A stretch of 64,000 nucleotides of DNA. Origin: Deltaproteobacteria bacterium ADurb.Bin207 (GTDB lineage: Bacteria > Myxococcota_A > Polyangia > Polyangiales > Polyangiaceae). Made by a program: the position numbers and the translations under genes. This document shows, piece after piece, positions 1 to 64,000 of the stretch. The notes below the pieces were generated by a model. It saw nothing but the letters and a program-made list of their open reading frames with translations, had not been told where the DNA came from and made no database searches. Position 1 is the stretch's first letter. Each line of letters starts with the position of its first letter. Where the stretch lies: NCBI GenBank assembly GCA_002070115.1, contig MWCO01000025.1, positions 1 through 64,000 of the forward strand, written 5' to 3'.

Positions 1-424
1 TCATTTCGTAGGTCATACGCAAGCGCTTATCGAAGTATTTTCAGGTGGGCCAAATTTCCGGCAGCAGTACTAGGCGCTGCCTCGTGGGGCGGTCCTGGAA
101 CGGAAACAGTTCGTGCCATTCGCTTTACCGACGACGCCATCATCGTAACCGGCCAATTCGATAAGGAATTATCGTTCGGCACGACACCCTTGCTGACGGG
201 CCCCGACCTCAATGGTTATCTCATCGCCCTGTCTCCCGATCTTTCCGTCGTGTACTGGAGTCATTCTCTGGGGGGGACTGGCGAGGATATCGCTTCCGGT
301 CTCGCCCTTTCCTCCTCCGCGATCGTCGTGACGGGGCAAGTCGACTCCGAATTATCCTTCCGGGACATTTCGGAAAAAAAACGGCGAGGTGCCCCATGGC
401 TTTGTATTGCATTTCCGACCCTGA
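1..424 (+). CDS. 3' end of a beta-propeller repeat (SBBP-type) protein, apparent frameshift near the stop
   Basis: The frame is open from the window edge, so the 5' end is missing. It encodes two copies of a repeat built as 'hydrophobic strand, VTGQ(F/V)D.ELSF, ... (N/H)G(Y/F)(L/V)..': TGQFDKELSF with NGYLIAL, then TGQVDSELSF. The second copy loses its expected end in the original frame, which runs on to a stop at 498 as an unlikely tail. Moving one frame at the A8 run (374-381) gives NGEVPHGFVLHFRP and a stop at 422-424, which matches the first repeat. I therefore end the gene at 424 and treat the A8 run as a +1 frameshift, real or from sequencing. Such propellers are common in secreted myxobacterial proteins. 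Ligand unknown. Confidence 0.6.
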
Positions 425-473
425 CAATGGCTGGCTCGAAACACGCGCTTGCTCTATTCGGACGCTTTTCCCT

Positions 474-2177
474 TTACCGCTGCCGCGCATCCATTTGACG
501 CTGCAAATCGAGTAACCCAGGATGCTTGGGCTCCTCCGCGAAGCCCGCGTCCATCTGCTCGCGGGCGCGCTCCAGGTCCCCGAGATTCGCATAAGAAACA
601 GCGGCAAGATATCGAGCTTCTGGAAAAAATGGTTTGCGAGCCACCGCCTCGAGCGACGCTTCGAGCGCTGGCAACCAACGTTTCTCGTTGACATAGACAC
701 TCGCCAAATTGACCCAGGCTCGGGGATTGTCTCCGTGAATCGCAAGGCTACGCTCACACGACGCTTGCGCTTCGCGATACCGCCCTTGCCGCAGCCTCAG
801 AACACATATCGCGTTGGCCGTCCGCCAGCACCGCGGATTGCCGCGAGCGGCCTCGACAAGCAGCGGTTCCGCACGGCCGAGATCATTGTCCCCAATCGCT
901 AAATAACCTAAATAATACAATGCGTAAGGGTTGTTTGGGTGGGCGCGCAACGAAGCCTCCGCCAGTGATCGATCATCCTTCCAATCGGGGATTCGACGAA
1001 TAAGCGCCCAGCTTTGCCCCACGATCGCAACCGCGACCACGGCTCCCGCAAACCATCTTGCCTTGGTGCTCAGCCGACGCAACCGTTCGAGCGCCGCGCT
1101 CGCTTCCGCAAACACCACCATGATTAGTCCAAGACAAGGTAGATACGCATAGCGGTCCCCGATCATGAATAGGTTTGGTCCAGTCAAACTCGCGGGAAAT
1201 AATCCAAGTACCAGCCAACCCCATCCAAACGCCGAAATCTTCTGATAGGGCTTCGACTCTTTTCGTAAACCACGCCAGCCAAACCAGCCCGTCAGCCCTG
1301 CCAACAATACGCCAACCACGATATTGCTACCCAAAGGCAAAGGCGCATACGGATGGAATGGGTCGAGAGCCATCGGGATGAAAGCTCGCGGCACGAGGGT
1401 AACGAACGTAAATAAGTGGGACTGCGCCAACGTGGCCAAGCCCGTCTCCGCCACCACCGACAACGAAGGAATCCCCACGGCCTGCCGCACCACGAGGTTC
1501 AAACCAATGACCACCGCCAACCCAATCGCTTTTCCAATACTCTGCTTCGGATGACGCCCCAGCAGCCATACGTCGTCCAAAAACAACAGGGGAAGCCACC
1601 CCATGAACGTCTCTTTGATGAAAAGCCCGCAAGTCGCCAGCAGCACCACGAAAACCGTCCCCCAAACGCTGCGGAGTCGATTCGCAAGCATGCACCCAAG
1701 CGCGACCGTCACCGTCAGAGGATCGAATCTGCCGGATATCCACAACACCGGCTCGCTATTGACCGCCATCACGGCCCACAGCCCCGCTATCGAAGCGGAA
1801 AGAAGAGTGCGGGTTGGAGATAGAAGTCGACGCAACAGCAGCCATAAAAGCAGAGCGTTGGTGGCATGGACCATCACGTTGCCCGCTCGCATGGAAGTTG
1901 CCGACGGACCGGCTATCCATGCGTTGATCCAGAACGTCACCATCGTGAGGGGACGATAAAAACTGCTTGGCTCACGCTTGGCGGAGGCAGTCCAGAGGTC
2001 CGTCTCGAACAAGGTCGCCATTCCCGAAAATGATCTAAGATATGGATTTTCCGTTACTAAATCGAAATCGTCCCAGACGCTACCGTTCTTCAAGGAAGGG
2101 AAATAGACCGCGACGGTCAGCACGACGATCAGCGTGGCAGTGAGCAGCAGGGGCCAACGGGTTGGGGTGGATCCCAT
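474..2177 (-). CDS. Multi-pass membrane protein with TPR C-terminus, TMTC-like GT-C glycosyltransferase candidate
   Basis: The protein has 567 residues from the ATG at 2177; a TTG three codons upstream is also possible. About ten hydrophobic segments fill residues 1-395. The first periplasmic loop carries an acidic WDDFD motif followed by ENPYLR, the position where GT-C transferases of the PMT/TMTC type keep their catalytic acids. A further loop (around residues 65-80) and a WISGRFDPL segment also resemble bacterial TPR/GT-C proteins. Residues from about 405 form roughly four TPRs (NPYALYYLGYLA, PRAWVNLASVY and others). By family analogy it would transfer a sugar from a polyprenyl carrier to secreted proteins, with the TPRs as acceptor dock. 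Substrate is inference. It converges on the propeller gene 50 bp away. Confidence 0.65.
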   Translation of the reverse strand: MGSTPTRWPLLLTATLIVVLTVAVYFPSLKNGSVWDDFDLVTENPYLRSFSGMATLFETDLWTASAKREPSSFYRPLTMVTFWINAWIAGPSATSMRAGNVMVHATNALLLWLLLRRLLSPTRTLLSASIAGLWAVMAVNSEPVLWISGRFDPLTVTVALGCMLANRLRSVWGTVFVVLLATCGLFIKETFMGWLPLLFLDDVWLLGRHPKQSIGKAIGLAVVIGLNLVVRQAVGIPSLSVVAETGLATLAQSHLFTFVTLVPRAFIPMALDPFHPYAPLPLGSNIVVGVLLAGLTGWFGWRGLRKESKPYQKISAFGWGWLVLGLFPASLTGPNLFMIGDRYAYLPCLGLIMVVFAEASAALERLRRLSTKARWFAGAVVAVAIVGQSWALIRRIPDWKDDRSLAEASLRAHPNNPYALYYLGYLAIGDNDLGRAEPLLVEAARGNPRCWRTANAICVLRLRQGRYREAQASCERSLAIHGDNPRAWVNLASVYVNEKRWLPALEASLEAVARKPFFPEARYLAAVSYANLGDLERAREQMDAGFAEEPKHPGLLDLQRQMDARQR

Positions 2178-2285
2178 ATCGAGCAAGATCTACCACGAGC
2201 TGGTTGGGGAACGATCAATTGGGGATATGTTTTCTTGGCCCGAGGTTCGAAAGCGAAGAGGGAAGAGCGTGGGGTTATAGCCAAT

Positions 2286-4055
2286 TTACGGCGATTCGGG
2301 CTCCAACGTCAGGGAAGGCAGCGATTCCCACCCGGGAGGCGGTGGTGGAACCGTGGATCCCGGAAGGGGGCGTTTCGGACGCAGTCGGGAAGAGTCAGGG
2401 ATTGAAGGGGCGACCGTGGGCAAATCCGAACCCGATACGATGGGGATATCGTCATGCTCGGAGGGATTCGGTTCCGCGGACGATTGGGGCAATACGGCTT
2501 TCGCTGTTTCGGAAGCGGAAAGGGCAGGGGAGCTGCCCAGCGGTGGCTTGGTCTTCGGCCAGAACAAGGCAAAGGTCGCGATGACGGCAAGAAACACGAC
2601 CACAGCTACGAGGATTTGAGGGACCGCGGGCAAGGCCACGGCGCGCCGAGGGCCCGTGATCGCCGGATCGGTGACGGCCGTGGTGGAAGGATTGGGTGTG
2701 GGTCGCGGCGGAGATTGCGCTGGGGATGGCGCTGCGGATGGCGCTAGGGATGGCGCGCGGTTGTCCTGTGCCATCGGGTAAGGTTCGTTCACCACGGGGT
2801 GTTCCACCACCGTGGGAGCGGAAGTCGGAGTCCAATCCGCGCGAGAGCGACGCACCAACAGTACGGGTTCTTCGTTTTCGGGTTCGATGGGCGGCTGAGC
2901 GGGAGCGGGAAACGGTGCGACGAGAGTCTGTCCAACCTTTTCGTGGGGTGGCGGCCTAACGGCTTCGGGGGGGGACGCGGGTGACGAAGGCTCTTTTTCT
3001 TTTGAAATCAGTTCTTCTACCGCTTCCACGACTTCCACGAGGGTGAGGTCGGCGGGGGGAGGAGGAGCGTGGTTAGCAGCTTCGATGGCTTCAGCGATGA
3101 GTTGATGCCGCTGCTTGGCTTGAGCACCGACATACCTGCGCACGAACTCTCCGATGGCCGCATCGGGGATCGGCATGGATACGTTGCGCAGCGCCATCGC
3201 AATGGCGATTTGCATCTCGGCAGCGGTTTGAAAGCGTTCGATGGGGTTGGGGCGCAAGGCTTGGAATACGATATCAGCAACGCTTTCGGGCACATGGGCT
3301 GGCAAAGGTGGTGGAGCTTCCTCCGACAGCAATAAGTTGAGCACGGCGAGCGGCGAGTCCGCTTCGTACGGCGTTCTTCCCGCGAGAAGATGGTACAAAA
3401 CAGCTCCTACGCTCCACAGATCCGTTCTTCTATCCACGGGCAAGCCCCGCGCTTGCTCCGGTGGCATGTACTGCACTTTGCCTTTCAGCTTTCCGGCGAC
3501 GGTTTGATCCAGCTTTCGGTTTTGCGCTTTGGCGACTCCAAAATCGATGACTTTGACCGCGCCAGCATCGCTGATCACGATGTTTTGCGGGGATACATCG
3601 CGATGCACGACGTGCAAAGGTTTGCCTGTGACATCGCGGAGTTCATGGGCGGCGTGCAATCCTCCGCAGACATCGGACATGATCCGAAGTGCAATCGGTA
3701 TGGGGATTTCTTGCCCTTGATCCACCACCCGTTTGCGCAGCGTTGCCAACGATTCACCATCCACCCACTCGCATACCAAAAACAAAACGCCGTCTTGCTC
3801 TCCCAAATCGAAGACCTGGGCGATATTGGGATGGACGATCTCGCTGGCGATCCGAGCCTCGTCCAGAAACATCGTCTCGAACTGCGGATCGTCGGCAAGA
3901 TGAGGCAGGATCGTTTTGATCGCCACCAGCTTCTCGAATCCACGCGTGCCTTGAATGCGCGCTGCCCACACCGATGCCATTCCGCCGGAAGCAATGGGCG
4001 CGAGAAGCTCATAGCGGCCGACACGAAAACCTGGCTGAAACTGCGATGCAGACAT
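2286..4055 (-). CDS. Transmembrane serine/threonine protein kinase
   Basis: Hanks-type kinase domain over about the first 290 residues: glycine loop IASGGMASV, Lys in VAIKTI, catalytic loop HRDVSPQN, DFGVAKA and an APE-equivalent PPEQ. A long Pro/Glu-rich linker follows, then one membrane span (PQILVAVVVFLAVIATFALF) and a Pro/Ser-rich C-terminal tail that is presumably outside the membrane and has no recognisable sensor domain. The HRDVSPxN form is typical of myxobacterial Pkn kinases. I chose the ATG at 4055 (MSASQF); an in-frame GTG at 4127 would add 24 residues, and neither has a good ribosome site. It is divergent from the MFS gene at 4212, so the two may share control sequences. Confidence 0.9.
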   Translation of the reverse strand: MSASQFQPGFRVGRYELLAPIASGGMASVWAARIQGTRGFEKLVAIKTILPHLADDPQFETMFLDEARIASEIVHPNIAQVFDLGEQDGVLFLVCEWVDGESLATLRKRVVDQGQEIPIPIALRIMSDVCGGLHAAHELRDVTGKPLHVVHRDVSPQNIVISDAGAVKVIDFGVAKAQNRKLDQTVAGKLKGKVQYMPPEQARGLPVDRRTDLWSVGAVLYHLLAGRTPYEADSPLAVLNLLLSEEAPPPLPAHVPESVADIVFQALRPNPIERFQTAAEMQIAIAMALRNVSMPIPDAAIGEFVRRYVGAQAKQRHQLIAEAIEAANHAPPPPADLTLVEVVEAVEELISKEKEPSSPASPPEAVRPPPHEKVGQTLVAPFPAPAQPPIEPENEEPVLLVRRSRADWTPTSAPTVVEHPVVNEPYPMAQDNRAPSLAPSAAPSPAQSPPRPTPNPSTTAVTDPAITGPRRAVALPAVPQILVAVVVFLAVIATFALFWPKTKPPLGSSPALSASETAKAVLPQSSAEPNPSEHDDIPIVSGSDLPTVAPSIPDSSRLRPKRPLPGSTVPPPPPGWESLPSLTLEPESP

Positions 4056-4211
4056 CCGACCAGCGGCATCCTGTTCGAAACTCTCGTCGTTAGCAACCCA
4101 GATGGACCCAAGCCGTGGTATTCCCACAAACTCAGGCCCCTGCCTGTCGTCAACCCTCCGCCCATGGCGTGGGTTTGACCTTCAGTTCCAACTCTGTTTC
4201 CCTTTCTCGCC

Positions 4212-5489
4212 ATGTCGAATCACGACATCACCGAATCGCCCCTCCGCGCCAACCGAAGCTTTCAAGGCCACGTCGCAACGCAATTCTTCGGCGCTTTCAA
4301 TGATAACCTATTCAAACAACTCATTTTATTTTTGGCCGCCCGCGAGTTGTTTCCCGGACAGGATAAACAAGGCATCGCTTTCGCGGTCTTCTCTCTGCCT
4401 TTCGTTCTTTTCAGCGGCGTGGCGGGAGACCTGAGCGAACGATTCAGCAAACGCACCATCATCGTTCTCATGAAAGTGGCCGAAATCGGCATCATGCTAG
4501 CCGGCGCCGTCGCACTGCAACAACGCGCGTGGACAGCCATGCTCGTCGTGCTGTTCATCATGGGCGCACAATCCGCGTTCTTTGGCCCTTCCAAATACGG
4601 AATCATCCCGGAACTGGTGGGAAAACAACGCCTTCTTTCCGCCAACGGCATCATTTCAATGACCACTTTCCTTTCCATCCTGCTCGGCCAAGCCGCCGCA
4701 GGACCGTTGCTCGACCGCTACGGTCAACAGCTTTGGATTACCGGCGCCTGGTGCGTCGGTGTAGCCGTCGTCGGAACCGGCGTGGCCCTGCTCATTCGGC
4801 CTCTACCCGCCCTTCGTCCCACCATGCCCATCCGAAAAAATCCGTTTGGTAGCGTCATCGACGGCTTTCGCCAACTGCGTTCCGACCCACGGGTCATCCA
4901 TGTATTGCTGCTCAATTCGCTGTTCTGGTTCAATGGAGGCGTGGTGCAACAAGCCCTCGTGGGAATCGGCGCACCCGCGTATCTCGACATCCCCCTCGAC
5001 CAAAATTGGCGCCTGTCATTGCTGCTCGTATCTCTGGCAACCTCCATCATCGTCGGAAGCGTTTGCGTGCCGATCGTGGCAAAGGCCATTCGCCCAGGGA
5101 AATTGATCGCCTTTGGCGCCGTGGCCATGCTCGTTTGCCAAGCAAGCCTTACCGTCAGCATCTCCGCGTGGGGACCCCAGGCTTATTCGACGTGCGTCGT
5201 ACTGGTTGCGATTCTCGGATTCACCGGCGCGTTTTTCGCCGTTCCCGTGCAAACGTTTTTGCAAGACGCCCCAGAGCAAGGAACCCGAGGCATAACGTTT
5301 GCCGTCAACAACTTCCTCAACTTCAGTTTCATTTTTCTCGCGGGCGCCTTTTATCTCACAAGCGCCAAAATTCAGCTCTCCCCAGGATTCGCCGCAACCC
5401 TCGCGGCCGTGGCGATGTGCTCCGTCCTTTGGGTGGTCCGAAAAAGCGTCCTTGGAATCGAACGACCCAACGCGACATCCACCCCCTGA
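4212..5489 (+). CDS. MFS transporter, LplT-like (lysophospholipid flippase family)
   Basis: 425 residues, about 12 membrane segments. The N-terminus QFFGAFNDNLFKQ, the loop GVAGDLSERFSKR between helices 2 and 3, and FGPSKYGIIPELV are typical of the LplT branch of MFS, also found as the N-terminal half of fused Aas/LplT acyltransferases. LplT moves lysophospholipids across the inner membrane for re-acylation. No acyltransferase/acyl-ACP synthetase domain is fused here or adjacent, so the partner would be elsewhere. The ATG at 4212 has no clear Shine-Dalgarno; the divergent gap to the kinase is short. Substrate assignment is by family resemblance only. Confidence 0.8.
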   Translation: MSNHDITESPLRANRSFQGHVATQFFGAFNDNLFKQLILFLAARELFPGQDKQGIAFAVFSLPFVLFSGVAGDLSERFSKRTIIVLMKVAEIGIMLAGAVALQQRAWTAMLVVLFIMGAQSAFFGPSKYGIIPELVGKQRLLSANGIISMTTFLSILLGQAAAGPLLDRYGQQLWITGAWCVGVAVVGTGVALLIRPLPALRPTMPIRKNPFGSVIDGFRQLRSDPRVIHVLLLNSLFWFNGGVVQQALVGIGAPAYLDIPLDQNWRLSLLLVSLATSIIVGSVCVPIVAKAIRPGKLIAFGAVAMLVCQASLTVSISAWGPQAYSTCVVLVAILGFTGAFFAVPVQTFLQDAPEQGTRGITFAVNNFLNFSFIFLAGAFYLTSAKIQLSPGFAATLAAVAMCSVLWVVRKSVLGIERPNATSTP

Positions 5490-5603
5490 GCATCGCAGGC
5501 CAAAGAGTCGTCCGACAACCCCGCAGCGCTCCACCATCTAGGATATTTCGGCTCCTTTCGATCCTCTTGCCGACCATCCACTATGTCGCTAAATCCTATC
5601 GTC

Positions 5604-6692
5604 ATGAATTCATTCAGAACCATACTGGTGGTGGCCGCCCTGACCGCTATCGCCGCGCCAATATGCCTTGGATGTGAAGAAAACTCCTCCAAACCCTCGC
5701 CTTCCTCCAAACCCAAGCCAGACGATGAAACTGTGGCAGTCGATCCGGCCATCGGAAAAGTGCTCGCTGCCTCTTCAGCTTCACCCGATACGGCGCCATC
5801 GCCCACGCAAGACGATGGTCCGCCTGCCACGGGCGTGTTTTCCCCAGACCGGGCAAACGCCACCCATGCGGTCAACGCTCCCATTCATATCGAAGTGGGT
5901 ACGCTCGGCTCCGAACCTCGTATTCGCCTGCTGCCTACTTCGATGGATGTTCCCAAATCTCTTTCTGTGACGATTGCCACCCAATTGGGAGCCCGCACGA
6001 GCTTGCCTACCGTGGATATCGTGCTCGGACTGACCGCGCCGAAACCGAAATCCCAAGGCGATGAAGCACCGGATCTCGCCCTGCCGGTTTCGGCGAAAAT
6101 CTCAAAAATCTCCCTGTCTGCGCAGCAACCCGGCCAGATCCCCAAAGAGATTGCCGACGAGGTGGCCAAAATGAAGGATAGCAAGGCCTCCTGGTCCTTC
6201 GAACCCAACGGCGGTATCCGGATCGGGTCAATCGAACGATCCCCCAAAGCAAGACCCGAATTGGAACATAACCTGGTCGTATTGATGGAAACACTGGCCG
6301 CTGCCTCGATCGCCGCCCCCAAAGAACCCGTGGGGGTGGGGGCCACCTGGATCGCTCGCTCCCGTGACGTTTACGGCGGCCTCGATCTCGTATCGTACCG
6401 AATGTTCAAAGTCGCAAAAATCGATGGTGAAAATGTCAGCCTCGTCGTGGAAACGAGGCAATACGCCGCAAGCGATGACCTGCAAAAACCAGGATTGCCC
6501 GAAGGAGCCAAACTCGTGCAATTCGAATCCCTCGGAGCCGGGGAATTCATCGTCACCGCAGGCCATCGATTCGCTGAATCCGGCTCCTATTCCCACGGAA
6601 TGAAATTCGGTTTACGCCCCCCCAACGCCGCCGACAACCAACTCATGCCCCTCATTCTCCAATCGACCGTCGCATTCCCCATCGCCCGATAA
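5604..6692 (+). CDS. Secreted lipoprotein of unknown function
   Basis: 362 residues from the ATG at 5604, which begins a clean lipoprotein signal ending ICLGCEEN; another ATG at 5583 lengthens the signal by seven residues. A Ser/Pro/Lys-rich linker of about 50 residues follows. The rest is a beta-rich domain with IRLLPTSMDVPKSLSVTI near residue 110 and, toward the end, GVGATWIARSRDVYGGLDLV, YRMFKVAKIDGENVSL and GEFIVTAGHRFAESGSY. This pattern resembles the DUF6263-like lipoproteins I know, but I am not certain of that. Its stop codon abuts the stop of the converging histidine kinase gene. Confidence 0.7.
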   Translation: MNSFRTILVVAALTAIAAPICLGCEENSSKPSPSSKPKPDDETVAVDPAIGKVLAASSASPDTAPSPTQDDGPPATGVFSPDRANATHAVNAPIHIEVGTLGSEPRIRLLPTSMDVPKSLSVTIATQLGARTSLPTVDIVLGLTAPKPKSQGDEAPDLALPVSAKISKISLSAQQPGQIPKEIADEVAKMKDSKASWSFEPNGGIRIGSIERSPKARPELEHNLVVLMETLAAASIAAPKEPVGVGATWIARSRDVYGGLDLVSYRMFKVAKIDGENVSLVVETRQYAASDDLQKPGLPEGAKLVQFESLGAGEFIVTAGHRFAESGSYSHGMKFGLRPPNAADNQLMPLILQSTVAFPIAR

Positions 6693-8915
6693 TCACGAAC
6701 GACGATCGACGTTGTGCGCTGGCTTTTCCTCACCATCACCGGCAGTCCCAAGGTCGATTTGGTGCCGAATGGTCCGCGCCAATACGATCGGATCCAAGGG
6801 TTTGAAAAGCACGGAACGAATGGATGAATGTTCTGTAACCGATTGAATTTGATTGGTATTTTGTCCTGTCACCAGCAGGATGGGCAGCTTCGGGTTTATC
6901 GCCAACACGGCTTCCGACAACTCGATCCCCGTCATTTCGGGCATCACCAAATCGGTGATCAGGAGGTCGGCGAAATTCGAAGGGCCGCGGAAAAAAGATA
7001 GAGCTTCTTTCGGATCGGTAAATCCTTCGACGGTGTACCCAAGCGGTTCGAGCATTCTTCGAATCGCGCGCACGACTTGTTGTGCGTCATCGACTACCAC
7101 GATTCGCTCCTTGCCGTGGAGCGGGGCGCTTGCTTTGTCGTTATCACCCTTTTCTTCGCTTTCGTAACAAGGCAAAAGCACTCGGAACGAGCAACCCTGT
7201 CCGGGGGCGGTATGAAGGGCTATCGCACCACCGTGTTCCTTCACGATACGATGGGCGGTGGCCAGGCCAAGCCCCGTTCCTTCCTCGTTTTTCGTAGTGA
7301 AAAATGGATCGAAAACGTGACTGGCTACTTCCGGAAGCATACCCGGTCCCGAATCACTTACCGTGATCTGAAAATATTGTCCCGCCGGAAGCTGCTCCCG
7401 ATCATTCAATTCAAGAGCCAACCGGGTTCTCGTCACATCCGTTTCGATCGTCAGCGTGCCCCCCGTGGGATTCATCGCTTGAAACGCGTTGGACGCCATG
7501 TTCAGAAGGACTTGCGTGATTTGCGCGGAATCGGCTCGAACCGTATGGGTGGCCACGGGATTGAAGTGAACGCTGACCTGTTTTGGCGCCATGATCCGGG
7601 CGAGCTGCACGGCCTCCGCCACGCAAGATGCTCCGTCGATCAGCGATCGATAGGCCTTGCGACGTCGTGTCATCGACATGAGTTGTTGCACGACGCCTCG
7701 GCCGCGATTGGAGGCCATCAAGATATCGTCCAGATCTTTTTGCACGCGATGAGTTTGCGGTAGGTCGGATTTGGCCGCCATGGCAAACCCTACCACGGCC
7801 GCAAGGATGTTGTTGAAGTCGTGCGCGATTCCCCCTGCGATCGTTCCAATGGCTTCCATCTTTTGCGCGTGATCCAACTCCTCGGTGCGTTGCTGCACTT
7901 GCTGCTTCAATTCTTCATGGGATTTGCGCAATACGTCTTGGGCAAGACGCTGTTCGGTGATGTCGCGAAGCATGACGAGTTCGCCAATCTCCGGATGAGC
8001 CGTTTTGCTCCGAGTCACATCAATATGTCGGTATAACGGGCCGCCGGTGGAGGATTTGACGTTCGGCTTCTGGGATTCCACGATGCGGATGAGTTCTTCC
8101 ACCGGCTGGCCGACGAGCTTGGCAGAAGCCACCATCCGACGGGACGCTTGATTGGCATGTTGGATCACGCCGCTCGCGTCGACCAGCAGGATGCCGTCTT
8201 GCGCGGATTCGAAAAGCTGTTCGGCCACTTGGCGCGGTTCCAAGCGTAAGTAATCGTACCGGGCGACAATCCAATACAGGATGGGGCTGATGAGCACGAC
8301 GCCATAAGACCCGAGTTCCGGAAAGGGGTTGGGGTGAAACGAAAGCGGAAAAATGACGTCGGTGGTAAAAACGAATACGAAAGCGAGACTGCAGCCGATG
8401 GTCAGAATGGCCAGCGAGCGGGCGCGTGTGCGCGAAGTAGCTTGTTTCCAGGCCAAGGCCATGAATCCAAGGGCTAGCAAGCCAAGCGCTCCGACGTACG
8501 ACGTGATGGCCACATGGACTGGAGTTCGTTGGACGGCAATTCCCCAGGCGTGCCGAGTCGCTCCTTGAACAACCCAATCGGTGCCCACGTAAAGAAATAG
8601 CGCTGCGGCGGTGAGCACCCCCAACAGGTAATACAGTGTATCGCGCTTTCGATCGAGCAACCGGTACAGGAAACTCAGGACCCAATAAGCCAAAGGGATC
8701 CAGAATAGGGCCGCCACACGAACCAGGGTGGTTTCATGGCCTTGGGAAATGGATAACAACGAAAATAACGTGGTCGTTGCCCATCCCAACGGAGCGATGA
8801 TGGATAATAGCGCCGCCCAATGCAGCGCCGCCACCCGCCACCGACCCACCGCCAGCCCCAACACAAAGAGGTTGCTTCCGATCGCGCCTATCTGAAGCAA
8901 TGCGTAAAGGCTCAT
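6693..8915 (-). CDS. Hybrid sensor histidine kinase: 7TM-type membrane region, PAS, HisKA, HATPase, receiver
   Basis: 740 residues from the ATG at 8915 (MSLYALLQIG); an upstream in-frame GTG at 9020 gives an Arg-rich unlikely leader. About seven hydrophobic segments in residues 1-215, then a PAS domain (QDGILLVDASG, about residue 240), a short coiled coil, HisKA with phospho-acceptor His in GGIAHDFNNILAAVVG (about 363), HATPase boxes QVLLNMASNAFQAM, DSGPGML and GTGLGLATAHRIV, and a C-terminal receiver with DD at IVVVDDAQQ, Asp in LLITDLVMPE (about 655) and Lys in LFKPLD. All key residues are present, so it should be active. No partner regulator is adjacent. It is divergent from glycogen phosphorylase. 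Confidence 0.9.
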   Translation of the reverse strand: MSLYALLQIGAIGSNLFVLGLAVGRWRVAALHWAALLSIIAPLGWATTTLFSLLSISQGHETTLVRVAALFWIPLAYWVLSFLYRLLDRKRDTLYYLLGVLTAAALFLYVGTDWVVQGATRHAWGIAVQRTPVHVAITSYVGALGLLALGFMALAWKQATSRTRARSLAILTIGCSLAFVFVFTTDVIFPLSFHPNPFPELGSYGVVLISPILYWIVARYDYLRLEPRQVAEQLFESAQDGILLVDASGVIQHANQASRRMVASAKLVGQPVEELIRIVESQKPNVKSSTGGPLYRHIDVTRSKTAHPEIGELVMLRDITEQRLAQDVLRKSHEELKQQVQQRTEELDHAQKMEAIGTIAGGIAHDFNNILAAVVGFAMAAKSDLPQTHRVQKDLDDILMASNRGRGVVQQLMSMTRRRKAYRSLIDGASCVAEAVQLARIMAPKQVSVHFNPVATHTVRADSAQITQVLLNMASNAFQAMNPTGGTLTIETDVTRTRLALELNDREQLPAGQYFQITVSDSGPGMLPEVASHVFDPFFTTKNEEGTGLGLATAHRIVKEHGGAIALHTAPGQGCSFRVLLPCYESEEKGDNDKASAPLHGKERIVVVDDAQQVVRAIRRMLEPLGYTVEGFTDPKEALSFFRGPSNFADLLITDLVMPEMTGIELSEAVLAINPKLPILLVTGQNTNQIQSVTEHSSIRSVLFKPLDPIVLARTIRHQIDLGTAGDGEEKPAHNVDRRS

Positions 8916-9043
8916 GGCAAAACGTGCGTCGCCGCACCACCGCGCGGCATGGTATCGTCTCGGAGTGAGCGGAAGCTCTTGCCGTACAACCGCGGCCACC
9001 GTAGTACGCGTGCAAGTCACGTCAACCGCGGAAGGAGATCGGA

Positions 9044-11563
9044 ATGGCGAATCAGCAGTCGGACCAAAACGCGGGAACGAAGATCCGAGTGGAAGACGAC
9101 CGAACGGGGATGGATCCCATCGTGCTCGAACGCGCCTTCACGGACCACCTCCAGTACTCGCAAGGCAAAAGTCTCGACTCCGCAACGCCTCACGACGAGT
9201 TCATGAGTCTCGCGTTCCTGGTTCGAGATCGTCTCGTGCGACGCTGGATACAGACGCACAAAACCTATCATGAAAAAGATGTGAAGCGCGTATATTACCT
9301 GTCCGCCGAATTTTTGCTTGGACGCGCGCTTGCCAGCAATCTCATCAGCCTGGGCATCTATGACGATTGTCAGCGAATGCTTGCGGATCGGGGCATATCG
9401 CTGGCGGACTTGCTCGAACAGGAGCCCGACGCCGGTCTCGGTAACGGTGGCCTCGGTCGTCTCGCCGCTTGTTTCCTCGACTCGATGGCCACGCTCGGCT
9501 TGCCCAGCATCGGCTATGGAATCCGTTATCAATTCGGTATCTTCGAGCAAGTGCTTCGCAACGGTTACCAAGTGGAACGCCCGGAAGAATGGCTGAAATA
9601 CGGTAACCCTTGGGAAATCAAACGCCCCGAACGACAAGTGCGCGTCGGCTTTTACGGCCGCGCCGAACACTACTACGACCAGGCCGGTCAATGGCGTGCT
9701 CGATGGGTCGATACTCGAAACGTCATCGGAATGCCTTATGACACACCCATCGCTGGCTTCGGCAACGAAACCGTCAACACCCTGCGCCTGTGGGAAGCTG
9801 TCGCTAGCGAAGAATTCGATCTCGATGTGTTCAACGACGGCGATTACGAACGCGCCGTCGCCGATAAAAATGCTTCCGAAATCATCTCCAAAGTCCTTTA
9901 CCCCAATGACAAAACCGTCCTCGGAAAAGAACTGCGCCTGAAACAACAGTACTTTTTCGTTCGATGCGCCCTCGTCGATATCCTCCGACGACACCGCGTC
10001 AACCATCCCAGCCTCGCCAACTTGACCGATACCGCCGCTATCCAACTCAACGATACCCACCCAGCCATCGCGGTCGCCGAACTGATGCGTATCCTCGTCG
10101 ATGAACATGCGATGGATTGGGGGGAGGCGTGGAAAATTACAAAAAATACAATAGCTTATACAAATCACACCGTGCTGGCGGAAGCCCTGGAAACATGGTC
10201 CATCGACCTGATTGGTCGGCTGCTCCCCCGACATCTGCAAATCATCTTCGAAATCAATCGTCGCTTCTTACGCGACGTTTTGATCCGTTGGCCCAACGAT
10301 TTGTCTCGCCTTACGCGCATGTCTCTGGTGGCCGAAGGCGAGGAAAAACGCGTTCGCATGGCCCATCTCGCCATCGTTGGTTCTCATTCGGTCAATGGAG
10401 TGGCCAAGCTTCATACCGAAATCCTTCAACGACGAGTCTTCAAGGACTTTTTCGAGATGGAACCGCAACAGTTTTCCGCCAAGACCAACGGGATCTCCCC
10501 GCGTCGCTGGCTCCTGCAATGCAACCCCGCCCTGTCCAACGCGATCTCCCAACGCATCGGTACCGGATGGACTCGCGACCTCGACCAACTGGAAAAACTC
10601 GTGCCCTTCGCCGATGACCCGGAATTTCAAAAACAAATTCGCACCATCAAACGAAAGAACAAGCTTCACCTCGCCACCATCACCAAGGGCCTCACCGGCA
10701 TGTCCCCCGATCCCGACGCCCTTTTTGACATGCAAATCAAACGCATGCACGAGTACAAACGTCAGCTTCTCAACGTGCTGCACATCGTCGCGCTCTATCT
10801 TCGCGCGAAAAATAGCCCCAATGCCCTGTCCGTACCCCGAGCCTTTTTCTTCGGCGGAAAAGCTGCTCCCGGCTACCACGCCGCCAAACTCATCATCAAA
10901 CTCATCAACGCCGTCGCCGATACCATCGCCGCCGATTATCACGTCCGTGGACTGTCCGTTCATTTCATGCCCAACTACCGCGTTTCCCTCGCTGAACGCA
11001 TGATTCCCGCTTGCGATCTGTCCGAACAAATCTCGACCGCAGGCATGGAAGCCTCCGGCACCGGCAACATGAAACTTGCCCTCAACGGCGCTCTCACCAT
11101 CGGCACCCTCGATGGCGCCAATGTCGAAATCCGCGAGGCCGTCGGCCCAGACCACTTCTTTCTCTTCGGCTGGACCGCCGAACAAGTCGAACAATCCATC
11201 GATGGTTACGTCCCTGAGGATATGGTCAAATCCAACCCCGAATTGAAACAAGTGCTCGACCTCATCGCTTCCGGATTCTTCTGCCCCGAGAACCGCGGCT
11301 TGTTCCTCCCCCTCATCGACTCGCTGATGGTCTCCGACCCGTATCGTATCCTTGCGGATTTCCAGAGCTACCTGGAATGCCAACTTCGTGTCGAACAGGC
11401 CTACCTGGATTCCGCCCGTTGGACTCGCTCCTGTATCCTTAACATAGCGAAAATGGGACGCTTTTCCTCCGATCGGACCGTCCGGGACTACGCCACCGAC
11501 ATCTGGAACCTATCCCCCGTCCAAGTCAAGGTTCCCCGGGATATCAGCTCCGATCCGACGTAA
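9044..11563 (+). CDS. glgP: Glycogen/starch/alpha-glucan phosphorylase
   Basis: Cytoplasmic PLP enzyme releasing glucose-1-phosphate from alpha-1,4-glucans. At 839 residues it has the full family length. Visible motifs: YYLSAEFLLGR and GNGGLGRLAACFLDS near the N-terminus, the long QLNDTHPAIAVAELMRIL region, KTNGISPRRWL, KRMHEYKRQLLN, and the PLP site EASGTGNMKLALNGALTIG (Lys about residue 675) followed by TLDGANVEI. The start ATG has a good ribosome site, GAAGGAGAT. It stands alone on this strand before the HU-like gene, 136 bp downstream; no other glycogen genes are in the window. A short AT-rich patch near 10135-10165 is in frame and codes normally. Confidence 0.97.
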   Translation: MANQQSDQNAGTKIRVEDDRTGMDPIVLERAFTDHLQYSQGKSLDSATPHDEFMSLAFLVRDRLVRRWIQTHKTYHEKDVKRVYYLSAEFLLGRALASNLISLGIYDDCQRMLADRGISLADLLEQEPDAGLGNGGLGRLAACFLDSMATLGLPSIGYGIRYQFGIFEQVLRNGYQVERPEEWLKYGNPWEIKRPERQVRVGFYGRAEHYYDQAGQWRARWVDTRNVIGMPYDTPIAGFGNETVNTLRLWEAVASEEFDLDVFNDGDYERAVADKNASEIISKVLYPNDKTVLGKELRLKQQYFFVRCALVDILRRHRVNHPSLANLTDTAAIQLNDTHPAIAVAELMRILVDEHAMDWGEAWKITKNTIAYTNHTVLAEALETWSIDLIGRLLPRHLQIIFEINRRFLRDVLIRWPNDLSRLTRMSLVAEGEEKRVRMAHLAIVGSHSVNGVAKLHTEILQRRVFKDFFEMEPQQFSAKTNGISPRRWLLQCNPALSNAISQRIGTGWTRDLDQLEKLVPFADDPEFQKQIRTIKRKNKLHLATITKGLTGMSPDPDALFDMQIKRMHEYKRQLLNVLHIVALYLRAKNSPNALSVPRAFFFGGKAAPGYHAAKLIIKLINAVADTIAADYHVRGLSVHFMPNYRVSLAERMIPACDLSEQISTAGMEASGTGNMKLALNGALTIGTLDGANVEIREAVGPDHFFLFGWTAEQVEQSIDGYVPEDMVKSNPELKQVLDLIASGFFCPENRGLFLPLIDSLMVSDPYRILADFQSYLECQLRVEQAYLDSARWTRSCILNIAKMGRFSSDRTVRDYATDIWNLSPVQVKVPRDISSDPT

Positions 11564-11699
11564 TTAAGCCCGGTTATACCTAAACTCCTTGCATATCTGC
11601 CCAAAACTGTGTCACCCATGGCACTCCGTCCGTCCGTTGGCGGGCATGACAATCAACCCTTTGACGCGCATCAGCTCGTCGAACCATGGAGAGACAACG

Positions 11700-12026
11700 A
11701 TGGCCGAGAAAAAAAACGCTCCCAAGCGCATGTCCAAAGCGCAAATCATTTCCGAACTGGCCGAGGCATCGCAAGTTGATAAAAAAGCGGTGAATGCCGT
11801 ACTCGCCAGCTTGGTCGACTTGGTAGGCAAAGAACTCGGTGCCAAAGGACCAGGGGAATTCGTCCTTCCCGGTCTCGTCAAGCTCAAGGCAACAAAAAAA
11901 GCGGCCACCAAAGATCGTCAGGGCATCAACCCTTTCACCAAGCAGCCCATGCTCATCAAAGGCAAGCCCGCCTCCAAAAAAATCCGTGTCACCGCCGTCA
12001 AGGCCCTCAAAGACATAGTCCAATAG
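11700..12026 (+). CDS. HU/IHF-family DNA-binding protein
   Basis: 108 residues. An N-terminal helical part (SKAQIISELAEASQVDKKAVNAVLASLVDLV) is followed by GPGEFVLPGLVKLKATKKAA, matching the beta-arm entry of HU (normally GFGTF), then DRQGINPFTKQPMLIKGKPASKKIRV, matching the GRNPxTG..I.I.A...V.F stretch, and a final helix. A Lys-rich N-terminal extension MAEKKNAPKRM is present. The start is the ATG at 11700, where GGAGAG precedes it; the frame is open further upstream but without coding character. HU-type proteins bend DNA and organise the nucleoid; the changed GPGEF and missing arm arginines suggest an accessory paralogue rather than housekeeping HU. Confidence 0.85.
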   Translation: MAEKKNAPKRMSKAQIISELAEASQVDKKAVNAVLASLVDLVGKELGAKGPGEFVLPGLVKLKATKKAATKDRQGINPFTKQPMLIKGKPASKKIRVTAVKALKDIVQ

Positions 12027-12069
12027 CCTGCCCCTTGCGCCCGATGGCCGGAAGCGGCAAGCACCGGTC

Positions 12070-12999
12070 ATGCCCAATCCCCATCTTCTCGCTCGCCACG
12101 GCGCTATCCTCGCCGTCCGTGATGATCTATCCGCCCTTCGTGTATCGGGCCCCGACCGCTTCTCGTGGCTCCAAGCCCTTTTGACCTGTGATGTCAACCC
12201 CGTCAAAAACGGACAAGCCGTCTACGGCCTCGTTCTGCACCGAAATGGCAAAATCCTGGCCGATGTCTTTCTCATCGCCCGGGATTCCGACGTTTTGCTC
12301 GTGACCGACAAGCTCGACGCCGACGCGCTGCTGGCTCATCTCGACGCGTATCTCGTGATGGAAGATGCCGATATCGAAGTGCTCGAACCACCCATCACGT
12401 TCGTTCTCGCCATCGGTCCCCAAGCTCCCGCCATCGCTTCAGCCGCTTCGAATCATCCCGGCATTCATGCTTCAGGCCATGGAACGCTGCTGGCAACTTC
12501 CGCCGCGCTCCTTGGCGGCGCACCCAATGAAATCCAGCATATCCTACCATCGCTGCTACGGCCGGACGATTCTTCCATGCTCGTGTCGAACGATGATTTC
12601 GATGCTCTTCGTGTCGATCTCGGATTTCCCAAATGGCATAAAGACTTCGATGGTGCCAACTACCCCATGGAAATCGGCCTCGATCAGGTGGCCATCTCCT
12701 TTCAAAAAGGCTGCTACGTCGGCCAAGAGGTAGTCGTCAAACTACGATCACGCGGAAAACCCGTCCGTCTTCTGATTCGCCTCGCCCTCGATTCAAACAC
12801 CCTTCCCGATGTCGGAAGTCCTGTATCGTCGTTATCGGGAAAAGAAATCGGAACCATCACTAACGTCGGCTATTCCATGCAAAAACGCGCTCTTGCGTTT
12901 GCTTTGGTGCGACGTTCCGAGGTCGAGGCATCACCGACCGTGGTGGTGCAAGGAATCCAAGCGCATATCGACGCTCTGTGGAAACCTTTCGAAGGTTGA
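12070..12999 (+). CDS. ygfZ: YgfZ/GcvT-fold folate-binding protein
   Basis: 309 residues of the tetrahydrofolate-binding YgfZ family, which supports Fe-S cluster enzymes, including the tRNA methylthiolase MiaB. The diagnostic motif KGCYVGQEVVVKLRSRGKP is present at about residues 213-231 with its conserved Cys. Earlier GcvT-fold elements include FSWLQALLTCDV, GLVLHRNGKILADVFL and AFALVRRSEVE near the end. The ATG lies 43 bp after the HU-like gene stop on the same strand, so co-transcription is possible. It converges on the PfkB gene with two bases between the stop codons. Confidence 0.92.
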   Translation: MPNPHLLARHGAILAVRDDLSALRVSGPDRFSWLQALLTCDVNPVKNGQAVYGLVLHRNGKILADVFLIARDSDVLLVTDKLDADALLAHLDAYLVMEDADIEVLEPPITFVLAIGPQAPAIASAASNHPGIHASGHGTLLATSAALLGGAPNEIQHILPSLLRPDDSSMLVSNDDFDALRVDLGFPKWHKDFDGANYPMEIGLDQVAISFQKGCYVGQEVVVKLRSRGKPVRLLIRLALDSNTLPDVGSPVSSLSGKEIGTITNVGYSMQKRALAFALVRRSEVEASPTVVVQGIQAHIDALWKPFEG

Positions 13000-13001
13000 A
13001 A

Positions 13002-13928
13002 TCAACCGTGGGTTTGTGCGGGAAGATGCGTCATCGCCGTAAGCTCGGCGATCCGACGCTCGACATCTTGTATCGTCAATCTGGCGAGCCGGGCTGTGCC
13101 TACGGCCTGCACGTTGAAAGATGCCACCGCCGTGCCCACGTACAGCGCTCTGCGCAGAGATTCCGGGGTCAATTCGTCCTCAGAGGCCAGATAGCCTACC
13201 AACGCGCCGGCAAACGAATCCCCTGCTCCTGTTGGGTCCACCGCATCATTCAACGGCACCGCCGGCACCCAGAACATTCCTTTGCTGTCCACCAATACCG
13301 CGCCGTTTTCTCCCCGCTTGATGATGAGGCTTTTCGGACCTTTGCCCAGGATGATTTGCGCCGCTTGAAGCAGGGGATATACGCCCGATAACAATCGCGC
13401 TTCCTCATCATTGATGCAAAGCACGTCTACCCGTTCCAATACCTTGTTCAAAAGCGCCGGTTCGCCCTCAATCCAGAAATTCATCGTATCGGCCAACACC
13501 AGCTTGGGCTGAGTCACCTGATCGAGAACCTGAAGCTGCAAAGCAGGATGAATATTCGCGAGCAGCACGTAGTCGCTGGACCGATACGCCGCCGGCAACT
13601 TGGGCTGGAAACCCGCAAAAACATTGAGCTGCGTGTCGAGTGTGACCCGACTCGTCAGATTGGCCCCATAACGACCCGCCCAACGAAACGTCTTGCCTTT
13701 GACCCGTTCCACGCCCGAGGTGTCGATCCCGTGCTTCATCAACGTCTCGATGTCGTTTTGCGAAAAATCTTCCCCCACCACCGCGACAATCCGGGCGGGA
13801 GCGAATAGCGATGCCGCAAAAGCCGCATAAGTAGCCGCACCACCCAACACATTTTTGGCTGTCGTGCTCGGCAACTCCAGGTCGTCCAACGCCATGGAAC
13901 CTACGATGAGAACAGCTTTTTCGTTCAT
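13002..13928 (-). CDS. PfkB-family carbohydrate/nucleoside kinase
   Basis: 308 residues, ribokinase fold. N-terminal substrate region VLGGAATYAAFAASLF with the GG dipeptide; the C-terminal PfkB signature DPTGAGDSFAGALVGYL holds the catalytic base Asp (about residue 237). ATP-loop elements SLIIKRGENGAV are also present. It starts four bases after the mtnP stop, so it is the last gene of the yicC-gmk-mtnP unit. This context suggests a nucleoside or pentose substrate (adenosine, or a sugar from methylthioadenosine breakdown) rather than fructose-6-phosphate. That is inference; the exact substrate cannot be read from the sequence. Confidence 0.85.
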   Translation of the reverse strand: MNEKAVLIVGSMALDDLELPSTTAKNVLGGAATYAAFAASLFAPARIVAVVGEDFSQNDIETLMKHGIDTSGVERVKGKTFRWAGRYGANLTSRVTLDTQLNVFAGFQPKLPAAYRSSDYVLLANIHPALQLQVLDQVTQPKLVLADTMNFWIEGEPALLNKVLERVDVLCINDEEARLLSGVYPLLQAAQIILGKGPKSLIIKRGENGAVLVDSKGMFWVPAVPLNDAVDPTGAGDSFAGALVGYLASEDELTPESLRRALYVGTAVASFNVQAVGTARLARLTIQDVERRIAELTAMTHLPAQTHG

Positions 13929-13932
13929 GACC

Positions 13933-14817
13933 TTACTCCTGATGCCCTGGGTCGACGGACGACTTGCTGGTGAGATCGAGCAGCCAGGCTAGCCGCTCAC
14001 GCACGGGAGCCTCGATGGATCCGGATGTAATGATCGCTCCCGCAAGAGCGTCGTGCGCGGGGCTGGTCCGAGGATCCGGCAACATTGCAGATACCTTGGC
14101 CAACAACGTTTTCGCGAATCGTACGTTGCGAGACAGAGTCTCGACCACGGTTTCCACCGTGACCGCTTCTTCCCCTTCATGCCAACAATCGTAGTCCGTC
14201 GCGAGAGCCAATGTGCAAAATGGAAGCTGCGCCTCACGGGCCAGCTTGGCTTCCGGCATATTGGTCATCCCAATCACCGATACCCCCCAACTGCGATACA
14301 CCAGACTCTCCGCTCGCGTGGAAAACTGTGGGCCTTCAATGCATACGTAGGTCCCTCCCCGGTGCAAACGCACCTCACTGCCCTCATGCGCACGCACGAC
14401 CGCTTCCATCATCCGAGGGCAAACCGGATCCGAAAACGAAACGTGAGCCGCGATCCCCTCGTCGAAAAACGTCGATACACGGTGTTTCGTCAAGTCGATG
14501 AATTGATCCACCAAAACCAAATCCCCAGGCGCGATCTGTTCACGCATCGATCCCACCGCGCTGACTGAAATTAGATGGGTCGCCCCGAGCTTTTTCAACG
14601 CGCATATATTGGCCCGGTAGTTGATCGCCGAAGGCGCAATTCGATGCCCCCGCCCATGACGCGGAAGAAATAGCATCGTCGTATCGCCAAGACGCCCTCG
14701 AATCACCGGCCCACTCGGCTCCCCATAGGGCGTGGAAACGGGTACCTCTTGCACGTGCGATAGCCCATCCATCTCGTACAATCCCGACCCGCCGATCACC
14801 GCCAATACGTATCCCAT
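13933..14817 (-). CDS. mtnP: S-methyl-5'-thioadenosine phosphorylase
   Basis: Cleaves methylthioadenosine with phosphate to adenine and methylthioribose-1-phosphate, a salvage step for the by-product of polyamine synthesis. Motifs: LAVIGGSGLYEM at the N-terminus, LPRHGRGHRIAPSAINYRAN, VSAVGSMREQIAPGDLVLVDQ and IGMTNMPEAKLAREAQL, all typical of MTAP rather than purine nucleoside phosphorylase; TYVCIEGPQFSTRAE forms the substrate pocket. I chose the ATG at 14817 because GGAGGAG sits eight bases upstream and the family begins just before IGGSGLY. Upstream in-frame ATG (14832) and GTG (14844) exist. It lies between gmk and the PfkB gene. Confidence 0.93.
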   Translation of the reverse strand: MGYVLAVIGGSGLYEMDGLSHVQEVPVSTPYGEPSGPVIRGRLGDTTMLFLPRHGRGHRIAPSAINYRANICALKKLGATHLISVSAVGSMREQIAPGDLVLVDQFIDLTKHRVSTFFDEGIAAHVSFSDPVCPRMMEAVVRAHEGSEVRLHRGGTYVCIEGPQFSTRAESLVYRSWGVSVIGMTNMPEAKLAREAQLPFCTLALATDYDCWHEGEEAVTVETVVETLSRNVRFAKTLLAKVSAMLPDPRTSPAHDALAGAIITSGSIEAPVRERLAWLLDLTSKSSVDPGHQE

Positions 14818-14862
14818 CGCTGGCTCCTCCATGAGCTTTTGCACAGGCTTTCGCCCGCTCCC

Positions 14863-15510
14863 TCACCGCCGATAGGCCTCGCGAAGCATGTTTTCCGCCA
14901 TGTGAGCACGACGCTGCCGCCGACAACGCTCCGCCATCACGATGCCTCGAAGCTGCTCCGCAGCCTCTTCCAACCGATCGTTGACGACCATGTAGTCGAA
15001 GAAACCGTAATGCTGGATTTCAACCAACGCCGCGGACAATCGCTTCGTGATCGATGCCTCACTATCACTTGCCCGATTCCGAAGCCTTCGCTCGAGTTCA
15101 TCCAACGACGGCGGCAAGATGAATACCGTTACCGCTTCTGGAAACCGAGCCCGAATCTGCCGCGCCCCCTGAAAATCTACATCAAACACAACACCATCGT
15201 TGGCCGTCCGCGCCAACTCGATCTCCTGAACACTCGTGCCGTATAAATGATCATGAACCTCCGCCCACTCCACGAAGGCATCCTCGGCAATCATCGCCTC
15301 AAACCGCTGGCGATCCACGAAATGGTATTCACGACCGTCTTGCTCGTTGGACCGCGGTGACCGCGTCGTATGCGAAACCGAAAACCGTAGCCCCGCGAAT
15401 CGCTCCCGCAGCTTGGCTGTAAGCGTGGTTTTTCCCGCTCCAGAGGGCGAGGACAAGATCAGCAGGATAAACTCGCCGCTATTAGGTAATGCATTGAAAT
15501 TATTCAACAT
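14863..15510 (-). CDS. gmk: Guanylate kinase
   Basis: 215 residues. Phosphorylates GMP to GDP with ATP. P-loop LSSPSGAGKTTL at residues 19-30, GMP-binding segment FSVSHTTRSPRSNEQDGREYHFV, and VDFQGARQIRARFP. The start is the ATG at 15510, which overlaps the last 11 bases of yicC; the open frame continues far upstream but reads antisense to nothing and lacks kinase features. The yicC-gmk pair is a well-known bacterial gene order, usually followed by rpoZ; here mtnP follows instead. No rpoZ is in the window. Confidence 0.96.
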   Translation of the reverse strand: MLNNFNALPNSGEFILLILSSPSGAGKTTLTAKLRERFAGLRFSVSHTTRSPRSNEQDGREYHFVDRQRFEAMIAEDAFVEWAEVHDHLYGTSVQEIELARTANDGVVFDVDFQGARQIRARFPEAVTVFILPPSLDELERRLRNRASDSEASITKRLSAALVEIQHYGFFDYMVVNDRLEEAAEQLRGIVMAERCRRQRRAHMAENMLREAYRR

Positions 15511-16372
15511 TTTGCACCTGCTCGCGCATGCGCTCGATCTCCGCCTTGATATCGACAACCGCGTGGGAAATACAAGCGTCCTGGCTTTTCGACCCCACCG
15601 TGTTGATTTCTCGCCCCATTTCTTGAAGCAGGAAATCGAGACGACGACCGACGGGTTCATCGGTGCATGCCAAAGCTTCGAATTGCTGAAAATGGCTTTC
15701 CAAGCGAATGAGTTCTTCTTCGATATCGCTTCGTTCGACGATGAGGATGACTTCCTGCGCGATGCGCGATGGGTCAATGGCTAGGTCGTGATCGCTGATG
15801 AATTGTTGCACGCGGCCCAGGAGCCGGTCCCGAACGATGGTCGAATACTCGCATCGACGCGCTGCTATCGATTGGGTGCGGTTGCGGACTGTTTCGAGAC
15901 GCGTCAGCAAGTCGCGTGTGAGAAGGTCTCCTTCTTGCTTGCGCATGTCATCGGCGGCTTGCAAAGCTTGGAGCAGCGCTTGAGAGATAGCTTGCTGACA
16001 AGCCTCGGCATCCCACGCGCTATCAGCGACCAGCGCATCCGGTATGCTGGCGAGCAACGAGAATGGAACGTCGTCGGTGGGCGCGATCCGATCGCGAAGC
16101 GCACATAATGACTCGTATATCGCCTGTGCTCGCCCCATGTCGATCGCGAATCCTTGGCCGCCATTCGCATCGGTCCGCAGGGCAATCTCGACTCTTCCAC
16201 GACGAAGCTGCTGTCGCGCCAGTTGCTCGACATACATCACGTGGTCGATAAGTTCTTTGCACGCACGCACCCGCACGTCCAAAAAACGATGGTTCACGGA
16301 ACGAGCCTCGACGATCAAACGACTCCGACCGATAGGAGCATGCCCGATGCCGAAGCCTGTCATGCTCTTCAA
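15500..16372 (-). CDS. yicC: YicC family endoribonuclease
   Basis: 290 residues. Starts MKSMTGFGIG as the family does, using a TTG codon at 16372 preceded by GAGG at a good distance; an internal ATG at 16363 would lose the usual first residues. N-terminal domain includes SVNHRFLDVRVR; the C-terminal DUF1732 region includes RRLDFLLQEMGREINTVGSKSQD and ends VVDIKAEIERMREQVQNVE. YicC proteins are metal-dependent endoribonucleases implicated in sRNA turnover. The gene overlaps gmk by 11 bases, suggesting translational coupling. Confidence 0.94.
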   Translation of the reverse strand: MKSMTGFGIGHAPIGRSRLIVEARSVNHRFLDVRVRACKELIDHVMYVEQLARQQLRRGRVEIALRTDANGGQGFAIDMGRAQAIYESLCALRDRIAPTDDVPFSLLASIPDALVADSAWDAEACQQAISQALLQALQAADDMRKQEGDLLTRDLLTRLETVRNRTQSIAARRCEYSTIVRDRLLGRVQQFISDHDLAIDPSRIAQEVILIVERSDIEEELIRLESHFQQFEALACTDEPVGRRLDFLLQEMGREINTVGSKSQDACISHAVVDIKAEIERMREQVQNVE

Positions 16373-16414
16373 GTCGATACCTCGAATCCCTCGATTGGAA
16401 TCATGTCCGTCGAC

Positions 16415-16729
16415 CTACTTCTTTTTGAATAGATCGTCGAGCTTGGCCTTGGAACTGGCAATCACCCTCGAAGTATCTTCGGGTTTGCCGTCGCGGAACG
16501 TGAAAAACGTACAGAAATTCGTTTTTTCTCGGTCGGGGATATACTCCGCGATGTGCTCCTTGCATTGGTTATGAGCCGATGGATCCCAATGCTCGCAATT
16601 CTTACAACAATGCAAATCCGCCCCACAATGCGGACAGGTATCCGTGCGCTGCAACTTGGCGATCATCTCGATCTCGTTGCGGCAACGATGACAGTAATAA
16701 TGCTTTTCCTCAACCTTCGGAACCCACAT
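16415..16729 (-). CDS. Small zinc-ribbon protein
   Basis: 104 residues with ten cysteines in a fixed pattern: YYCHRCRNEI (C13, C16), TCPHCGADLHCCKNCEHWDP (pairs around 32-45), NQCKEHIAEYI and NFCTFFTF. The first four cysteines should form one zinc ribbon; the second set, CKNCxHWDPxxxNQC, is conserved in a widespread family of unknown function that I recognise by pattern only. It has a short basic tail and no membrane segment, so it is cytoplasmic. It is the second gene of the DUF507 to pfkB unit, 23 bp after DUF507 and 42 bp before yicC. Confidence 0.8.
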   Translation of the reverse strand: MWVPKVEEKHYYCHRCRNEIEMIAKLQRTDTCPHCGADLHCCKNCEHWDPSAHNQCKEHIAEYIPDREKTNFCTFFTFRDGKPEDTSRVIASSKAKLDDLFKKK

Positions 16730-16752
16730 CTCAAGTCCTCTCGTGCCCGGGC

Positions 16753-17262
16753 TTACAAGCCCTTTCGCCGTCGTATCTCTTCCATCACCCGACGATATTC
16801 CACTTCCCAGGTTCGTGTCCCCTCTTGTACATGCCCTAGCTGCGCGCGGGTCTCTCGCTCCAATTGCTCCTCCACCGCCATTTCTTGTTTGAAAATCGGA
16901 GCCATTCGACGACGCAGGTCCACGTCTTCGACGAAGACTTCTTCCACGGCTTCGGAGTACATGAGAACCGCAACGATCTGATCGAGCAGATAGTCAAGCG
17001 TATCATCGCCAATGGCGATGCCTTTTCTTTCTGCCACAAGACGTTTGATGCGTCCCAACTCATGGGGGGCGAGCTTTCTCGATTGCATCAAATCCCGCGC
17101 TTCTTCATTGACTTGGCGCTCGGCTTCCAAATACGTCTTGAGCACGGCCTCGATATCATGCTCCACCTGTTTGGGGGATTGCGTTTCGATGTCGTTGTTC
17201 GCGACGAGAGCCTTGACGATGGCCGAAGCGATGGGGGGGATTCTTCCCTTGTAAAGGCGCAT
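16753..17262 (-). CDS. DUF507 family protein
   Basis: 169 residues. The start MRLYKGRIPPIASAIVKALV is characteristic of DUF507, and the second half (RKLAPHELGRIKRLVAERKG, DDTLDYLLDQIVAVLMYSEAVEEVFVEDVDLRRRMAP) also fits. The family is alpha-helical, cytoplasmic and of unknown function. It is the first gene of the leftward operon, so its upstream 174 bp, shared with the divergent zinc-ribbon/coiled-coil gene, should hold the operon promoter. Confidence 0.85.
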   Translation of the reverse strand: MRLYKGRIPPIASAIVKALVANNDIETQSPKQVEHDIEAVLKTYLEAERQVNEEARDLMQSRKLAPHELGRIKRLVAERKGIAIGDDTLDYLLDQIVAVLMYSEAVEEVFVEDVDLRRRMAPIFKQEMAVEEQLERETRAQLGHVQEGTRTWEVEYRRVMEEIRRRKGL

Positions 17263-17436
17263 GGGGAACTCGCAGGAAGGTGAATATTCAGATCCTATTC
17301 CTCACCCTAGAAGGCATGGTCCCAGGGTGTCAATCGAAGGTGCCCGCGACGGCGCGCAACCTTGACCATTGTGTTTCCCATGCCGAATCGGTCCGTGCTT
17401 GGGAATTGGCGGCAACTTCGTTTATTATTCGAAACA

Positions 17437-18915
17437 ATGTCCATCTGCCCCTGGTGCAAAGGAAACACACCGCGTGCCTATGACACTTGCCCCCTGTGCG
17501 GAAAAAATCCGCACGAGCATCCGTCGGTTTCCGGAGGAAACTTCTCTTCTTTCGATTCTTTCGACGATGACGATGCGGGGGGGCTGGATGTGCAAGGGGC
17601 CATCGCTCCGCTGAGCCATGCCGACGGACCGGACTCTTTTGGCTCCCACGCGCTCGATGATGCCCCTCAAGGCGTTTCTCTCGAACTCGATGCCCCCCCG
17701 CTGCCTTCGCGCCGTCCGCTGACGCCGAAATCCCTGTCGCTTTCGCAACAGCCTTCTATGCCCAGTCCTGCCGTCGGTTCGGCCCCCCCCGCGTTCGATA
17801 CCTTTGATTTGATGATACTCGCGGATTTTGGGCCAGCTCCACAAAAAATAACGGAATTTCCACTATATGCAATTCGTGTGACGAGCCGTCGACGAGAACT
17901 GCGAAAACAAGCGCAGTTGGCAAGGCACGCCTTCGCCCAAAGCGAACAAGCCTATCATCGAGCCCTGGCCGACATGGCCGAGCAAGTCCGACCCACCCTC
18001 GCTGCGGCCAAAGAATTCTCGCCCTTTCTCGAACCGTTCGAGCGCATGGAACAACAACTGGAAAACCGTTTCCAGGCGCTTGAACAGCGGAACCTTGAAA
18101 AACAGGAAAATACCGCTGTCGTCGACCGCGAGATCGAAGCGCTTCACGACGAGCTGAATCGCAAGCAGGCCGATACCCAAGCGGCAGCCATGAAGCTGGA
18201 TCAGCAAAAAGAGCGGCTACAAAGGATCGAGGTGGCATTTCGACGCGCCGAGATCGAATTGCGTAACGCGCAGACAGTGGCAAGGGCCGCAGCCGGCCCC
18301 GAAGCCAAAGTCGCGTTGCCTCAGGACGCTCAAAAAATACGTGATTTGACATCGGTCCTCGAGGAACGACGACAGGCTCTCGAGGCTCCTCGCGCAGAGG
18401 TAGAACAAGCCCAACGCGTGTGGAATGACGCCGATCTGGAACTCAAAGCCGTGCAACGCCGCATGGCTGAACTCCAAAAAAAACGCCGCCTCATCGAGCA
18501 GTCCTATACCAAAGAAATCGCCATTCGAACCGAGGGCGTTGCCCAAGCGCAACTCGAGCGACAAACCGCGTTGGTCGCCCTCGGATCGGCCCTGCTGGAA
18601 GGCAAACCACAACTCGTTCCGCAAGCACTTCAACAAGAAATCCAAACCGTCCGAGACACCATGGCACGCCACGAAAGGGAACAAGCGCGTCTCGACAACG
18701 CACTGACCTTGGCCGACGATGAGGCCGTAAAAAAAGGCTGGATCATCCTGGCTGCGGCCGTCGGTATCGCATTTGTCTTGCTGGTTTTTTTGATCGCGTG
18801 GCTGGGACGCTCCGAGCCACCGATAGGGATGAACACGTCGGAAGCGGTCAACCTCGCCTTCGTGAACGGGGAGGCGTATCGCTTTTTCGGGAACTACCCT
18901 GGGTTCCCAGCTTGA
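17437..18915 (+). CDS. Zinc-ribbon, coiled-coil, single-span membrane protein of unknown function
   Basis: 492 residues from the ATG at 17437. Begins with a compact zinc ribbon, C4-x2-C7 and C18-x2-C21 (SICPWCKG ... DTCPLCGK). An acidic, Gly/Ser/Pro-rich linker (residues 25-125) follows, then about 280 residues of long coiled coil rich in Glu, Gln, Arg and Leu, one membrane span near 435-458 (GWIILAAAVGIAFVLLVFLIAWL) and a 30-residue tail. The frame is open 25 codons upstream but those codons look non-coding. The layout suggests an inner-membrane protein with a large cytoplasmic rod, perhaps a scaffold. Its last 68 bases overlap the end of the converging RelA/SpoT-like gene, an unusually long tail overlap. 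Confidence 0.75.
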   Translation: MSICPWCKGNTPRAYDTCPLCGKNPHEHPSVSGGNFSSFDSFDDDDAGGLDVQGAIAPLSHADGPDSFGSHALDDAPQGVSLELDAPPLPSRRPLTPKSLSLSQQPSMPSPAVGSAPPAFDTFDLMILADFGPAPQKITEFPLYAIRVTSRRRELRKQAQLARHAFAQSEQAYHRALADMAEQVRPTLAAAKEFSPFLEPFERMEQQLENRFQALEQRNLEKQENTAVVDREIEALHDELNRKQADTQAAAMKLDQQKERLQRIEVAFRRAEIELRNAQTVARAAAGPEAKVALPQDAQKIRDLTSVLEERRQALEAPRAEVEQAQRVWNDADLELKAVQRRMAELQKKRRLIEQSYTKEIAIRTEGVAQAQLERQTALVALGSALLEGKPQLVPQALQQEIQTVRDTMARHEREQARLDNALTLADDEAVKKGWIILAAAVGIAFVLLVFLIAWLGRSEPPIGMNTSEAVNLAFVNGEAYRFFGNYPGFPA

Positions 18916-19936
18916 GCCTGCGCATCACAGCCTGCTTTTGACGGCTTTTGTAAGCGGAATGGCTGCCATCGCCCAGCTCGTTGGTCACTTCCGTATCCGT
19001 ATCCACGACTTGAAACTCGCTGAGCACCGAAACGACTGGCCCCAAGGCCCAAGCGTGAGGCGCGTTGTCCAGATGCTCGCGCGGAAGCCGCACGGGCACA
19101 TCCGCCACGAAATGAACGGCACGAAACGCTTTGCCGCTAAATGTATTGCCGGATTGCGTGAGATCGTCGCCAATCCCAAGCTGAAGCAGGGGCACAAAAC
19201 CACGAACCGACTCGAGCTGGGATAAATAGCTCTTGAGCGGGAACATCGTATTCAAACTCTGCCCCGGAATCACCTGATTGAACGGGAACACCCGCTTCGA
19301 TAAGTACAACAAAGTCGGCAAAATATCGTCGGCACTGCGCGTCACAATCCGAAATCGAATGCGGTCGTAGACGTTTGCAGCCGTTGTTTCCGTCTTGGAA
19401 AGAAGCTTCGTATAGAGTGAATCCTTGTTTTTTCGCCCCCCAATGAATTCCGTGATCGGAAAACCCGCCGCCAGCATGTCCCCAATCACTCGATATACCT
19501 TCTCTTCCACCAGCTTGAACACGTCTTGCATCGACATCGGAAGCGAAAACGCAAGCTCCCGACACTCCACGTGATGGACGATGTGCATGGCCTTGAGAAT
19601 CGTACACGCACATAGCTGCCGATGCCCTTTGCCCGACGCAATGAGCATCAACTCCTCGACGGAGGCACGCTCGACCGGTTTGGGGATCGGAAAATCGAAA
19701 TGCCTTCGCAAAAAACTGATGGCCTCATACTTGACCTTATCCAGACGCGCCCGATCAGCCGGCTCCGCAGGGTGATACTCCATGGCCTCGAGCAATTCGA
19801 CCGCCCGCTGCTCCGTCGCCAAATTCAAGCGATGCCAGTCCACCACCGACTCGCCGCGAAGGATCAGCTTGACGGTTTCCACGTCGAACAGATCGAACTC
19901 TTCGATTCGCTTGAACTGACCCGCGTTTTCCACCAT
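18848..19936 (-). CDS. RelA/SpoT-synthetase-like protein of unknown function (I believe TIGR04552)
   Basis: 362 residues. I recall similar proteins as a myxobacterial family without function. Read closely, it follows the RelA/SpoT nucleotidyltransferase order: basic KNKDSLYTKL (cf. RxKSxxSIxxKM), VYDRIRFRIV (cf. IYDLxAFRIIV, with the metal Asp), a VFPFNQVIPG turn, GKAFRAVHFVADVPV (cf. GYxSLHTTV), then VLSEFQVVD (cf. xEIQIRT, with the Glu) and ELGDGSHSAYKSRQ (cf. EYGVAAHWAYKE). This colinearity is an observation; nucleotide synthesis is inference. No HD hydrolase, TGS or ACT domain is seen. The basic tail KSDTPPRSRRRG overlaps the converging neighbour gene. The ATG at 19936 is the only sensible start. 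Confidence 0.7.
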   Translation of the reverse strand: MVENAGQFKRIEEFDLFDVETVKLILRGESVVDWHRLNLATEQRAVELLEAMEYHPAEPADRARLDKVKYEAISFLRRHFDFPIPKPVERASVEELMLIASGKGHRQLCACTILKAMHIVHHVECRELAFSLPMSMQDVFKLVEEKVYRVIGDMLAAGFPITEFIGGRKNKDSLYTKLLSKTETTAANVYDRIRFRIVTRSADDILPTLLYLSKRVFPFNQVIPGQSLNTMFPLKSYLSQLESVRGFVPLLQLGIGDDLTQSGNTFSGKAFRAVHFVADVPVRLPREHLDNAPHAWALGPVVSVLSEFQVVDTDTEVTNELGDGSHSAYKSRQKQAVMRRLKLGTQGSSRKSDTPPRSRRRG

Positions 19937-20020
19937 GCCACAAACCCTACCCCGGTAGGTCTGTCACACGTAGACAATTCTTCGGTTTGAAAAAAGGATA
20001 AAAAGTGAGGCTCCCGACGA

Positions 20021-20200
20021 TCAGGTGGGATCTCCCGACCGTTGAGCGTTTTGGCTGACACGCGACTTGCCGAGGGATAACGTGCCGAAAAAGATGCCTA
20101 GCGTGAGCATCATCACTGCCAGGTGGGCAATCATCGAATTGCCGAATCCAATCACCGCGAAGGGGGCGAGCGCTGCCATGAACCATGGGGCCAGCTTCAT
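20021..20200 (-). CDS. Small membrane protein, 59 residues
   Basis: The ATG at 20200 has an excellent ribosome site (GGAGG, five bases upstream). The product has a Met-Lys start, a hydrophobic stretch LAPWFMAALAPFAVIGFG, then AHLAVMMLTLGIFFGTLSLG, and ends in a polar tail KSRVSQNAQRS. It reads as two short membrane helices or one long hairpin with a charged C-terminus. There is no family I recognise. It is the gene immediately upstream of the RelA/SpoT-like gene on the same strand (84 bp), so the two may be one transcript. Two-helix proteins of this size are often regulators of membrane enzymes; here that is speculation. Confidence 0.55.
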   Translation of the reverse strand: MKLAPWFMAALAPFAVIGFGNSMIAHLAVMMLTLGIFFGTLSLGKSRVSQNAQRSGDPT

Positions 20201-20514
20201 CGTTCCTCCATGTCGCCTGCTTCAGCGACCTTCGTCATTGGTCTCACCACACGGTCGAACCGGAACATCCGGTCGTATCTCGAAAAAGCAAAAGCAAGTT
20301 CCGTATATGTAGGATAAGATACTACCTATCTCTGATATGGGCCAACTCTTAGCGACGAGATATACGGCCTTCAAGAAAAAAACGATGCGCCTAGGATGCC
20401 AACCCCGCCACCTTTTCTGTGATCAACGTAAATTCAATTGGTTACGTCAGTTTCGACGTCCGTCCCTTTGGGAAATTGTGGCTACCTTACCGCTCGCTGC
20501 GGGCTGATCCCCAC

Positions 20515-20530
20515 ACCCCTGACCAGGGGT
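20515..20530. promoter_or_regulatory. Inverted repeat ACCCCTG / CAGGGGT
   Basis: Perfect 7-bp arms with a 2-base spacer (AC), in the long gap about 290 bp upstream of parA. This shape suits a protein-binding dyad better than a terminator, since there is no T run after it. Function unknown. Confidence 0.3.
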
Positions 20531-20708
20531 CGGAACCGTCGATGATGGCGATCCATGGACTTTTTCTTTCTGTCAACGGTGAATGAAAAGCATCGGTTTC
20601 GAAAGTCCTCCCACCCAGCCCGAAACAAGGCTCCCCTAATCGTAGCAACCTGTTGAAATAATTAGTAAATATTTGGGTTTGAAGAGTCGTGGCGCCTCCA
20701 TTTCGACG

Positions 20709-20726
20709 CTCGAAATAATCTTCGAG
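20709..20726. promoter_or_regulatory. Inverted repeat CTCGAA / TTCGAG upstream of parA
   Basis: 6-bp perfect arms separated by ATAATC, ending about 90 bp before the parA start. It could be an operator or leader hairpin of parA. A single short dyad is weak evidence. Confidence 0.25.
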
Positions 20727-20815
20727 ACCAGGGGCCTTGCGTTGCCCCCGACTTGATCCTTGACCTTCTGCCCCGTGTCTGATGCGCTAACGACCACTTC
20801 AATAAGGGAGGTGTC

Positions 20816-21634
20816 ATGTCCAGTCGCTTGCAGCAACCCATCATCGCCATTGCGAACCAGAAGGGAGGCGTGGGCAAGACCACGATTGCTGTCAATCTCG
20901 CCGCGGGCATGGTCCGAAGAGGCCGTCGTGTTTTGCTTATCGATCTCGATATTCAAGGATCCGCAAGCGCGATCCTTGGACGCTCCGAGGGGGAACCGGA
21001 CGGGAATGTCGCCAAGTGTTTGCTCGAAGGGCGCCCCTTGTCAGAAGCCATCATTCCAACCGCCTACGATGGCCTGGACTTGGCTCCCGCCGGCGAACGA
21101 ATGGCCATCGTCGACTTGCACCTGGCTTCCGCTCTCGGCAGGGAACACGTGCTCGCGCGCGCCTTCCGCTCCGTCGCCATCGCCGATTATGACCTGGTTT
21201 TACTCGATACCGCCCCGTACCTCGGCTTGCTCACCCTCAACGCCATCGTGGCATCGACCCATCTGTTGGTCCCCGTCTCCTGTGAATACTTGCCCATGCT
21301 GGGACTGAAATTGCTCCGAGATACCCTCGGTTCCGTACAACAGCAAATCGGCATCGATGTCCCCATTCTCGGCTACGTCTTGACCATGATCGACCGTCGG
21401 GAGCGCATCACCGACGAAGTCGAGGCGATGCTTCGGAAAACCTTTGGAAACCAGGTTTTCGAGCATGGGATTCGCATCAATACCCATCACAAGGCCAGCC
21501 CGAGCCACCGTCAGACCATTTATGATTATGAACCCGCGGGCGGGCGTGGCAGGGCCGATTTCGAGCGACTATGCGATGAAGTGGAGGTTCGCTTGGGGCT
21601 TTCACGCAAGGCACCGGCCGCAAACCCCGCCTGA
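20816..21634 (+). CDS. ParA/MinD-type ATPase without a ParB partner
   Basis: 272 residues, cytoplasmic. Deviant Walker A QKGGVGKTT (residues 15-23) with the signature Lys16, Walker A' in VLLIDLDIQGSAS, and Walker B LVLLDTAPYLG. Such ATPases bind DNA non-specifically as ATP dimers and position chromosomes, plasmids or protein clusters. No parB and no parS-like palindrome is near, so this is an orphan, perhaps like PomZ-type cargo positioners; the FGE-fold lipoprotein gene downstream is no obvious cargo. The start has one of the best ribosome sites in the window, AAGGGAGGTG. The C-terminus is Ala/Pro-rich. Confidence 0.9.
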   Translation: MSSRLQQPIIAIANQKGGVGKTTIAVNLAAGMVRRGRRVLLIDLDIQGSASAILGRSEGEPDGNVAKCLLEGRPLSEAIIPTAYDGLDLAPAGERMAIVDLHLASALGREHVLARAFRSVAIADYDLVLLDTAPYLGLLTLNAIVASTHLLVPVSCEYLPMLGLKLLRDTLGSVQQQIGIDVPILGYVLTMIDRRERITDEVEAMLRKTFGNQVFEHGIRINTHHKASPSHRQTIYDYEPAGGRGRADFERLCDEVEVRLGLSRKAPAANPA

Positions 21635-21776
21635 TTCGACGCCCCCCCCTTGCTCCCAGGTGGCTAAAAAACACCCTAAATTCAAATATATACAAATTAT
21701 TTTCAAAAAATGAGCCGTTGTTGCTTGACGCCGTGGCAAATCCCTGACATTTCGGCCTAATCTCGGCAGAAAGCCC

Positions 21777-22667
21777 ATGAAGCAGCGCCATTCCATCTTC
21801 CTGCTCTGTGCTTCCGTACTCGCAGGATGTGTTGACGATCGTAGCCCGGCTTTGTCGCATGACGCACCAGCCGCGTTGGGTGTAGCACCCCGTGAGACAA
21901 CGACCGCCGTGCCGTTGATGCTCGCTGCCCTCGGCCCGCAGGTGATCGGTAACGTCCTCACTTCTCCCTCGCTTTCCGATGCGATGGCCGCCGCTGCCGG
22001 GCGTACGGCCAGTGCCAAACAACAAGATTCGGCTTGCCCCAAAGAAATGGTTCTCGTTTCCGGCCAATACTGCCCGGAGGTGGAGCATAAATGCGTTCGT
22101 TGGTTGGAAACGGAAGGGCGCTACGCCTACTTCCGCTGCGCCGAATACGCACGCCCCGCCAAATGCTTGCGTGAACGTCAATCCATGCGGTTTTGCATCG
22201 ACCGCGATGAATACATCCCCCCCGGTGAGTCCTTACCCGCGGCCGATCAGTCCTGGACGGACGCCAAACGAATTTGCGAGAGCTTGGGCAAACGGGTCTG
22301 CCAGGAATCCGAGTGGAATTTCGCATGCGAAGGCGAGGAAATGCGTCCGTATCCCTACGGCTTCGTGCGGGATGCCGAGGCCTGCAACGCCGACCGTATC
22401 GATATCTATCGCTCCAATGGCCGCTTGAGTGACCTGCGGGAGGGCCCCGACGGCCACCCCGGTTGTACCAGTCCTTTTGGAGTCCACCACCTTTCTGGCA
22501 ACCTGGAAGAGTGGACCACCATCGACGGCACCAGCCCCGCTCGCCCCGCGATGAAAGGTGCCTATTGGCAGCCTTCCCGCAATCACTGCCGAGCGGCACA
22601 AACAGCCCACGACGAATACTACCACGGTGATGAAACCGGCTTTCGCTGCTGCAAAGACGTGGATTGA
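21777..22667 (+). CDS. Lipoprotein with FGE/SUMF1-type (formylglycine-generating enzyme-like) domain
   Basis: 296 residues. Signal ends LAGC, a lipobox. After a spacer comes CPKEMVLVSGQYCPEVEH, then FCIDRDEY, SWTDAKRICESLGKRVCQESEWNFACEG, HLSGNLEEW and GDETGFRCC, the usual order of the FGE-sulfatase fold. Active FGE carries two cysteines in GSYxCxxSYC; here the segment reads GAYWQPSRNHCRAA, so the first is Gln and only one Cys remains. It is therefore probably not an oxidase. The many extra cysteines suggest disulfides outside the inner membrane. It follows parA after 142 AT-rich bases and likely has its own promoter. Confidence 0.85.
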   Translation: MKQRHSIFLLCASVLAGCVDDRSPALSHDAPAALGVAPRETTTAVPLMLAALGPQVIGNVLTSPSLSDAMAAAAGRTASAKQQDSACPKEMVLVSGQYCPEVEHKCVRWLETEGRYAYFRCAEYARPAKCLRERQSMRFCIDRDEYIPPGESLPAADQSWTDAKRICESLGKRVCQESEWNFACEGEEMRPYPYGFVRDAEACNADRIDIYRSNGRLSDLREGPDGHPGCTSPFGVHHLSGNLEEWTTIDGTSPARPAMKGAYWQPSRNHCRAAQTAHDEYYHGDETGFRCCKDVD

Positions 22668-22821
22668 CGCGTTTGGGGGCCCATCCAGGCCGAGCGACAG
22701 CTAGAGCGGTGACTCGCGCTTTTCGTCTCGCAGAGGGGTTCGTGCTATCGACCCTTCGGTTTTCAGGCAGGACCTATCGGATGGGGGATTGTCCAGCCCT
22801 GCGCCAAAGGGACCTTGGCCT

Positions 22822-23214
22822 TCATGGCTTGGTGGCAGGGATGAATATTTTGGCATTTCCTTGCAGGGATACGCGCTGTCGCAAGGCGGATCGATCGGAA
22901 CCGCGAGTTACCGTGATATCGAGCCAGTAGGTCCCGCGAGGGGCGTGAATTTTGGTGACTACTTGCCGGGGTGCCTGTCCGAGCTTGAAATATAAGGAAG
23001 CACCACCGACTACCTCGCTTTCCCGCGAGTCGAGTTCCGACCACGCCGTGTCGATCTGCGTGACCTGATCCGGCGAGTCCTCGAATTGAAAAACGAGAGT
23101 ATGCTCCTCGGTGCCATGAGGAGAAACGAATTCGAAATACACAACCACGGCCGCAAGGATGAGAATCAGCGGCGCAAGGCGTCGAAAGCGAGGAAAACGG
23201 TCCGAAAGAGACAT
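22822..23214 (-). CDS. Small membrane-anchored envelope protein
   Basis: 130 residues. A short basic N-terminus (RFPRFRR), a single span LAPLILILAAVVVYFEFV, then a domain of about 95 residues that looks all-beta: EEHTLVFQFEDSPDQVTQID, SEVVGGASLYFKLGQAPRQV, GTYWLDITVTRGSD. No family recognised. Starts four bases after the cytochrome c gene stop, so the two are almost surely co-transcribed. Confidence 0.65.
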   Translation of the reverse strand: MSLSDRFPRFRRLAPLILILAAVVVYFEFVSPHGTEEHTLVFQFEDSPDQVTQIDTAWSELDSRESEVVGGASLYFKLGQAPRQVVTKIHAPRGTYWLDITVTRGSDRSALRQRVSLQGNAKIFIPATKP

Positions 23215-23218
23215 CGTA

Positions 23219-23575
23219 TCAACGGAAGGAACGGATTGTTTTCACGAGAGCTTTGCGTTCCGGTTCCGAGAGCTTGAACGCTGGCATCTGTCCACGTCCT
23301 TGGACAATGACTTTTTCGATATCCTTGTCGGATGTTTTTTCTTGCCATTCGCGAGTGGATAAGTCCGAAAGGTGAAGGGTTCTTCCCAGGGGGCTATCGC
23401 CTTTTCCCTCTGCTCCGTGGCATGAGGCGCATCGGATCGAATAAAGGTTTGCAGCTTCGGTTTCGGTGATGGGCTGGGAGTCCCCGCCTTCAGAGGTGGA
23501 CTTATCCTTGGCTGAATCGTGGGTGCAACCGATGAATAGGGTAAGGAATAGGGAAGGGACAATCCATCTGGTCAT
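23219..23575 (-). CDS. Lipoprotein cytochrome c
   Basis: 118 residues. Signal ends LFIGC (lipobox). One haem site CASCHG at about residue 49 and a distal Met ligand in GRGQMPAFK about 45 residues later, as in small class I cytochromes; C-terminal helix PERKALVKTIRSF fits. It would carry electrons at the outer face of the inner membrane or under the outer membrane. It lies between the OmpA gene (64 bp upstream) and the small membrane-anchored protein. No oxidase or reductase gene is near to name a partner. Confidence 0.9.
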   Translation of the reverse strand: MTRWIVPSLFLTLFIGCTHDSAKDKSTSEGGDSQPITETEAANLYSIRCASCHGAEGKGDSPLGRTLHLSDLSTREWQEKTSDKDIEKVIVQGRGQMPAFKLSEPERKALVKTIRSFR

Positions 23576-23639
23576 CTCGCCACGTTAGCAAGATTGCCAA
23601 GAGGGACCCAGTGATTTGGGAGATGAAAACGGAAAGGGA

Positions 23640-24251
23640 TCAGCGGGGATTCTCGCCGAAGACCGTTCCGCCGGCGGTGGTATCGGCACCGAGCCAGGGC
23701 TTGTTGCCAACTTCCACGACGATGAATTCGGTGCGTCGGTTTTGTGCGCGGCCTTCGTCGGTTTTGTTGTCCGCGACGGGCTTCAGGTCACCGAAGCCGA
23801 CGGCGATGAGGCGTTTGCCGTCGATGCCTTTGTTGACGAGCCAGGTTCGGACGGCGAGGGCTCGTTCACCGGAGAGTTTGAGATTGGCAGCGGGCTGGCC
23901 GACGTTGTCCGTATGACCTTCGATGCGAACGAGGGTGATTTGCGTTTTTTGCTCGAGGAATAGCTTGAGCTGTTCGAGCACGGGCTCGGATTCCGGAAGC
24001 AGGGTTGCTTTACTGAACTCGAAGACGATCGCACCGGGCATCTTGAGTTTTCCGCCCTCTTGCTTGACGCCACTGGTTGTGGGGGTAGCGGGGGCGGGAG
24101 CCGGTTCCGCTGGATTTTCGGTGGCGGCCGGCGGCGGAGGCGGCGGGGGCGGCGCGGGTTGCGCGGGTTCTTGCGGGGAGCCAGTTTGAGCGTGGATGGT
24201 GCAGCCCATGAAAAGGACTGCAATAAGCGAAGCAGCGAGCTTACGACCCAT
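23640..24251 (-). CDS. OmpA-family outer-membrane/peptidoglycan-binding protein
   Basis: 203 residues. Signal with LFMGC, probably a lipobox, then a Pro-rich run (nine prolines in a row) and a C-terminal OmpA domain: IVFEFSKATLLPESEPVLEQ, IRIEGHTDN equivalent VRIEGHTDNVG, LSGERALAVRTWLV, LIAVGFGDLKPVADN and GRAQNRRTEFIV, with the Asp and Arg that bind diaminopimelate. No beta-barrel is present, so it is a Pal-like tether between envelope and cell wall. The ribosome site AGGAGG is strong, nine bases before the ATG. Confidence 0.93.
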   Translation of the reverse strand: MGRKLAASLIAVLFMGCTIHAQTGSPQEPAQPAPPPPPPPPAATENPAEPAPAPATPTTSGVKQEGGKLKMPGAIVFEFSKATLLPESEPVLEQLKLFLEQKTQITLVRIEGHTDNVGQPAANLKLSGERALAVRTWLVNKGIDGKRLIAVGFGDLKPVADNKTDEGRAQNRRTEFIVVEVGNKPWLGADTTAGGTVFGENPR

Positions 24252-24426
24252 GATGTCTTTCCTCCTTCGACGTTGCCTTCAAGACGGCATATCGCGTTCG
24301 TGGCTAATGGCGAGCGAACGCGCCGGGTTGGACGGGTTGCCCCCCGGCTATGTTCATTGAAAAAACTATGTAGCTCTACTTTATGGAGCAGAAAAGGGTT
24401 TTGTGCGCAATCAGGCTAGCTTTGGC

Positions 24427-25560
24427 TCAGGAGCCGTCGCAAGGATTGCCCCCCTCAGGTCGCTTGTCCAGCACTTTTCCCAGCTTGACAGCTTTCATCT
24501 CGAATCCAAGCCCGACCGAGATGCCATCGCAAACCGCGGAAGGATCCTGGGTGCCATCCTTCATGATGTCCGCGGCTTCGAGGATGCCTTGCCTGACGCT
24601 TTGGAACGCGGGAGTGTCACCACACAGACTCGTGCTGATGCTGCCGCCCACCTTCGCGATCGAATCGACCAGTTTTTGGGCTTCGAGCACGCCGGCGATG
24701 ACGCCATTGGTTGCGGAAGTCGGCGGATTGCCTGACATATCTGCCGTGATGACCGCCTTGTTGATCTCCAGGTCAAGCGCGTAGCCTTGGAGCGATAGCG
24801 AGAGTTTTACCGTGCCTCTATCGCCCGAAACCCACGTTCCTCCCGTCATATAGCTCGAAGGAAACGTAACGGTCGACTTCGCATCGGGAAATTGTGTCGT
24901 CCCAGACGCTTTGCAATCTTGCATCAATTCGCAGTACACCGGCCATTCATCGTTGCCATCCCAATTGGGAGTCATCGGGTCACCAGCATCGTCGACCATG
25001 CTCGCGCCCGCGTACAGAGCCGCCGGCAGATTCACATAGTCTTTTCCACCACCAATGGCTTTGACCTCGAGGATGAGCGTGAAAGACCCATTTTTGAGCG
25101 CTTGTTCGATCTTCTGGGCTGCATCGGCACTCGCGACTGTGATGACAGGGATGATGTTGGCTCCGAAAGAATTATCGATGCCATTGACGCCGTCAGTCTT
25201 GACGTTGGATGGATTGGCTTTCCCATACACCTTGCAATGATTGGACGATGTTTTGGTCGACTTATAGCCATCGATATCGAAGCCGAATTGCTTCCAAGCG
25301 GTATTGCTCGCGACACCGCTGCGGTCCGTGTTACCAAGAAATAGCTTGTTCATGGCCAAAACCGTGCCATCCCCGTCTCCCGGTACTCCCGCTGACGGTC
25401 GTTCCGGAGGCACAGCACAGTCTTCGCAAGGAGGATCGGGGGTAACGTTGTTGCCGCCGCCGTCGTCGCCGCCGTCGTCGCCGCCGCAAGCGCCTGCGAA
25501 GGCGAGAAGACCAATAGCCAAAGCGGAAAATAGCAAGGTGGATCGACGAGTATGAAGCAT
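24427..25560 (-). CDS. Secreted lipoprotein of unknown function
   Basis: 377 residues. I start it at the ATG at 25560, which has AGGAGG nine bases upstream; the open frame runs 30 codons further but as an Arg-rich leader. Signal ends FAGACGGDDGG, so Cys is lipidated, followed by a Gly/Asp-rich spacer with repeated GGDDGG. The mature part has CEDC, GFDIDGYKS, FTLILEVKAIGG, VKLSLSLQGYALDLEINKAVITADMSG and a C-terminal NPCDGS. The mixed beta strands and paired cysteines suggest a compact surface domain. No family recognised. Confidence 0.75.
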   Translation of the reverse strand: MLHTRRSTLLFSALAIGLLAFAGACGGDDGGDDGGGNNVTPDPPCEDCAVPPERPSAGVPGDGDGTVLAMNKLFLGNTDRSGVASNTAWKQFGFDIDGYKSTKTSSNHCKVYGKANPSNVKTDGVNGIDNSFGANIIPVITVASADAAQKIEQALKNGSFTLILEVKAIGGGKDYVNLPAALYAGASMVDDAGDPMTPNWDGNDEWPVYCELMQDCKASGTTQFPDAKSTVTFPSSYMTGGTWVSGDRGTVKLSLSLQGYALDLEINKAVITADMSGNPPTSATNGVIAGVLEAQKLVDSIAKVGGSISTSLCGDTPAFQSVRQGILEAADIMKDGTQDPSAVCDGISVGLGFEMKAVKLGKVLDKRPEGGNPCDGS

Positions 25561-25651
25561 TCTACCTAGCCTCCTAGAGGGTTGGTGAAGGGTTGGCGAG
25601 TAGCGAACTCGCGGATGTAATCGTGATAGCAGGACAAGCCATTGAGGCAAG

Positions 25652-25670
25652 GCTCATGCATAGCATGAGC
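25652..25670. promoter_or_regulatory. Inverted repeat GCTCATGC / GCATGAGC
   Basis: Perfect 8-bp arms around ATA, about 90 bp from the lipoprotein start and 177 bp from dnaE. No T run follows, so a protein operator or small hairpin is more likely than a terminator. Confidence 0.4.
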
Positions 25671-25701
25671 AACCTGGGGAATGTCCAATAGATCGAATTT
25701 C

Positions 25702-25720
25702 TTTTGCGAGTTTCGCAAAA
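25702..25720. promoter_or_regulatory. Inverted repeat TTTTGCGA / TCGCAAAA
   Basis: Perfect 8-bp arms around GTT, 31 bp after the previous dyad and 126 bp before dnaE. The arms end in A/T runs, so an intrinsic terminator acting in either direction is possible, but a divergent promoter region is an unlikely place for one. Confidence 0.4.
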
Positions 25721-25846
25721 ACAAGGCGTTGATGGTGTGGGTAGGGAAAAGTAGCATATAGAGGCGCAGGTTAGGATTTGTCACGATTCGCAAGATAGGG
25801 TCCAGATGCCGTTTACTCTTCGGCCGACTGTGGCTAGGTCGAAGGG

Positions 25847-28800
25847 ATGGCCGACTTCGTACATTTGCACGTCCACACGCAGTACTCGTTGCTTGACGGT
25901 GCAATTCGCCTCAAGGCGGAGATGGACAAGCCGTTGGAAGAGCGGGTGGATCTGGTGGGGTTGGTGCGACGCCACGGGATGAAGGCGGTGGCGATTACGG
26001 ATCACGCCAATATGTTTGGGGCGATTGGGTTTTATAAGGCTTGTTTGGCCGAGGGCGTGCAACCGATTCTTGGCTGTGAGGTCAATGTGAAGCGGGACAC
26101 GGGCGCCTGGGGGGCGGCCGCGGAGCGAGCACCCGTGGACCATTTGGTGCTGCTAGCGGCATCGGAAAAGGGATACCACAACCTGGTTCGTATCGTGTCG
26201 TTGGGTCATGTGCAGCCCGCCAGCGATGTGGGACCGAGCGTGGCGATCGAGACGATTGCGGCCAATGCCTCGGATGTCGTGATATTGACGGGATGTTTGG
26301 GGGGACGGGTGGCCCAATCGGTGTTGCACCACGGCCCGGAGGCAGCGGATCCGGCGCTTGCGGAGCTTCGCGACATTGCAGACCCCGGTCATCTTTTCGT
26401 GGAACTTCAACACCATGGTTTTCCCGAGCAACCCGTGCTCAACGGGATTTTGGCCGAAGCTGCGGCCAGGATGGGCCTGCCGATCGTCGCAACCAACGAT
26501 GTGCATTACGCTCACGCGCAGGATGCGGAAGCGCAGTTGATGTTGAACTGCATTCACACTGGGACACGCTATAGCGAAGCCAAGGTGCTGCATCATGGGT
26601 CGAAGGAGATGTACCTGAAATCTCCCGAGCAGATGGCTGCACGCTTCTCGCAATGGCCACAAGCTCTTCAGCAAACCCTTGCGGTAGCGGAGATGTGCGG
26701 GTCTTGGAAATTGGTGTTGGGCAAGTCCACCCTGCCCACGTTCGATCTTCCCGAAGGGCAAGATACCACGACCTATTTCATCAAAGTGGCGATGGATGGG
26801 CTCCAACAACGCTTCGATGAATACCGTCGTATCGGCAAACCCGTCGATGAATCCGCCTACCGTCAGCGTCTCGAGCGGGAGATCTCGGTGATCGTCGAGA
26901 TGCAATTTCCGGGGTATTTTTTGATCGTCTGGGACTTCATCCGCTTTGCGAAGCAAAAGAAGATCCCGGTGGGGCCCGGACGAGGCTCGGGAGCAGGGTC
27001 GCTGGTGGCGTATGCGATGCGCATCACGGACTTGGACCCGATGCCTTACAACCTTCTGTTCGAGCGATTTTTGAATCCAGAGCGCGTATCGATGCCGGAT
27101 TTCGATATCGACTTCTGCATGGACCGACGAGACGAAGTCATTCGGTATGTGACACAAAAATATGGTGCGGATTCCGTGGGTCAGATCGCGGCATTTCATG
27201 AACTCAAAGCGCGAAGTGTGATCAAAGATGTAGGCCGATCGCTGGGCGTATCGGCTCAAGATACGCAGAAATTGGCGAGTCTGGTGCCGGACTTGGGGCA
27301 GGGGAAAACCGCGACGATACCGCAGGCTCTCGAGATCGAGCCCAAACTCAAAGCGATTTGGGAACTCGGGGGAATCGAGCGCGAAGTGTTGGAGCAAGCG
27401 CAAAGACTCGAAGGTTTGACACGACACATCGGCATGCATGCCGCAGGGGTCGTCATTTCCAATGGACCTTTATGGGATACCGTTCCGGCTTTTCGTCAAG
27501 GCGACACGCTCATCACGCAGTACAATATGTCCGATGTCGAGCAGGCAGGGCTGGTCAAGTTCGACTTTTTGGGTTTGCGCACACTGACCGTGATCGACGA
27601 AACGGTGCGCCGTGTGAACATGCGTCCGGATCGCCAAGGAAAAGAGCCTCTGGACATCAACCAGATCCCCATGGATGATGGGGAAACGTTTGCGTTGTTG
27701 CAATTGGGGGAAACGATTGGCGTGTTTCAGCTCGAGTCTTCGGGCATGCAAAACCTATTCAAAAAACTGCGCCCGGACTGTTTTGAAGACATCATCGCGG
27801 CGGTGGCGTTGTATCGCCCCGGACCTTTGGAAAGCGGGATGGTGGACCAGTTCGTTGCCTGTAAACACGGACGACAACTGATCAAAAAAATGCATCCGCT
27901 GATCGATGGCTTGCTGCAGCCCACCTACGGCGTGATCGTCTACCAAGAGCAAGTCATGCAAATCGCGCAGAAATTGGCGAATTATTCCCTTGGAGGAGCC
28001 GACTTGCTCCGTCGCGCGATGGGGAAAAAAAAGAAGGAGGAAATGGACAAGCAGACGGATCTATTTCTTCAAGGAGCGCGTGACAATGGGGTCGACGAAC
28101 ATAAAGCGAAAGAGATCTTCGAGCTTGTGGCGCAGTTTGCCAAATATGGCTTCAACCGGAGTCATTCGGCGGGTTACGCACTTCTGACCTATCAGACGGC
28201 CTACTTGAAAGCACACTATCCCGCGGAGTTTTTGTGTGCCTTGATGACGGCAGACCGGGAGAAGACGGAGAAGGTCGTGCGCATCATCGATGAGGGGCGA
28301 GCGATGGGCGTACAGATTTTGCCGCCGGACATCAACGGTTCGGATACGGACTTCAAAGTGGTGTATGGGTCACCCGATGGTAGCTATCGACCGACGGGGC
28401 AGGGGAGATTGAAGGACCCGCTGCAACCGATGATTCGATTTGGCCTTGGGGCGGTGCGTGGCGTGGGAGACGCGGCGCTGGAAGGAGTGTTCGAGGTTCG
28501 TAAGAATGGAGATTTCAAAGATATTTTTGATTTCTGTTCTCGTGTGGACGTGCGAAAACTCAATCGTGGCGTGCTCGAATCGTTGGTGCAAAGCGGCGCC
28601 TTTGACAGCACCTTGAAACCCTCGGGCGTTTCCAGAGCCCAAGCGCTGGCATCGATCGATGTGGCCATGGAACGTGGACGAAGCGCGAGCAAGGATAGGG
28701 AGCGAGGGCAGACGACGTTATTCGGGTTATTTGATGCGGCAGTCGGTAGTACAACCTCATCGGTGGCTGAATACCCGGATATTCCTTCGTGGGATTTGCG

Positions 28801-29461
28801 CGAGTCCTGCATTCGGGAAAAGCAGTCCCTCGGGTTTTATTTGTCGAGCCATCCGCTCGATCGGTATGGACGGAGCTTTGAAAAACTCGGAGCGGTGGCC
28901 GTCGAATCGCTCGTGAACAGGGACCCGTGGGCGGAAGTTCGGTTGGTTGGCATGGTGGAAAGCTATCGCGAGAAGATTTTCAAGGGGGGAGGGGGGAAAA
29001 GCGCCCTTTTCGATCTGGAGGATAAGACCGGAAAGGTAACGGCAAAAGTACGAGAGAGTCAGATTGACAAGCATGCGCCCATTTTGACATCGGCAGAGCC
29101 GGTGGTGGTGACGGGGAAGCTTCGGTTTCCGGAGAGTTCCTCGAGCGAGGAGCCAGAGACAACCCCGCAATTTCCCATGCTTTTGTTGGATTCCGTCGAG
29201 TTTCTTTCCAAAGTCATCCGTGAAGAGGCTCGAGGCATCGAATTGCGTTTACCAGAAAGCCAAACCACGGAGGAAATGATCCGTGGTCTAGGCGATGTGT
29301 TGAAACAATCTCCAGGAAAATGCCCCGTGATGATGGTGCTTCGATTGGCGACGGGAGAAGTGCATTTGTCGCTGCCCACCCACATGACGGTGGAGCCGGA
29401 CGAACGCTTGTTCACCTCCCTCGAGCGGCTATTTGGTCATCAAGTGGCTGAATTGCGATAG
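25847..29461 (+). CDS. dnaE: DNA polymerase III subunit alpha
   Basis: 1204 residues, the full replicative polymerase of the DnaE type. N-terminal PHP domain: FVHLHVHTQYSLLDGA, AITDHANMFGAIGFYKAC. Catalytic palm with PDFDIDFCMDRRDEVI (about residue 418) and the upstream GPGRGSGAGSLVAYA. Further on: YQEQVMQIAQKLANYSLGGAD and FNRSHSAGYALLTYQTAYLKAHYP. A beta-clamp motif QTTLFGLF sits near residue 954, followed by an OB-fold (VRLVGMVESYREKIFKGGGG) and a C-terminal tail. The ATG at 25847 has GAAGGG directly before it. Stop is 10 bp from the stop of the converging lipoprotein gene. Confidence 0.97.
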   Translation: MADFVHLHVHTQYSLLDGAIRLKAEMDKPLEERVDLVGLVRRHGMKAVAITDHANMFGAIGFYKACLAEGVQPILGCEVNVKRDTGAWGAAAERAPVDHLVLLAASEKGYHNLVRIVSLGHVQPASDVGPSVAIETIAANASDVVILTGCLGGRVAQSVLHHGPEAADPALAELRDIADPGHLFVELQHHGFPEQPVLNGILAEAAARMGLPIVATNDVHYAHAQDAEAQLMLNCIHTGTRYSEAKVLHHGSKEMYLKSPEQMAARFSQWPQALQQTLAVAEMCGSWKLVLGKSTLPTFDLPEGQDTTTYFIKVAMDGLQQRFDEYRRIGKPVDESAYRQRLEREISVIVEMQFPGYFLIVWDFIRFAKQKKIPVGPGRGSGAGSLVAYAMRITDLDPMPYNLLFERFLNPERVSMPDFDIDFCMDRRDEVIRYVTQKYGADSVGQIAAFHELKARSVIKDVGRSLGVSAQDTQKLASLVPDLGQGKTATIPQALEIEPKLKAIWELGGIEREVLEQAQRLEGLTRHIGMHAAGVVISNGPLWDTVPAFRQGDTLITQYNMSDVEQAGLVKFDFLGLRTLTVIDETVRRVNMRPDRQGKEPLDINQIPMDDGETFALLQLGETIGVFQLESSGMQNLFKKLRPDCFEDIIAAVALYRPGPLESGMVDQFVACKHGRQLIKKMHPLIDGLLQPTYGVIVYQEQVMQIAQKLANYSLGGADLLRRAMGKKKKEEMDKQTDLFLQGARDNGVDEHKAKEIFELVAQFAKYGFNRSHSAGYALLTYQTAYLKAHYPAEFLCALMTADREKTEKVVRIIDEGRAMGVQILPPDINGSDTDFKVVYGSPDGSYRPTGQGRLKDPLQPMIRFGLGAVRGVGDAALEGVFEVRKNGDFKDIFDFCSRVDVRKLNRGVLESLVQSGAFDSTLKPSGVSRAQALASIDVAMERGRSASKDRERGQTTLFGLFDAAVGSTTSSVAEYPDIPSWDLRESCIREKQSLGFYLSSHPLDRYGRSFEKLGAVAVESLVNRDPWAEVRLVGMVESYREKIFKGGGGKSALFDLEDKTGKVTAKVRESQIDKHAPILTSAEPVVVTGKLRFPESSSSEEPETTPQFPMLLLDSVEFLSKVIREEARGIELRLPESQTTEEMIRGLGDVLKQSPGKCPVMMVLRLATGEVHLSLPTHMTVEPDERLFTSLERLFGHQVAELR

Positions 29462-29471
29462 GGACGAATCG

Positions 29472-30995
29472 TCAAGGCTTGCAGGAGGGAGCGAACATGC
29501 GCACTGTCGTTCCCGTGACGACATAAGCATAACCAGCGTCGCCGGCGACATTGAAATTGCCCGGAGCGATGGGCGATAGAGGGATGCGCTTCAACAGGCT
29601 GGGGTTTCCGGTCTTTCGCTGGACGATGTCGAGCATAGGCGAAGGAGCAGAGGTGCCTGACATGACGGTGATGGCGATCGTGTCGTCGTTGATGAAAGCG
29701 ACTTGTCCTTGGGTTACGGTCGGTTGCGTGGTGTAGGTTTCGAGGATGGTCGATACGTGGTCAAGGGGTGCGGTTTGATTCGCCACGAGCCAATAAGCTC
29801 GAAGGTCTTTCCAATCGTTCGCCTCATCGCGTCGCGCCAACACCCAGGCCACGGCACCGGAGCGGCTCGATGCGAAGTAGCCTGAAGAGATGAAGGAATT
29901 GATCATGGCGGGCAACTCGTAGGTGCCGCTGTTGGCGGATTGAGGCGACGCGGGATCGGATTGAAGGCTGAATTGGTAGGTAATGATCGGGGACGGGTTG
30001 TAATCGACTACCACCGAGAACAGCAGCAAGCGAGGGCCGGAGGAGGCTGCGGCACCTGTTTCTTGGGCATCGTTGGCGAAATACGATGGCAGGTTCGTGG
30101 GAAGCCCTGGGGCATAGCGGGCGGTGTTTCCTCCGCTAGAATAATGATACAGGTAGATGGCATCATTGGGGGCCGCGAGTCGAGAAGACAAGTAGGGCAC
30201 ACGTACGGTGGCTTTCGACGGTGGAGACACGGGGCTCCTACCATCGAGGGGTAGATCGAGCCAGGCAATCTCGGTGGTGTCCATGGCGCTATTTTTGACA
30301 GCCCAGAGGCGTTCACCACTTCGGATGAGGTAGGAATAACCAGCGCCAATATTGTTGGGAACGGTTTCGAGTCGTACGGCGCCCGGGTTGCGCGTATTGA
30401 AGATCACGAAACCGTCCGCGGTAAGTGCTGCCAGATAGTTGCGGACGCCGACCACACAGACTCGATTGGTAGCCTGGTTGCATGCCAGGTTTCCAGGAAG
30501 CTCGAACGAGGTGATGTCCTCTTTCATCTCGCTGGCGATGGTACAAACGCCCTGCGAGCATTTGCGTTTTTTGCATCCCACCGGAGGGCACCAAGTATCG
30601 TCGTAACACTCGCGCAACGCACCATCGAAGGGGTCACCCCCTTCGGCAGCATCATTATCGCCATCCGTCTCCACATCGGAGGCCTCGGTGACATCCACGG
30701 GGGCATCGGCTTCGGGGGAAACATCGGCTTCGTCAATGACATCCTCGGGCGAATCGGGTTCGGCATCCGCATCGGCATCGGGTGTGATGATGACATCATT
30801 ATCCGTATCCGGATTATTGGTATCCGCTTCGGATTTTGCATCTCCGGCACCCGTCTCTACATCGAGACTCGCGTCGGAAGCAGGGCCTTGTTGGATGAGG
30901 GATTCGTCGAGGGACACGAAACACGAGGAAGTCGCCAGCACGGCACTGGTCATGATGAAAGCGAGCCACAGACGGGAAGAACGGTTCGTGAGCAT
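29472..30995 (-). CDS. Lipoprotein with Asp-rich stalk and probable beta-propeller domain
   Basis: 507 residues. Signal ends ATSSCFVS (lipobox-like SSC). Residues 35-130 are an extended low-complexity stalk of Asp, Glu, Ala, Pro and Val. After CYDDTWCPPVGCKKRKCSQGVC, a Cys-rich knot, comes a long domain of repeated strand pairs (LAALTADGFVIFNTRNPGAVR, ERLWAVKNSAMDTTEIAWLDL and others) that looks like a beta-propeller reaching the C-terminus. It is the last gene of the kinase unit and its start shares one base with the stop of the gene before (TGATG). It may be the surface target or sensor of that kinase; that is inference. Confidence 0.75.
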   Translation of the reverse strand: MLTNRSSRLWLAFIMTSAVLATSSCFVSLDESLIQQGPASDASLDVETGAGDAKSEADTNNPDTDNDVIITPDADADAEPDSPEDVIDEADVSPEADAPVDVTEASDVETDGDNDAAEGGDPFDGALRECYDDTWCPPVGCKKRKCSQGVCTIASEMKEDITSFELPGNLACNQATNRVCVVGVRNYLAALTADGFVIFNTRNPGAVRLETVPNNIGAGYSYLIRSGERLWAVKNSAMDTTEIAWLDLPLDGRSPVSPPSKATVRVPYLSSRLAAPNDAIYLYHYSSGGNTARYAPGLPTNLPSYFANDAQETGAAASSGPRLLLFSVVVDYNPSPIITYQFSLQSDPASPQSANSGTYELPAMINSFISSGYFASSRSGAVAWVLARRDEANDWKDLRAYWLVANQTAPLDHVSTILETYTTQPTVTQGQVAFINDDTIAITVMSGTSAPSPMLDIVQRKTGNPSLLKRIPLSPIAPGNFNVAGDAGYAYVVTGTTVRMFAPSCKP

Positions 30996-31948
30996 CAGAA
31001 TGAACCTCGTAGTTGGACACCGGTGGGTGTGGCGGACAGAGAGAAAGAGGAATCCTCCGTTGTTTTTCTTGGCTTATCTTCCGGCCATAGCAGCAGCGTC
31101 GTGCCGACGCCTCCGAGGACGACGGCGCCTGCCCACGCAACATTGGTCCATAAGCGAAGTTGTTTGGCGTCATCGTAGGATTGCTGGGTGCGTTGTTCCT
31201 CGAACGTGTCGCGAGCGGAGAGGGTTTTGAAGCCAAGGGCCACGGCGACACCGGCGGATACGACGCCTGCGCCGACCGCCGAATAACCTATAATTTTCCG
31301 TGTCTTAGGTGAGGAAGGGTCGACATGGACGACGGGTTCTGGTTCGGGTTCATCGATGAGCGGAGGAGGAGGTGGAGGAGCTGCTGGCTCGGGTTCTGGT
31401 TCTGGCAGCGGTTCGGTGACATCGAGGTCGACGACTTCGCCTGCGGTAAGCTCCACCTCTCGTTTTTCGGTGATATCGCCTCGAACCACGATAAGGACAT
31501 GAGAGCCTGGAGTTCCATGCAAACGAGCTGGTGGTGATAATTCAGTGGAGTCTTCGAGGTGAACGACGAGGTCTTCAGGGCCGGTGACAGCCACGGCTCC
31601 CAGGGATTGCCGGAGCGCATCGAGATGTTTTTGTGCTTCTTTTTTGGACTTGGCATCGAGTCCGGGCAGTTCGAGGGCGAGGGAGAAGTTATCCGCCGCA
31701 CGAGCCGGTTGCTCGGCTTTTTCCCACGCCATGGCGGCAGCGTAGGGGCCAGCGCCATGCTTCCGCAGTCGGGTGGTAGCTTCGAAGTGCAAGGCCGCTT
31801 CGCGGAATCGTCCCTCGTCAAGCGCCTTTTTCCCTTCATTGTATTGCTGACGAGCCTCTGCGGCATCATCCGCTTGAGCCATGGGCGAAGCGATGAAAAC
31901 CAGCAGGGTGAGAGCGAAAAAAAGATGACGAAAGATGGTTGAATTCAT
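30995..31948 (-). CDS. TPR protein with proline hinge and two membrane spans
   Basis: 317 residues from the ATG at 31948; a TTG at 31960 would overlap the kinase stop. Signal MNSTIFRHLFFALTLLVFIASPMAQA, then TPR-like helices (EARQQYNEGKKALDEGRFREAALHFEATTRL), a PEGA-like beta region (SHVLIVVRGDITEKREVELTAGEVVDLDV), a Pro/Glu hinge, and two hydrophobic segments, IIGYSAVGAGVVSAGVAVALGF and WTNVAWAGAVVLGGVGTTLLLW. This layout recurs beside myxobacterial Ser/Thr kinases. It sits between the kinase and the Asp-rich lipoprotein with overlaps or near-overlaps on both sides, so the three form one operon. Confidence 0.8.
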   Translation of the reverse strand: MNSTIFRHLFFALTLLVFIASPMAQADDAAEARQQYNEGKKALDEGRFREAALHFEATTRLRKHGAGPYAAAMAWEKAEQPARAADNFSLALELPGLDAKSKKEAQKHLDALRQSLGAVAVTGPEDLVVHLEDSTELSPPARLHGTPGSHVLIVVRGDITEKREVELTAGEVVDLDVTEPLPEPEPEPAAPPPPPPLIDEPEPEPVVHVDPSSPKTRKIIGYSAVGAGVVSAGVAVALGFKTLSARDTFEEQRTQQSYDDAKQLRLWTNVAWAGAVVLGGVGTTLLLWPEDKPRKTTEDSSFSLSATPTGVQLRGSF

Positions 31949-31956
31949 GGCATGAA

Positions 31957-33627
31957 TCAAAAAGGGTTATCGGGGATTGCAGGTGTTTTGCCAGTCTTGG
32001 GCGTTGGTTTGACAACGGGTGTCGTTGGCGTCGCAGCAGGAGGTGGTTGGGGGGCGACGACAGTCGTGGGTGGAGCCGTTGGTGTTGCCGTCGCGGGGGG
32101 AGAAACCGCGGAAGCGGCGGCATCCGGCGATGGCGTCAACTCGACACTCCATTCGGATTCCGTGGCATCATGATTGATGGTGAGGGTGGCGGTCTCGAAA
32201 CCAGGGGCTCGTACGACAACGGTATGGGTTTGACCTGGTTCAGGACGATCGAAGCTTCGGACACCTTTGCCGAGAATGACGTGATTGACCTCGATTTCCG
32301 CATCGGAAGGCGATGGTCTGACGACGATGATATTGGGATTTTGGGGGGGAGGTGGTGCCAAAGACGCCGTTTGCGTGGGTGGATTCGAAGCCACGGTTGG
32401 TGGCGTGGCCGCGGGAGCGGATGGCAAGGAGCTGACGGCGACGATACCCATGATACCCGCGATGGTGATGCCCCCCGCCACGAAGGTGATGGCCGTAGCG
32501 GTGGAACGTCGCATACCGCGGGAGCGATACTGCACGGAATAGGGCTCGACGGAAGCCCCGGGCATTCCCATGGTTTCGTCTGGGATTGCGGCGGCGGCTT
32601 GTCGAATTTGCGCCTGACGAATTTCGATTTCGCGACCACAAAGCATGCGAACGGAGTTGGCCACATTGCTTGCGGAAACCATCATGCTTCGGGAGACGAG
32701 ATACTTTTCGAGGGCCATTCTCATCTGCTCGGCGGTTTGGTAGCGGCGAGCAGGATCGATCGCGAGCGAGTAGGCGAGAATGTTTTCGAGGTCTTGAGGG
32801 ATATCGGGACGCACTTGTTTGGGCGGAATGATGTTACCTGCCAACAAATTCTGCAGTCGCGCGACATCGTTGGCTCCCGCCCAGGCACGATATCCCGTCA
32901 GGGCTTCGTACAGCACCGCACCCATCGAAAAAATATCGGAGCGACGGTCTACAGTGGTATCTCCCACCGCTTGCTCCGGCGACATGTACGCGACTTTTCC
33001 TTTGAGTTGCCCGGCAACTGTTGGCGCGTGTTCGAGTCCCATCGCTTTGGCCACTCCAAAGTCCGCTACTTTGACTTGGCCGTTGATGCTCAGCAAAATG
33101 TTGTGAGGAGATACATCGCGATGTACCACATTGAGAGGATAGCCATTGTCGTCGCGAAGCTCGTGCGCGGCATGTAGCCCCGCGCAGGCATCCGCAACGA
33201 TACGTACCGCGACGGGATCCTCCAAAGGAGTTCGCGGTCGTGCTTTCAACAGTGTGAGAAGCGATATGCCATCGACCCATTCCATGGCGAGAAATAGGAC
33301 ATCACCCACTTCACCCAGGTCGTGAATCTCGCAAACGTTGGGATGATGAACGGCGGCTGCAATGCGAGCCTCGTCAAGAAACATACGTTCGAATTCGGGG
33401 TCAGCGGCGAGTGCGGGCATGATCGTTTTAATGGCGACGATCTTTTGAAATCCTCGTTGACCGGATTGACGCGCGGCCCAAACGCGTGCCATCCCGCCTT
33501 GTGCCACCGGGACGAGCAAAGTGTAGCGTCCAAGCTTCTGACCTGGATAGAGCGCATCGGAGCCTAACGGGGAAGTGGCTGGCAGCGCGCCGCTCGGTCT
33601 AGCTGGGTTATCGGAGATTGCTTCCAT
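31957..33627 (-). CDS. Transmembrane serine/threonine protein kinase with PEGA-type sensor region
   Basis: 556 residues. Kinase domain in residues 30-305: VAQGGMARVWAA, VAIKTIMP, HRDVSPHN (about residue 170), ADFGVAKA, MSPEQ and DRRSDIFSMGAVLYE. A membrane span near 378-402 (ATAITFVAGGITIAGIMGIVAV) leads to an outer part with a PEGA-like fold (IIVVRPSPSDAEIEVNHVIL, VVRAPGFETATLTIN) and a Pro/Thr-rich tail. The kinase is intact and similar to the one at 2286-4055. It heads an operon with the TPR and Asp-rich lipoprotein genes. The ATG at 33627 faces the AgmX-like gene across 234 bp. Confidence 0.93.
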   Translation of the reverse strand: MEAISDNPARPSGALPATSPLGSDALYPGQKLGRYTLLVPVAQGGMARVWAARQSGQRGFQKIVAIKTIMPALAADPEFERMFLDEARIAAAVHHPNVCEIHDLGEVGDVLFLAMEWVDGISLLTLLKARPRTPLEDPVAVRIVADACAGLHAAHELRDDNGYPLNVVHRDVSPHNILLSINGQVKVADFGVAKAMGLEHAPTVAGQLKGKVAYMSPEQAVGDTTVDRRSDIFSMGAVLYEALTGYRAWAGANDVARLQNLLAGNIIPPKQVRPDIPQDLENILAYSLAIDPARRYQTAEQMRMALEKYLVSRSMMVSASNVANSVRMLCGREIEIRQAQIRQAAAAIPDETMGMPGASVEPYSVQYRSRGMRRSTATAITFVAGGITIAGIMGIVAVSSLPSAPAATPPTVASNPPTQTASLAPPPPQNPNIIVVRPSPSDAEIEVNHVILGKGVRSFDRPEPGQTHTVVVRAPGFETATLTINHDATESEWSVELTPSPDAAASAVSPPATATPTAPPTTVVAPQPPPAATPTTPVVKPTPKTGKTPAIPDNPF

Positions 33628-33861
33628 TCCAAACCTAATCTATCACCACTGGCGGTCTTTACCCACCGATGAGCGATTGCTATTGCCATGAGACGAAAAA
33701 TCTTCGACTTGTCGCGTCGGTTGCCTCTGGCTCCAGGATGCGAGATGTGCGACGCTGTCGTATGGTGGTGCGTTCGCCGTGAATCGTGAGTCCATTTTGG
33801 TATTATCCGATGCTATGCCACCCAAGACTTCGACCTGGGGGGCAAGAGGGTTGGCTGGGCG

Positions 33862-35571
33862 ATGATCAACACGAAGTGTCCCGAATGTTCTGCTCGATTT
33901 TTTGTATCAGAAGACCTTGTGGCGAACAAAACCGTTCGGTTCCGATGCCGGGAGTGCGGGGGAACGATTACGGTGGACGGCAGGCAGCAGGAGGGCGGGG
34001 GAGAACCGAACGACGGCACACAAGCTACGAGAGCCTCTGGCGCACCGGGAGGGAAACACGCGACCTTGCGTCCGACGGCGAGCGCGATATCTGAATTCAG
34101 CGAAAAAATAGGCGATGCGGCGGGGCACAACGAAGGGGGCGACAAGGCCGAACGTCAAATCGATTCGGATTCGACCGTCAAACCGGCGCCAGGAAAAAGC
34201 AGTGCCGCGAAAACGCCGCTGCCAACGGAGCCCAAGGAAAAACCATCGAGGCCTTCGAAACCTGCGGACCTCGATGGTGAGCCGACCACCGAATGGACGA
34301 AAAGCCAAGCAATACGCGAAAAACTCAGTCCGCCTTCCTCCAAACCACGGACTTCTCGTGTGTCGATGGAACTTGGTTCCGTGTTTGCCGTGCCCCAAGA
34401 CGAAGAGGATGTCGAAGTACCCGTGGACGAGGACGATTCCGCCGCGTCGCCCGATTCGGAGGATATCCACCTCGAGCCGATCGAAAGTGTACCGCCGGCG
34501 CCGAACCGTTTGGCTCCTCCTGCTCCGCCCGCGCCGAAAATCAAGCCTCCACCTCCCAAACCCAAAAATCTCGATCGTCCCAGTTCCGGACGCGTCGATA
34601 TTGGCGCCGCATTATTTCGCTCCGAAAGCCTTTCTTTGGATTCTCCCGTCGACCTGTTCGCGCCTGTGGCCGTGCCCGCGAGCACCATGACCGACGAGTT
34701 GCCACCTTCAGAACCTCCCGCCGCTCCGCTGCTTTCTCCAACGCCAGCCATCGCGGTACCGCAAGCCACGGCTTCTTCCGATGATATAAAACCAGCTTCT
34801 TCACCTGCTTCTTCGGGACGCGGATGGTGGGTGGCGGTAGCAGCCGCTGTGCTTCTCGCGACCGGTGGCGCCTATTTCGCCTTTGGTAGAACAACATCTT
34901 CGGAACAGGCTTCGCTTTCGACATCGGCCTCGCCGCCCCTCGAGACACAAGTGCCGGCGTTGCCCGAACCGTCAGAGAAACCGTCGGATGATCCCGCGGT
35001 CGTGAAGGCAGAGCCGGACTCTCCCGCGACTTCGGCCGCAGTTCCGCCAAGTTCCGAACCGGAACCCGTAGCTGCTGCCTTGCCGCCCTCTGGAGCGTCA
35101 GAACCCGAGCGAGACTCCCATGCCATGGCTCCCGCCGCAGTCACGAAAGCAGACTCGGCAGCAGCAACACCAGCACCTACCAAAACGGAGGTTGCAGCGG
35201 CAACACCCGCGCCCACGTCCACGCCGACAGCGGCGGCCACGACGAAGCCATCGACTCCCGCCGCGGTTCCAACGCCGCCGCCTCCAGGGGAAGGTGGCGG
35301 GGCGCCTTTTGACAGAGCAGCCGCTTCCGCCTCGATAGCCGCCCTAAAATCCGCGGCGCAAAGCTGTAAACAGCCGGAGGGACCCAAAGGAAATGCTTCG
35401 GTTTCCATTACCTTCGCTCCTTCCGGTCGCGTTACCGTCGCCACCGTCAGCGGTCCGCCTTTCGCTGGGACTCCCGTGGGTGGATGCATCGCCGCCACGT
35501 TTCGTGGTGCTTCGGTGCCGCCGTTTTCAGGACCGAACGTGACCGTTCGCACCATGGTGCCCATGTTCTGA
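33862..35571 (+). CDS. Zinc-ribbon membrane protein with AgmX/PglI-like C-terminal domain
   Basis: 569 residues. N-terminal zinc ribbon with C6-x2-C9 and C29-x2-C32 (TKCPECSARF, FRCRECGGTI), a form seen in MJ0042-type fingers. A very long Pro/Ser/Asp-rich linker, a single span near residue 325 (GWWVAVAAAVLLATGGAYFAFG), another Ala/Pro/Thr-rich linker, and a C-terminal domain of about 85 residues (AALKSAAQSCKQPEGPKGNASVSI ... GGCIAATFRGASVPPFSG) that matches the TonB-like AgmX/PglI C-terminus. In myxobacteria such proteins (GltJ, AgmX) span the envelope in gliding and related machines. No partner motility gene is in the window, so its role stays open. Confidence 0.8.
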   Translation: MINTKCPECSARFFVSEDLVANKTVRFRCRECGGTITVDGRQQEGGGEPNDGTQATRASGAPGGKHATLRPTASAISEFSEKIGDAAGHNEGGDKAERQIDSDSTVKPAPGKSSAAKTPLPTEPKEKPSRPSKPADLDGEPTTEWTKSQAIREKLSPPSSKPRTSRVSMELGSVFAVPQDEEDVEVPVDEDDSAASPDSEDIHLEPIESVPPAPNRLAPPAPPAPKIKPPPPKPKNLDRPSSGRVDIGAALFRSESLSLDSPVDLFAPVAVPASTMTDELPPSEPPAAPLLSPTPAIAVPQATASSDDIKPASSPASSGRGWWVAVAAAVLLATGGAYFAFGRTTSSEQASLSTSASPPLETQVPALPEPSEKPSDDPAVVKAEPDSPATSAAVPPSSEPEPVAAALPPSGASEPERDSHAMAPAAVTKADSAAATPAPTKTEVAAATPAPTSTPTAAATTKPSTPAAVPTPPPPGEGGGAPFDRAAASASIAALKSAAQSCKQPEGPKGNASVSITFAPSGRVTVATVSGPPFAGTPVGGCIAATFRGASVPPFSGPNVTVRTMVPMF

Positions 35572-35621
35572 CCCACACCGTGTTCCGAGACAGAATGGAC
35601 AATTCAGGCTAGGCTTGAAGC

Positions 35622-37085
35622 GTGCCTTCAGAAGGGTGGGACGAGTGGCTTCCTGATATCCTGACGTATTCCACCATTGCGGTGGAGATACTGGGATTTG
35701 CGCTCATTCCCTGGGTTTTGATTCGTAGAAAAGACCCAGGCTCGACGATAGCCTGGATCCTGACGTTGCTATTTTTGCCCGGCTTTGGAGCGTTGTTGTT
35801 CTTGTTATTTGGCCGATCGAGGGTGAGATGGTCCGCGAAACGAAAGCGCTCGGCCGATGAAGCCCTTCGCGGCAACCTGATCGGTTTTCGTGCGACGCTT
35901 TCGGATGTGAGGCCGTTGCCCGTTCCGCTTGCAGGACAGAGTGCAGGACTGTTTCGCGTGGGAGAGGTGCTATCGCGATCTCGAACGACCGAAGGCAATC
36001 GAGTGGACGTATTGGAGGGCGGAGCGGCCGCCTACGCTGCCATTGGTGAGGCGATCGATGCAGCAGAACGTCATGTTCACGCACAATATTACTTGATTCG
36101 GCCGGATAAAACGGGGCGATGGTTCTTGGATAAACTCATCGCCGCGGCGAATCGTGGCGTTGACGTCCGATTGTTATGCGATGGCTGGGGATGTTTTGCG
36201 CTGCCGCGGGGATGGATCAAACAGCTCCGAATGCAAGGGGTGCAAGTAGCCTTTTTCTTTCCCGTATCCTCGATGCTCATGCAACCGGTATCCCTGCGAA
36301 ATCACAGGAAAATCGTGGTGGTCGATGCCACAATTGCGTTCACCGGAGGAATCAATATCGGCGATGAATACCTGGGAAAAATGGAGTCGGTAGGGGCGTG
36401 GCGCGACACTCATATTCGGATCCAAGGTCCCGCGGCAGCCTCGCTGCAGAGCGTGTTTCTAAGAGATTGGGCCTTTTCGACCCAAGAGCGACCCGAGCGC
36501 GAATCGCTCTTCCCCGCGTCCAACGAAGCGGTCGGAGAAGCCCATGCGTCGATTCTCACCAGCGGTCCCGATACGGATAGTGAGGCCATCCATCGCGTGT
36601 TTTTTGGTGCGATTGCCGGAGCCAAAGAACGAGTCTACATCACGACACCCTACTTCGTTCCCGATCGAGCGCTCATCGTTGCGCTGCAAATGGCCGCTTT
36701 GCAAGGAGTGGAAGTGCGGATCATCGTGCCATCGCGCAGCAATCATTCGCTCACGCTCCATGCCGGCAGGAGCTATTACGAAGAATTGATAGAGGCGGGC
36801 GTTCACATCCATGAATACTCCCCCGGCATGATTCACGCGAAAATGATGGTCGTGGATGGATGCATTGCCCTGGTGGGAAGCGCAAACATGGATCTGAGAA
36901 GTTTTCGACTCAACTTCGAAGTGCATGCCCTCATCGGCGATGAGTATACGTCACGCGCTCTGGAACGTTCATTTTTCATTGATTTGGCACAAACCAAAGA
37001 GATCGATCTGCAAGCGTGGCGCAAGCGCAGATGGCACTCTCGCGTGGCGGAAGGCGCGGCCAGGCTGGTTTCCCCGTTATTATGA
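35622..37085 (+). CDS. Cardiolipin synthase (PLD superfamily)
   Basis: 487 residues, usual length for ClsA. Two N-terminal membrane helices (EILGFALIPWVLI, WILTLLFLPGFGALLFLLFG), then two PLD phosphodiesterase motifs: NHRKIVVVDATIAFTGGIN (about residue 227) and HAKMMVVDGCIALVGSANMD (about 404), both HxKxxxxD complete. It joins two phosphatidylglycerols to cardiolipin and glycerol at the inner membrane. GTG start at 35622; the only nearby ribosome-site candidate is the weak GAAG. It is 50 bp downstream of the AgmX-like gene. Confidence 0.93.
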   Translation: MPSEGWDEWLPDILTYSTIAVEILGFALIPWVLIRRKDPGSTIAWILTLLFLPGFGALLFLLFGRSRVRWSAKRKRSADEALRGNLIGFRATLSDVRPLPVPLAGQSAGLFRVGEVLSRSRTTEGNRVDVLEGGAAAYAAIGEAIDAAERHVHAQYYLIRPDKTGRWFLDKLIAAANRGVDVRLLCDGWGCFALPRGWIKQLRMQGVQVAFFFPVSSMLMQPVSLRNHRKIVVVDATIAFTGGINIGDEYLGKMESVGAWRDTHIRIQGPAAASLQSVFLRDWAFSTQERPERESLFPASNEAVGEAHASILTSGPDTDSEAIHRVFFGAIAGAKERVYITTPYFVPDRALIVALQMAALQGVEVRIIVPSRSNHSLTLHAGRSYYEELIEAGVHIHEYSPGMIHAKMMVVDGCIALVGSANMDLRSFRLNFEVHALIGDEYTSRALERSFFIDLAQTKEIDLQAWRKRRWHSRVAEGAARLVSPLL

Positions 37086-37185
37086 GCCGAAATTGGAATG
37101 GAAATCGGGATAGAGAGCACGCAATCGGCAGCGAGTTTTCACTGCCTCGCACCCGCCCTCGACCGTAATCGCAGGGCCAATACGC

Positions 37186-37728
37186 CTAATTGGCCGGCAA
37201 TAGCGCGCTTCGCAACGTGATGGGCTCAATGGCAATGAGTTGATCCCCCCGAAGCGCATAGGTGGCGGACAGTGCGGGAAATTGTTTTGAAAGACGCGAA
37301 AAACCGCTTTCTTTGCATCGACGGGGCAGGGAAGCGGGAGGGACGTTGACCGCTACGGTGGGCTCGCCGTTCAGCCACGCATACGTCACGGAAGCTTTGA
37401 TGGCGCCCGTGACTTTGCAGTGAAACTCCCTTCCCTCGGGATTGCGAAGCAACTCGACGCGATTCACATCGACGAGCGCGGTGAGGGATTTTTCTTCGAG
37501 ATGCAGCGTAAACGTGTCTTTGACGCGCATATAGGCGACGTCCGGTTCGTGGAGGTAACCTTCCGATTGCGTGGATTCACGCCAAGAATACGCGACCACG
37601 AGGATTCGTTCGTCAGGGCCGAATGGCTTGGAAGGGGGAAGGGGAGGCTCGCCTTTGCCACCGCAACCGAATAGAAAACTGGCGAGAAATAGCAGTGTGC
37701 AGGCGAATCGGAGAGAAAAGGGGGGCAT
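37186..37728 (-). CDS. Lipoprotein of unknown function
   Basis: 180 residues from the ATG at 37728; the frame continues 46 codons upstream as an Arg/Pro-rich run without coding character. Signal ends FLFGCGGKG, a lipobox. Mature part: ILVVAYSWRESTQSEGYLHEP, YMRVKDTFTLHLEEKSLTALVDVNRVELLRN, CKVTGAIKAS, then a basic RRCKESGF and a C-terminal YALRGDQLIAIEPI. The two Cys could pair. No family recognised. It is 25 bp downstream of the Cys-rich lipoprotein gene and likely shares its transcript. Confidence 0.65.
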   Translation of the reverse strand: MPPFSLRFACTLLFLASFLFGCGGKGEPPLPPSKPFGPDERILVVAYSWRESTQSEGYLHEPDVAYMRVKDTFTLHLEEKSLTALVDVNRVELLRNPEGREFHCKVTGAIKASVTYAWLNGEPTVAVNVPPASLPRRCKESGFSRLSKQFPALSATYALRGDQLIAIEPITLRSALLPAN

Positions 37729-37753
37729 GGGGCACCGATTTTTCTGCCTATTC

Positions 37754-38266
37754 CTACTCCTTGGCTGCTGCATCCGTGTCGGTACCCGCTTCTTGTTGGA
37801 CGGGCGGCTCCGTGCTGGCGTCTTGGGGCGGTGGCTGACCACCAGAATCCTCGCCGTAATAATCATCGAGAAAACCGCATTCGGTAAAATCTTCCGGATT
37901 GGTGATCAAAGCACAGGGATCCGGGATTTCTCGCGAGCCGATGGAGCAAGGAGCGATCTGGTTGTGCGCGCATTCGCTGGCTTTTTGGATGGCTCTCGTG
38001 CAAGCGTCGATGCGGGGGTTGCCAGGATCGCTGGCGGTTTGTAGTCCCTTCAAACATTGATCCCGATAAAATCGCTTGCAGCCGGTGACATCGAAGTCCG
38101 GGCTGAAAGCCGGGCATGCAGGAGCAGCTTCGCAACGCGCAAACTCAATGTCCTTGCACCCCTCCGGGTTGACCGGATCGGTGCCACAACCGAGCCCAAT
38201 CCTTCCCAGTCCAACCATCAAAACCGTTTGGGCAACGAAAACCCAGGGTCGCCAAAAGCGCCTCAT
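37754..38266 (-). CDS. Cysteine-rich lipoprotein
   Basis: 170 residues from the ATG at 38266 (MRRFWRPWVF). The signal ends GLGCGTDP, a lipobox. The mature chain has a further nine or so cysteines in a regular spread (GCKDIEFARCEAAPAC, GCKRFYRDQCLKGL, IDACTRAI, CAHNQIAPC, DPCALI, ECGFL), then an acidic/Pro-rich tail. The Cys spacing suggests several disulfides. Similar short Cys-rich lipoproteins are common in myxobacteria; function unknown. Confidence 0.65.
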   Translation of the reverse strand: MRRFWRPWVFVAQTVLMVGLGRIGLGCGTDPVNPEGCKDIEFARCEAAPACPAFSPDFDVTGCKRFYRDQCLKGLQTASDPGNPRIDACTRAIQKASECAHNQIAPCSIGSREIPDPCALITNPEDFTECGFLDDYYGEDSGGQPPPQDASTEPPVQQEAGTDTDAAAKE

Positions 38267-38359
38267 GAACTGGGCGCGTAGCACGGTCCTGCGATTCGGC
38301 CAAGTTTGCAAACAATGCAAAAACGCCTTGCCCCCTGCCATCACGCCATCCCCCCGAAG

Positions 38360-39142
38360 TCACGGCTTCAAAAAATAAACCACCAACCTCAGCAATGCGA
38401 GCCCCAAGGATATCGGCACAACCCAACGAGTGATGGTCGCCGCCCAGAGCCGCGTCTTTTGCGGACCGGCTCGAGTCGCAAGGACATAACCCCCACCCAC
38501 TATCGCTGCTCCCACGGCCAACCCAAGGAGCACCGGAACGATCGACTCCCCCCGCCCCAAAGCGTCCTTGAAATGAAATCCCCCCACCAACAATAAAACT
38601 AATAAAAACAACAAGATAGCACCGCGAAGACGCCGCTTGTAAGCGCCGGGATCGAGCACCTCCACTACCCCAGCCCGACGACGCTGCAGGTCACGATGCG
38701 CCACCCCAGCCAACAGAAAAAATAATACGGCAACGCCAGAACAAACCTTCCAGGCAAAGCTTCGGTTGCCAGCAGCCTTCTGGGCCACCAGAGCCCGATC
38801 GGCAAAAGGTTGAGAAAATGATGGATTTTCAGGTACATAGAGCGATGGGAACCCCTGCCCGACAGCGTAGGGCGCATCCTTGCGCGCCACATTCCAGCTA
38901 TACTCTTTGCCCTCCACCCGGTAGGCGTAAAATGTTGTCCCCTTGTCGCCTGATACCCCCGTGACCCACGCCTGCACCGGCTCGCCATGGGAAGAAAGCG
39001 CATCGAGACGACGTGCCTGACGTTCGAATAGCGCCCACAACCCGAGAGGGATGAGCACGGCCGCCACGACCAAACCCGCACGCCACCGTCGGAGCGATTG
39101 AATGGCCACCGACGATTTCTGTAGGTTTCCGTCTACCACCAT
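38360..39142 (-). CDS. Membrane protein, DUF3592-like
   Basis: 260 residues. Spans near residues 20-38 (AGLVVAAVLIPLGLWALF), 130-147, 176-192, 202-222 and 238-258. Between the first two lies a small beta domain with AWVTGVSGDKGTTFYAYRVEGKEYSWNV, the 'colour' pattern of DUF3592 (A.V...........Y.Y.V.G..Y). A basic stretch AHRDLQRRRAG marks a cytoplasmic loop. Function unknown. It lies 66 bp downstream of the short META-domain gene, same strand. Confidence 0.7.
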   Translation of the reverse strand: MVVDGNLQKSSVAIQSLRRWRAGLVVAAVLIPLGLWALFERQARRLDALSSHGEPVQAWVTGVSGDKGTTFYAYRVEGKEYSWNVARKDAPYAVGQGFPSLYVPENPSFSQPFADRALVAQKAAGNRSFAWKVCSGVAVLFFLLAGVAHRDLQRRRAGVVEVLDPGAYKRRLRGAILLFLLVLLLVGGFHFKDALGRGESIVPVLLGLAVGAAIVGGGYVLATRAGPQKTRLWAATITRWVVPISLGLALLRLVVYFLKP

Positions 39143-39208
39143 AATCCCCGAGCTTGCTCCATGCCGCGCTTTGCGCGGGACCGTTTTGGCGAACCACGAA
39201 CCCGCGTT

Positions 39209-39760
39209 TTACGGTGTGGACTTCGCGCTCAACTCCCATTGACTCCCATCTGCCCAACGAATCGTCAGCCGAGGCGGTTTCCCAGCCTGAAGATCGATAG
39301 CCTCCGCCGTCGGAAGCAGCCGAAGAACCCTTCCCTCCACGTCGAGGATATCGCTCTGGCAGGCCAGTTCCGTCGCGCTCGGGGAGCCAATCTTCAATTG
39401 CTTTCCTGTCACCGAATAGTCGGCGGATATCACATTGCACAGATTCTGAACCATCAGCTTCCGACCGTCGAAATGGATCGAAATAGCCGGCCGGCTCGGC
39501 ACGACCCACGCGCTCGAAGCCTTGCCTTGTGCATCCACGCTCGAGACCAACGTCCAATCATGATCCTCGACGGCTATCTTGCCTGCCGCGTTCACGGCGG
39601 AGTCGGGGCTCTGAGCAGGATCTTCGACGGTTCGAGATGCATTGGGTGGGGCGGAAGGCTCTTGGACCATGGGCGGTTTCGGTCGAGAGGCGTTCTCACA
39701 AGCCACAACCGCCATGACAAAAGACACTGCCCACAGAAGTTTTGAGGAATGATGGATCAT
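39209..39760 (-). CDS. Lipoprotein with HslJ/META-type domain
   Basis: 183 residues from the ATG at 39760 (an ATG at 39775 adds five residues). Signal ends AVVACENAS, a lipobox. After a Pro/Ser spacer comes one META-like domain: DHDWTLVSSVDAQGKASSAWV, LMVQNLCNVISADYSVTGKQLKIG and a C-terminal LTIRWADGSQWELS. The order matches the lipoprotein at 40208-41008, with near-identical segments, but this copy stops where the other continues into a DUF4377-like domain. META proteins in other bacteria are heat-shock/novobiocin-resistance envelope proteins; the role here is unknown. Confidence 0.75.
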   Translation of the reverse strand: MIHHSSKLLWAVSFVMAVVACENASRPKPPMVQEPSAPPNASRTVEDPAQSPDSAVNAAGKIAVEDHDWTLVSSVDAQGKASSAWVVPSRPAISIHFDGRKLMVQNLCNVISADYSVTGKQLKIGSPSATELACQSDILDVEGRVLRLLPTAEAIDLQAGKPPRLTIRWADGSQWELSAKSTP

Positions 39761-40207
39761 GTGGCACCGCTGCATGCGCGAACGCGAAAAAGGGTTGCAA
39801 ACCCAGCCTACGAATCTGTCGAGTCAAAGAAAACTCGTATCAAATCCGGGAACAGGTGGCAATCCGTGCTCTGAAATCGAAAAATTCATTTCCATTGTTC
39901 CCGTTGATGGCGTCGTCGAAAACTGTCGCGATGGAGAATGGGGCGGCGCGTGACGAACCAGCGCCTCCGGTATCGCGAAGAGCCCAATATTGTCACCTGG
40001 CTGCTTTGACGCGATTGGCGTTCTGCGCTTGGGGCTGTCCATTCCACTTTGGCGGCTCAGAAGCGGAGGCGACGGGATAGGAGGCGGTAATATTTCTATA
40101 ACTATTAGGAATTACTAAGATTTGTGGAAAGTGGTTTCGAGCCTTGGGCCCGCGTCACCGAATCGCGGAATCCTCGAGGCAAGCGGTCGTGCGCCATCGC
40201 GGCAGCA
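39761..40207. other. 447-bp gap with no recognisable feature
   Basis: Lies between the two META-domain lipoprotein genes. No frame has coding character and no strong hairpin was seen; a stretch of AT (about 40085-40125) is the only base-composition feature. If the pair arose by duplication, this could be the decayed end of the shorter copy's missing domain, but I see no residual similarity to it. Confidence 0.45.
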
Positions 40208-41008
40208 TCATGGCACCATCTCCGTTTCCACCACCATGTCGAGCACATAGGCGTAGGCAGGCGTGTTGGCGGGGGAATTGGGTAAGGTAAATCGATGGAG
40301 GCGAAGCACATTTCGCACCCCCGGCTTGAAGGAAAACCCTTCGATATTCCCAGAAAACGTCTGCCAGGGCCCCTCGCTTTGTTTGATGCCGTTGTCGTCG
40401 TAACGAATCTCACGCACGTTCATGCACGAGGGTTGCGCTGCCTGCGCACAAGGCACCGGCTCCGCCGCAACCTCGAAAAATACCCTCTCTGGTGCGCTAC
40501 CGAATCGTTTTTGCGCCGTGGGGCTTCCGCTCAACTCCCATTGACTCCCATCCGTCCAGCGAATCGTAAGCCGGGGCGGCTCCCCACCCCGAAGCTCAAT
40601 CCCTTGCGCCGTCGGAAGCTGCTGACCAACCCGCTGCTCCAAATCCATCAACGCCTCGTCATCACAAGCTTTTTTGGTCGACACCGGATGGCCGATCTTC
40701 AGCCGATTCCCTTCCACCGAATAGTCGGCGCTCACGATGTTGCATAGGTTACCTACCGTCACCCGCTGATCTTCGAAATGGAGCGATAACGCTGGTTGAT
40801 TCGGAACGACCCAGGCGGTTGTCGCCTTCCCTTGCCCATCTACCGCGGCCACCAAACTCCACTCGTAGTCCTCCACCCGTTGCTCTTCCCTAGCGACGGC
40901 TGACGGCTCGGAAGCTGTTGGCTCTTTCGGCGGTGGTGTGTTCCCACAACCGGCCCCTACAGTAAGAAAAGACAATGCCAGAAGTAGTTTTGTGGAATGA
41001 TTGTTCAT
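40208..41008 (-). CDS. Lipoprotein with META domain plus DUF4377-like domain
   Basis: 266 residues from the ATG at 41008 (MNNHSTKLLL); an in-frame start at 41059 gives an Arg-rich leader. Signal ends TVGAGCGNT. META-like domain: VEDYEWSLVAAVDGQGKATTAWV, VTVGNLCNIVSADYSVEGNRLKIG, LTIRWTDGSQWELS. Then PCAQAAQPSCMNVREIRYDDNG, GPWQTFSGNIEGFSFKPG and YAYVLDMVVETEMV, which match the order of DUF4377 (PC....CL.VRE, W..f...IeGF.y..G, Y.L). The META/DUF4377 fusion is a known arrangement in HslJ-like lipoproteins. Paralogue of the neighbour at 39209-39760. Confidence 0.8.
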   Translation of the reverse strand: MNNHSTKLLLALSFLTVGAGCGNTPPPKEPTASEPSAVAREEQRVEDYEWSLVAAVDGQGKATTAWVVPNQPALSLHFEDQRVTVGNLCNIVSADYSVEGNRLKIGHPVSTKKACDDEALMDLEQRVGQQLPTAQGIELRGGEPPRLTIRWTDGSQWELSGSPTAQKRFGSAPERVFFEVAAEPVPCAQAAQPSCMNVREIRYDDNGIKQSEGPWQTFSGNIEGFSFKPGVRNVLRLHRFTLPNSPANTPAYAYVLDMVVETEMVP

Positions 41009-41114
41009 GGTGCCCCGTTGGATGCGGGACGGCAAACCATGGTTGCTACTGCTGTCCAAACCTATTGCGATTTTTTTCGTGATTTAATGAGAGGAAGGCA
41101 CGACTCCTTGGGTT

Positions 41115-42530
41115 TCATGACTCGGCAATCGCGAACAGACTGCCTTCCCCGTTACCCACGATGATCGTTCCGTCCGCGGCAATGGCTATCGGAGAATAAA
41201 GTGGCGCACCTACCTTAGGCGCCCAGGAGCAGGTGGCCCCGACGGTCACCACGGGAGACACCTGGGCTTTTGTCGCTTCTCCGAGATAAAACCGCCATTG
41301 TACGCGGCCCGTCAAAGCCTCCAAGGCGTAGAGGAATCCATCGAATCGCGGCAAGTACACGGTGTCTCCGGCGCTCGCGGGCGAGGCATACTGCGGAAAA
41401 GTACACCCCCCGATCGTCTTACGGTATCGAACCGTTCCCGTGAAAATATCGAGCGCGGCCACGTCGCCAGAATAGGGCTCACCGTATATCATGAGTCCGT
41501 TCACCAACGTTGGTGTCGACCGGATATTTCCCCACGTACGTTGGGAACGGTCTTTGGCGTGCCAGCGAATGGCACCCGTTGGTGCGTCAAGCGCAAAGAA
41601 AGCAGGATCGTCATAGGTAGTGTCCCTCGCAAACGAAACGATGAGCCTGGAGTCCGATACGATGGGGGCTCCATAGCCTTCGATGGGAACGCGGGTGGAG
41701 CCGCCAAAATCCGGTCGTAACACCCGTTTTTTCCACAATAGGCGTCCATTTTTCGCAAAGGCGGCCACCTCGCCTCCTTGCGATACCGCATAAATACGCG
41801 TTCCATCCGATGCCAATCCAGCCCGGATCGCACCATCCAAACCATATTCCCAACGCTCGGAACCGTCTGCCCAGCCATAAGCCCGCACGTTTCCCCCCGC
41901 ATCTCCAACAACCACGATGTCGTCGATGATCGTCGGATGAGCGTACATCTTCCCTTGACCACGACGTTCCCACACGATTCGACCATTATGGGCATCCAGG
42001 CCGTACACGTTCCCATCATCGCAAGTGGCGACGAGTCGGGAACCGACCAGGGCGATACCGTTGCCGTCAGCAGGTAAGTGGGCATGCCATAAGGTTTTTC
42101 CCGAGGCGCGGTCGAGGGCGTGGATGCCGTCGAGCGGGTCGGCGCGGTTGTGCCGTTCGCCGCTCGACGATACGAAAACCGTGGGACCGCTGATGAGCGG
42201 GGTGTTGAGATATCCTTGGATTCCCACGGTTTTATGCCATCGCAGGGTGGGGCGTCGAAGGGCCGGAGCCGAGGAGTATCCCCAACGCGATGGGGTTCTT
42301 TGGAATTGAGCCCAATCGGCTGTTTCCCCGAGCGTTGCTCCCACCATGGCCTCGGGGGAAGCACCAGCGGAGTCGCCGCCAGCCATCGAAAGGGGGGAAG
42401 CGCTTGTCGATGCGGCACAATCACAAGGCTGACAAGCAGGGCAGACCGGAGCCGCCGCTGGTGGCGGACAAGCGGGGGAAGAACAGGCGCCGAGGACGAC
42501 ACCGGCGATAAGTGCAAGGAGTCTTTTCAT
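41115..42530 (-). CDS. Lipoprotein with PQQ-type beta-propeller repeats
   Basis: 471 residues. Signal ends VVLGACSSPAC, followed by a Cys/Pro/Ala-rich spacer (CPPPAAAPVCPACQPCDC). About seven PQQ-like blades follow: IHALDRASGKTLWHAHLP, VYGLDAHNGRIVWERRG, VRAYGWADGSERWEYGLDG, LYALEALTGRVQWRFY and ending TIIVGNGEGSLFAIAES. The [A/Y]LDA.TG...W pattern is that of the BamB/PQQ fold. BamB helps insert outer-membrane barrels, but this protein could equally be an unrelated surface propeller; the spacer cysteines are unusual for BamB. It follows the Bat operon on the same strand after 193 bp without a gene. Confidence 0.8.
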   Translation of the reverse strand: MKRLLALIAGVVLGACSSPACPPPAAAPVCPACQPCDCAASTSASPLSMAGGDSAGASPEAMVGATLGETADWAQFQRTPSRWGYSSAPALRRPTLRWHKTVGIQGYLNTPLISGPTVFVSSSGERHNRADPLDGIHALDRASGKTLWHAHLPADGNGIALVGSRLVATCDDGNVYGLDAHNGRIVWERRGQGKMYAHPTIIDDIVVVGDAGGNVRAYGWADGSERWEYGLDGAIRAGLASDGTRIYAVSQGGEVAAFAKNGRLLWKKRVLRPDFGGSTRVPIEGYGAPIVSDSRLIVSFARDTTYDDPAFFALDAPTGAIRWHAKDRSQRTWGNIRSTPTLVNGLMIYGEPYSGDVAALDIFTGTVRYRKTIGGCTFPQYASPASAGDTVYLPRFDGFLYALEALTGRVQWRFYLGEATKAQVSPVVTVGATCSWAPKVGAPLYSPIAIAADGTIIVGNGEGSLFAIAES

Positions 42531-42723
42531 GAAGCATTATTCGCGGAAAAAAATAGAAAAAACAAGGCGATAACGAGTTTTCCTCCCCGCCAAACCGCTG
42601 GCATTGCCGAGCGCTCAACCACCGTAACCAGCCCCCCGATGCCAGGGAGCCTATGGTGGCATAGCGCGTAACTAATTGAATTTACAATGTTAATATGAGT
42701 CTGGGATCGCCGTGGCGGAAGCA

Positions 42724-43542
42724 TCACTCCGCCCGCGGTCGCGCAAGCTCCCGAAGGCTCGTCGTATGAGTCCACCCCTCCCGCTGCCCATAACGAATTT
42801 TCGATAATCCCGCCCTTCGCTCCAGCACTTCCACCCGTGACGCCTCCGGGATGGGCTCCTCTTTCGGCAAAGCCGTTCCCTGCTCGTCGACAATTCTTGC
42901 CTCCGCCACGACCACCACCGCAGGTGCGGTCGAGCGTCGAATATGTCTCGACCATCCAGCGAGGGAAGCAAATACCATGAGCGCCATCAATCCGATGGGT
43001 GTTGCGATCGTGCCTGCCAGGTGCGCTGCACTGGCTTTTCGTTGCCGCAACACGAGACCCGTCGACAAGGTCAAAGAAGCCACCAACGCAAGCCAGGCCC
43101 AAACCGCTTCCGGCGCAAGACCGGCAAGAATCCTGTCCAACGAAGGGCTTACCACGACCTGGGACCGGCCAGAGCGCGCGGTCGTTCGCGCCACCTCCGC
43201 TCGTACCCGTTCAGCGGCATGAATCGCCTGTTCGTCGTCAGGACGAACGAGGGAAGCTTCTTCGAACCCCGCGGCGGCACGTCCAAGGTCCCCCGGGCGA
43301 CCTTGTTTGGCCCGAATCCTCGCAAGATAAGCCATTCCCCGATTGTAGGCCACATCAGGATGGACAAAACCCCGGTCCGCTAGGGTCTCGAATATCGTGA
43401 TGGCTCTGTTATGGTCCCCCTGCTGTAAAGCTCGCACCCCATCGTCGAAAAGCCGTTCGTGGGAAACAGGCTCCTCGGCCCACGCAAGACCGCAGCAAAA
43501 CGCCAAGATGGCCATGCCGGGGAAAAAAGCTTTCGGCTTCAT
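42724..43542 (-). CDS. BatE-like TPR protein with SH3-type C-terminus
   Basis: 272 residues. Signal MKPKAFFPGMAILAFCCGLAWA, then TPR-like helices (FDDGVRALQQGDHNRAITIFETLADRG, VAYNRGMAYL), membrane spans (WAWLALVASLTLSTGLVL, AGTIATPIGLMALMVFASLAG) and a C-terminal SH3-like module (VVVVAEARIVDEQGTAL, VEVLERRAGLSKIRYGQREGW). TPR-span-SH3 order is that of BatE in Bacteroides aerotolerance operons. Overlaps BatD by four bases (ATGA) and ends the operon. Confidence 0.85.
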   Translation of the reverse strand: MKPKAFFPGMAILAFCCGLAWAEEPVSHERLFDDGVRALQQGDHNRAITIFETLADRGFVHPDVAYNRGMAYLARIRAKQGRPGDLGRAAAGFEEASLVRPDDEQAIHAAERVRAEVARTTARSGRSQVVVSPSLDRILAGLAPEAVWAWLALVASLTLSTGLVLRQRKASAAHLAGTIATPIGLMALMVFASLAGWSRHIRRSTAPAVVVVAEARIVDEQGTALPKEEPIPEASRVEVLERRAGLSKIRYGQREGWTHTTSLRELARPRAE

Positions 43543-45419
43543 TTCCCAGCCTTTCGCCGCACGGCCAAAAGACGGCTCAACTCCGTCGCCTGGTTCAACA
43601 AGGCGATGGCCTGCTGTTGATTGGCCGATGGGTCATAACGCAGGGTTTCACAGGCTTCCAACACCTCGACGGTGCTACGGGCGGCGGCGTCGGAGATACC
43701 CACGTCGGTCAGTCGAGCGGGAAGATCGGTACGCAACACTCCCCTGGATTTGATCGCCGTCGCGGCTTCGATCATCGCATGCACAGCCTTTTCCACTTCG
43801 GCCGCGGCGTCGGTGAAACGCTCCTGTTTGCAAGCGATTTTGGCTTCTTGCAGGGATATTTTTCCCTTTCGCCCCAGGGATTGGCGCCATTTCGTCACCG
43901 AACGGCGCGCTTTCCCTGCCATGTTCCACACGGCTCCCCCCATGACGATCGCCAGGGGCGAGGCGAATAACGCAATCCAATACCAGAGCGTATCCGTGAT
44001 CGGAGAGCTGATCCGCGGCGCCGTCCCCAGCGCCGTTCGCGGTTCTGCCACGGTTTCGAAACGATCGAGATCGGTTTTGATTTCCGGAGCCGACGCGTGT
44101 TGTCGAACCGTGACCTGCCCCAGTCGAGCTTTGGCGACCCCATAACGTTCGCGTTGGGGGTCATAGAATGGGAGCTCGATCTGCCCCAGATCCACGGTTC
44201 CAGGATCATGAAGCTTGACGATATAGGAAAAAACACGTTCGCCCCGGATGCGGCCGTCCACGGCCTCTATATTTTCTTTGATATCCGGATCTAACCACTC
44301 AATCCCTTTTTTCGAGGGAGTGGTCAATGAAGATGGTAAATTTCCCGTTCCTTCGACTTTGATCCGAACCGAGATTCCTCCCCCTGCATCGATATCCCGC
44401 GGTTCGACCGTGGCCGTCATCGAGAAGTTACCAACATCTCCCGAGCGATATCCCATCGGACGCCCGAGGGTGGGCGCGTCTTGTACCCGAATCAAAAGGG
44501 GTTTGCTTTCGCGCATGACTTCGCCCCGCAGGCCGCGCCCAAGATATCCAATGCGCATGGGGCCAATGGTCAAGTCGCCCAAGCGCAGGGGGAAAAGGGC
44601 TACTTTTCGCACCAAGCGGGCATTCCACACCGCACTGCCGACGTCCGCCTGACGAACCCCCGGATCGTCGCTCGGGTCCAAGATGGGGAATTGTAAAAAG
44701 TCTGCGGCAGAAGGCTCTTGAATCGAGGTTTTTCGTACGCCGGCCGTTTGATAATACTCATAGACCGAAAGGGTTAGCTGCTCGCCGAGAACCACGGAGG
44801 TGTTATCCGTGACGGCGTGCAGAAAAACGCCTTGTGCCGGCGCGGCGCTGATCGCCAGGGCTGGATCCGTAGCGGGAGGCTCCGGCTCCGCGAAAGGTTG
44901 AAAAGGATCGTCGAAGACGTTTGGGAGCTTCGGAAGGCCAAAAATGTCAAATATATCAAAGGGATCGCGAGATCGCGGGCGCGCTGGGCCCGCTCCCGGT
45001 GGATGAACCGTCACGTCTACCACCGCTCCCGCATGAAGCTTGCCGCCATATATCACCGTGGGCGGACCAATTCGATACTGCCCCGGTCGCGTCGCCTCCA
45101 ACGTCCACGTCGCAACGATGCCCATTTGCTGAATGAGATTGGGCCCATGCAAGGTAACCTGCGTTTTGGGCATGATCGTGGGTCCGGAGCGTATCTTGAT
45201 GCCAGGAGGAAGCGGCAACGATGGGTTTTGGGGCGTTCGATCCGTAGCGCTCGCCATCGCGCTGAGCTGAATCGTAAAAGGCCGCCCCACTTCCGTTTCC
45301 CGCTCGCTTACCGCCGTTTCGAGCGACGGCGGCCGAGATTGCGCCTCGACCGTCGGCGCCGGCAAAAGCAGCGCGAAAGCCATGAGCACCAATACCGCAA
45401 AACGAAAAGTGCGCGTCAC
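43539..45419 (-). CDS. batD: BatD-family protein
   Basis: 626 residues, GTG start overlapping the stop of the TPR gene (GTGA). Signal LMAFALLLPAPTVEA, then Ig-like beta domains as in BatD: SETEVGRPFTIQLSAMASA-like VSERETEVGRPFTIQLSA, VATWTLEATRPGQYRIGPPTV, VFLHAVTDNTSVVLGEQLTLS and VRIKVEGTGNLPSS. One C-terminal membrane span near residue 483 (LWYWIALFASPLAIVMGGAVW) leads to a cytoplasmic helical tail. BatD proteins are periplasmic partners of VWA/MoxR systems. Its exact client is unknown. Confidence 0.9.
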   Translation of the reverse strand: MTRTFRFAVLVLMAFALLLPAPTVEAQSRPPSLETAVSERETEVGRPFTIQLSAMASATDRTPQNPSLPLPPGIKIRSGPTIMPKTQVTLHGPNLIQQMGIVATWTLEATRPGQYRIGPPTVIYGGKLHAGAVVDVTVHPPGAGPARPRSRDPFDIFDIFGLPKLPNVFDDPFQPFAEPEPPATDPALAISAAPAQGVFLHAVTDNTSVVLGEQLTLSVYEYYQTAGVRKTSIQEPSAADFLQFPILDPSDDPGVRQADVGSAVWNARLVRKVALFPLRLGDLTIGPMRIGYLGRGLRGEVMRESKPLLIRVQDAPTLGRPMGYRSGDVGNFSMTATVEPRDIDAGGGISVRIKVEGTGNLPSSLTTPSKKGIEWLDPDIKENIEAVDGRIRGERVFSYIVKLHDPGTVDLGQIELPFYDPQRERYGVAKARLGQVTVRQHASAPEIKTDLDRFETVAEPRTALGTAPRISSPITDTLWYWIALFASPLAIVMGGAVWNMAGKARRSVTKWRQSLGRKGKISLQEAKIACKQERFTDAAAEVEKAVHAMIEAATAIKSRGVLRTDLPARLTDVGISDAAARSTVEVLEACETLRYDPSANQQQAIALLNQATELSRLLAVRRKAGK

Positions 45420-46408
45420 TTGTCGACCATACCCCGTACCTGGCGTCTTGCCGCATTCCTTCGTGCATCCTCGAGTTGCACCGTGGGAGCCGCTTCGAGC
45501 ATGTCCAGAATTCGGTCATCTTGCGTTTGGGGTTGTGGCGGAGGCTGCTTGTCCCCGTCCGGTTGTCCCGCATCCGGTTGCTTGTTCTCATCGTCCGGAG
45601 CCGAGCCATCCCCACCGTCCGGCGCACCATCCCCACCGCCCGAATCCTCGGAGGGAGCGTCTTGCTTGCCTTCGTCCCCAGATTCTTTCGGTCCATCCTC
45701 GCCGCCTTCCGGAGAGCCAGAATCCGTGTCCGGCGACGTATCCTGGGAAGCATCTTGCTCGTCCTGGGCGTCCTGCCCCGCGTCACGTTCGTTTTCCTCG
45801 ATGCGACGCAACGCAATGGCGCGATTCCAGGCCGCATCGCGCCCAACCTCGTCTCCCGCATCGGGCTCCACGCCAGGAATCAAACGCAGCGCTTCGTCGT
45901 AGGCACGAACCGCATCTCGATAGTTTCTTCGCAAAAACTCGAGGTTTCCTTCCAGGTATCGCGCTCGCGCCGCCAGGTCCACCGGCAGATCCGCAGACGA
46001 ACCGATCGCCCTTAGCAACTTGAGCGCACAGGTTACCTGTTCGGAACGAAGCTCCATCTGTTGTTTCTGTTCATCGGTCGGCCCCCCATCGCCAATCGAA
46101 CTCTCTTCTTCCCCAAACCGTGCACCGAATTTTTCACCAAGAAGGAAAAGCGCCAGGCCCAGGTCGAAAGAGGCATTGGAACGAGCGCGCGCCAGGTCCG
46201 TCACGCCAATCTCGCCTTTCTCGCACTTGCCTGTCCCCAAATAAGCCTGCAACAATTCCGCGGCCGGGCCCGCCTCCCCCGCATCCAACGCCTCGATCGC
46301 TCGATCGACTTGCGGCGCGTTGCGCTCGAACACCCGGTCCGGTTCCATCCCGCAGCCAGGTAAAACCAGCCAAGCCGCGAGCAGCCATCCACCCACACGG
46401 CTACGCAT
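45416..46408 (-). CDS. BatC-like TPR lipoprotein with long acidic tail
   Basis: 330 residues from the ATG at 46408 (MRSRVGGWLL); its start overlaps the BatB end by eight bases. Signal ends VLPGCGMEP, a lipobox. TPR-type helices follow (VDRAIEALDAGEAGPAAELLQAYLG, FDLGLALFLLGEKFG, RARYLEGNLEFLRRNYRDAVRAYDEALRL), then about 90 residues of Asp/Glu/Gly/Gln repeats (DAGQDAQDEQDASQD, GGDGAPDGGDGSAPDD) and a short basic end. The tail is likely disordered and surface-exposed. Confidence 0.8.
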   Translation of the reverse strand: MRSRVGGWLLAAWLVLPGCGMEPDRVFERNAPQVDRAIEALDAGEAGPAAELLQAYLGTGKCEKGEIGVTDLARARSNASFDLGLALFLLGEKFGARFGEEESSIGDGGPTDEQKQQMELRSEQVTCALKLLRAIGSSADLPVDLAARARYLEGNLEFLRRNYRDAVRAYDEALRLIPGVEPDAGDEVGRDAAWNRAIALRRIEENERDAGQDAQDEQDASQDTSPDTDSGSPEGGEDGPKESGDEGKQDAPSEDSGGGDGAPDGGDGSAPDDENKQPDAGQPDGDKQPPPQPQTQDDRILDMLEAAPTVQLEDARRNAARRQVRGMVDK

Positions 46409-47486
46409 ATCCCACCGTTCCCTTTCCCGAGCGCCTTGGAGGCTTTTTCTCCTCAATCTCTACAGTGTTTTTGCGTTTTTTCGCCTGCCCGATGAATGTT
46501 TCGACCACCAACAACAGCAACGCCAGCCCCAGCGGATAAAAGTATACATCCGCATACAATGTTTCTACCTTTTCCGATAATTCAGATTGCATCATCTGCT
46601 CGAGTTGACGTGACAAGACATCGATGCCCGTCGAGCCCCGCTCGGAACGAATGACCGTGCCCCCTGCAGCCTGGGCAATGGCTACGAGCTGTTCTTCTCC
46701 TTCGGCGGAAAGGGAGGTCATCAGGGGAAGACCGTCTTCGCCACGACGATGTCCCGAGACGCTTCCGGTGGAATCCACGTCGGGGACAGGTTCGGGGGTA
46801 CGACTGCCGATCTGTACGACATGGATGGTGGTGCCCGCATCAGCGATGGTTTTTGCCACGTTGACCGGACTGCCTTCGAGATCTTCGCCATCGGTAATGA
46901 GCACGATGACGCGGCGATGGTCTTTTGATTTGGGGTCGCGGGAGAGCAATTCGTTAGCGCGATTCAGAGCGCGAGCGATGGCGGTTCCTCCCACGGGCAT
47001 ATCATTGGGTTCGAGTTGGCGAAAAAACTGGGCAATGGCCATTCCATCGGAAGTGAGAGGAAAACCGATGGGTTCGCCCGCGAAAGCCACTGCCGCGAAT
47101 CGAGCGCCAGGAAGATCTTTGACGAGGCGCGCGACCTCGGCTTTCGCGCGGCTGATGCGCGAAGGTACGACGTCGCGTGCATACATACTCTTCGAGTAAT
47201 CGAGCACGATCACGACATCGAGATTGGTGGCGGGAATCAAACGCGTTCCTCTTCCATATTGCGGCTGCGCCATCGCAAGGAATGCGAGCGCGGTAGCGAA
47301 AACCAGAAGCACTCCTTTGGCGGCGCGACGCTTTCCCGCGGCTTCGGTCATGAGCGCCCCAACCCGTTCGGATTCACCGAATCGTCGGAGCGCTCTGACC
47401 AGGGCCACCCCCCCGGCGATCAGCATGGCGGCCACCACCAACGCTGCAGCCGTGCCCAACAACCACCAGGGTTCCGCAAATCTCAT
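46401..47486 (-). CDS. BatB-like VWA membrane protein
   Basis: 361 residues. Two N-terminal spans (PWWLLGTAAALVVAAMLIAGGVALV, GVLLVFATALAFLAMA), then a von Willebrand A domain with MIDAS DYSKSM (about residue 95), a Thr/Ser loop and TDGEDLEG. The Ser in DxSxS is kept although the usual DxSGS is DYSKS. A C-terminal span (YFYPLGLALLLLVVETFIG) and basic tail follow. Starts inside the BatA stop (ATGA). Bat VWA proteins bind partner proteins through the metal site. Confidence 0.9.
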   Translation of the reverse strand: MRFAEPWWLLGTAAALVVAAMLIAGGVALVRALRRFGESERVGALMTEAAGKRRAAKGVLLVFATALAFLAMAQPQYGRGTRLIPATNLDVVIVLDYSKSMYARDVVPSRISRAKAEVARLVKDLPGARFAAVAFAGEPIGFPLTSDGMAIAQFFRQLEPNDMPVGGTAIARALNRANELLSRDPKSKDHRRVIVLITDGEDLEGSPVNVAKTIADAGTTIHVVQIGSRTPEPVPDVDSTGSVSGHRRGEDGLPLMTSLSAEGEEQLVAIAQAAGGTVIRSERGSTGIDVLSRQLEQMMQSELSEKVETLYADVYFYPLGLALLLLVVETFIGQAKKRKNTVEIEEKKPPRRSGKGTVGYA

Positions 47487-48676
47487 GGGAACCTCCGCAG
47501 CATCCAGGCCCGACTCAAGGCATCCAAGGCCACGAGCCATACTCCCGGCAGAAGCAACAGCACGAATAAGTCCTCGTAGGTGGCCTGGCTCGCCTCGAAG
47601 CGCGTCTTTTCCAGGTTGTCGAGCACGTCATGCATGCTTTCTCGAAGCGCTTTCGCATCCGTGGCCACATACGCTTCGCCCCCCGTAGTTTTCGCAATCT
47701 CGTGCAACAGCTCCGGATTGACCGGGAAACGACGTTGCACGTAACGAGGATGACCGAATAAATCCACGCCATCCTGCACGTCCACATCGTCGCCGTTGCC
47801 GATTTGAATGGTGTACACCCGACACCCCACCACCGTTGCCAGATGCGCGGCATATTGGGGGGCGATGGCCCCCGCATTCGAATCCCCATCGGTCAAAAGC
47901 ACCACGGCTTTGGAACGTGCATCGCTTCTTCGTAGCCGAGCTACCGCAACACCAAGGGCATCACCAATGGCTGTGGCCGTGCCATCGATCAAGTCCAACG
48001 TCATTTTGCCGACGAGCGTATCGAGAAGTTGATAATCGAGCGTGGGAGGCGACAAGACGTAAGCGGATTTTCCGAAGACCACGACACCGATGCGATCCGT
48101 TTTTCGCAAGGAAATGAAGTCCTGCATTACGTATTTCGCGATATCCAGACGGGTTGGACGCAACCCTTTGGGAACGGCTCGACGCGGCAATTCCGAAGCC
48201 GGCGCGTCCATGACCGCTCGCATGGAACCGGAAAGATCCAACACCAGCACGATGTCGATGCCCAATTCATCCGTGCTTTCCGGACGCATCATCGAGATGG
48301 GTTGCGCCAGAGCCATCACAAGCATCGTGATCGCCGCGGCACGAAAAATACCGGGAAGGTCTTTCAAGCGCGCTCGCCATCCCTGCGGCCCTTGCAGGAA
48401 TGGATGGAGCGTACCCATTCGCATTCTGGGCAAACGGTTATCCTCTCCCAGCGTTCCGCGCCATAACACGATCGGCGCCAGCAACAACAGAAGCAACGCC
48501 CAAGGATGACGCCAGGTGACATGAAGCCAATTCCATCCCCGCATCGCCAACGGATACGCGAAAGCAAGGGCCATCACCGCGATTAGAAGAGCCAACAAAA
48601 TGAGTACGCGAATCGCGGTGCGACGCCCCTGTTGCTTTTTCGGAGTCGAAGAAGGCGAAATCGAAGTTTTTTTCAT
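47483..48676 (-). CDS. BatA-like VWA membrane protein
   Basis: 397 residues. An N-terminal basic segment, spans VLILLALLIAVMALAFAY and ALLLLLLAPIVLWRG, then a third near residue 115 and a VWA domain with a full MIDAS, DLSGSM (about residue 145), DGTATAIGDAL and LLTDGDSNAG. C-terminal span DLFVLLLLPGVWLVALDAL. Overlaps its upstream neighbour by four bases, as do all junctions of this block. Partner of the MoxR ATPase by family knowledge. Confidence 0.92.
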   Translation of the reverse strand: MKKTSISPSSTPKKQQGRRTAIRVLILLALLIAVMALAFAYPLAMRGWNWLHVTWRHPWALLLLLLAPIVLWRGTLGEDNRLPRMRMGTLHPFLQGPQGWRARLKDLPGIFRAAAITMLVMALAQPISMMRPESTDELGIDIVLVLDLSGSMRAVMDAPASELPRRAVPKGLRPTRLDIAKYVMQDFISLRKTDRIGVVVFGKSAYVLSPPTLDYQLLDTLVGKMTLDLIDGTATAIGDALGVAVARLRRSDARSKAVVLLTDGDSNAGAIAPQYAAHLATVVGCRVYTIQIGNGDDVDVQDGVDLFGHPRYVQRRFPVNPELLHEIAKTTGGEAYVATDAKALRESMHDVLDNLEKTRFEASQATYEDLFVLLLLPGVWLVALDALSRAWMLRRFP

Positions 48677-49887
48677 GTCTCGCCCTCCTGTTTCGAACTC
48701 TTGGAATCCTCAGAGGTCGCAGCAGACGAAGGCGGCATCGATGCGGGCATGGTCGCTTTTACGATTTTTTCCGCCATATCCAGCAGTTGATCACATTGTT
48801 CATTCGTCGGTGACCAGCGTGCGAACTTCACCAAATCACTATCGAAAAGCAGTTGGCGAATATCGTCAAAGACCAGCAACGGCGGTTGAATCTTCTCCAA
48901 GGCTCGAAGCGTTTCGGACGTCGTGGACTCGATCCCGTCGAAACCGAATCGGGCTCCAAGATAAATCCGAACAATATCCGATACTTGATCGACATGCTCC
49001 CCCCGCTCCGCATCATCGTGCGGTTGCAGGCCACGAAGTCGATGCAACGATTCCAAAGCCACTTCCCAGGGGGGGCGTGGAGGCGGAGGGGGAATCGGAG
49101 GCTTGGGGCGCCGTTGCCACCACAAAATGAACCACAGCGCCAGAGCGGCTACCACGACGCCAATCAATCCACCGTAGGTAAGGTCGCGAGCTAGCGTCCA
49201 GACCTCACGCTGGGGCCTCGGTTCGGGATTGCCTAGGGGTGCTGCTTCCGGCTCGTTCGCAATCGGTTCATCCACGATGATCGTATGCGGCGTGGTGCAT
49301 AGCGTCAGCACTTCACCGCTGGCTCGAGATACCGCGATGGGGATCGGCGGCAACGTGAGTTCATGGCGTCCCGGCTTGGCCGGAAGTGATAAAAAGTGAA
49401 CACGAACGTTTGTGGTAGCCTTGTCACGTTCCTCGTGGCGAGTCAGCGTGGGCCGAGAACCGCCGTTGGGATTGGGAAGTTCGAACCCGGCGCTCGAAAG
49501 CGCGCGCGCGGCATCGCTATCGGCTTGAATCCGAAAACCGTTCGGAAGAACCGTTTCCCCAAGGCCATGTTCGAGTTGAATCTCCAGCGTCAACGCGTGA
49601 CCGGCCAGCCCCCGCGTAGGAAAAGTATTGGTCAGCTTGGGACGCGTGGCTCCTTCAGGAACGTGCTCCACACAACTGGCCCAGATTCGCCCTGCATCTT
49701 CCCCAATCGGTAGCGCGTCGGTGCCAGCCTCCGATGGACCGGCGTCGGCTCGAGGTTGTCGCGCTACGTCCGCATCCGAAACCGAGCCGTCTACTGCCGC
49801 TTCCGAAGAAGCATCTTGCGCGGAGGCTTGACCGCCTAACGTCAATCCCAGCCCTAGCAGGAGCCCAAAAGCCTTCCCACGTTTCAT
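48673..49887 (-). CDS. Membrane protein of the MoxR/Bat operon, DUF4381-like C-terminus
   Basis: 404 residues from the ATG at 49887 (MKRGKAFGLL), which overlaps the DUF58 stop by four bases. Signal LLLGLGLTLGGQASAQ, Asp/Ala-rich spacer, then a periplasmic beta domain (LTLEIQLEHGLGETVL, VRVHFLSLPAKPGRHELTLPPIPI). One span, YGGLIGVVVAALALWFILWW, and a cytoplasmic helical domain with WEVALESLHRLRGL, DIVRIYLGARFGFDGIESTTSETLRAL and SDLVKFARWSP, which matches the DUF4381-type C-terminus found between DUF58 and VWA genes. Function unknown beyond this context. Confidence 0.8.
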   Translation of the reverse strand: MKRGKAFGLLLGLGLTLGGQASAQDASSEAAVDGSVSDADVARQPRADAGPSEAGTDALPIGEDAGRIWASCVEHVPEGATRPKLTNTFPTRGLAGHALTLEIQLEHGLGETVLPNGFRIQADSDAARALSSAGFELPNPNGGSRPTLTRHEERDKATTNVRVHFLSLPAKPGRHELTLPPIPIAVSRASGEVLTLCTTPHTIIVDEPIANEPEAAPLGNPEPRPQREVWTLARDLTYGGLIGVVVAALALWFILWWQRRPKPPIPPPPPRPPWEVALESLHRLRGLQPHDDAERGEHVDQVSDIVRIYLGARFGFDGIESTTSETLRALEKIQPPLLVFDDIRQLLFDSDLVKFARWSPTNEQCDQLLDMAEKIVKATMPASMPPSSAATSEDSKSSKQEGET

Positions 49888-50768
49888 CGCGAACGAACCC
49901 TTTTGGCGCGATGAGCGAATAAGTCGCGCAATGGCGCTACGAAAGAACCATCGGTCCTCACGACGCACAAATCCAGCTTATGCTTGCGAAAAACGCGAAT
50001 GCGCTCGTCTCGCACCGCTTTCATGCTTTGTGCGTAATGCTCGCGCACGCGGGCATCCGACGTGTCCACCGTGATCGATTCACCCGATTCGAGATCCTCG
50101 AATGTTGCAAGCCCAACGTCGGGCAAGGATTCGTCGCGAGGATCGACGAGCATGACCGGGATGATATCGTGTTTTGCCGAGGCAAGAGCCATGGCGCGCT
50201 CGAATCCGTCATCGAAAAAATCGCTGATGACAAAGGCAAGGCTGCGGCGGCGAGCTACTTTGACCAAGGTTTCGAAAGCGATGGCCAGGTTGGTTCCGTG
50301 GCTTTGGGGTTGGAAGGCAAGGATCTCGCGCACGACCCGGAGCACGTGTTTTTCGCCTTTTTTTGGCGGAACGAGCTTTTCCAGATGGTCGGAGGCAAGC
50401 ACGAGCCCGACGCGATCGTTGTTGTGAATGGCACTGAATGCGGCCAGGGCGGCGACCTCGCCGGCCACTTGCGACTTGGGGGCACGCACGGTTCCAAACA
50501 ACGACGATCCCGAGGCGTCCACCACCAGCATGACCGTAAGTTCTCGTTCTTCCACGAAAACTTTGACGAACGGTTCATTCATTCGCGCGGTGACGTTCCA
50601 GTCGATCTTGCGAACATCGTCGCCGCGCTGGTATTGCCGGACGTCGCGGAAAGCGAGACCTTGCCCCTTGAACACGGAAGTATAACTGCCCGACAGTTCT
50701 TCATTGGCAAGTTTCGCCGTGACGAACTCGATCTTCCTCAGTTGTTTGAGCAACTCCTTGGGAATCAT
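49884..50768 (-). CDS. DUF58 domain protein
   Basis: 294 residues. The DUF58 core is clear: FKGQGLAFRDVRQYQRGDDVRKIDWNVTARM, then a VWA-like part VMLVVDASGSSLFG with a near-complete MIDAS, and SLAFVISDFFDDGFERAM. No membrane span: cytoplasmic or membrane-associated partner of MoxR. Starts 12 bp after moxR and its stop is inside the next start. Confidence 0.94.
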   Translation of the reverse strand: MIPKELLKQLRKIEFVTAKLANEELSGSYTSVFKGQGLAFRDVRQYQRGDDVRKIDWNVTARMNEPFVKVFVEERELTVMLVVDASGSSLFGTVRAPKSQVAGEVAALAAFSAIHNNDRVGLVLASDHLEKLVPPKKGEKHVLRVVREILAFQPQSHGTNLAIAFETLVKVARRRSLAFVISDFFDDGFERAMALASAKHDIIPVMLVDPRDESLPDVGLATFEDLESGESITVDTSDARVREHYAQSMKAVRDERIRVFRKHKLDLCVVRTDGSFVAPLRDLFAHRAKRVRSR

Positions 50769-50780
50769 GAATGCGTAGCC

Positions 50781-51767
50781 CTAGGGAACCTCAACCGCCT
50801 CGAATACGCGACGCACCACGTCTTCGGTGGATACTTCTTCTGCTTCGGCCTCGTACGTGAGCACAAGGCGATGGCGCAGAACGTCAGGACCAATGGCTTT
50901 GATATCCTCCGGAGCGACATGCCCCCGACGTCGCAAAAAGGCGTGTGCTTTTCCGGCAAATGCAAGGGCGATGGAAGCGCGGGGGCTGGCGCCGTAGTGA
51001 ATGAGGCCCGCAAGATCCTTGATCCCGTAACGTTCGGGTTCTCGCGTGGCGCGCACCACATCCACGATGTATTGTTTGACACGTTCATCGGCGTAAATGT
51101 CGCGAACAACGCCACGGGCTTGCGAAAGCTGCTCGAGCGTGGCCACCGGTTTGACGGTGGCTGGAATGGGAGCGGTAACCCGATCGATGATCAGACGCTC
51201 TTCTTCGACGGATGGATAACCAACGCGAACCATGAGCATGAAACGGTCGACCTGAGCTTCGGGAAGAGGATACGTACCTTCCTGTTCGATGGGGTTTTGG
51301 GTAGCCATGACGAGGAAAGGGTCGGGCAAGTCGTAGGTGGTGTCTCCTAACGTTACTTGACGCTCTTGCATGGCTTCGAGCAGGGCGCTTTGGACTTTGG
51401 CAGGGGCGCGGTTGACTTCGTCAGCGAGCACGAAGTTGGCGAAAATGGGGCCGAGCTTCGAGGAAAACTCGCCTTTGTGGTGGTTGTAGACGACCGTTCC
51501 CGTCAGGTCCGCGGGCAATAAGTCTGGCGTGAACTGCACGCGCGCGAACTTTCCGGATAAGGCTTCGCAAACCGTTTTGACGCTCATGGTTTTCGCGAGC
51601 CCAGGAACGCCTTCGAGAAGAACGTGCCCGGAAGCGAGTAAACCGATGAGAATTCGCTCGACCATATACGTTTGACCGACGATGACCTTGCCGACTTCGG
51701 CGATGAGAGATTCGGTGAAGTCACTGTGCTTGGCCACGAGCTCATTGAGCGCGCGTACGTCCTGCAT
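50781..51767 (-). CDS. moxR: MoxR-family AAA+ ATPase
   Basis: 328 residues from the ATG at 51767 (MQDVRALNEL). AAA+ elements: Walker A LLEGVPGLAKTMSVK (about residue 54), Walker B FVLADEVNRAPAKVQ (about 114), sensor 1 FLVMATQNPIEQEGTYPLPEAQ and the VDRFM arginine region. MoxR proteins act with VWA partners as chaperones that assemble or activate envelope enzymes. It heads the operon; the 153 bp to the upstream regulator gene would hold the promoter. Confidence 0.95.
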   Translation of the reverse strand: MQDVRALNELVAKHSDFTESLIAEVGKVIVGQTYMVERILIGLLASGHVLLEGVPGLAKTMSVKTVCEALSGKFARVQFTPDLLPADLTGTVVYNHHKGEFSSKLGPIFANFVLADEVNRAPAKVQSALLEAMQERQVTLGDTTYDLPDPFLVMATQNPIEQEGTYPLPEAQVDRFMLMVRVGYPSVEEERLIIDRVTAPIPATVKPVATLEQLSQARGVVRDIYADERVKQYIVDVVRATREPERYGIKDLAGLIHYGASPRASIALAFAGKAHAFLRRRGHVAPEDIKAIGPDVLRHRLVLTYEAEAEEVSTEDVVRRVFEAVEVP

Positions 51768-51920
51768 GAACGAGAACCTCCAAAGCGAAAAAAAGGATGA
51801 ACAACCCGGGCGCCATGTATAGCCGCTCGGCCGCACGAGACAATCGAGAGTTGCAGGCTATTCCCAAGAATCGGTCAGCAGGTCATTATTTCGACAGAAA
51901 TACCCTTCGTTGCCCAAGGG

Positions 51921-53363
51921 CTACACGGCCTTGGAGCGACGGAATCGCTCGTAATCGATGCCAAGCATCCGCATCCGGGTCCATAGCGTGGTCCTTGACA
52001 TGCCGAGCACTGCGGCCGCCCGCTCCCGATGCCCCTCGGTAGCCTCGAGAGCGTTTTCGATTCGCTCCCTTTCCGCCCGTGCGGGTTCATCGAGCGCCGT
52101 GGCGAGCAATCCGGACAATCGCGGAACTGGAACCGAAGAGTTTCGCGGACGACGCGTCGTGGTCCGCACCCGATTTCGAAGGCCCGATTTGTGGAGTCGT
52201 CGCGCTTCCGCCGAAGGAAAACCCAAGGCCCGCGCCAACGTATCCGCATCGACCTCGTCCGATGGACTCAATAGAACGAGCCGCGTTAGCACGTTTCTCA
52301 TTTCTCGTAGGTTGCCCAACCATGGGTGGTCTTTCAAAAGCTGCCGGGCTTCTTCCGTGACGACAAGCTGCGGCCTTCCGGCATCCATGGCTATCTCGGC
52401 AAGCATCGCATCCGCTATCCGAAGCAAATCATCGTTGCGTTCCCGCAAAGGCGGCACGTGAATGGTGACCGTAGCAAGACGATACGCCAGCTTCGCATCC
52501 ACCATCGCATCACTCACCAATTCCCCCACCGACAACGAACTGGTGGCGAGCAACCGTCCGTTGAAATGCCTGCGCGTGAATCCTTGCACCGGATAATAGG
52601 ATCGCGTTTCCAGCAACTCCCGCATACGTTCCTGCAAATCGAATTGAATATCCGAGAATTCGCGAAGTAACAAAGTACCACCGGATGCCGCCGCAAGAAG
52701 ACCGTCGTCGCCGGTATCCGTTCCAAAAAGCTTTTGTTCAATATCCGAAGGATCGCTGTCCACCAAATTGAGCCGCACGAAGGGCCCCTTCGACTGAGCG
52801 CTCAACGAGTGAATCATCCGTGAAACGATCCCTTTGCCCGCACCAGGCTCCCCCACGATGAGAGCGGTCGTGTCTGGACGTGTTGCCGCCGTTCGGCATT
52901 GGACCACCATTTCCTGAACGGCTGGCACCGACGAGACCATAAACGCTCTCAGGAAGTCATCAATTCCCGTCTCCTCTTGATGTGTCGAAAAAATATCGGC
53001 AATCGACCCAACCATTGTCCGAAGTTTGTCGGGCGATACGGGGGTGGCCTGATAGTCATACGCCCCAAGTTTGGTGAGCATGACGGCATCTTGTACATTC
53101 GGTCGCTCCGCCAGCACGATGACTTGCACCCCCTTCGACTTGTTCAACACTTCTTTAGCCAGTTGAACGCCATCATCGTCGCGCTCGACACGAGCATCCG
53201 TCACCAAAACGTCGCAACCGTCTCTTCGCAATACCGCCAGTGCTTCCGCCGTGGACGTCGCGGTCGATACCGTATGACCGGCGGAGGTCAGAGCGCGCGA
53301 ATAGACTTCCGCAGTCGTCCAAGCTTTGGTTACCAATACGATCTGAAGGGGCTGTCCGGTCAT
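51921..53363 (-). CDS. Degenerate NtrC-like regulator (pseudo-receiver, AAA without GAFTGA, Fis-type HTH)
   Basis: 480 residues from the ATG at 53363, which has GAGGG six bases upstream; an ATG at 53381 has no ribosome site. Order: receiver (8-120), AAA+ (145-370), Fis-type HTH at the end (GHRERAAAVLGMSRTTLWTRMRM). The receiver keeps one Asp (VTDARV, about 53) but has lost the N-terminal acidic pair (LVTKAW) and the Lys (ATPVS for the usual KP). The AAA keeps Walker A GEPGAGKG and the Arg-finger region PPLRERNDD, but the stretch between LFG and GGT is short and lacks GAFTGA, and Walker B reads LLLREFSDI with Arg for Asp. It therefore probably binds DNA but should not drive sigma-54 in the usual way. 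It lies upstream of moxR. Confidence 0.85.
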   Translation of the reverse strand: MTGQPLQIVLVTKAWTTAEVYSRALTSAGHTVSTATSTAEALAVLRRDGCDVLVTDARVERDDDGVQLAKEVLNKSKGVQVIVLAERPNVQDAVMLTKLGAYDYQATPVSPDKLRTMVGSIADIFSTHQEETGIDDFLRAFMVSSVPAVQEMVVQCRTAATRPDTTALIVGEPGAGKGIVSRMIHSLSAQSKGPFVRLNLVDSDPSDIEQKLFGTDTGDDGLLAAASGGTLLLREFSDIQFDLQERMRELLETRSYYPVQGFTRRHFNGRLLATSSLSVGELVSDAMVDAKLAYRLATVTIHVPPLRERNDDLLRIADAMLAEIAMDAGRPQLVVTEEARQLLKDHPWLGNLREMRNVLTRLVLLSPSDEVDADTLARALGFPSAEARRLHKSGLRNRVRTTTRRPRNSSVPVPRLSGLLATALDEPARAERERIENALEATEGHRERAAAVLGMSRTTLWTRMRMLGIDYERFRRSKAV

Positions 53364-53486
53364 GGTATCCCTCGCGGTCATGCAAGTTATGGCTTCGATT
53401 ACGTCAAGGTTGCGTTGCCTTTACAAATATCGGCCATCGTAAAAAATACCTCGCCACGGCCTGACTGACAACAGAATAAGATTTTT

Positions 53487-53502
53487 ATTTGTAAATACAA
53501 AT
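53487..53502. promoter_or_regulatory. Inverted repeat ATTTGTA / TACAAAT
   Basis: Perfect 7-bp arms around AA, 124 bp upstream of the NtrC-like start. The heptamer TACAAAT also occurs alone at 53422-53428. This is operator-like; the HTH protein encoded next to it is the first candidate binder. Confidence 0.45.
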
Positions 53503-53565
53503 GGTTATGTAGGTGTCGCCAGGCAAAAGATGCCAAGACCCTTGGCTATTCCACGATTTTTGGGG

Positions 53566-53585
53566 ACGTTGTGATTTCACAACGT
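53566..53585. promoter_or_regulatory. Inverted repeat ACGTTGTGA / TCACAACGT
   Basis: Perfect 9-bp arms around TT, the longest perfect dyad found here. Middle of the divergent region, 250 bp before the radical SAM start. Operator-like; no T run follows. Confidence 0.5.
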
Positions 53586-53598
53586 GACGAAAACGTCA
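53585..53598. promoter_or_regulatory. Inverted repeat TGACG / CGTCA
   Basis: 5-bp arms around AAAA, sharing one base with the preceding dyad. Short, so it may be chance, but its position beside the 9-bp dyad makes it worth noting. Confidence 0.25.
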
Positions 53599-53640
53599 GC
53601 GAAGCCAAAGGCTTGTCCGCTGCCGCATTCATTTAATTGT

Positions 53641-53662
53641 GTGTAAAATCAATATATTACAC
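53641..53662. promoter_or_regulatory. Inverted repeat GTGTAA / TTACAC in AT-rich DNA
   Basis: 6-bp arms separated by 10 AT-rich bases, a spacing that puts the two arms one and a half turns apart. Lies 174 bp upstream of the radical SAM start and is a candidate operator or promoter element. Confidence 0.35.
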
Positions 53663-53835
53663 CAGGCACAGACACGCTGGGCCCGACGCTGAACATGGCA
53701 TGGAGCCGTGGGAGACACGCGAAGATCAGGAAATGAACATCATGGACGGCGTTCTTGCGCCATGATGCCATTGCCACTGCTTTTGCTTCCCCCTTTTCTT
53801 GCCTCCCGGCAGCCCAGTCCCCAAGCTTGTCTCCC

Positions 53836-56800
53836 ATGCCCTCTCCCACGCCCCTCATCATCCATTGTCCTCGTTGGGACAGGCAACGACGCGAGATCAT
53901 GGTCATGCCCCTTGGCTTGCCCGCCCTCGCCAACCTCATCCTCGACCATACGGGCACCGCGCCGACGCTTGTCCACCTCGGTATCGAAAATGAGCATGAC
54001 CCGCATTTCCGTCTTTCCGAATTGCTGTCTCCTTCGCCCCCTCGCTTGCTGCTCGTGTCGCTCCATTGGTTCCTCCAAGTCCGTCCCGTGCTCGATCTCG
54101 TTCGCGAGTTGCGAAGCCTCGCTCCCGAATCGCTCGTTGTGTTGGGCGGCTTCACGGCCTCGTACTTCGCTCATGAAATCCTGTCCCGCGTGCCAAGCGT
54201 CGATGCGGTCGTCGTGGGAGATGGGGAACAACCCATCCTGGCGTTGACGCGCTGGGCCAGCGCCATTCCCGCTTTGTCACGGTCGCGGTTGAACGAAATC
54301 CCGAACCTCGTGTGGCGGGATACGGATGGTACGATTCGTCGCAACCCGCACCGGTACGTTCTTGGTTCGTCGGAAGCTGCCAGCCTCCGGCATGGAAGCC
54401 TATCGTGCCTGCGTCACCACCAACTGTATACCGAGCGCGCCCTCTATGCCGATTTCAGCGAAGGAAGCCATGAATCCCCGTACGCTCGCACCGCCTACCT
54501 CAACGCCGGAAGAGGATGCTCCGTAGCCTGCGCCAACTGCGGTGGTGGAAAACTCGCGCAAGCGGCTCTGGGCAAACGAAATGGTATTCTCGTCTATCCT
54601 TTGTCCAAACTCATCCGCGATATCGAGGAAAGCCTGTCTCACGGCGTCGACGTTCTCCGCATGTCTTTTGATCCTCCGTCCGCGAGACGACCGATGATGG
54701 CTTGGTTCGAGGCCATCGCCAAACTCAATCCTCGGTTTCGCCTCATTTATGACTTATGGTGGCTTCCTTCGAAGGCGCTGCTCGATTCGATGGCGCGAGC
54801 TTTTTCTCCGGGGTCGACACTGATTCTTTCACCGGAATGCGGCAGCGAAGCCGTACGAAAGCGGATTCGCGGTTATCCCTTCTCGAACGACCATCTGATG
54901 CAAGCGATTCATGCCATCGAGTCCCGTGGCTTTCGCACCCATTGTTTTTTTTCCGCCGGTCTTCCCACCGAATCCCCCGACGATCTCGAAGAAACCATCG
55001 GCCTCATCCAACGAATTCGAGGCGAAACGCAGGCTGGAATTTCGGTGTGTCCCATGACCGCCGACCCCGCAAGCCCCCTTTTCACCAACCCGGACGCTTT
55101 CGGCGCCACGCTTACACGACAATCGCTGCTTGATTTTTATCACGATCCCAGCCCCCATCGTCCAGGTTATCGAACAGCGTATTTTTCCGAGTCTCAAATC
55201 CTCGATGCTTGCAACCGACTCCTGCAAGCGGCCGCCTTGCCACCTTCCTTGGACCCCATCGTCGATTCCTCCTCGTCGATGTCACGAAATTCACTGGAAA
55301 TCGCTCCCAATCCATCAAAGCGCGTCGTGTTGCTCGTCGGCATGTTCCGGCGCATCGTTCCAGAAGGAAATGATGGTCCGTTCGGCAGCCAGGGAGGATT
55401 CGTCGATAACCTCGCCCCCTCCCCCTACAGCCTCGCCAATGGATATCTCAAGTCCTTCGTCGATGCGAACGACGCGCTTCGGGAACGATACGACGTGCGT
55501 CTCTTCGATATTATCGAACCCTGGGAGCCAGAGGAAGAGCGCGAGGAAGTGCGTATCACCGACGAGGACATCGATGCGCTTCTTTCCTATCATCCCGTTT
55601 TAATTGGGTTTTCTGCTTATTGTTGGAATCTCGACGCGGTCCGGACGGCTTGTCAAACGATCAAGCAGCGGCAACCGGATGTGCGTATCGTGGTGGGTGG
55701 AAGAGTCTCGCAAAGCGATGCACGCGATTGGCTTGCGTCCTGTCCCGCCGTCGATGCCGTGGTCGTTGGCGAAGGGGAACTGGCTTTTCGAGAAATCCTG
55801 CTTCGAGATGGCTTTTCCGGGATCGCGGGGGTGTTATGGCGGGAAGGCAACGAGTTGCGTTGGGGAGGAGCCCCTCGATGCTTGGACTCTCTCGACGATA
55901 TTCCTTCCCCTTTTCTCACCGGTGTTCTCGTTCCTGCCCTCCACGCCGTGATGCTCGAATTGTCCAGGGGGTGTTTGCATGCTTGCGGCTATTGCACGTG
56001 GAATGCAGACAAACGTCTCCGGCATTTTGGCTCCTCGCGTATCGAACAGGAGCTGCGTTGGGCCGTGCGACAAGGACATCAGCATATTACCCTGAACGAT
56101 TCCGCCATCAACTACGATACGGAGCGGCTTCGCGATTTCGTCGAGGCAATTGAGCGTGCGGATCCCTCGAATCGCCTTCGTTTCACGTATAACTTTCGAC
56201 ACGATGCGTTGACGGAGGAGCAATTCGAGCTTTTCCAGCGGTTGCCCACCCACGTAGCTCTCGTGGGTGTCGAAACCTTGTCGTCGCGGGGCATGGCCCA
56301 GGTTGATCGGCAAGCGGTGGATGTTCCAGCCCTTCGATATCGCTTGGAACGGTTTGCAAGGACCGTTCGGCCCGCGGTGGCCAGCATCGTGTTGGGACTG
56401 CCGGGCGATGATGAACAGGGATTCCTCGACACGCTCGATACCTTGATGTCTTATACGCAGCCCACCGATGGTCCTCCTTTCGTCGAAGCGGTGCTCGTAT
56501 CGCTGCTCCAAGTGTATCGGGGTTCGAAACTCTGGCAGCGCCGCGAACAACTCGGACTTGTCTTCAATCCGCGGGGAATCCCGTACTTGATCGAAAGTGC
56601 GTCCTGGACAAAAAATGCGCTGGCGCGTTGCAAAACAGCGATCATTCGTCGGATTCGCCAAAACCCTTCCCGCCTAAAAGCCGCTGAGGCACTCGTCATG
56701 ATGCGTGAACAGGGAGGATTGCCCGTCTGGCTTTCTCCCCGCGTGCTCGCTATCGTATTGCGCGACTGGCCGGAAGGAAAAACCTACGAGGGATGGACAT

Positions 56801-57066
56801 TGGAACGGATAGGACGAATGCGAGATACGGGGCAGGGAGCCTTGTTGCGCTTTCGTTTTCAATCCAAAGGCTGCGTTCGGGTCCGCATGCTAGAGCAAGA
56901 CGTTGGTCCACGACGATATCGGATGACGTATCACCTGGTCGACGGCGCAGCGATTCCGGGGGGGGCCGTCGATCGGCTCGCTCGGCTGGTGGAAGCCATG
57001 GTGCGAAACGGAGAACACCGGGCAGCAGCTTATTTGGCGGATCGAAGGGGTGGCAGGAAGAAATGA
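53836..57066 (+). CDS. Tandem double B12-binding/radical SAM protein
   Basis: 1076 residues from the ATG at 53836; an upstream TTG adds 27 unlikely residues. Two complete modules in one chain. Module 1: B12-binding-like domain (PLGLPALANLIL, VVVLGGFTAS-like LVVLGGFTASYF, VDAVVVGDGE), then radical SAM CSVACANC (C228, C232, C235). Module 2: VLIGFSAYCWNLDAVRT, IRIVVGGRVSQSDAR-like VRIVVGGRVSQ, VDAVVVGEGE, then RGCLHACGYC (C713, C717, C720). Both keep Cx3Cx2C. A C-terminal extension of about 150 residues is unassigned. Each single module is common and often modifies lipids, pigments or peptides; two in one chain is unusual. Cytoplasmic. It precedes arsR by 56 bp. Confidence 0.85.
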   Translation: MPSPTPLIIHCPRWDRQRREIMVMPLGLPALANLILDHTGTAPTLVHLGIENEHDPHFRLSELLSPSPPRLLLVSLHWFLQVRPVLDLVRELRSLAPESLVVLGGFTASYFAHEILSRVPSVDAVVVGDGEQPILALTRWASAIPALSRSRLNEIPNLVWRDTDGTIRRNPHRYVLGSSEAASLRHGSLSCLRHHQLYTERALYADFSEGSHESPYARTAYLNAGRGCSVACANCGGGKLAQAALGKRNGILVYPLSKLIRDIEESLSHGVDVLRMSFDPPSARRPMMAWFEAIAKLNPRFRLIYDLWWLPSKALLDSMARAFSPGSTLILSPECGSEAVRKRIRGYPFSNDHLMQAIHAIESRGFRTHCFFSAGLPTESPDDLEETIGLIQRIRGETQAGISVCPMTADPASPLFTNPDAFGATLTRQSLLDFYHDPSPHRPGYRTAYFSESQILDACNRLLQAAALPPSLDPIVDSSSSMSRNSLEIAPNPSKRVVLLVGMFRRIVPEGNDGPFGSQGGFVDNLAPSPYSLANGYLKSFVDANDALRERYDVRLFDIIEPWEPEEEREEVRITDEDIDALLSYHPVLIGFSAYCWNLDAVRTACQTIKQRQPDVRIVVGGRVSQSDARDWLASCPAVDAVVVGEGELAFREILLRDGFSGIAGVLWREGNELRWGGAPRCLDSLDDIPSPFLTGVLVPALHAVMLELSRGCLHACGYCTWNADKRLRHFGSSRIEQELRWAVRQGHQHITLNDSAINYDTERLRDFVEAIERADPSNRLRFTYNFRHDALTEEQFELFQRLPTHVALVGVETLSSRGMAQVDRQAVDVPALRYRLERFARTVRPAVASIVLGLPGDDEQGFLDTLDTLMSYTQPTDGPPFVEAVLVSLLQVYRGSKLWQRREQLGLVFNPRGIPYLIESASWTKNALARCKTAIIRRIRQNPSRLKAAEALVMMREQGGLPVWLSPRVLAIVLRDWPEGKTYEGWTLERIGRMRDTGQGALLRFRFQSKGCVRVRMLEQDVGPRRYRMTYHLVDGAAIPGGAVDRLARLVEAMVRNGEHRAAAYLADRRGGRKK

Positions 57067-57122
57067 GGCTTTCGTGGAGCAGCGGTCAGTCTACGTTCCA
57101 AACCATCGGGTTGAGGTGATCC

Positions 57123-57581
57123 GTGCGCAGGCTGGCAACGGTTTTCAAAGCGCTTTCTGATGAAACACGCCTTGCCATGCTCGGGCTTCTGCTTCGGGAA
57201 GGCGAATTATGCGTATGTGATTTCGTAGAAGTCCTCGGAATCACACAATCCAAAGCCTCGCGGCATTTGCGCTACCTGGTCCACGCGGGTCTGCTTCAAG
57301 ATCGTCGGGAATTGACCTGGGTCTATTACCGCATGGCGGACCAACTCGGCGCGGAGCAAAGGTTGGTGTTATCGGGGGTGCAGGAATTGGTAAAGCAACA
57401 ACTGCCTGATGAGTTGCTTGAATCTCTAAAAACATGGAAACAGCAGAAACAGTGCGATGGTGGATGTGGTCCATCGCCGAAAAAGCGACTCTCGAGCTGT
57501 CGCGGAAGGTGCGAGGGGACGATCGTTAGGCCCCTGGCTCTTTTTGAAAACGGCATTATGAAGCGATCCCCTCGCTCATGA
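57123..57581 (+). CDS. ArsR-family transcription regulator with As(III)/Sb(III)-type cysteine site
   Basis: 152 residues, GTG start with GAGGTGAT just upstream. Winged helix with VFKALSDETRLAML and the sensing motif ELCVCDFVEVLG followed by the recognition helix SKASRHLRYL; ELCVCD is the As(III) site of classical ArsR. The C-terminal 50 residues add CDGGCGPS and SSCRGRC, more potential metal ligands. Such repressors leave DNA when arsenite binds. The usual arsenic genes (arsB, arsC, acr3, arsM) are not nearby; instead the stop overlaps the UvrA start by four bases, so the two are translationally coupled. No clear operator was seen in the 56 bp before it. Confidence 0.92.
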   Translation: MRRLATVFKALSDETRLAMLGLLLREGELCVCDFVEVLGITQSKASRHLRYLVHAGLLQDRRELTWVYYRMADQLGAEQRLVLSGVQELVKQQLPDELLESLKTWKQQKQCDGGCGPSPKKRLSSCRGRCEGTIVRPLALFENGIMKRSPRS

Positions 57582-60500
57582 ATCGCACCGTTCTTCGCAA
57601 CGCCCGAACGCATAACCTACAGTCCGTCTGTATCGAGCTGGAGCCCGGCCAACTCATCGCCGTGACGGGAGTATCCGGTTCTGGCAAATCGTCGTTATGC
57701 CTCGATACGCTTTATGCGGAGGGTCAGCGTCGTTTCGTGGAGAGTTTCAGTCCGTACGCGAGGCAATTTTTAGAGCGCCATGAGCGTCCTCCGATCGACA
57801 GTCTGGACCCTGTTCCCGCGGCGATCGCTGTGGATCGTCATGCTCCTGTGAAAAGTTCACGGTCGACGGTAGCGACCATGTCCGACGTGGAACCCTATCT
57901 TTCCGCGCTATTTTTGCGGGAAGGGCGGCCGATCTGTCCGAACTGTGCGGTGGGCGCGACGTGGATGGATGCGGGGGTGGCGGCGTCTTCGTTGGTGTGG
58001 GAGTGGGCAGACGAGCGGGTCATCGTGTTGGCGCCGGGCCGGGCCGAGGGAACGGCGGCGTATCTCGATGCGCGCGACAGGCTTGTGGCGGCGGGGCATC
58101 GTCGTTTGTGGCTGGCCGATTCGATTCGCGACATCGATACGGTTCGGCCGAGTGAGATTTTGTCGGAAGGCTCGCGCTTCGAAGTCGTCATCGACCGAAT
58201 CAAGCTGGGAGAACCATCGTTACGAAGACTGCAAGAAGCGCTGGAACAAGCTTGGACCATGACCCAAGGTCAAGCGGTGATCGTGGGGGAAAGCAAAGGG
58301 CGTCGGACCGTGCAACGGGGGCTGGTATGTCCCTCATGTGCCAAGTCCTTTGCTCCACCACGCCCGGGGCTTTTTTCCTATCAATCTCCGGTGGGGGCTT
58401 GCGAAGAATGTCACGGCTTCGGACGTGTCATAGGTATTGATTTTCAAAAGGTTTTTCCGGATGCCGCCAAGTCGCTTGCCCAAGGGGCCATTCGTCCCTG
58501 GTCTGGGAAAACCAGCGCTTGGGAGCGTCGAACGCTGAAGAAATTCTGCTTACGTCATGATATCGACATGGATCGGCCTTGGGGACAACTGACGAAAAAG
58601 CAGCAACAATTGGTGATTACGGGGGATGGTACGTGGAGCGGTGGAAAATACCCGGGAATTATCGCGTGGTTTCGGTACTTGGAGTCCAAAGCCTATAAAA
58701 TGCATGTTAGGGTGATGCTTTCGCGGTACCGCGCCTACGATCCTTGCCCGGTTTGCCGTGGAAAACGCCTCAATGCCGCCGCGTTATCCTATGGTGTCGA
58801 CGGTCTCGACCTAGCTGGGTGGCACGGTTTGGAGCTTGGGGAAGCTCGCGCGCGATTGATGGGATGGAAAGCCACCCATCCGCAGGGGGAACTCATTCGC
58901 AAGGAGCTTCTGTCGCGGCTCGGTTTTCTTTGCGATGTGGGGCTTGGATACCTGACTCTCGACCGACAAGCCCGGACCTTGTCGGGAGGGGAAGCCCAAC
59001 GCGTATCGCTGACCGCCGCCCTTGGTGCCTCGCTTTCTGGTGCGCTCATCGTATTGGATGAGCCCACCGTGGGGCTGCATCCGAGCGATATATCGCCGCT
59101 CGTAGACTGCATGCGCTCGCTCGCCGACCATGGCAATACGGTGGTTGTGGTGGAGCACGATCCTTCGGTGGTTAGGGCGGTGGATCGGGTGGTAGAATTG
59201 GGGCCCGGGGCAGGGGCGAAGGGGGGAAGAATCCTTTTCGAAGGGTCTCCAGAGCAGCTCACTGCAAGGACCGATTTGCCCACGGGGCGCGCGCTGGCGG
59301 CCTGGCAGGAAAACCAGCCGTCGAATCGTCGGAAGTGGCACAAAACGTTGCGTGTTCATAATGCTCGAGCCAACAATTTGGCCACTATCGATGTGGATAT
59401 TCCTCTGGGGGTGATATGCGCTTTGAGCGGCCCGAGTGGGTCGGGAAAAAGCACCTTGGCGGAAGAGATCGTGTACCGGGCCGTGGCTCGCGCCCATGGC
59501 ATGACGGATGTGGATCCGCCTGCGGAGCACGATCGCCTGGAGGGGGTCGAGCATCTTTGCGGGGTTACGTTGGTGGATCAGAACCCGCTGGGAAGAACGT
59601 CGCGGGGCAATCCCGCAACCTATACCAAGGCCTGGGATCGGGTGCGTGCGCTATTTGCTTCCGAACCCGCGGCTCAGGGCCTGGGGTTCACCCCTTCTCA
59701 CTTTTCATTCAATGTTGCCGCTGGGCGCTGTGATGCTTGCGCGGGGGAGGGCTTCGAGACGGTAGAGATGCAGTTTCTCGCGGATATCTCGCTGTTATGC
59801 CCCGTATGTCGTGGAAAACGCTTCAAATCGGAAGTGCTGGAGGTTGTGCATCATGGCAAAACGGTGGCGGATTTGCTTGCCATGACGGTCGATGAGGTAG
59901 TGCAATGGGCCAACCATGATCCGGCCCTGGTTCGCGCCCTTCGCCCTTTGCAATCCCTGGGGCTTGGCTACCTGCCTCTCGGACAACCCCTGTCTACTTT
60001 ATCGGGAGGGGAGGCGCAACGTTTGAAGTTGGCGCGAGCCTTGCGCGGAAAAGTCAACGGACAACTTTTTGTGCTCGATGAGCCGAGCGCCGGCCTTCAT
60101 GCCGAGGATATCCAGTGTCTGATCGCCGCCATGCATGATCTGGTGGAAAGGGGCGCAAGCGTGCTCGTGGTCGAGCACGACCTGGATGTGCTGCGGGCCG
60201 CCGATTGGATCATCGACCTGGGCCCCGGCGCCGGACGTCATGGCGGAAGGGTTGTCGACCAAGGAACCCCAGAGCATATTGCCCAAGGTTCCCAACGCAC
60301 GGCTCTCGCCCTGCAACAACGGCATCCGACGACGGAGCCGTCGAGCCACCCCCAGCCGCTCGCCAAAGCCCATGGCAACCATGCCATCACCATTCGGAAC
60401 GCTCGAGAGCATAATTTGCGCAGCCTATCGTGCCAGATACCGCATCAACGCCTCGTGGTGGTCACCGGGCCAAGCGGATCGGGCAAAAGCTCGCTCGTTT

Positions 60501-62896
60501 TCGATGTGATGTTTGCGCAAGGGCAACGCCGCTTTCTGGAAACCCTTACCCCTTATGCGCGGCAATTTCTGCCCATCATGCCCCGTCCCGATGTCGATGC
60601 GGTGGCGGGTCTGCCTCCCGCGATTGCCCTGGAGCAGCGACGCTCGAGGACCGGGGGCCAGTCGACCGTGGCTACCGTCACCGAGGTCGCCCATTACCTT
60701 CGTTTGCTCTTCGCCAAAGTGGGTGTGGCTCATTGCCCGGATTGTGATGTCGCGATATCGGCACTTACGATGGACTCGCTGCTGGCTTCCCTTCGAGAAC
60801 AAAAGGGCAAAGGAATGCTGCTGGCTCCCGTCGTCCAAGCGCGAAAAGGAGTCTACCTGGACCTTTTGACCTCCGCCCATCGCGCGGGAATCGCTTGGGC
60901 TCGGGTGGATGGCGAAAAAGTCAGTACCGACAATCCTCCGAAACTGCGAAAAACCAAGGAGCATGATATCGATCTCCTCCTGTGGGAAGGTAACCTGCGA
61001 GATACGCCTCGGGAGGCGGTGGAAAAAGCCCTTTCCTGGGCCAAAGGGGTCGTACGAATCACGACGCTAGATGGTAAAGAAAAATTACTATCGACCCGTC
61101 GTGCATGCCCCAGTTGCGGAAAAGGAATACCCGAGCTGGACCCCCGGTGGTTTTCCTTCAACACGCAACAAGGGCGCTGCGAGGCTTGTGAAGGGACAGG
61201 GTTGCAGGAAATGGGATCGGGCGAGCCTTGCGAGGTTTGCGCAGGGGCGCGATTGGCTCCTTTGCCACGGTCGGTGCGCCTTTGCGGATGGCGATATTCG
61301 GAAGTGGTGGCACTATCGGTGGACAGCGCTCGAAAACAAATCCGACGCTGGTCATTTTCGGGAAGCGATGCCCGTCTGTCGGAGCAGGCTCTTCGCGAAT
61401 TGTTGCGTCGTATCGACTTTTTATCCGATGTAGGCCTTGGCTACTTGAGCCTCGACCGCGATGCTTCAACCCTGTCGGGCGGTGAAATGCAGCGTTTGCG
61501 TCTGTCCGCGCAGCTTGGGGCGGGGTTGACCGGTGCGCTTTACGTGCTCGATGAGCCCACCATTGGTTTGCACCCCTCCGATACGCAACGTTTGCTGGAC
61601 AATCTGAAAGCGCTCGTGGCTACCGGCTCGACGGTCGTGGTGGTGGAACACGATGCCGATACGATTCGAGCCGCGGATCACGTCATCGACCTGGGACCAG
61701 GAGGCGGAGCCCAGGGGGGACGTATCATGGCGGAAGGAAAGGCTGAGCAGGTGCTGGGCGACAAGCGTTCGCCGACGGCTGTGGCGCTTGGACATCGCAG
61801 GTTGCTCGAAGCGCCCCAAAGAGGCGTTGCGAAAGACTATATCACCGTGCGGGGGGCCGAGGCTCACAATCTCAAGCGGATCGATGCCGCCTGGCCCGTG
61901 GGACGAATGACCGTGGTGGCGGGGGTATCCGGCTCGGGAAAGAGCACGCTCGTTCAACAGATTCTCCTTCCTGCGGTGCGAGCGGCATTGGGGCTTACGA
62001 CGCCACCCCCGCTTGCTCACGATGCGGTGCAGGGAGCCGCTTATGTCGAGCGTGCGGTGGCGGTGGATCAGCAGCCCCTCGGCCGCACCCCACGATCGAT
62101 TCCCGCCACGTTTTTAGGGGTTTGGGACGAAGTAAGACGCCTTTTCGCGTCGCTGCCGGAGTCGCAGGTTCGTGGGTTTGGCGCGGCGAGATATTCGTTC
62201 AATAGCCACGCGGGGGGACGCTGCTCGGTGTGTGGGGGCATGGGCGTGCTTTCCCACGAAATGTCGTTTTTGCCCGATGTCATCACGGTCTGTGATGCTT
62301 GCCATGGGGCGCGCTTCGAACCTTCGACGCTGGAAGTGCGTTATCGGGGGCTGTCCGTGGGCGATGTGCTTCGGATGACAGCCAACGAAGCCGCGGAGCT
62401 ATTCGAAGCGCATCCTCGGATCGCGGCGCCACTTCAGATGCTGGAGGAATTGGGGGTAGGCTATGTGCAACTGGGACAAGGTTCCCACACCCTTTCGGGA
62501 GGAGAGGCGCAACGTTTGAAATTGGCTCTGGAATTGACGGCGAGCGTACGTCATCGCCCAACGTTATATGTTCTCGACGAACCCACCACCGGGCTGCATG
62601 TATCGGATGTGCAAAAACTCATTCGAGTGTTGCATAAACTCGTGGACCGGGGCGATACGCTGGTGGTGATCGAGCATCACCCGGATGTGATGGTCGCGGC
62701 GGACCATATTCTGGAGTTGGGCCCACGGGGAGGTGAGCAGGGAGGGCGTGTGGTGGCCGCAGGCCCCCCCCGCGAGATCGCGAACCTGCAAACGCCCACG
62801 GCAAAGGTGCTAAAACGCATATTTAACGAAAAATATGAAAAATATACGCCCCAGATATCAACCCTTGTGAACGAGTATTCTCGCTCGACTTCGTAG
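57578..62896 (+). CDS. Tandem-duplicated UvrA (two UvrA copies in one chain)
   Basis: 1772 residues, about twice normal UvrA. Four ABC ATPase sites: Walker A GVSGSGKSS (31), GPSGSGKST (about 618), GPSGSGKSS (about 964) and GVSGSGKST (about 1448), each with an LSGGE(A/M)QR signature and a DEP(T/S) Walker B (VLDEPTVGLHPSD, VLDEPSAGLHAED, VLDEPTIGLHPSD, VLDEPTTGLHVSD). Each half keeps UvrA zinc pairs (CPSC with CEEC, GRCDAC with CPVC; CPSCGKG with GRCEAC, GGRCSVC with CDAC). The region after residue 110 is large enough for the UvrB contact domain. I recall that chlamydial UvrA is also a double-length protein. Overlaps arsR by four bases. A normal uvrA, if present, is outside the window. Confidence 0.95.
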   Translation: MNRTVLRNARTHNLQSVCIELEPGQLIAVTGVSGSGKSSLCLDTLYAEGQRRFVESFSPYARQFLERHERPPIDSLDPVPAAIAVDRHAPVKSSRSTVATMSDVEPYLSALFLREGRPICPNCAVGATWMDAGVAASSLVWEWADERVIVLAPGRAEGTAAYLDARDRLVAAGHRRLWLADSIRDIDTVRPSEILSEGSRFEVVIDRIKLGEPSLRRLQEALEQAWTMTQGQAVIVGESKGRRTVQRGLVCPSCAKSFAPPRPGLFSYQSPVGACEECHGFGRVIGIDFQKVFPDAAKSLAQGAIRPWSGKTSAWERRTLKKFCLRHDIDMDRPWGQLTKKQQQLVITGDGTWSGGKYPGIIAWFRYLESKAYKMHVRVMLSRYRAYDPCPVCRGKRLNAAALSYGVDGLDLAGWHGLELGEARARLMGWKATHPQGELIRKELLSRLGFLCDVGLGYLTLDRQARTLSGGEAQRVSLTAALGASLSGALIVLDEPTVGLHPSDISPLVDCMRSLADHGNTVVVVEHDPSVVRAVDRVVELGPGAGAKGGRILFEGSPEQLTARTDLPTGRALAAWQENQPSNRRKWHKTLRVHNARANNLATIDVDIPLGVICALSGPSGSGKSTLAEEIVYRAVARAHGMTDVDPPAEHDRLEGVEHLCGVTLVDQNPLGRTSRGNPATYTKAWDRVRALFASEPAAQGLGFTPSHFSFNVAAGRCDACAGEGFETVEMQFLADISLLCPVCRGKRFKSEVLEVVHHGKTVADLLAMTVDEVVQWANHDPALVRALRPLQSLGLGYLPLGQPLSTLSGGEAQRLKLARALRGKVNGQLFVLDEPSAGLHAEDIQCLIAAMHDLVERGASVLVVEHDLDVLRAADWIIDLGPGAGRHGGRVVDQGTPEHIAQGSQRTALALQQRHPTTEPSSHPQPLAKAHGNHAITIRNAREHNLRSLSCQIPHQRLVVVTGPSGSGKSSLVFDVMFAQGQRRFLETLTPYARQFLPIMPRPDVDAVAGLPPAIALEQRRSRTGGQSTVATVTEVAHYLRLLFAKVGVAHCPDCDVAISALTMDSLLASLREQKGKGMLLAPVVQARKGVYLDLLTSAHRAGIAWARVDGEKVSTDNPPKLRKTKEHDIDLLLWEGNLRDTPREAVEKALSWAKGVVRITTLDGKEKLLSTRRACPSCGKGIPELDPRWFSFNTQQGRCEACEGTGLQEMGSGEPCEVCAGARLAPLPRSVRLCGWRYSEVVALSVDSARKQIRRWSFSGSDARLSEQALRELLRRIDFLSDVGLGYLSLDRDASTLSGGEMQRLRLSAQLGAGLTGALYVLDEPTIGLHPSDTQRLLDNLKALVATGSTVVVVEHDADTIRAADHVIDLGPGGGAQGGRIMAEGKAEQVLGDKRSPTAVALGHRRLLEAPQRGVAKDYITVRGAEAHNLKRIDAAWPVGRMTVVAGVSGSGKSTLVQQILLPAVRAALGLTTPPPLAHDAVQGAAYVERAVAVDQQPLGRTPRSIPATFLGVWDEVRRLFASLPESQVRGFGAARYSFNSHAGGRCSVCGGMGVLSHEMSFLPDVITVCDACHGARFEPSTLEVRYRGLSVGDVLRMTANEAAELFEAHPRIAAPLQMLEELGVGYVQLGQGSHTLSGGEAQRLKLALELTASVRHRPTLYVLDEPTTGLHVSDVQKLIRVLHKLVDRGDTLVVIEHHPDVMVAADHILELGPRGGEQGGRVVAAGPPREIANLQTPTAKVLKRIFNEKYEKYTPQISTLVNEYSRSTS

Positions 62897-63032
62897 GCCC
62901 GGGATCCCCAATCCCAAAAGAGATTCCCCCTATTGAAGAGGCCGCCAGCGCCTCTCCTGTGCGCAGGGGTGCGACGTCCCCAAAGACCTGTAGGTAAGGG
63001 CTATTCTTTTCGGTGTTCTGGGGCGGGCCATC

Positions 63033-64000
63033 TCAAGGGCATTGGATGAATACCGTTTCAAAGGTGGAAAACACGACACCGTCATCGTCGATGAGTTCGA
63101 CTCGGTAGGCAGTATCGACGACCGGACTCCAGCCCGAAAGGTCGAAAGAGCTGAAGTCTTTGTAGTGATGATTGCGTTTCATCGGTTTTTCCGTTCCGGA
63201 CCCAACCTCGACGACGCGGGCATCGAGCGCGGGAATGCTTTTCGTGCCTTTTTGGACGAACCAGCGTTTTGGGACGCGCGAAAGGACGTTGGGGCCGGAG
63301 CCGGGGTGCGCCACATACTCCGGATCGCTGTCGAGGGCCGGGTAGCTGCCCCCATAATGCATCGCGGAACCGCCGGGAATGCTCGTACCCGTCCAGACAC
63401 CCGCGCGCCCCACCGACAAGATATTGCGTCGATGCACGAGGTTCTGGTCGATTTCCATCCCATAACCATCGAATTGCGTCATGAGATCATAGCCACTGGC
63501 AATCAACGAGGCTCCACAAGCCGCCGCGCCTTCATCGGTGTAGCACTTGGTGGTGGGCGGCGGGGAATGGCCGAAAGAATATCCCAAGATCTTGGCGCAT
63601 TCTTGTTCAGCCTTGGCAATCTTGGGAAGCACCTGGACGGGCCCGACACCGACCATCCATCGGTAAAAGTTGAGATAATTGAGCGCGGCCACCTGTGCTT
63701 CATAAGGTACGGTGCCCGGATCACATTCATCCCCGCCTCCCGCCTTCCATAGTGCCGTAGGTTTTTGGGAGGCTTCCGCGAAGCGAGCGCAAACGTCGGC
63801 TTTCGTGCGCGTGGCAGGATGGGATAGGGGCGTGGCAACGCATTGCGATGCCGATGCCGTCCAGCCCGGCGCACAGACGCATTCCCCTTGATCGTTGCAC
63901 ATTTTCGCTCCGGTACACGCGTCATCACAGACACCTACCGGTCCCGAGTCGGCGGGGGATGATCCGCCATCGCTCGGACCCGGGCCGGAGTCTTTGGGGC
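63033..64000 (-). CDS. CAP-domain secreted protein with EGF-like module, 5' end beyond window
   Basis: The frame stays open to the window edge, so the start and any signal peptide are missing. The visible part begins with a Gly/Ser/Asp/Pro-rich spacer, then an EGF-like Cys pattern (GVCDDACTGAKMC, GECVCAPGW, CVATPL). The rest is a CAP/SCP domain: ALNYLNFYRWMVGVGPV, CAKILGYSFGHSPPPTTKCY, LVHRRNILSVGRAGVWTG, with a C-terminal strand FSTFETVFIQCP. CAP proteins are secreted and often bind lipids or act as surface effectors. It converges on uvrA. Confidence 0.85.
   Translation of the reverse strand, partial: PKDSGPGPSDGGSSPADSGPVGVCDDACTGAKMCNDQGECVCAPGWTASASQCVATPLSHPATRTKADVCARFAEASQKPTALWKAGGGDECDPGTVPYEAQVAALNYLNFYRWMVGVGPVQVLPKIAKAEQECAKILGYSFGHSPPPTTKCYTDEGAAACGASLIASGYDLMTQFDGYGMEIDQNLVHRRNILSVGRAGVWTGTSIPGGSAMHYGGSYPALDSDPEYVAHPGSGPNVLSRVPKRWFVQKGTKSIPALDARVVEVGSGTEKPMKRNHHYKDFSSFDLSGWSPVVDTAYRVELIDDDGVVFSTFETVFIQCP

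Follow-up and report, generated by a model that had tools for sequence, protein, structure and literature searches.

Two B12-binding/radical-SAM modules are joined in a single open reading frame of Deltaproteobacteria bacterium ADurb.Bin207; it is a gene fusion, made in frame from two genes that are neighbors in related Myxococcota. It lies in the window, by which we mean the whole 64,000-nucleotide stretch analyzed (contig MWCO01000025.1, positions 1 to 64,000), and we think it rather likely that its product is a bifunctional enzyme carrying out two steps of one undescribed pathway. The finding holds up and is somewhat out of the ordinary, and the surrounding pathway is a more novel part of it than the fusion.

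Architecture of the fused protein

The frame is free of stops for 1076 codons, from the ATG at 53836 to 57066 on the + strand. An alternative in-frame start, TTG at 53755, is possible upstream of this ATG; homology begins near residue 7. The features of the frame are as follows.

53836..57066, + strand: fused two-module B12-binding/radical-SAM coding sequence, 1076 aa
53836..54345, + strand: module 1, B12-binding-type Rossmann domain, about residues 1-170 (Pfam, NCBIfam, AlphaFold model, alignment); W78 near-invariant
54490..55233, + strand: module 1, radical-SAM barrel, about residues 219-466 (Pfam, model, fold match)
54517..54540, + strand: module 1, [4Fe-4S] loop C228-x3-C232-x2-C235, then GG (motif scan, alignments)
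55234..55317, + strand: linker, about residues 467-494, where the models have low confidence
55318..55905, + strand: module 2, B12-binding-type domain, about residues 495-690 (Pfam, model, profile); W597 at the TokK W76 lower-axial position
55933..56490, + strand: module 2, radical-SAM barrel, about residues 700-885 (Pfam, NCBIfam, model, fold match)
55972..55995, + strand: module 2, [4Fe-4S] loop C713-x3-C717-x2-C720 (motif scan, alignment); W722 two residues on, like TokK W215
56719..57063, + strand: module 2, C-terminal beta/helix domain, about residues 962-1076 (model), common to paralogues E and D

An earlier reading, made from the sequence without database searches, had placed two Cx3Cx2C sites at C228/232/235 and C713/717/720, each behind a B12-binding-like domain of its own, with an additional domain at the C terminus, and all of this holds. 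A motif scan of the 1076-aa protein returns CX3CX2C twice only, at exactly these residues. Pfam matches two B12-binding and two Radical_SAM stretches (E 2.5e-22 and 1.3e-21), and both Pfam and the models, aligned to solved structures, put a B12-binding Rossmann domain N-terminal to each of the two barrels. In both modules the cysteine motif falls inside the radical-SAM barrel by Pfam, motif scan, models and alignment. The pair of motifs is far beyond a chance occurrence, because Pfam, NCBIfam and the whole-fold models agree on both halves. The C-terminal domain is modeled as four strands and a long helix; it has no match in a Pfam search, and alignment finds it also in the paralogues of the second module.

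The two modules are related in fold but are members of different subfamilies, and a recent internal duplication is not their origin: separate NCBIfam models match the separate halves, module 1 being a distant relative of TIGR04190 and module 2 one of the KedN5/TokK/CysS methylases. TIGR04190 matches residues 23-436 (2.4e-46; 158.5 bits, below its curated cut-off of 500) and KedN5 (NF033712) matches residues 532-871 (2e-39; 135.3 bits, below its curated cut-off of 700).

Fused and separate genes in relatives

An order-wide survey of 183 genomes gave fused-protein orthologues in five: G000, which is the genome of the window, and G015, G022, G084 and G133. Elsewhere in the phylum one genome, G264, carries module 2 but lacks a close orthologue of module 1; G084, the contigs of which are short, has module 1 and a module-2 match at paralogue level only (33%). 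The two modules are thus not always found together. The loci recovered by a scan of the genome contig collection were two, those of G264 and G133, and the phage and plasmid collections gave weak single-module matches only, none covering 80% of the query.

Members of the class had been expected to be single-module enzymes as a rule, and the homologues of module 1 typically are, with open frames of 287-588 aa; module 1 has a gene to itself in G015, G022 and G084. In G015 this gene is closed by a stop codon, and that of module 2 begins no more than about 100 nt away, on the same strand but in another frame. G022 has module 1 followed by module 2 in the same order and on the same strand, about 0.9 kb apart, and the stretch between them, read by eye, holds a Cys-rich ORF of secreted type. 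In G133, a metagenome-assembled genome from the genus of G022, module 1 runs on in frame through a linker and then through 60 residues at the start of module 2 (58% identical), up to a contig end that directly follows a CG repeat; the remainder of module 2 is at the end of a different contig. It is because of the separate neighbors in G015 and G022, together with the read-through in G133, that we regard the frame as a gene fusion. The fused state is known from two draft assemblies, in two genera (G000 and G133), and the separate adjacent form from two genomes; trees built for each module do not decide between a single fusion with later splits and two fusions.

It could also be that the fusion is an error of assembly or sequencing, and that the strain has two adjacent genes as G015 and G022 do. 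G000 is a single draft assembly, the linker is variable, and within it M482 (ATG at 55279) falls right where the separate second gene begins in relatives. However, G133, a divergent second assembly, also reads through in frame with a linker that differs from that of G000, and inspection of the sequence ahead of M482 revealed no purine-rich ribosome-binding site; codon-position GC is similar on either side of the junction, a comparison that is uninformative over 28 linker codons. We consider such an error unlikely, and even if it had occurred, the biology of two linked enzymes would hardly change.

The sequence-only reading had treated a break or a start between the modules in relatives as a point against a two-module protein. 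Separate genes with their own starts are indeed what G015 and G022 have, but the gene fusion stands, and we read it as the join of neighboring pathway genes. It had likewise asked whether tandem fusions of this type are common and characterized: tandem radical-SAM proteins are known (FbiC), but no described tandem of two B12/radical-SAM modules was found in a literature search over a limited collection. The search found nothing specific on TIGR04190 or on a Myxococcota B12-radical-SAM/YVTN cluster.

A conserved set of radical-SAM and nitrogenase-like genes

The fused gene is one of about ten radical-SAM and nitrogenase-like genes that form a set conserved in few genomes. In G015 nearly all of this set is on a single contig, within about 23 kb. 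In G000 the genes for proteins A, B and C are at 64-70.7 kb, on the same contig as the fused gene and just beyond the window, and those for E and D are on another contig. Protein A is a YVTN propeller; protein B combines a radical-SAM-like domain lacking the Cys triad with a class I methyltransferase; and protein C (794 aa) combines a B12/radical-SAM module with a MoaA/NirJ-like SPASM radical-SAM module. Protein C occurs in G264 and, within the order, in the five genomes that have fused-protein orthologues. The three genes form a block (L026:1388-6532, contig C25, just past the end of the window) that is conserved with the fused protein.

Paralogue D is likewise a tandem of B12/radical-SAM modules (864 aa in G000; 907 aa from the start used in G015), and in both genomes the Cys triad and further motif residues are gone from its second module (L025:10892-13486 and L023:5572-8292). 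The tandem radical-SAM architecture has thus arisen more than once in the gene set, once with a dead module. A further composite protein of G015 (L023:855-4037, 1060 aa) has a B12/radical-SAM module, a second radical-SAM-like segment and a short-chain dehydrogenase.

Other neighbors of the fused gene were also noted. Upstream of it, on the - strand (43539-51836), genes for a MoxR ATPase, a VWA-domain protein and a BatD-like protein stand in a row. At 57123-62896 a gene for an ArsR-type regulator directly precedes an ORF of 1772 aa that repeats UvrA-like ATPase motifs and looks like a double UvrA. Beyond the window, adjoining the gene for protein C, is a methyltransferase gene (L026:481-1368), absent from the other clusters, whose product has a CCCS stretch near the N terminus like that of arsenite methyltransferases. 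A link to arsenic, suggested by the ArsR gene at 57123 and this methyltransferase, was dropped, as the cluster regions of G015 and G022 contain no such gene.

A search for shared short ORFs found no conserved small ORF, such as one for a precursor peptide, common to the clusters. It did bring up a conserved neighbor, a protein of nitrogenase component-1 type (PF00148, 7e-42). A matching pair of opposite-strand frames (L022:272-3289 on the - strand and L042:8423-9700 on the + strand) lacks a Pfam match and was taken as an antisense shadow of known genes.

Genes of PF00148 and NifH type occur in all six carriers of the gene set and in none of five relatives chosen for lacking it. Across the order, PF00148 is found in 15 of the 183 genomes, namely in 5/5 carriers versus 10/178 others (Fisher p 1.9e-6, in a test that assumes independence between genomes, although related genomes do not have it). 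Several of the ten non-carrier positives score far higher, up to 435 bits, as is expected of true nitrogenase/chlorophyll-type enzymes. The NifDK-like pair of the cluster type is 57-69% identical between genomes; it is in an operon with E, D' and F in G022 and adjoins F in G015. These pairs fall far below every NCBIfam cut-off, the best score being 61 bits against 505 (NifE). The NifDK-type genes are at L022:13316-16533 (G022), L100:6336-9834 (G015), L064/L046 (G000, contig C23) and L024:3-1430 (G084), and further NifDK-type pairs with NifH-type genes are found elsewhere in the same genomes (G000 contigs C35 and C69).

Predicted structures and active sites

Because MAFFT stacks the two modules onto one another, each half was modeled alone with AlphaFold, from alignments of its own orthologues together with more distant homologues. 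The model of module 1 has pLDDT 88.4 and pTM 0.90, with linker residues 469-482 below 50, and that of module 2 has pLDDT 84.9 and pTM 0.84. The best solved fold matches of module 1 are MgmA (Z 27.6, rmsd 3.1, 369 aligned), AprD4 (26.3, second in rank), CysS (26.1), TsrM (25.6) and OxsB (25.2). Module 2 matches CysS (Z 32.7, rmsd 3.0, 422 aligned), TokK (25.4) and MgmA (25.1), and its sequence profile finds TokK (7e-46) and CysS (6e-41). Because these are full-fold matches to solved cobalamin/radical-SAM enzymes, both halves are predicted to have the complete architecture of such an enzyme, and both would bind cobalamin. Methylase chemistry is not provable from the fold, as AprD4, a radical-SAM diol dehydratase and no methylase, folds similarly.

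The sequence-only reading had taken the ordinary cysteines of both modules to indicate two active sites. All six are invariant in our alignments, in 15/15 module-1 and 12/12 module-2 sequences, whether fused or separate, and the triad is kept also in distant single-module homologues of module 1. The reading's two options, successive reactions on one substrate or one structural module, fare differently: two modules with intact motifs are there, but the structural option fits paralogue D and not the fused protein. That module 2 is catalytic and module 1 structural or regulatory is thinkable in a gene set where inert modules do arise, as the second module of paralogue D demonstrates in two genomes. 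In the fused protein, however, the RGC motifs around both triads are intact along with the triads themselves, the cysteines are conserved as above, and module 1 exists as a gene of its own in three genomes. Because both modules keep their motifs, we rate a merely structural module 1 as quite unlikely.

Beyond the cysteines, the active sites of the two modules differ. In module 2, W597 aligns with TokK W76 (Trp in 12/12 sequences), and W722, two residues after the last Cys, aligns with TokK W215 (Trp in 11 of the 12). TokK W76 is the Trp below the cobalt, the roles of W76 and W215 being given in PMC9692996, and a lower-axial Trp is present in CysS too (PMC12846815). Module 2 thus has the TokK/CysS-like residue signature of a lower-axial Trp and a Trp at +2, and is probably a C-methylase. 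In module 1 the +2 position is Gly237, invariant in 15/15 sequences, where the TokK/CysS-like class B C-methylases have Trp or Glu; its second-shell signature is CGG at the last Cys with no Trp at +2. The near-invariant W78 of module 1 is within one residue of the lower-axial position, in a region of ambiguous alignment.

Both modules might instead perform the same C-methylation twice on one carbon chain, iteratively and at two sites, as relatives of TokK and CysS methylate iteratively (PMC12846815). However, the known iterative enzymes use one site, the modules are of different families (TIGR04190-like and KedN5-like) with little in common beyond the fold, and no Trp follows the Cys loop in module 1, so that we hold this to be very unlikely.

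Proposed function and pathway

We propose that the two modules serve different steps. The protein would offer two intact cobalamin/radical-SAM active sites on one chain, separated by a flexible linker of about 28 residues. If module 2 works like TokK and CysS, as is probable, one SAM would methylate cob(I)alamin, and a second SAM, bound at the [4Fe-4S] cluster, would give a 5'-deoxyadenosyl radical that abstracts hydrogen from an unactivated carbon; the methyl group of methylcobalamin would then pass to the radical carbon, with two SAM spent per methyl group. For module 1, the second-shell signature of which differs, another kind of radical or methyl-transfer step is therefore probable. From the fusion and the adjacency of the separate genes we infer a common substrate or pathway for the two modules, most likely with different steps of one pathway served by each, as by CofH and CofG in FbiC; the fusion alone does not prove a common substrate.

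The same pathway would use more B12/radical-SAM proteins, a radical-SAM-SPASM fusion, a YVTN propeller and a nitrogenase-like reductase. We suggest tentatively, as a possibility that falls a little short of an even chance, an undescribed route to a cofactor or metabolite in few Myxococcota, built on six or more B12/radical-SAM proteins together with several radical-SAM proteins of SPASM type, a YVTN/cytochrome-d1-like propeller and a new nitrogenase-like reductase. In this rare conserved gene set, many B12/radical-SAM enzymes go together with a nitrogenase-like reductase that fits no named family. Only a few nitrogenase-like enzymes have known substrates, so a further one in a genetically defined pathway is directly testable, and a tandem of two different B12/radical-SAM sites would suit the study of hand-over between radical steps.

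Comparison with known systems

Module 2 resembles TokK and CysS in its fold over the B12 and radical-SAM domains, in its sequence profile, in the lower-axial Trp and in the Trp after the Cys loop. Unlike them, it has a different C-terminal domain and sits fused behind another module, and neither carrier-protein nor carbapenem genes were seen around the fused gene. Module 1 matches TIGR04190 (B12_SAM_Ta0216, a model described without function) over residues 23-436, and a CxxxCxxCGG loop is common to module 1 and its Myxococcota homologues; however, the score under the cut-off makes it no equivalog, and the family members found here are single-module. To MgmA, AprD4, TsrM and OxsB it is alike over the full-length fold (Z 23 to 28), but with 12-16% identity, and because the reactions of these four enzymes differ widely, the function of module 1 is unreadable from the fold match.

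The FbiC (FO synthase) of bacteria unites two radical-SAM proteins that act in one conversion and that archaea make separately, as CofH and CofG (PMC11917521). The fused protein is similar in having two radical-SAM modules in one chain that are separate in other lineages, and FbiC is its closest characterized parallel in architecture, not in family; neither the CofG nor the CofH family model is among the NCBIfam or Pfam matches shown for the fused protein. The modules of FbiC are not known to have a B12-binding domain and are of other families, and its substrates are known.

Known nitrogenase-like systems with radical-SAM partners have been summarized (PMC11423573). As in Isr, Mar, CfbCD and DPOR, a NifDK-type pair and NifH-type proteins here accompany radical-SAM genes, but the NifDK-like pairs are linked to many B12/radical-SAM genes rather than to one.
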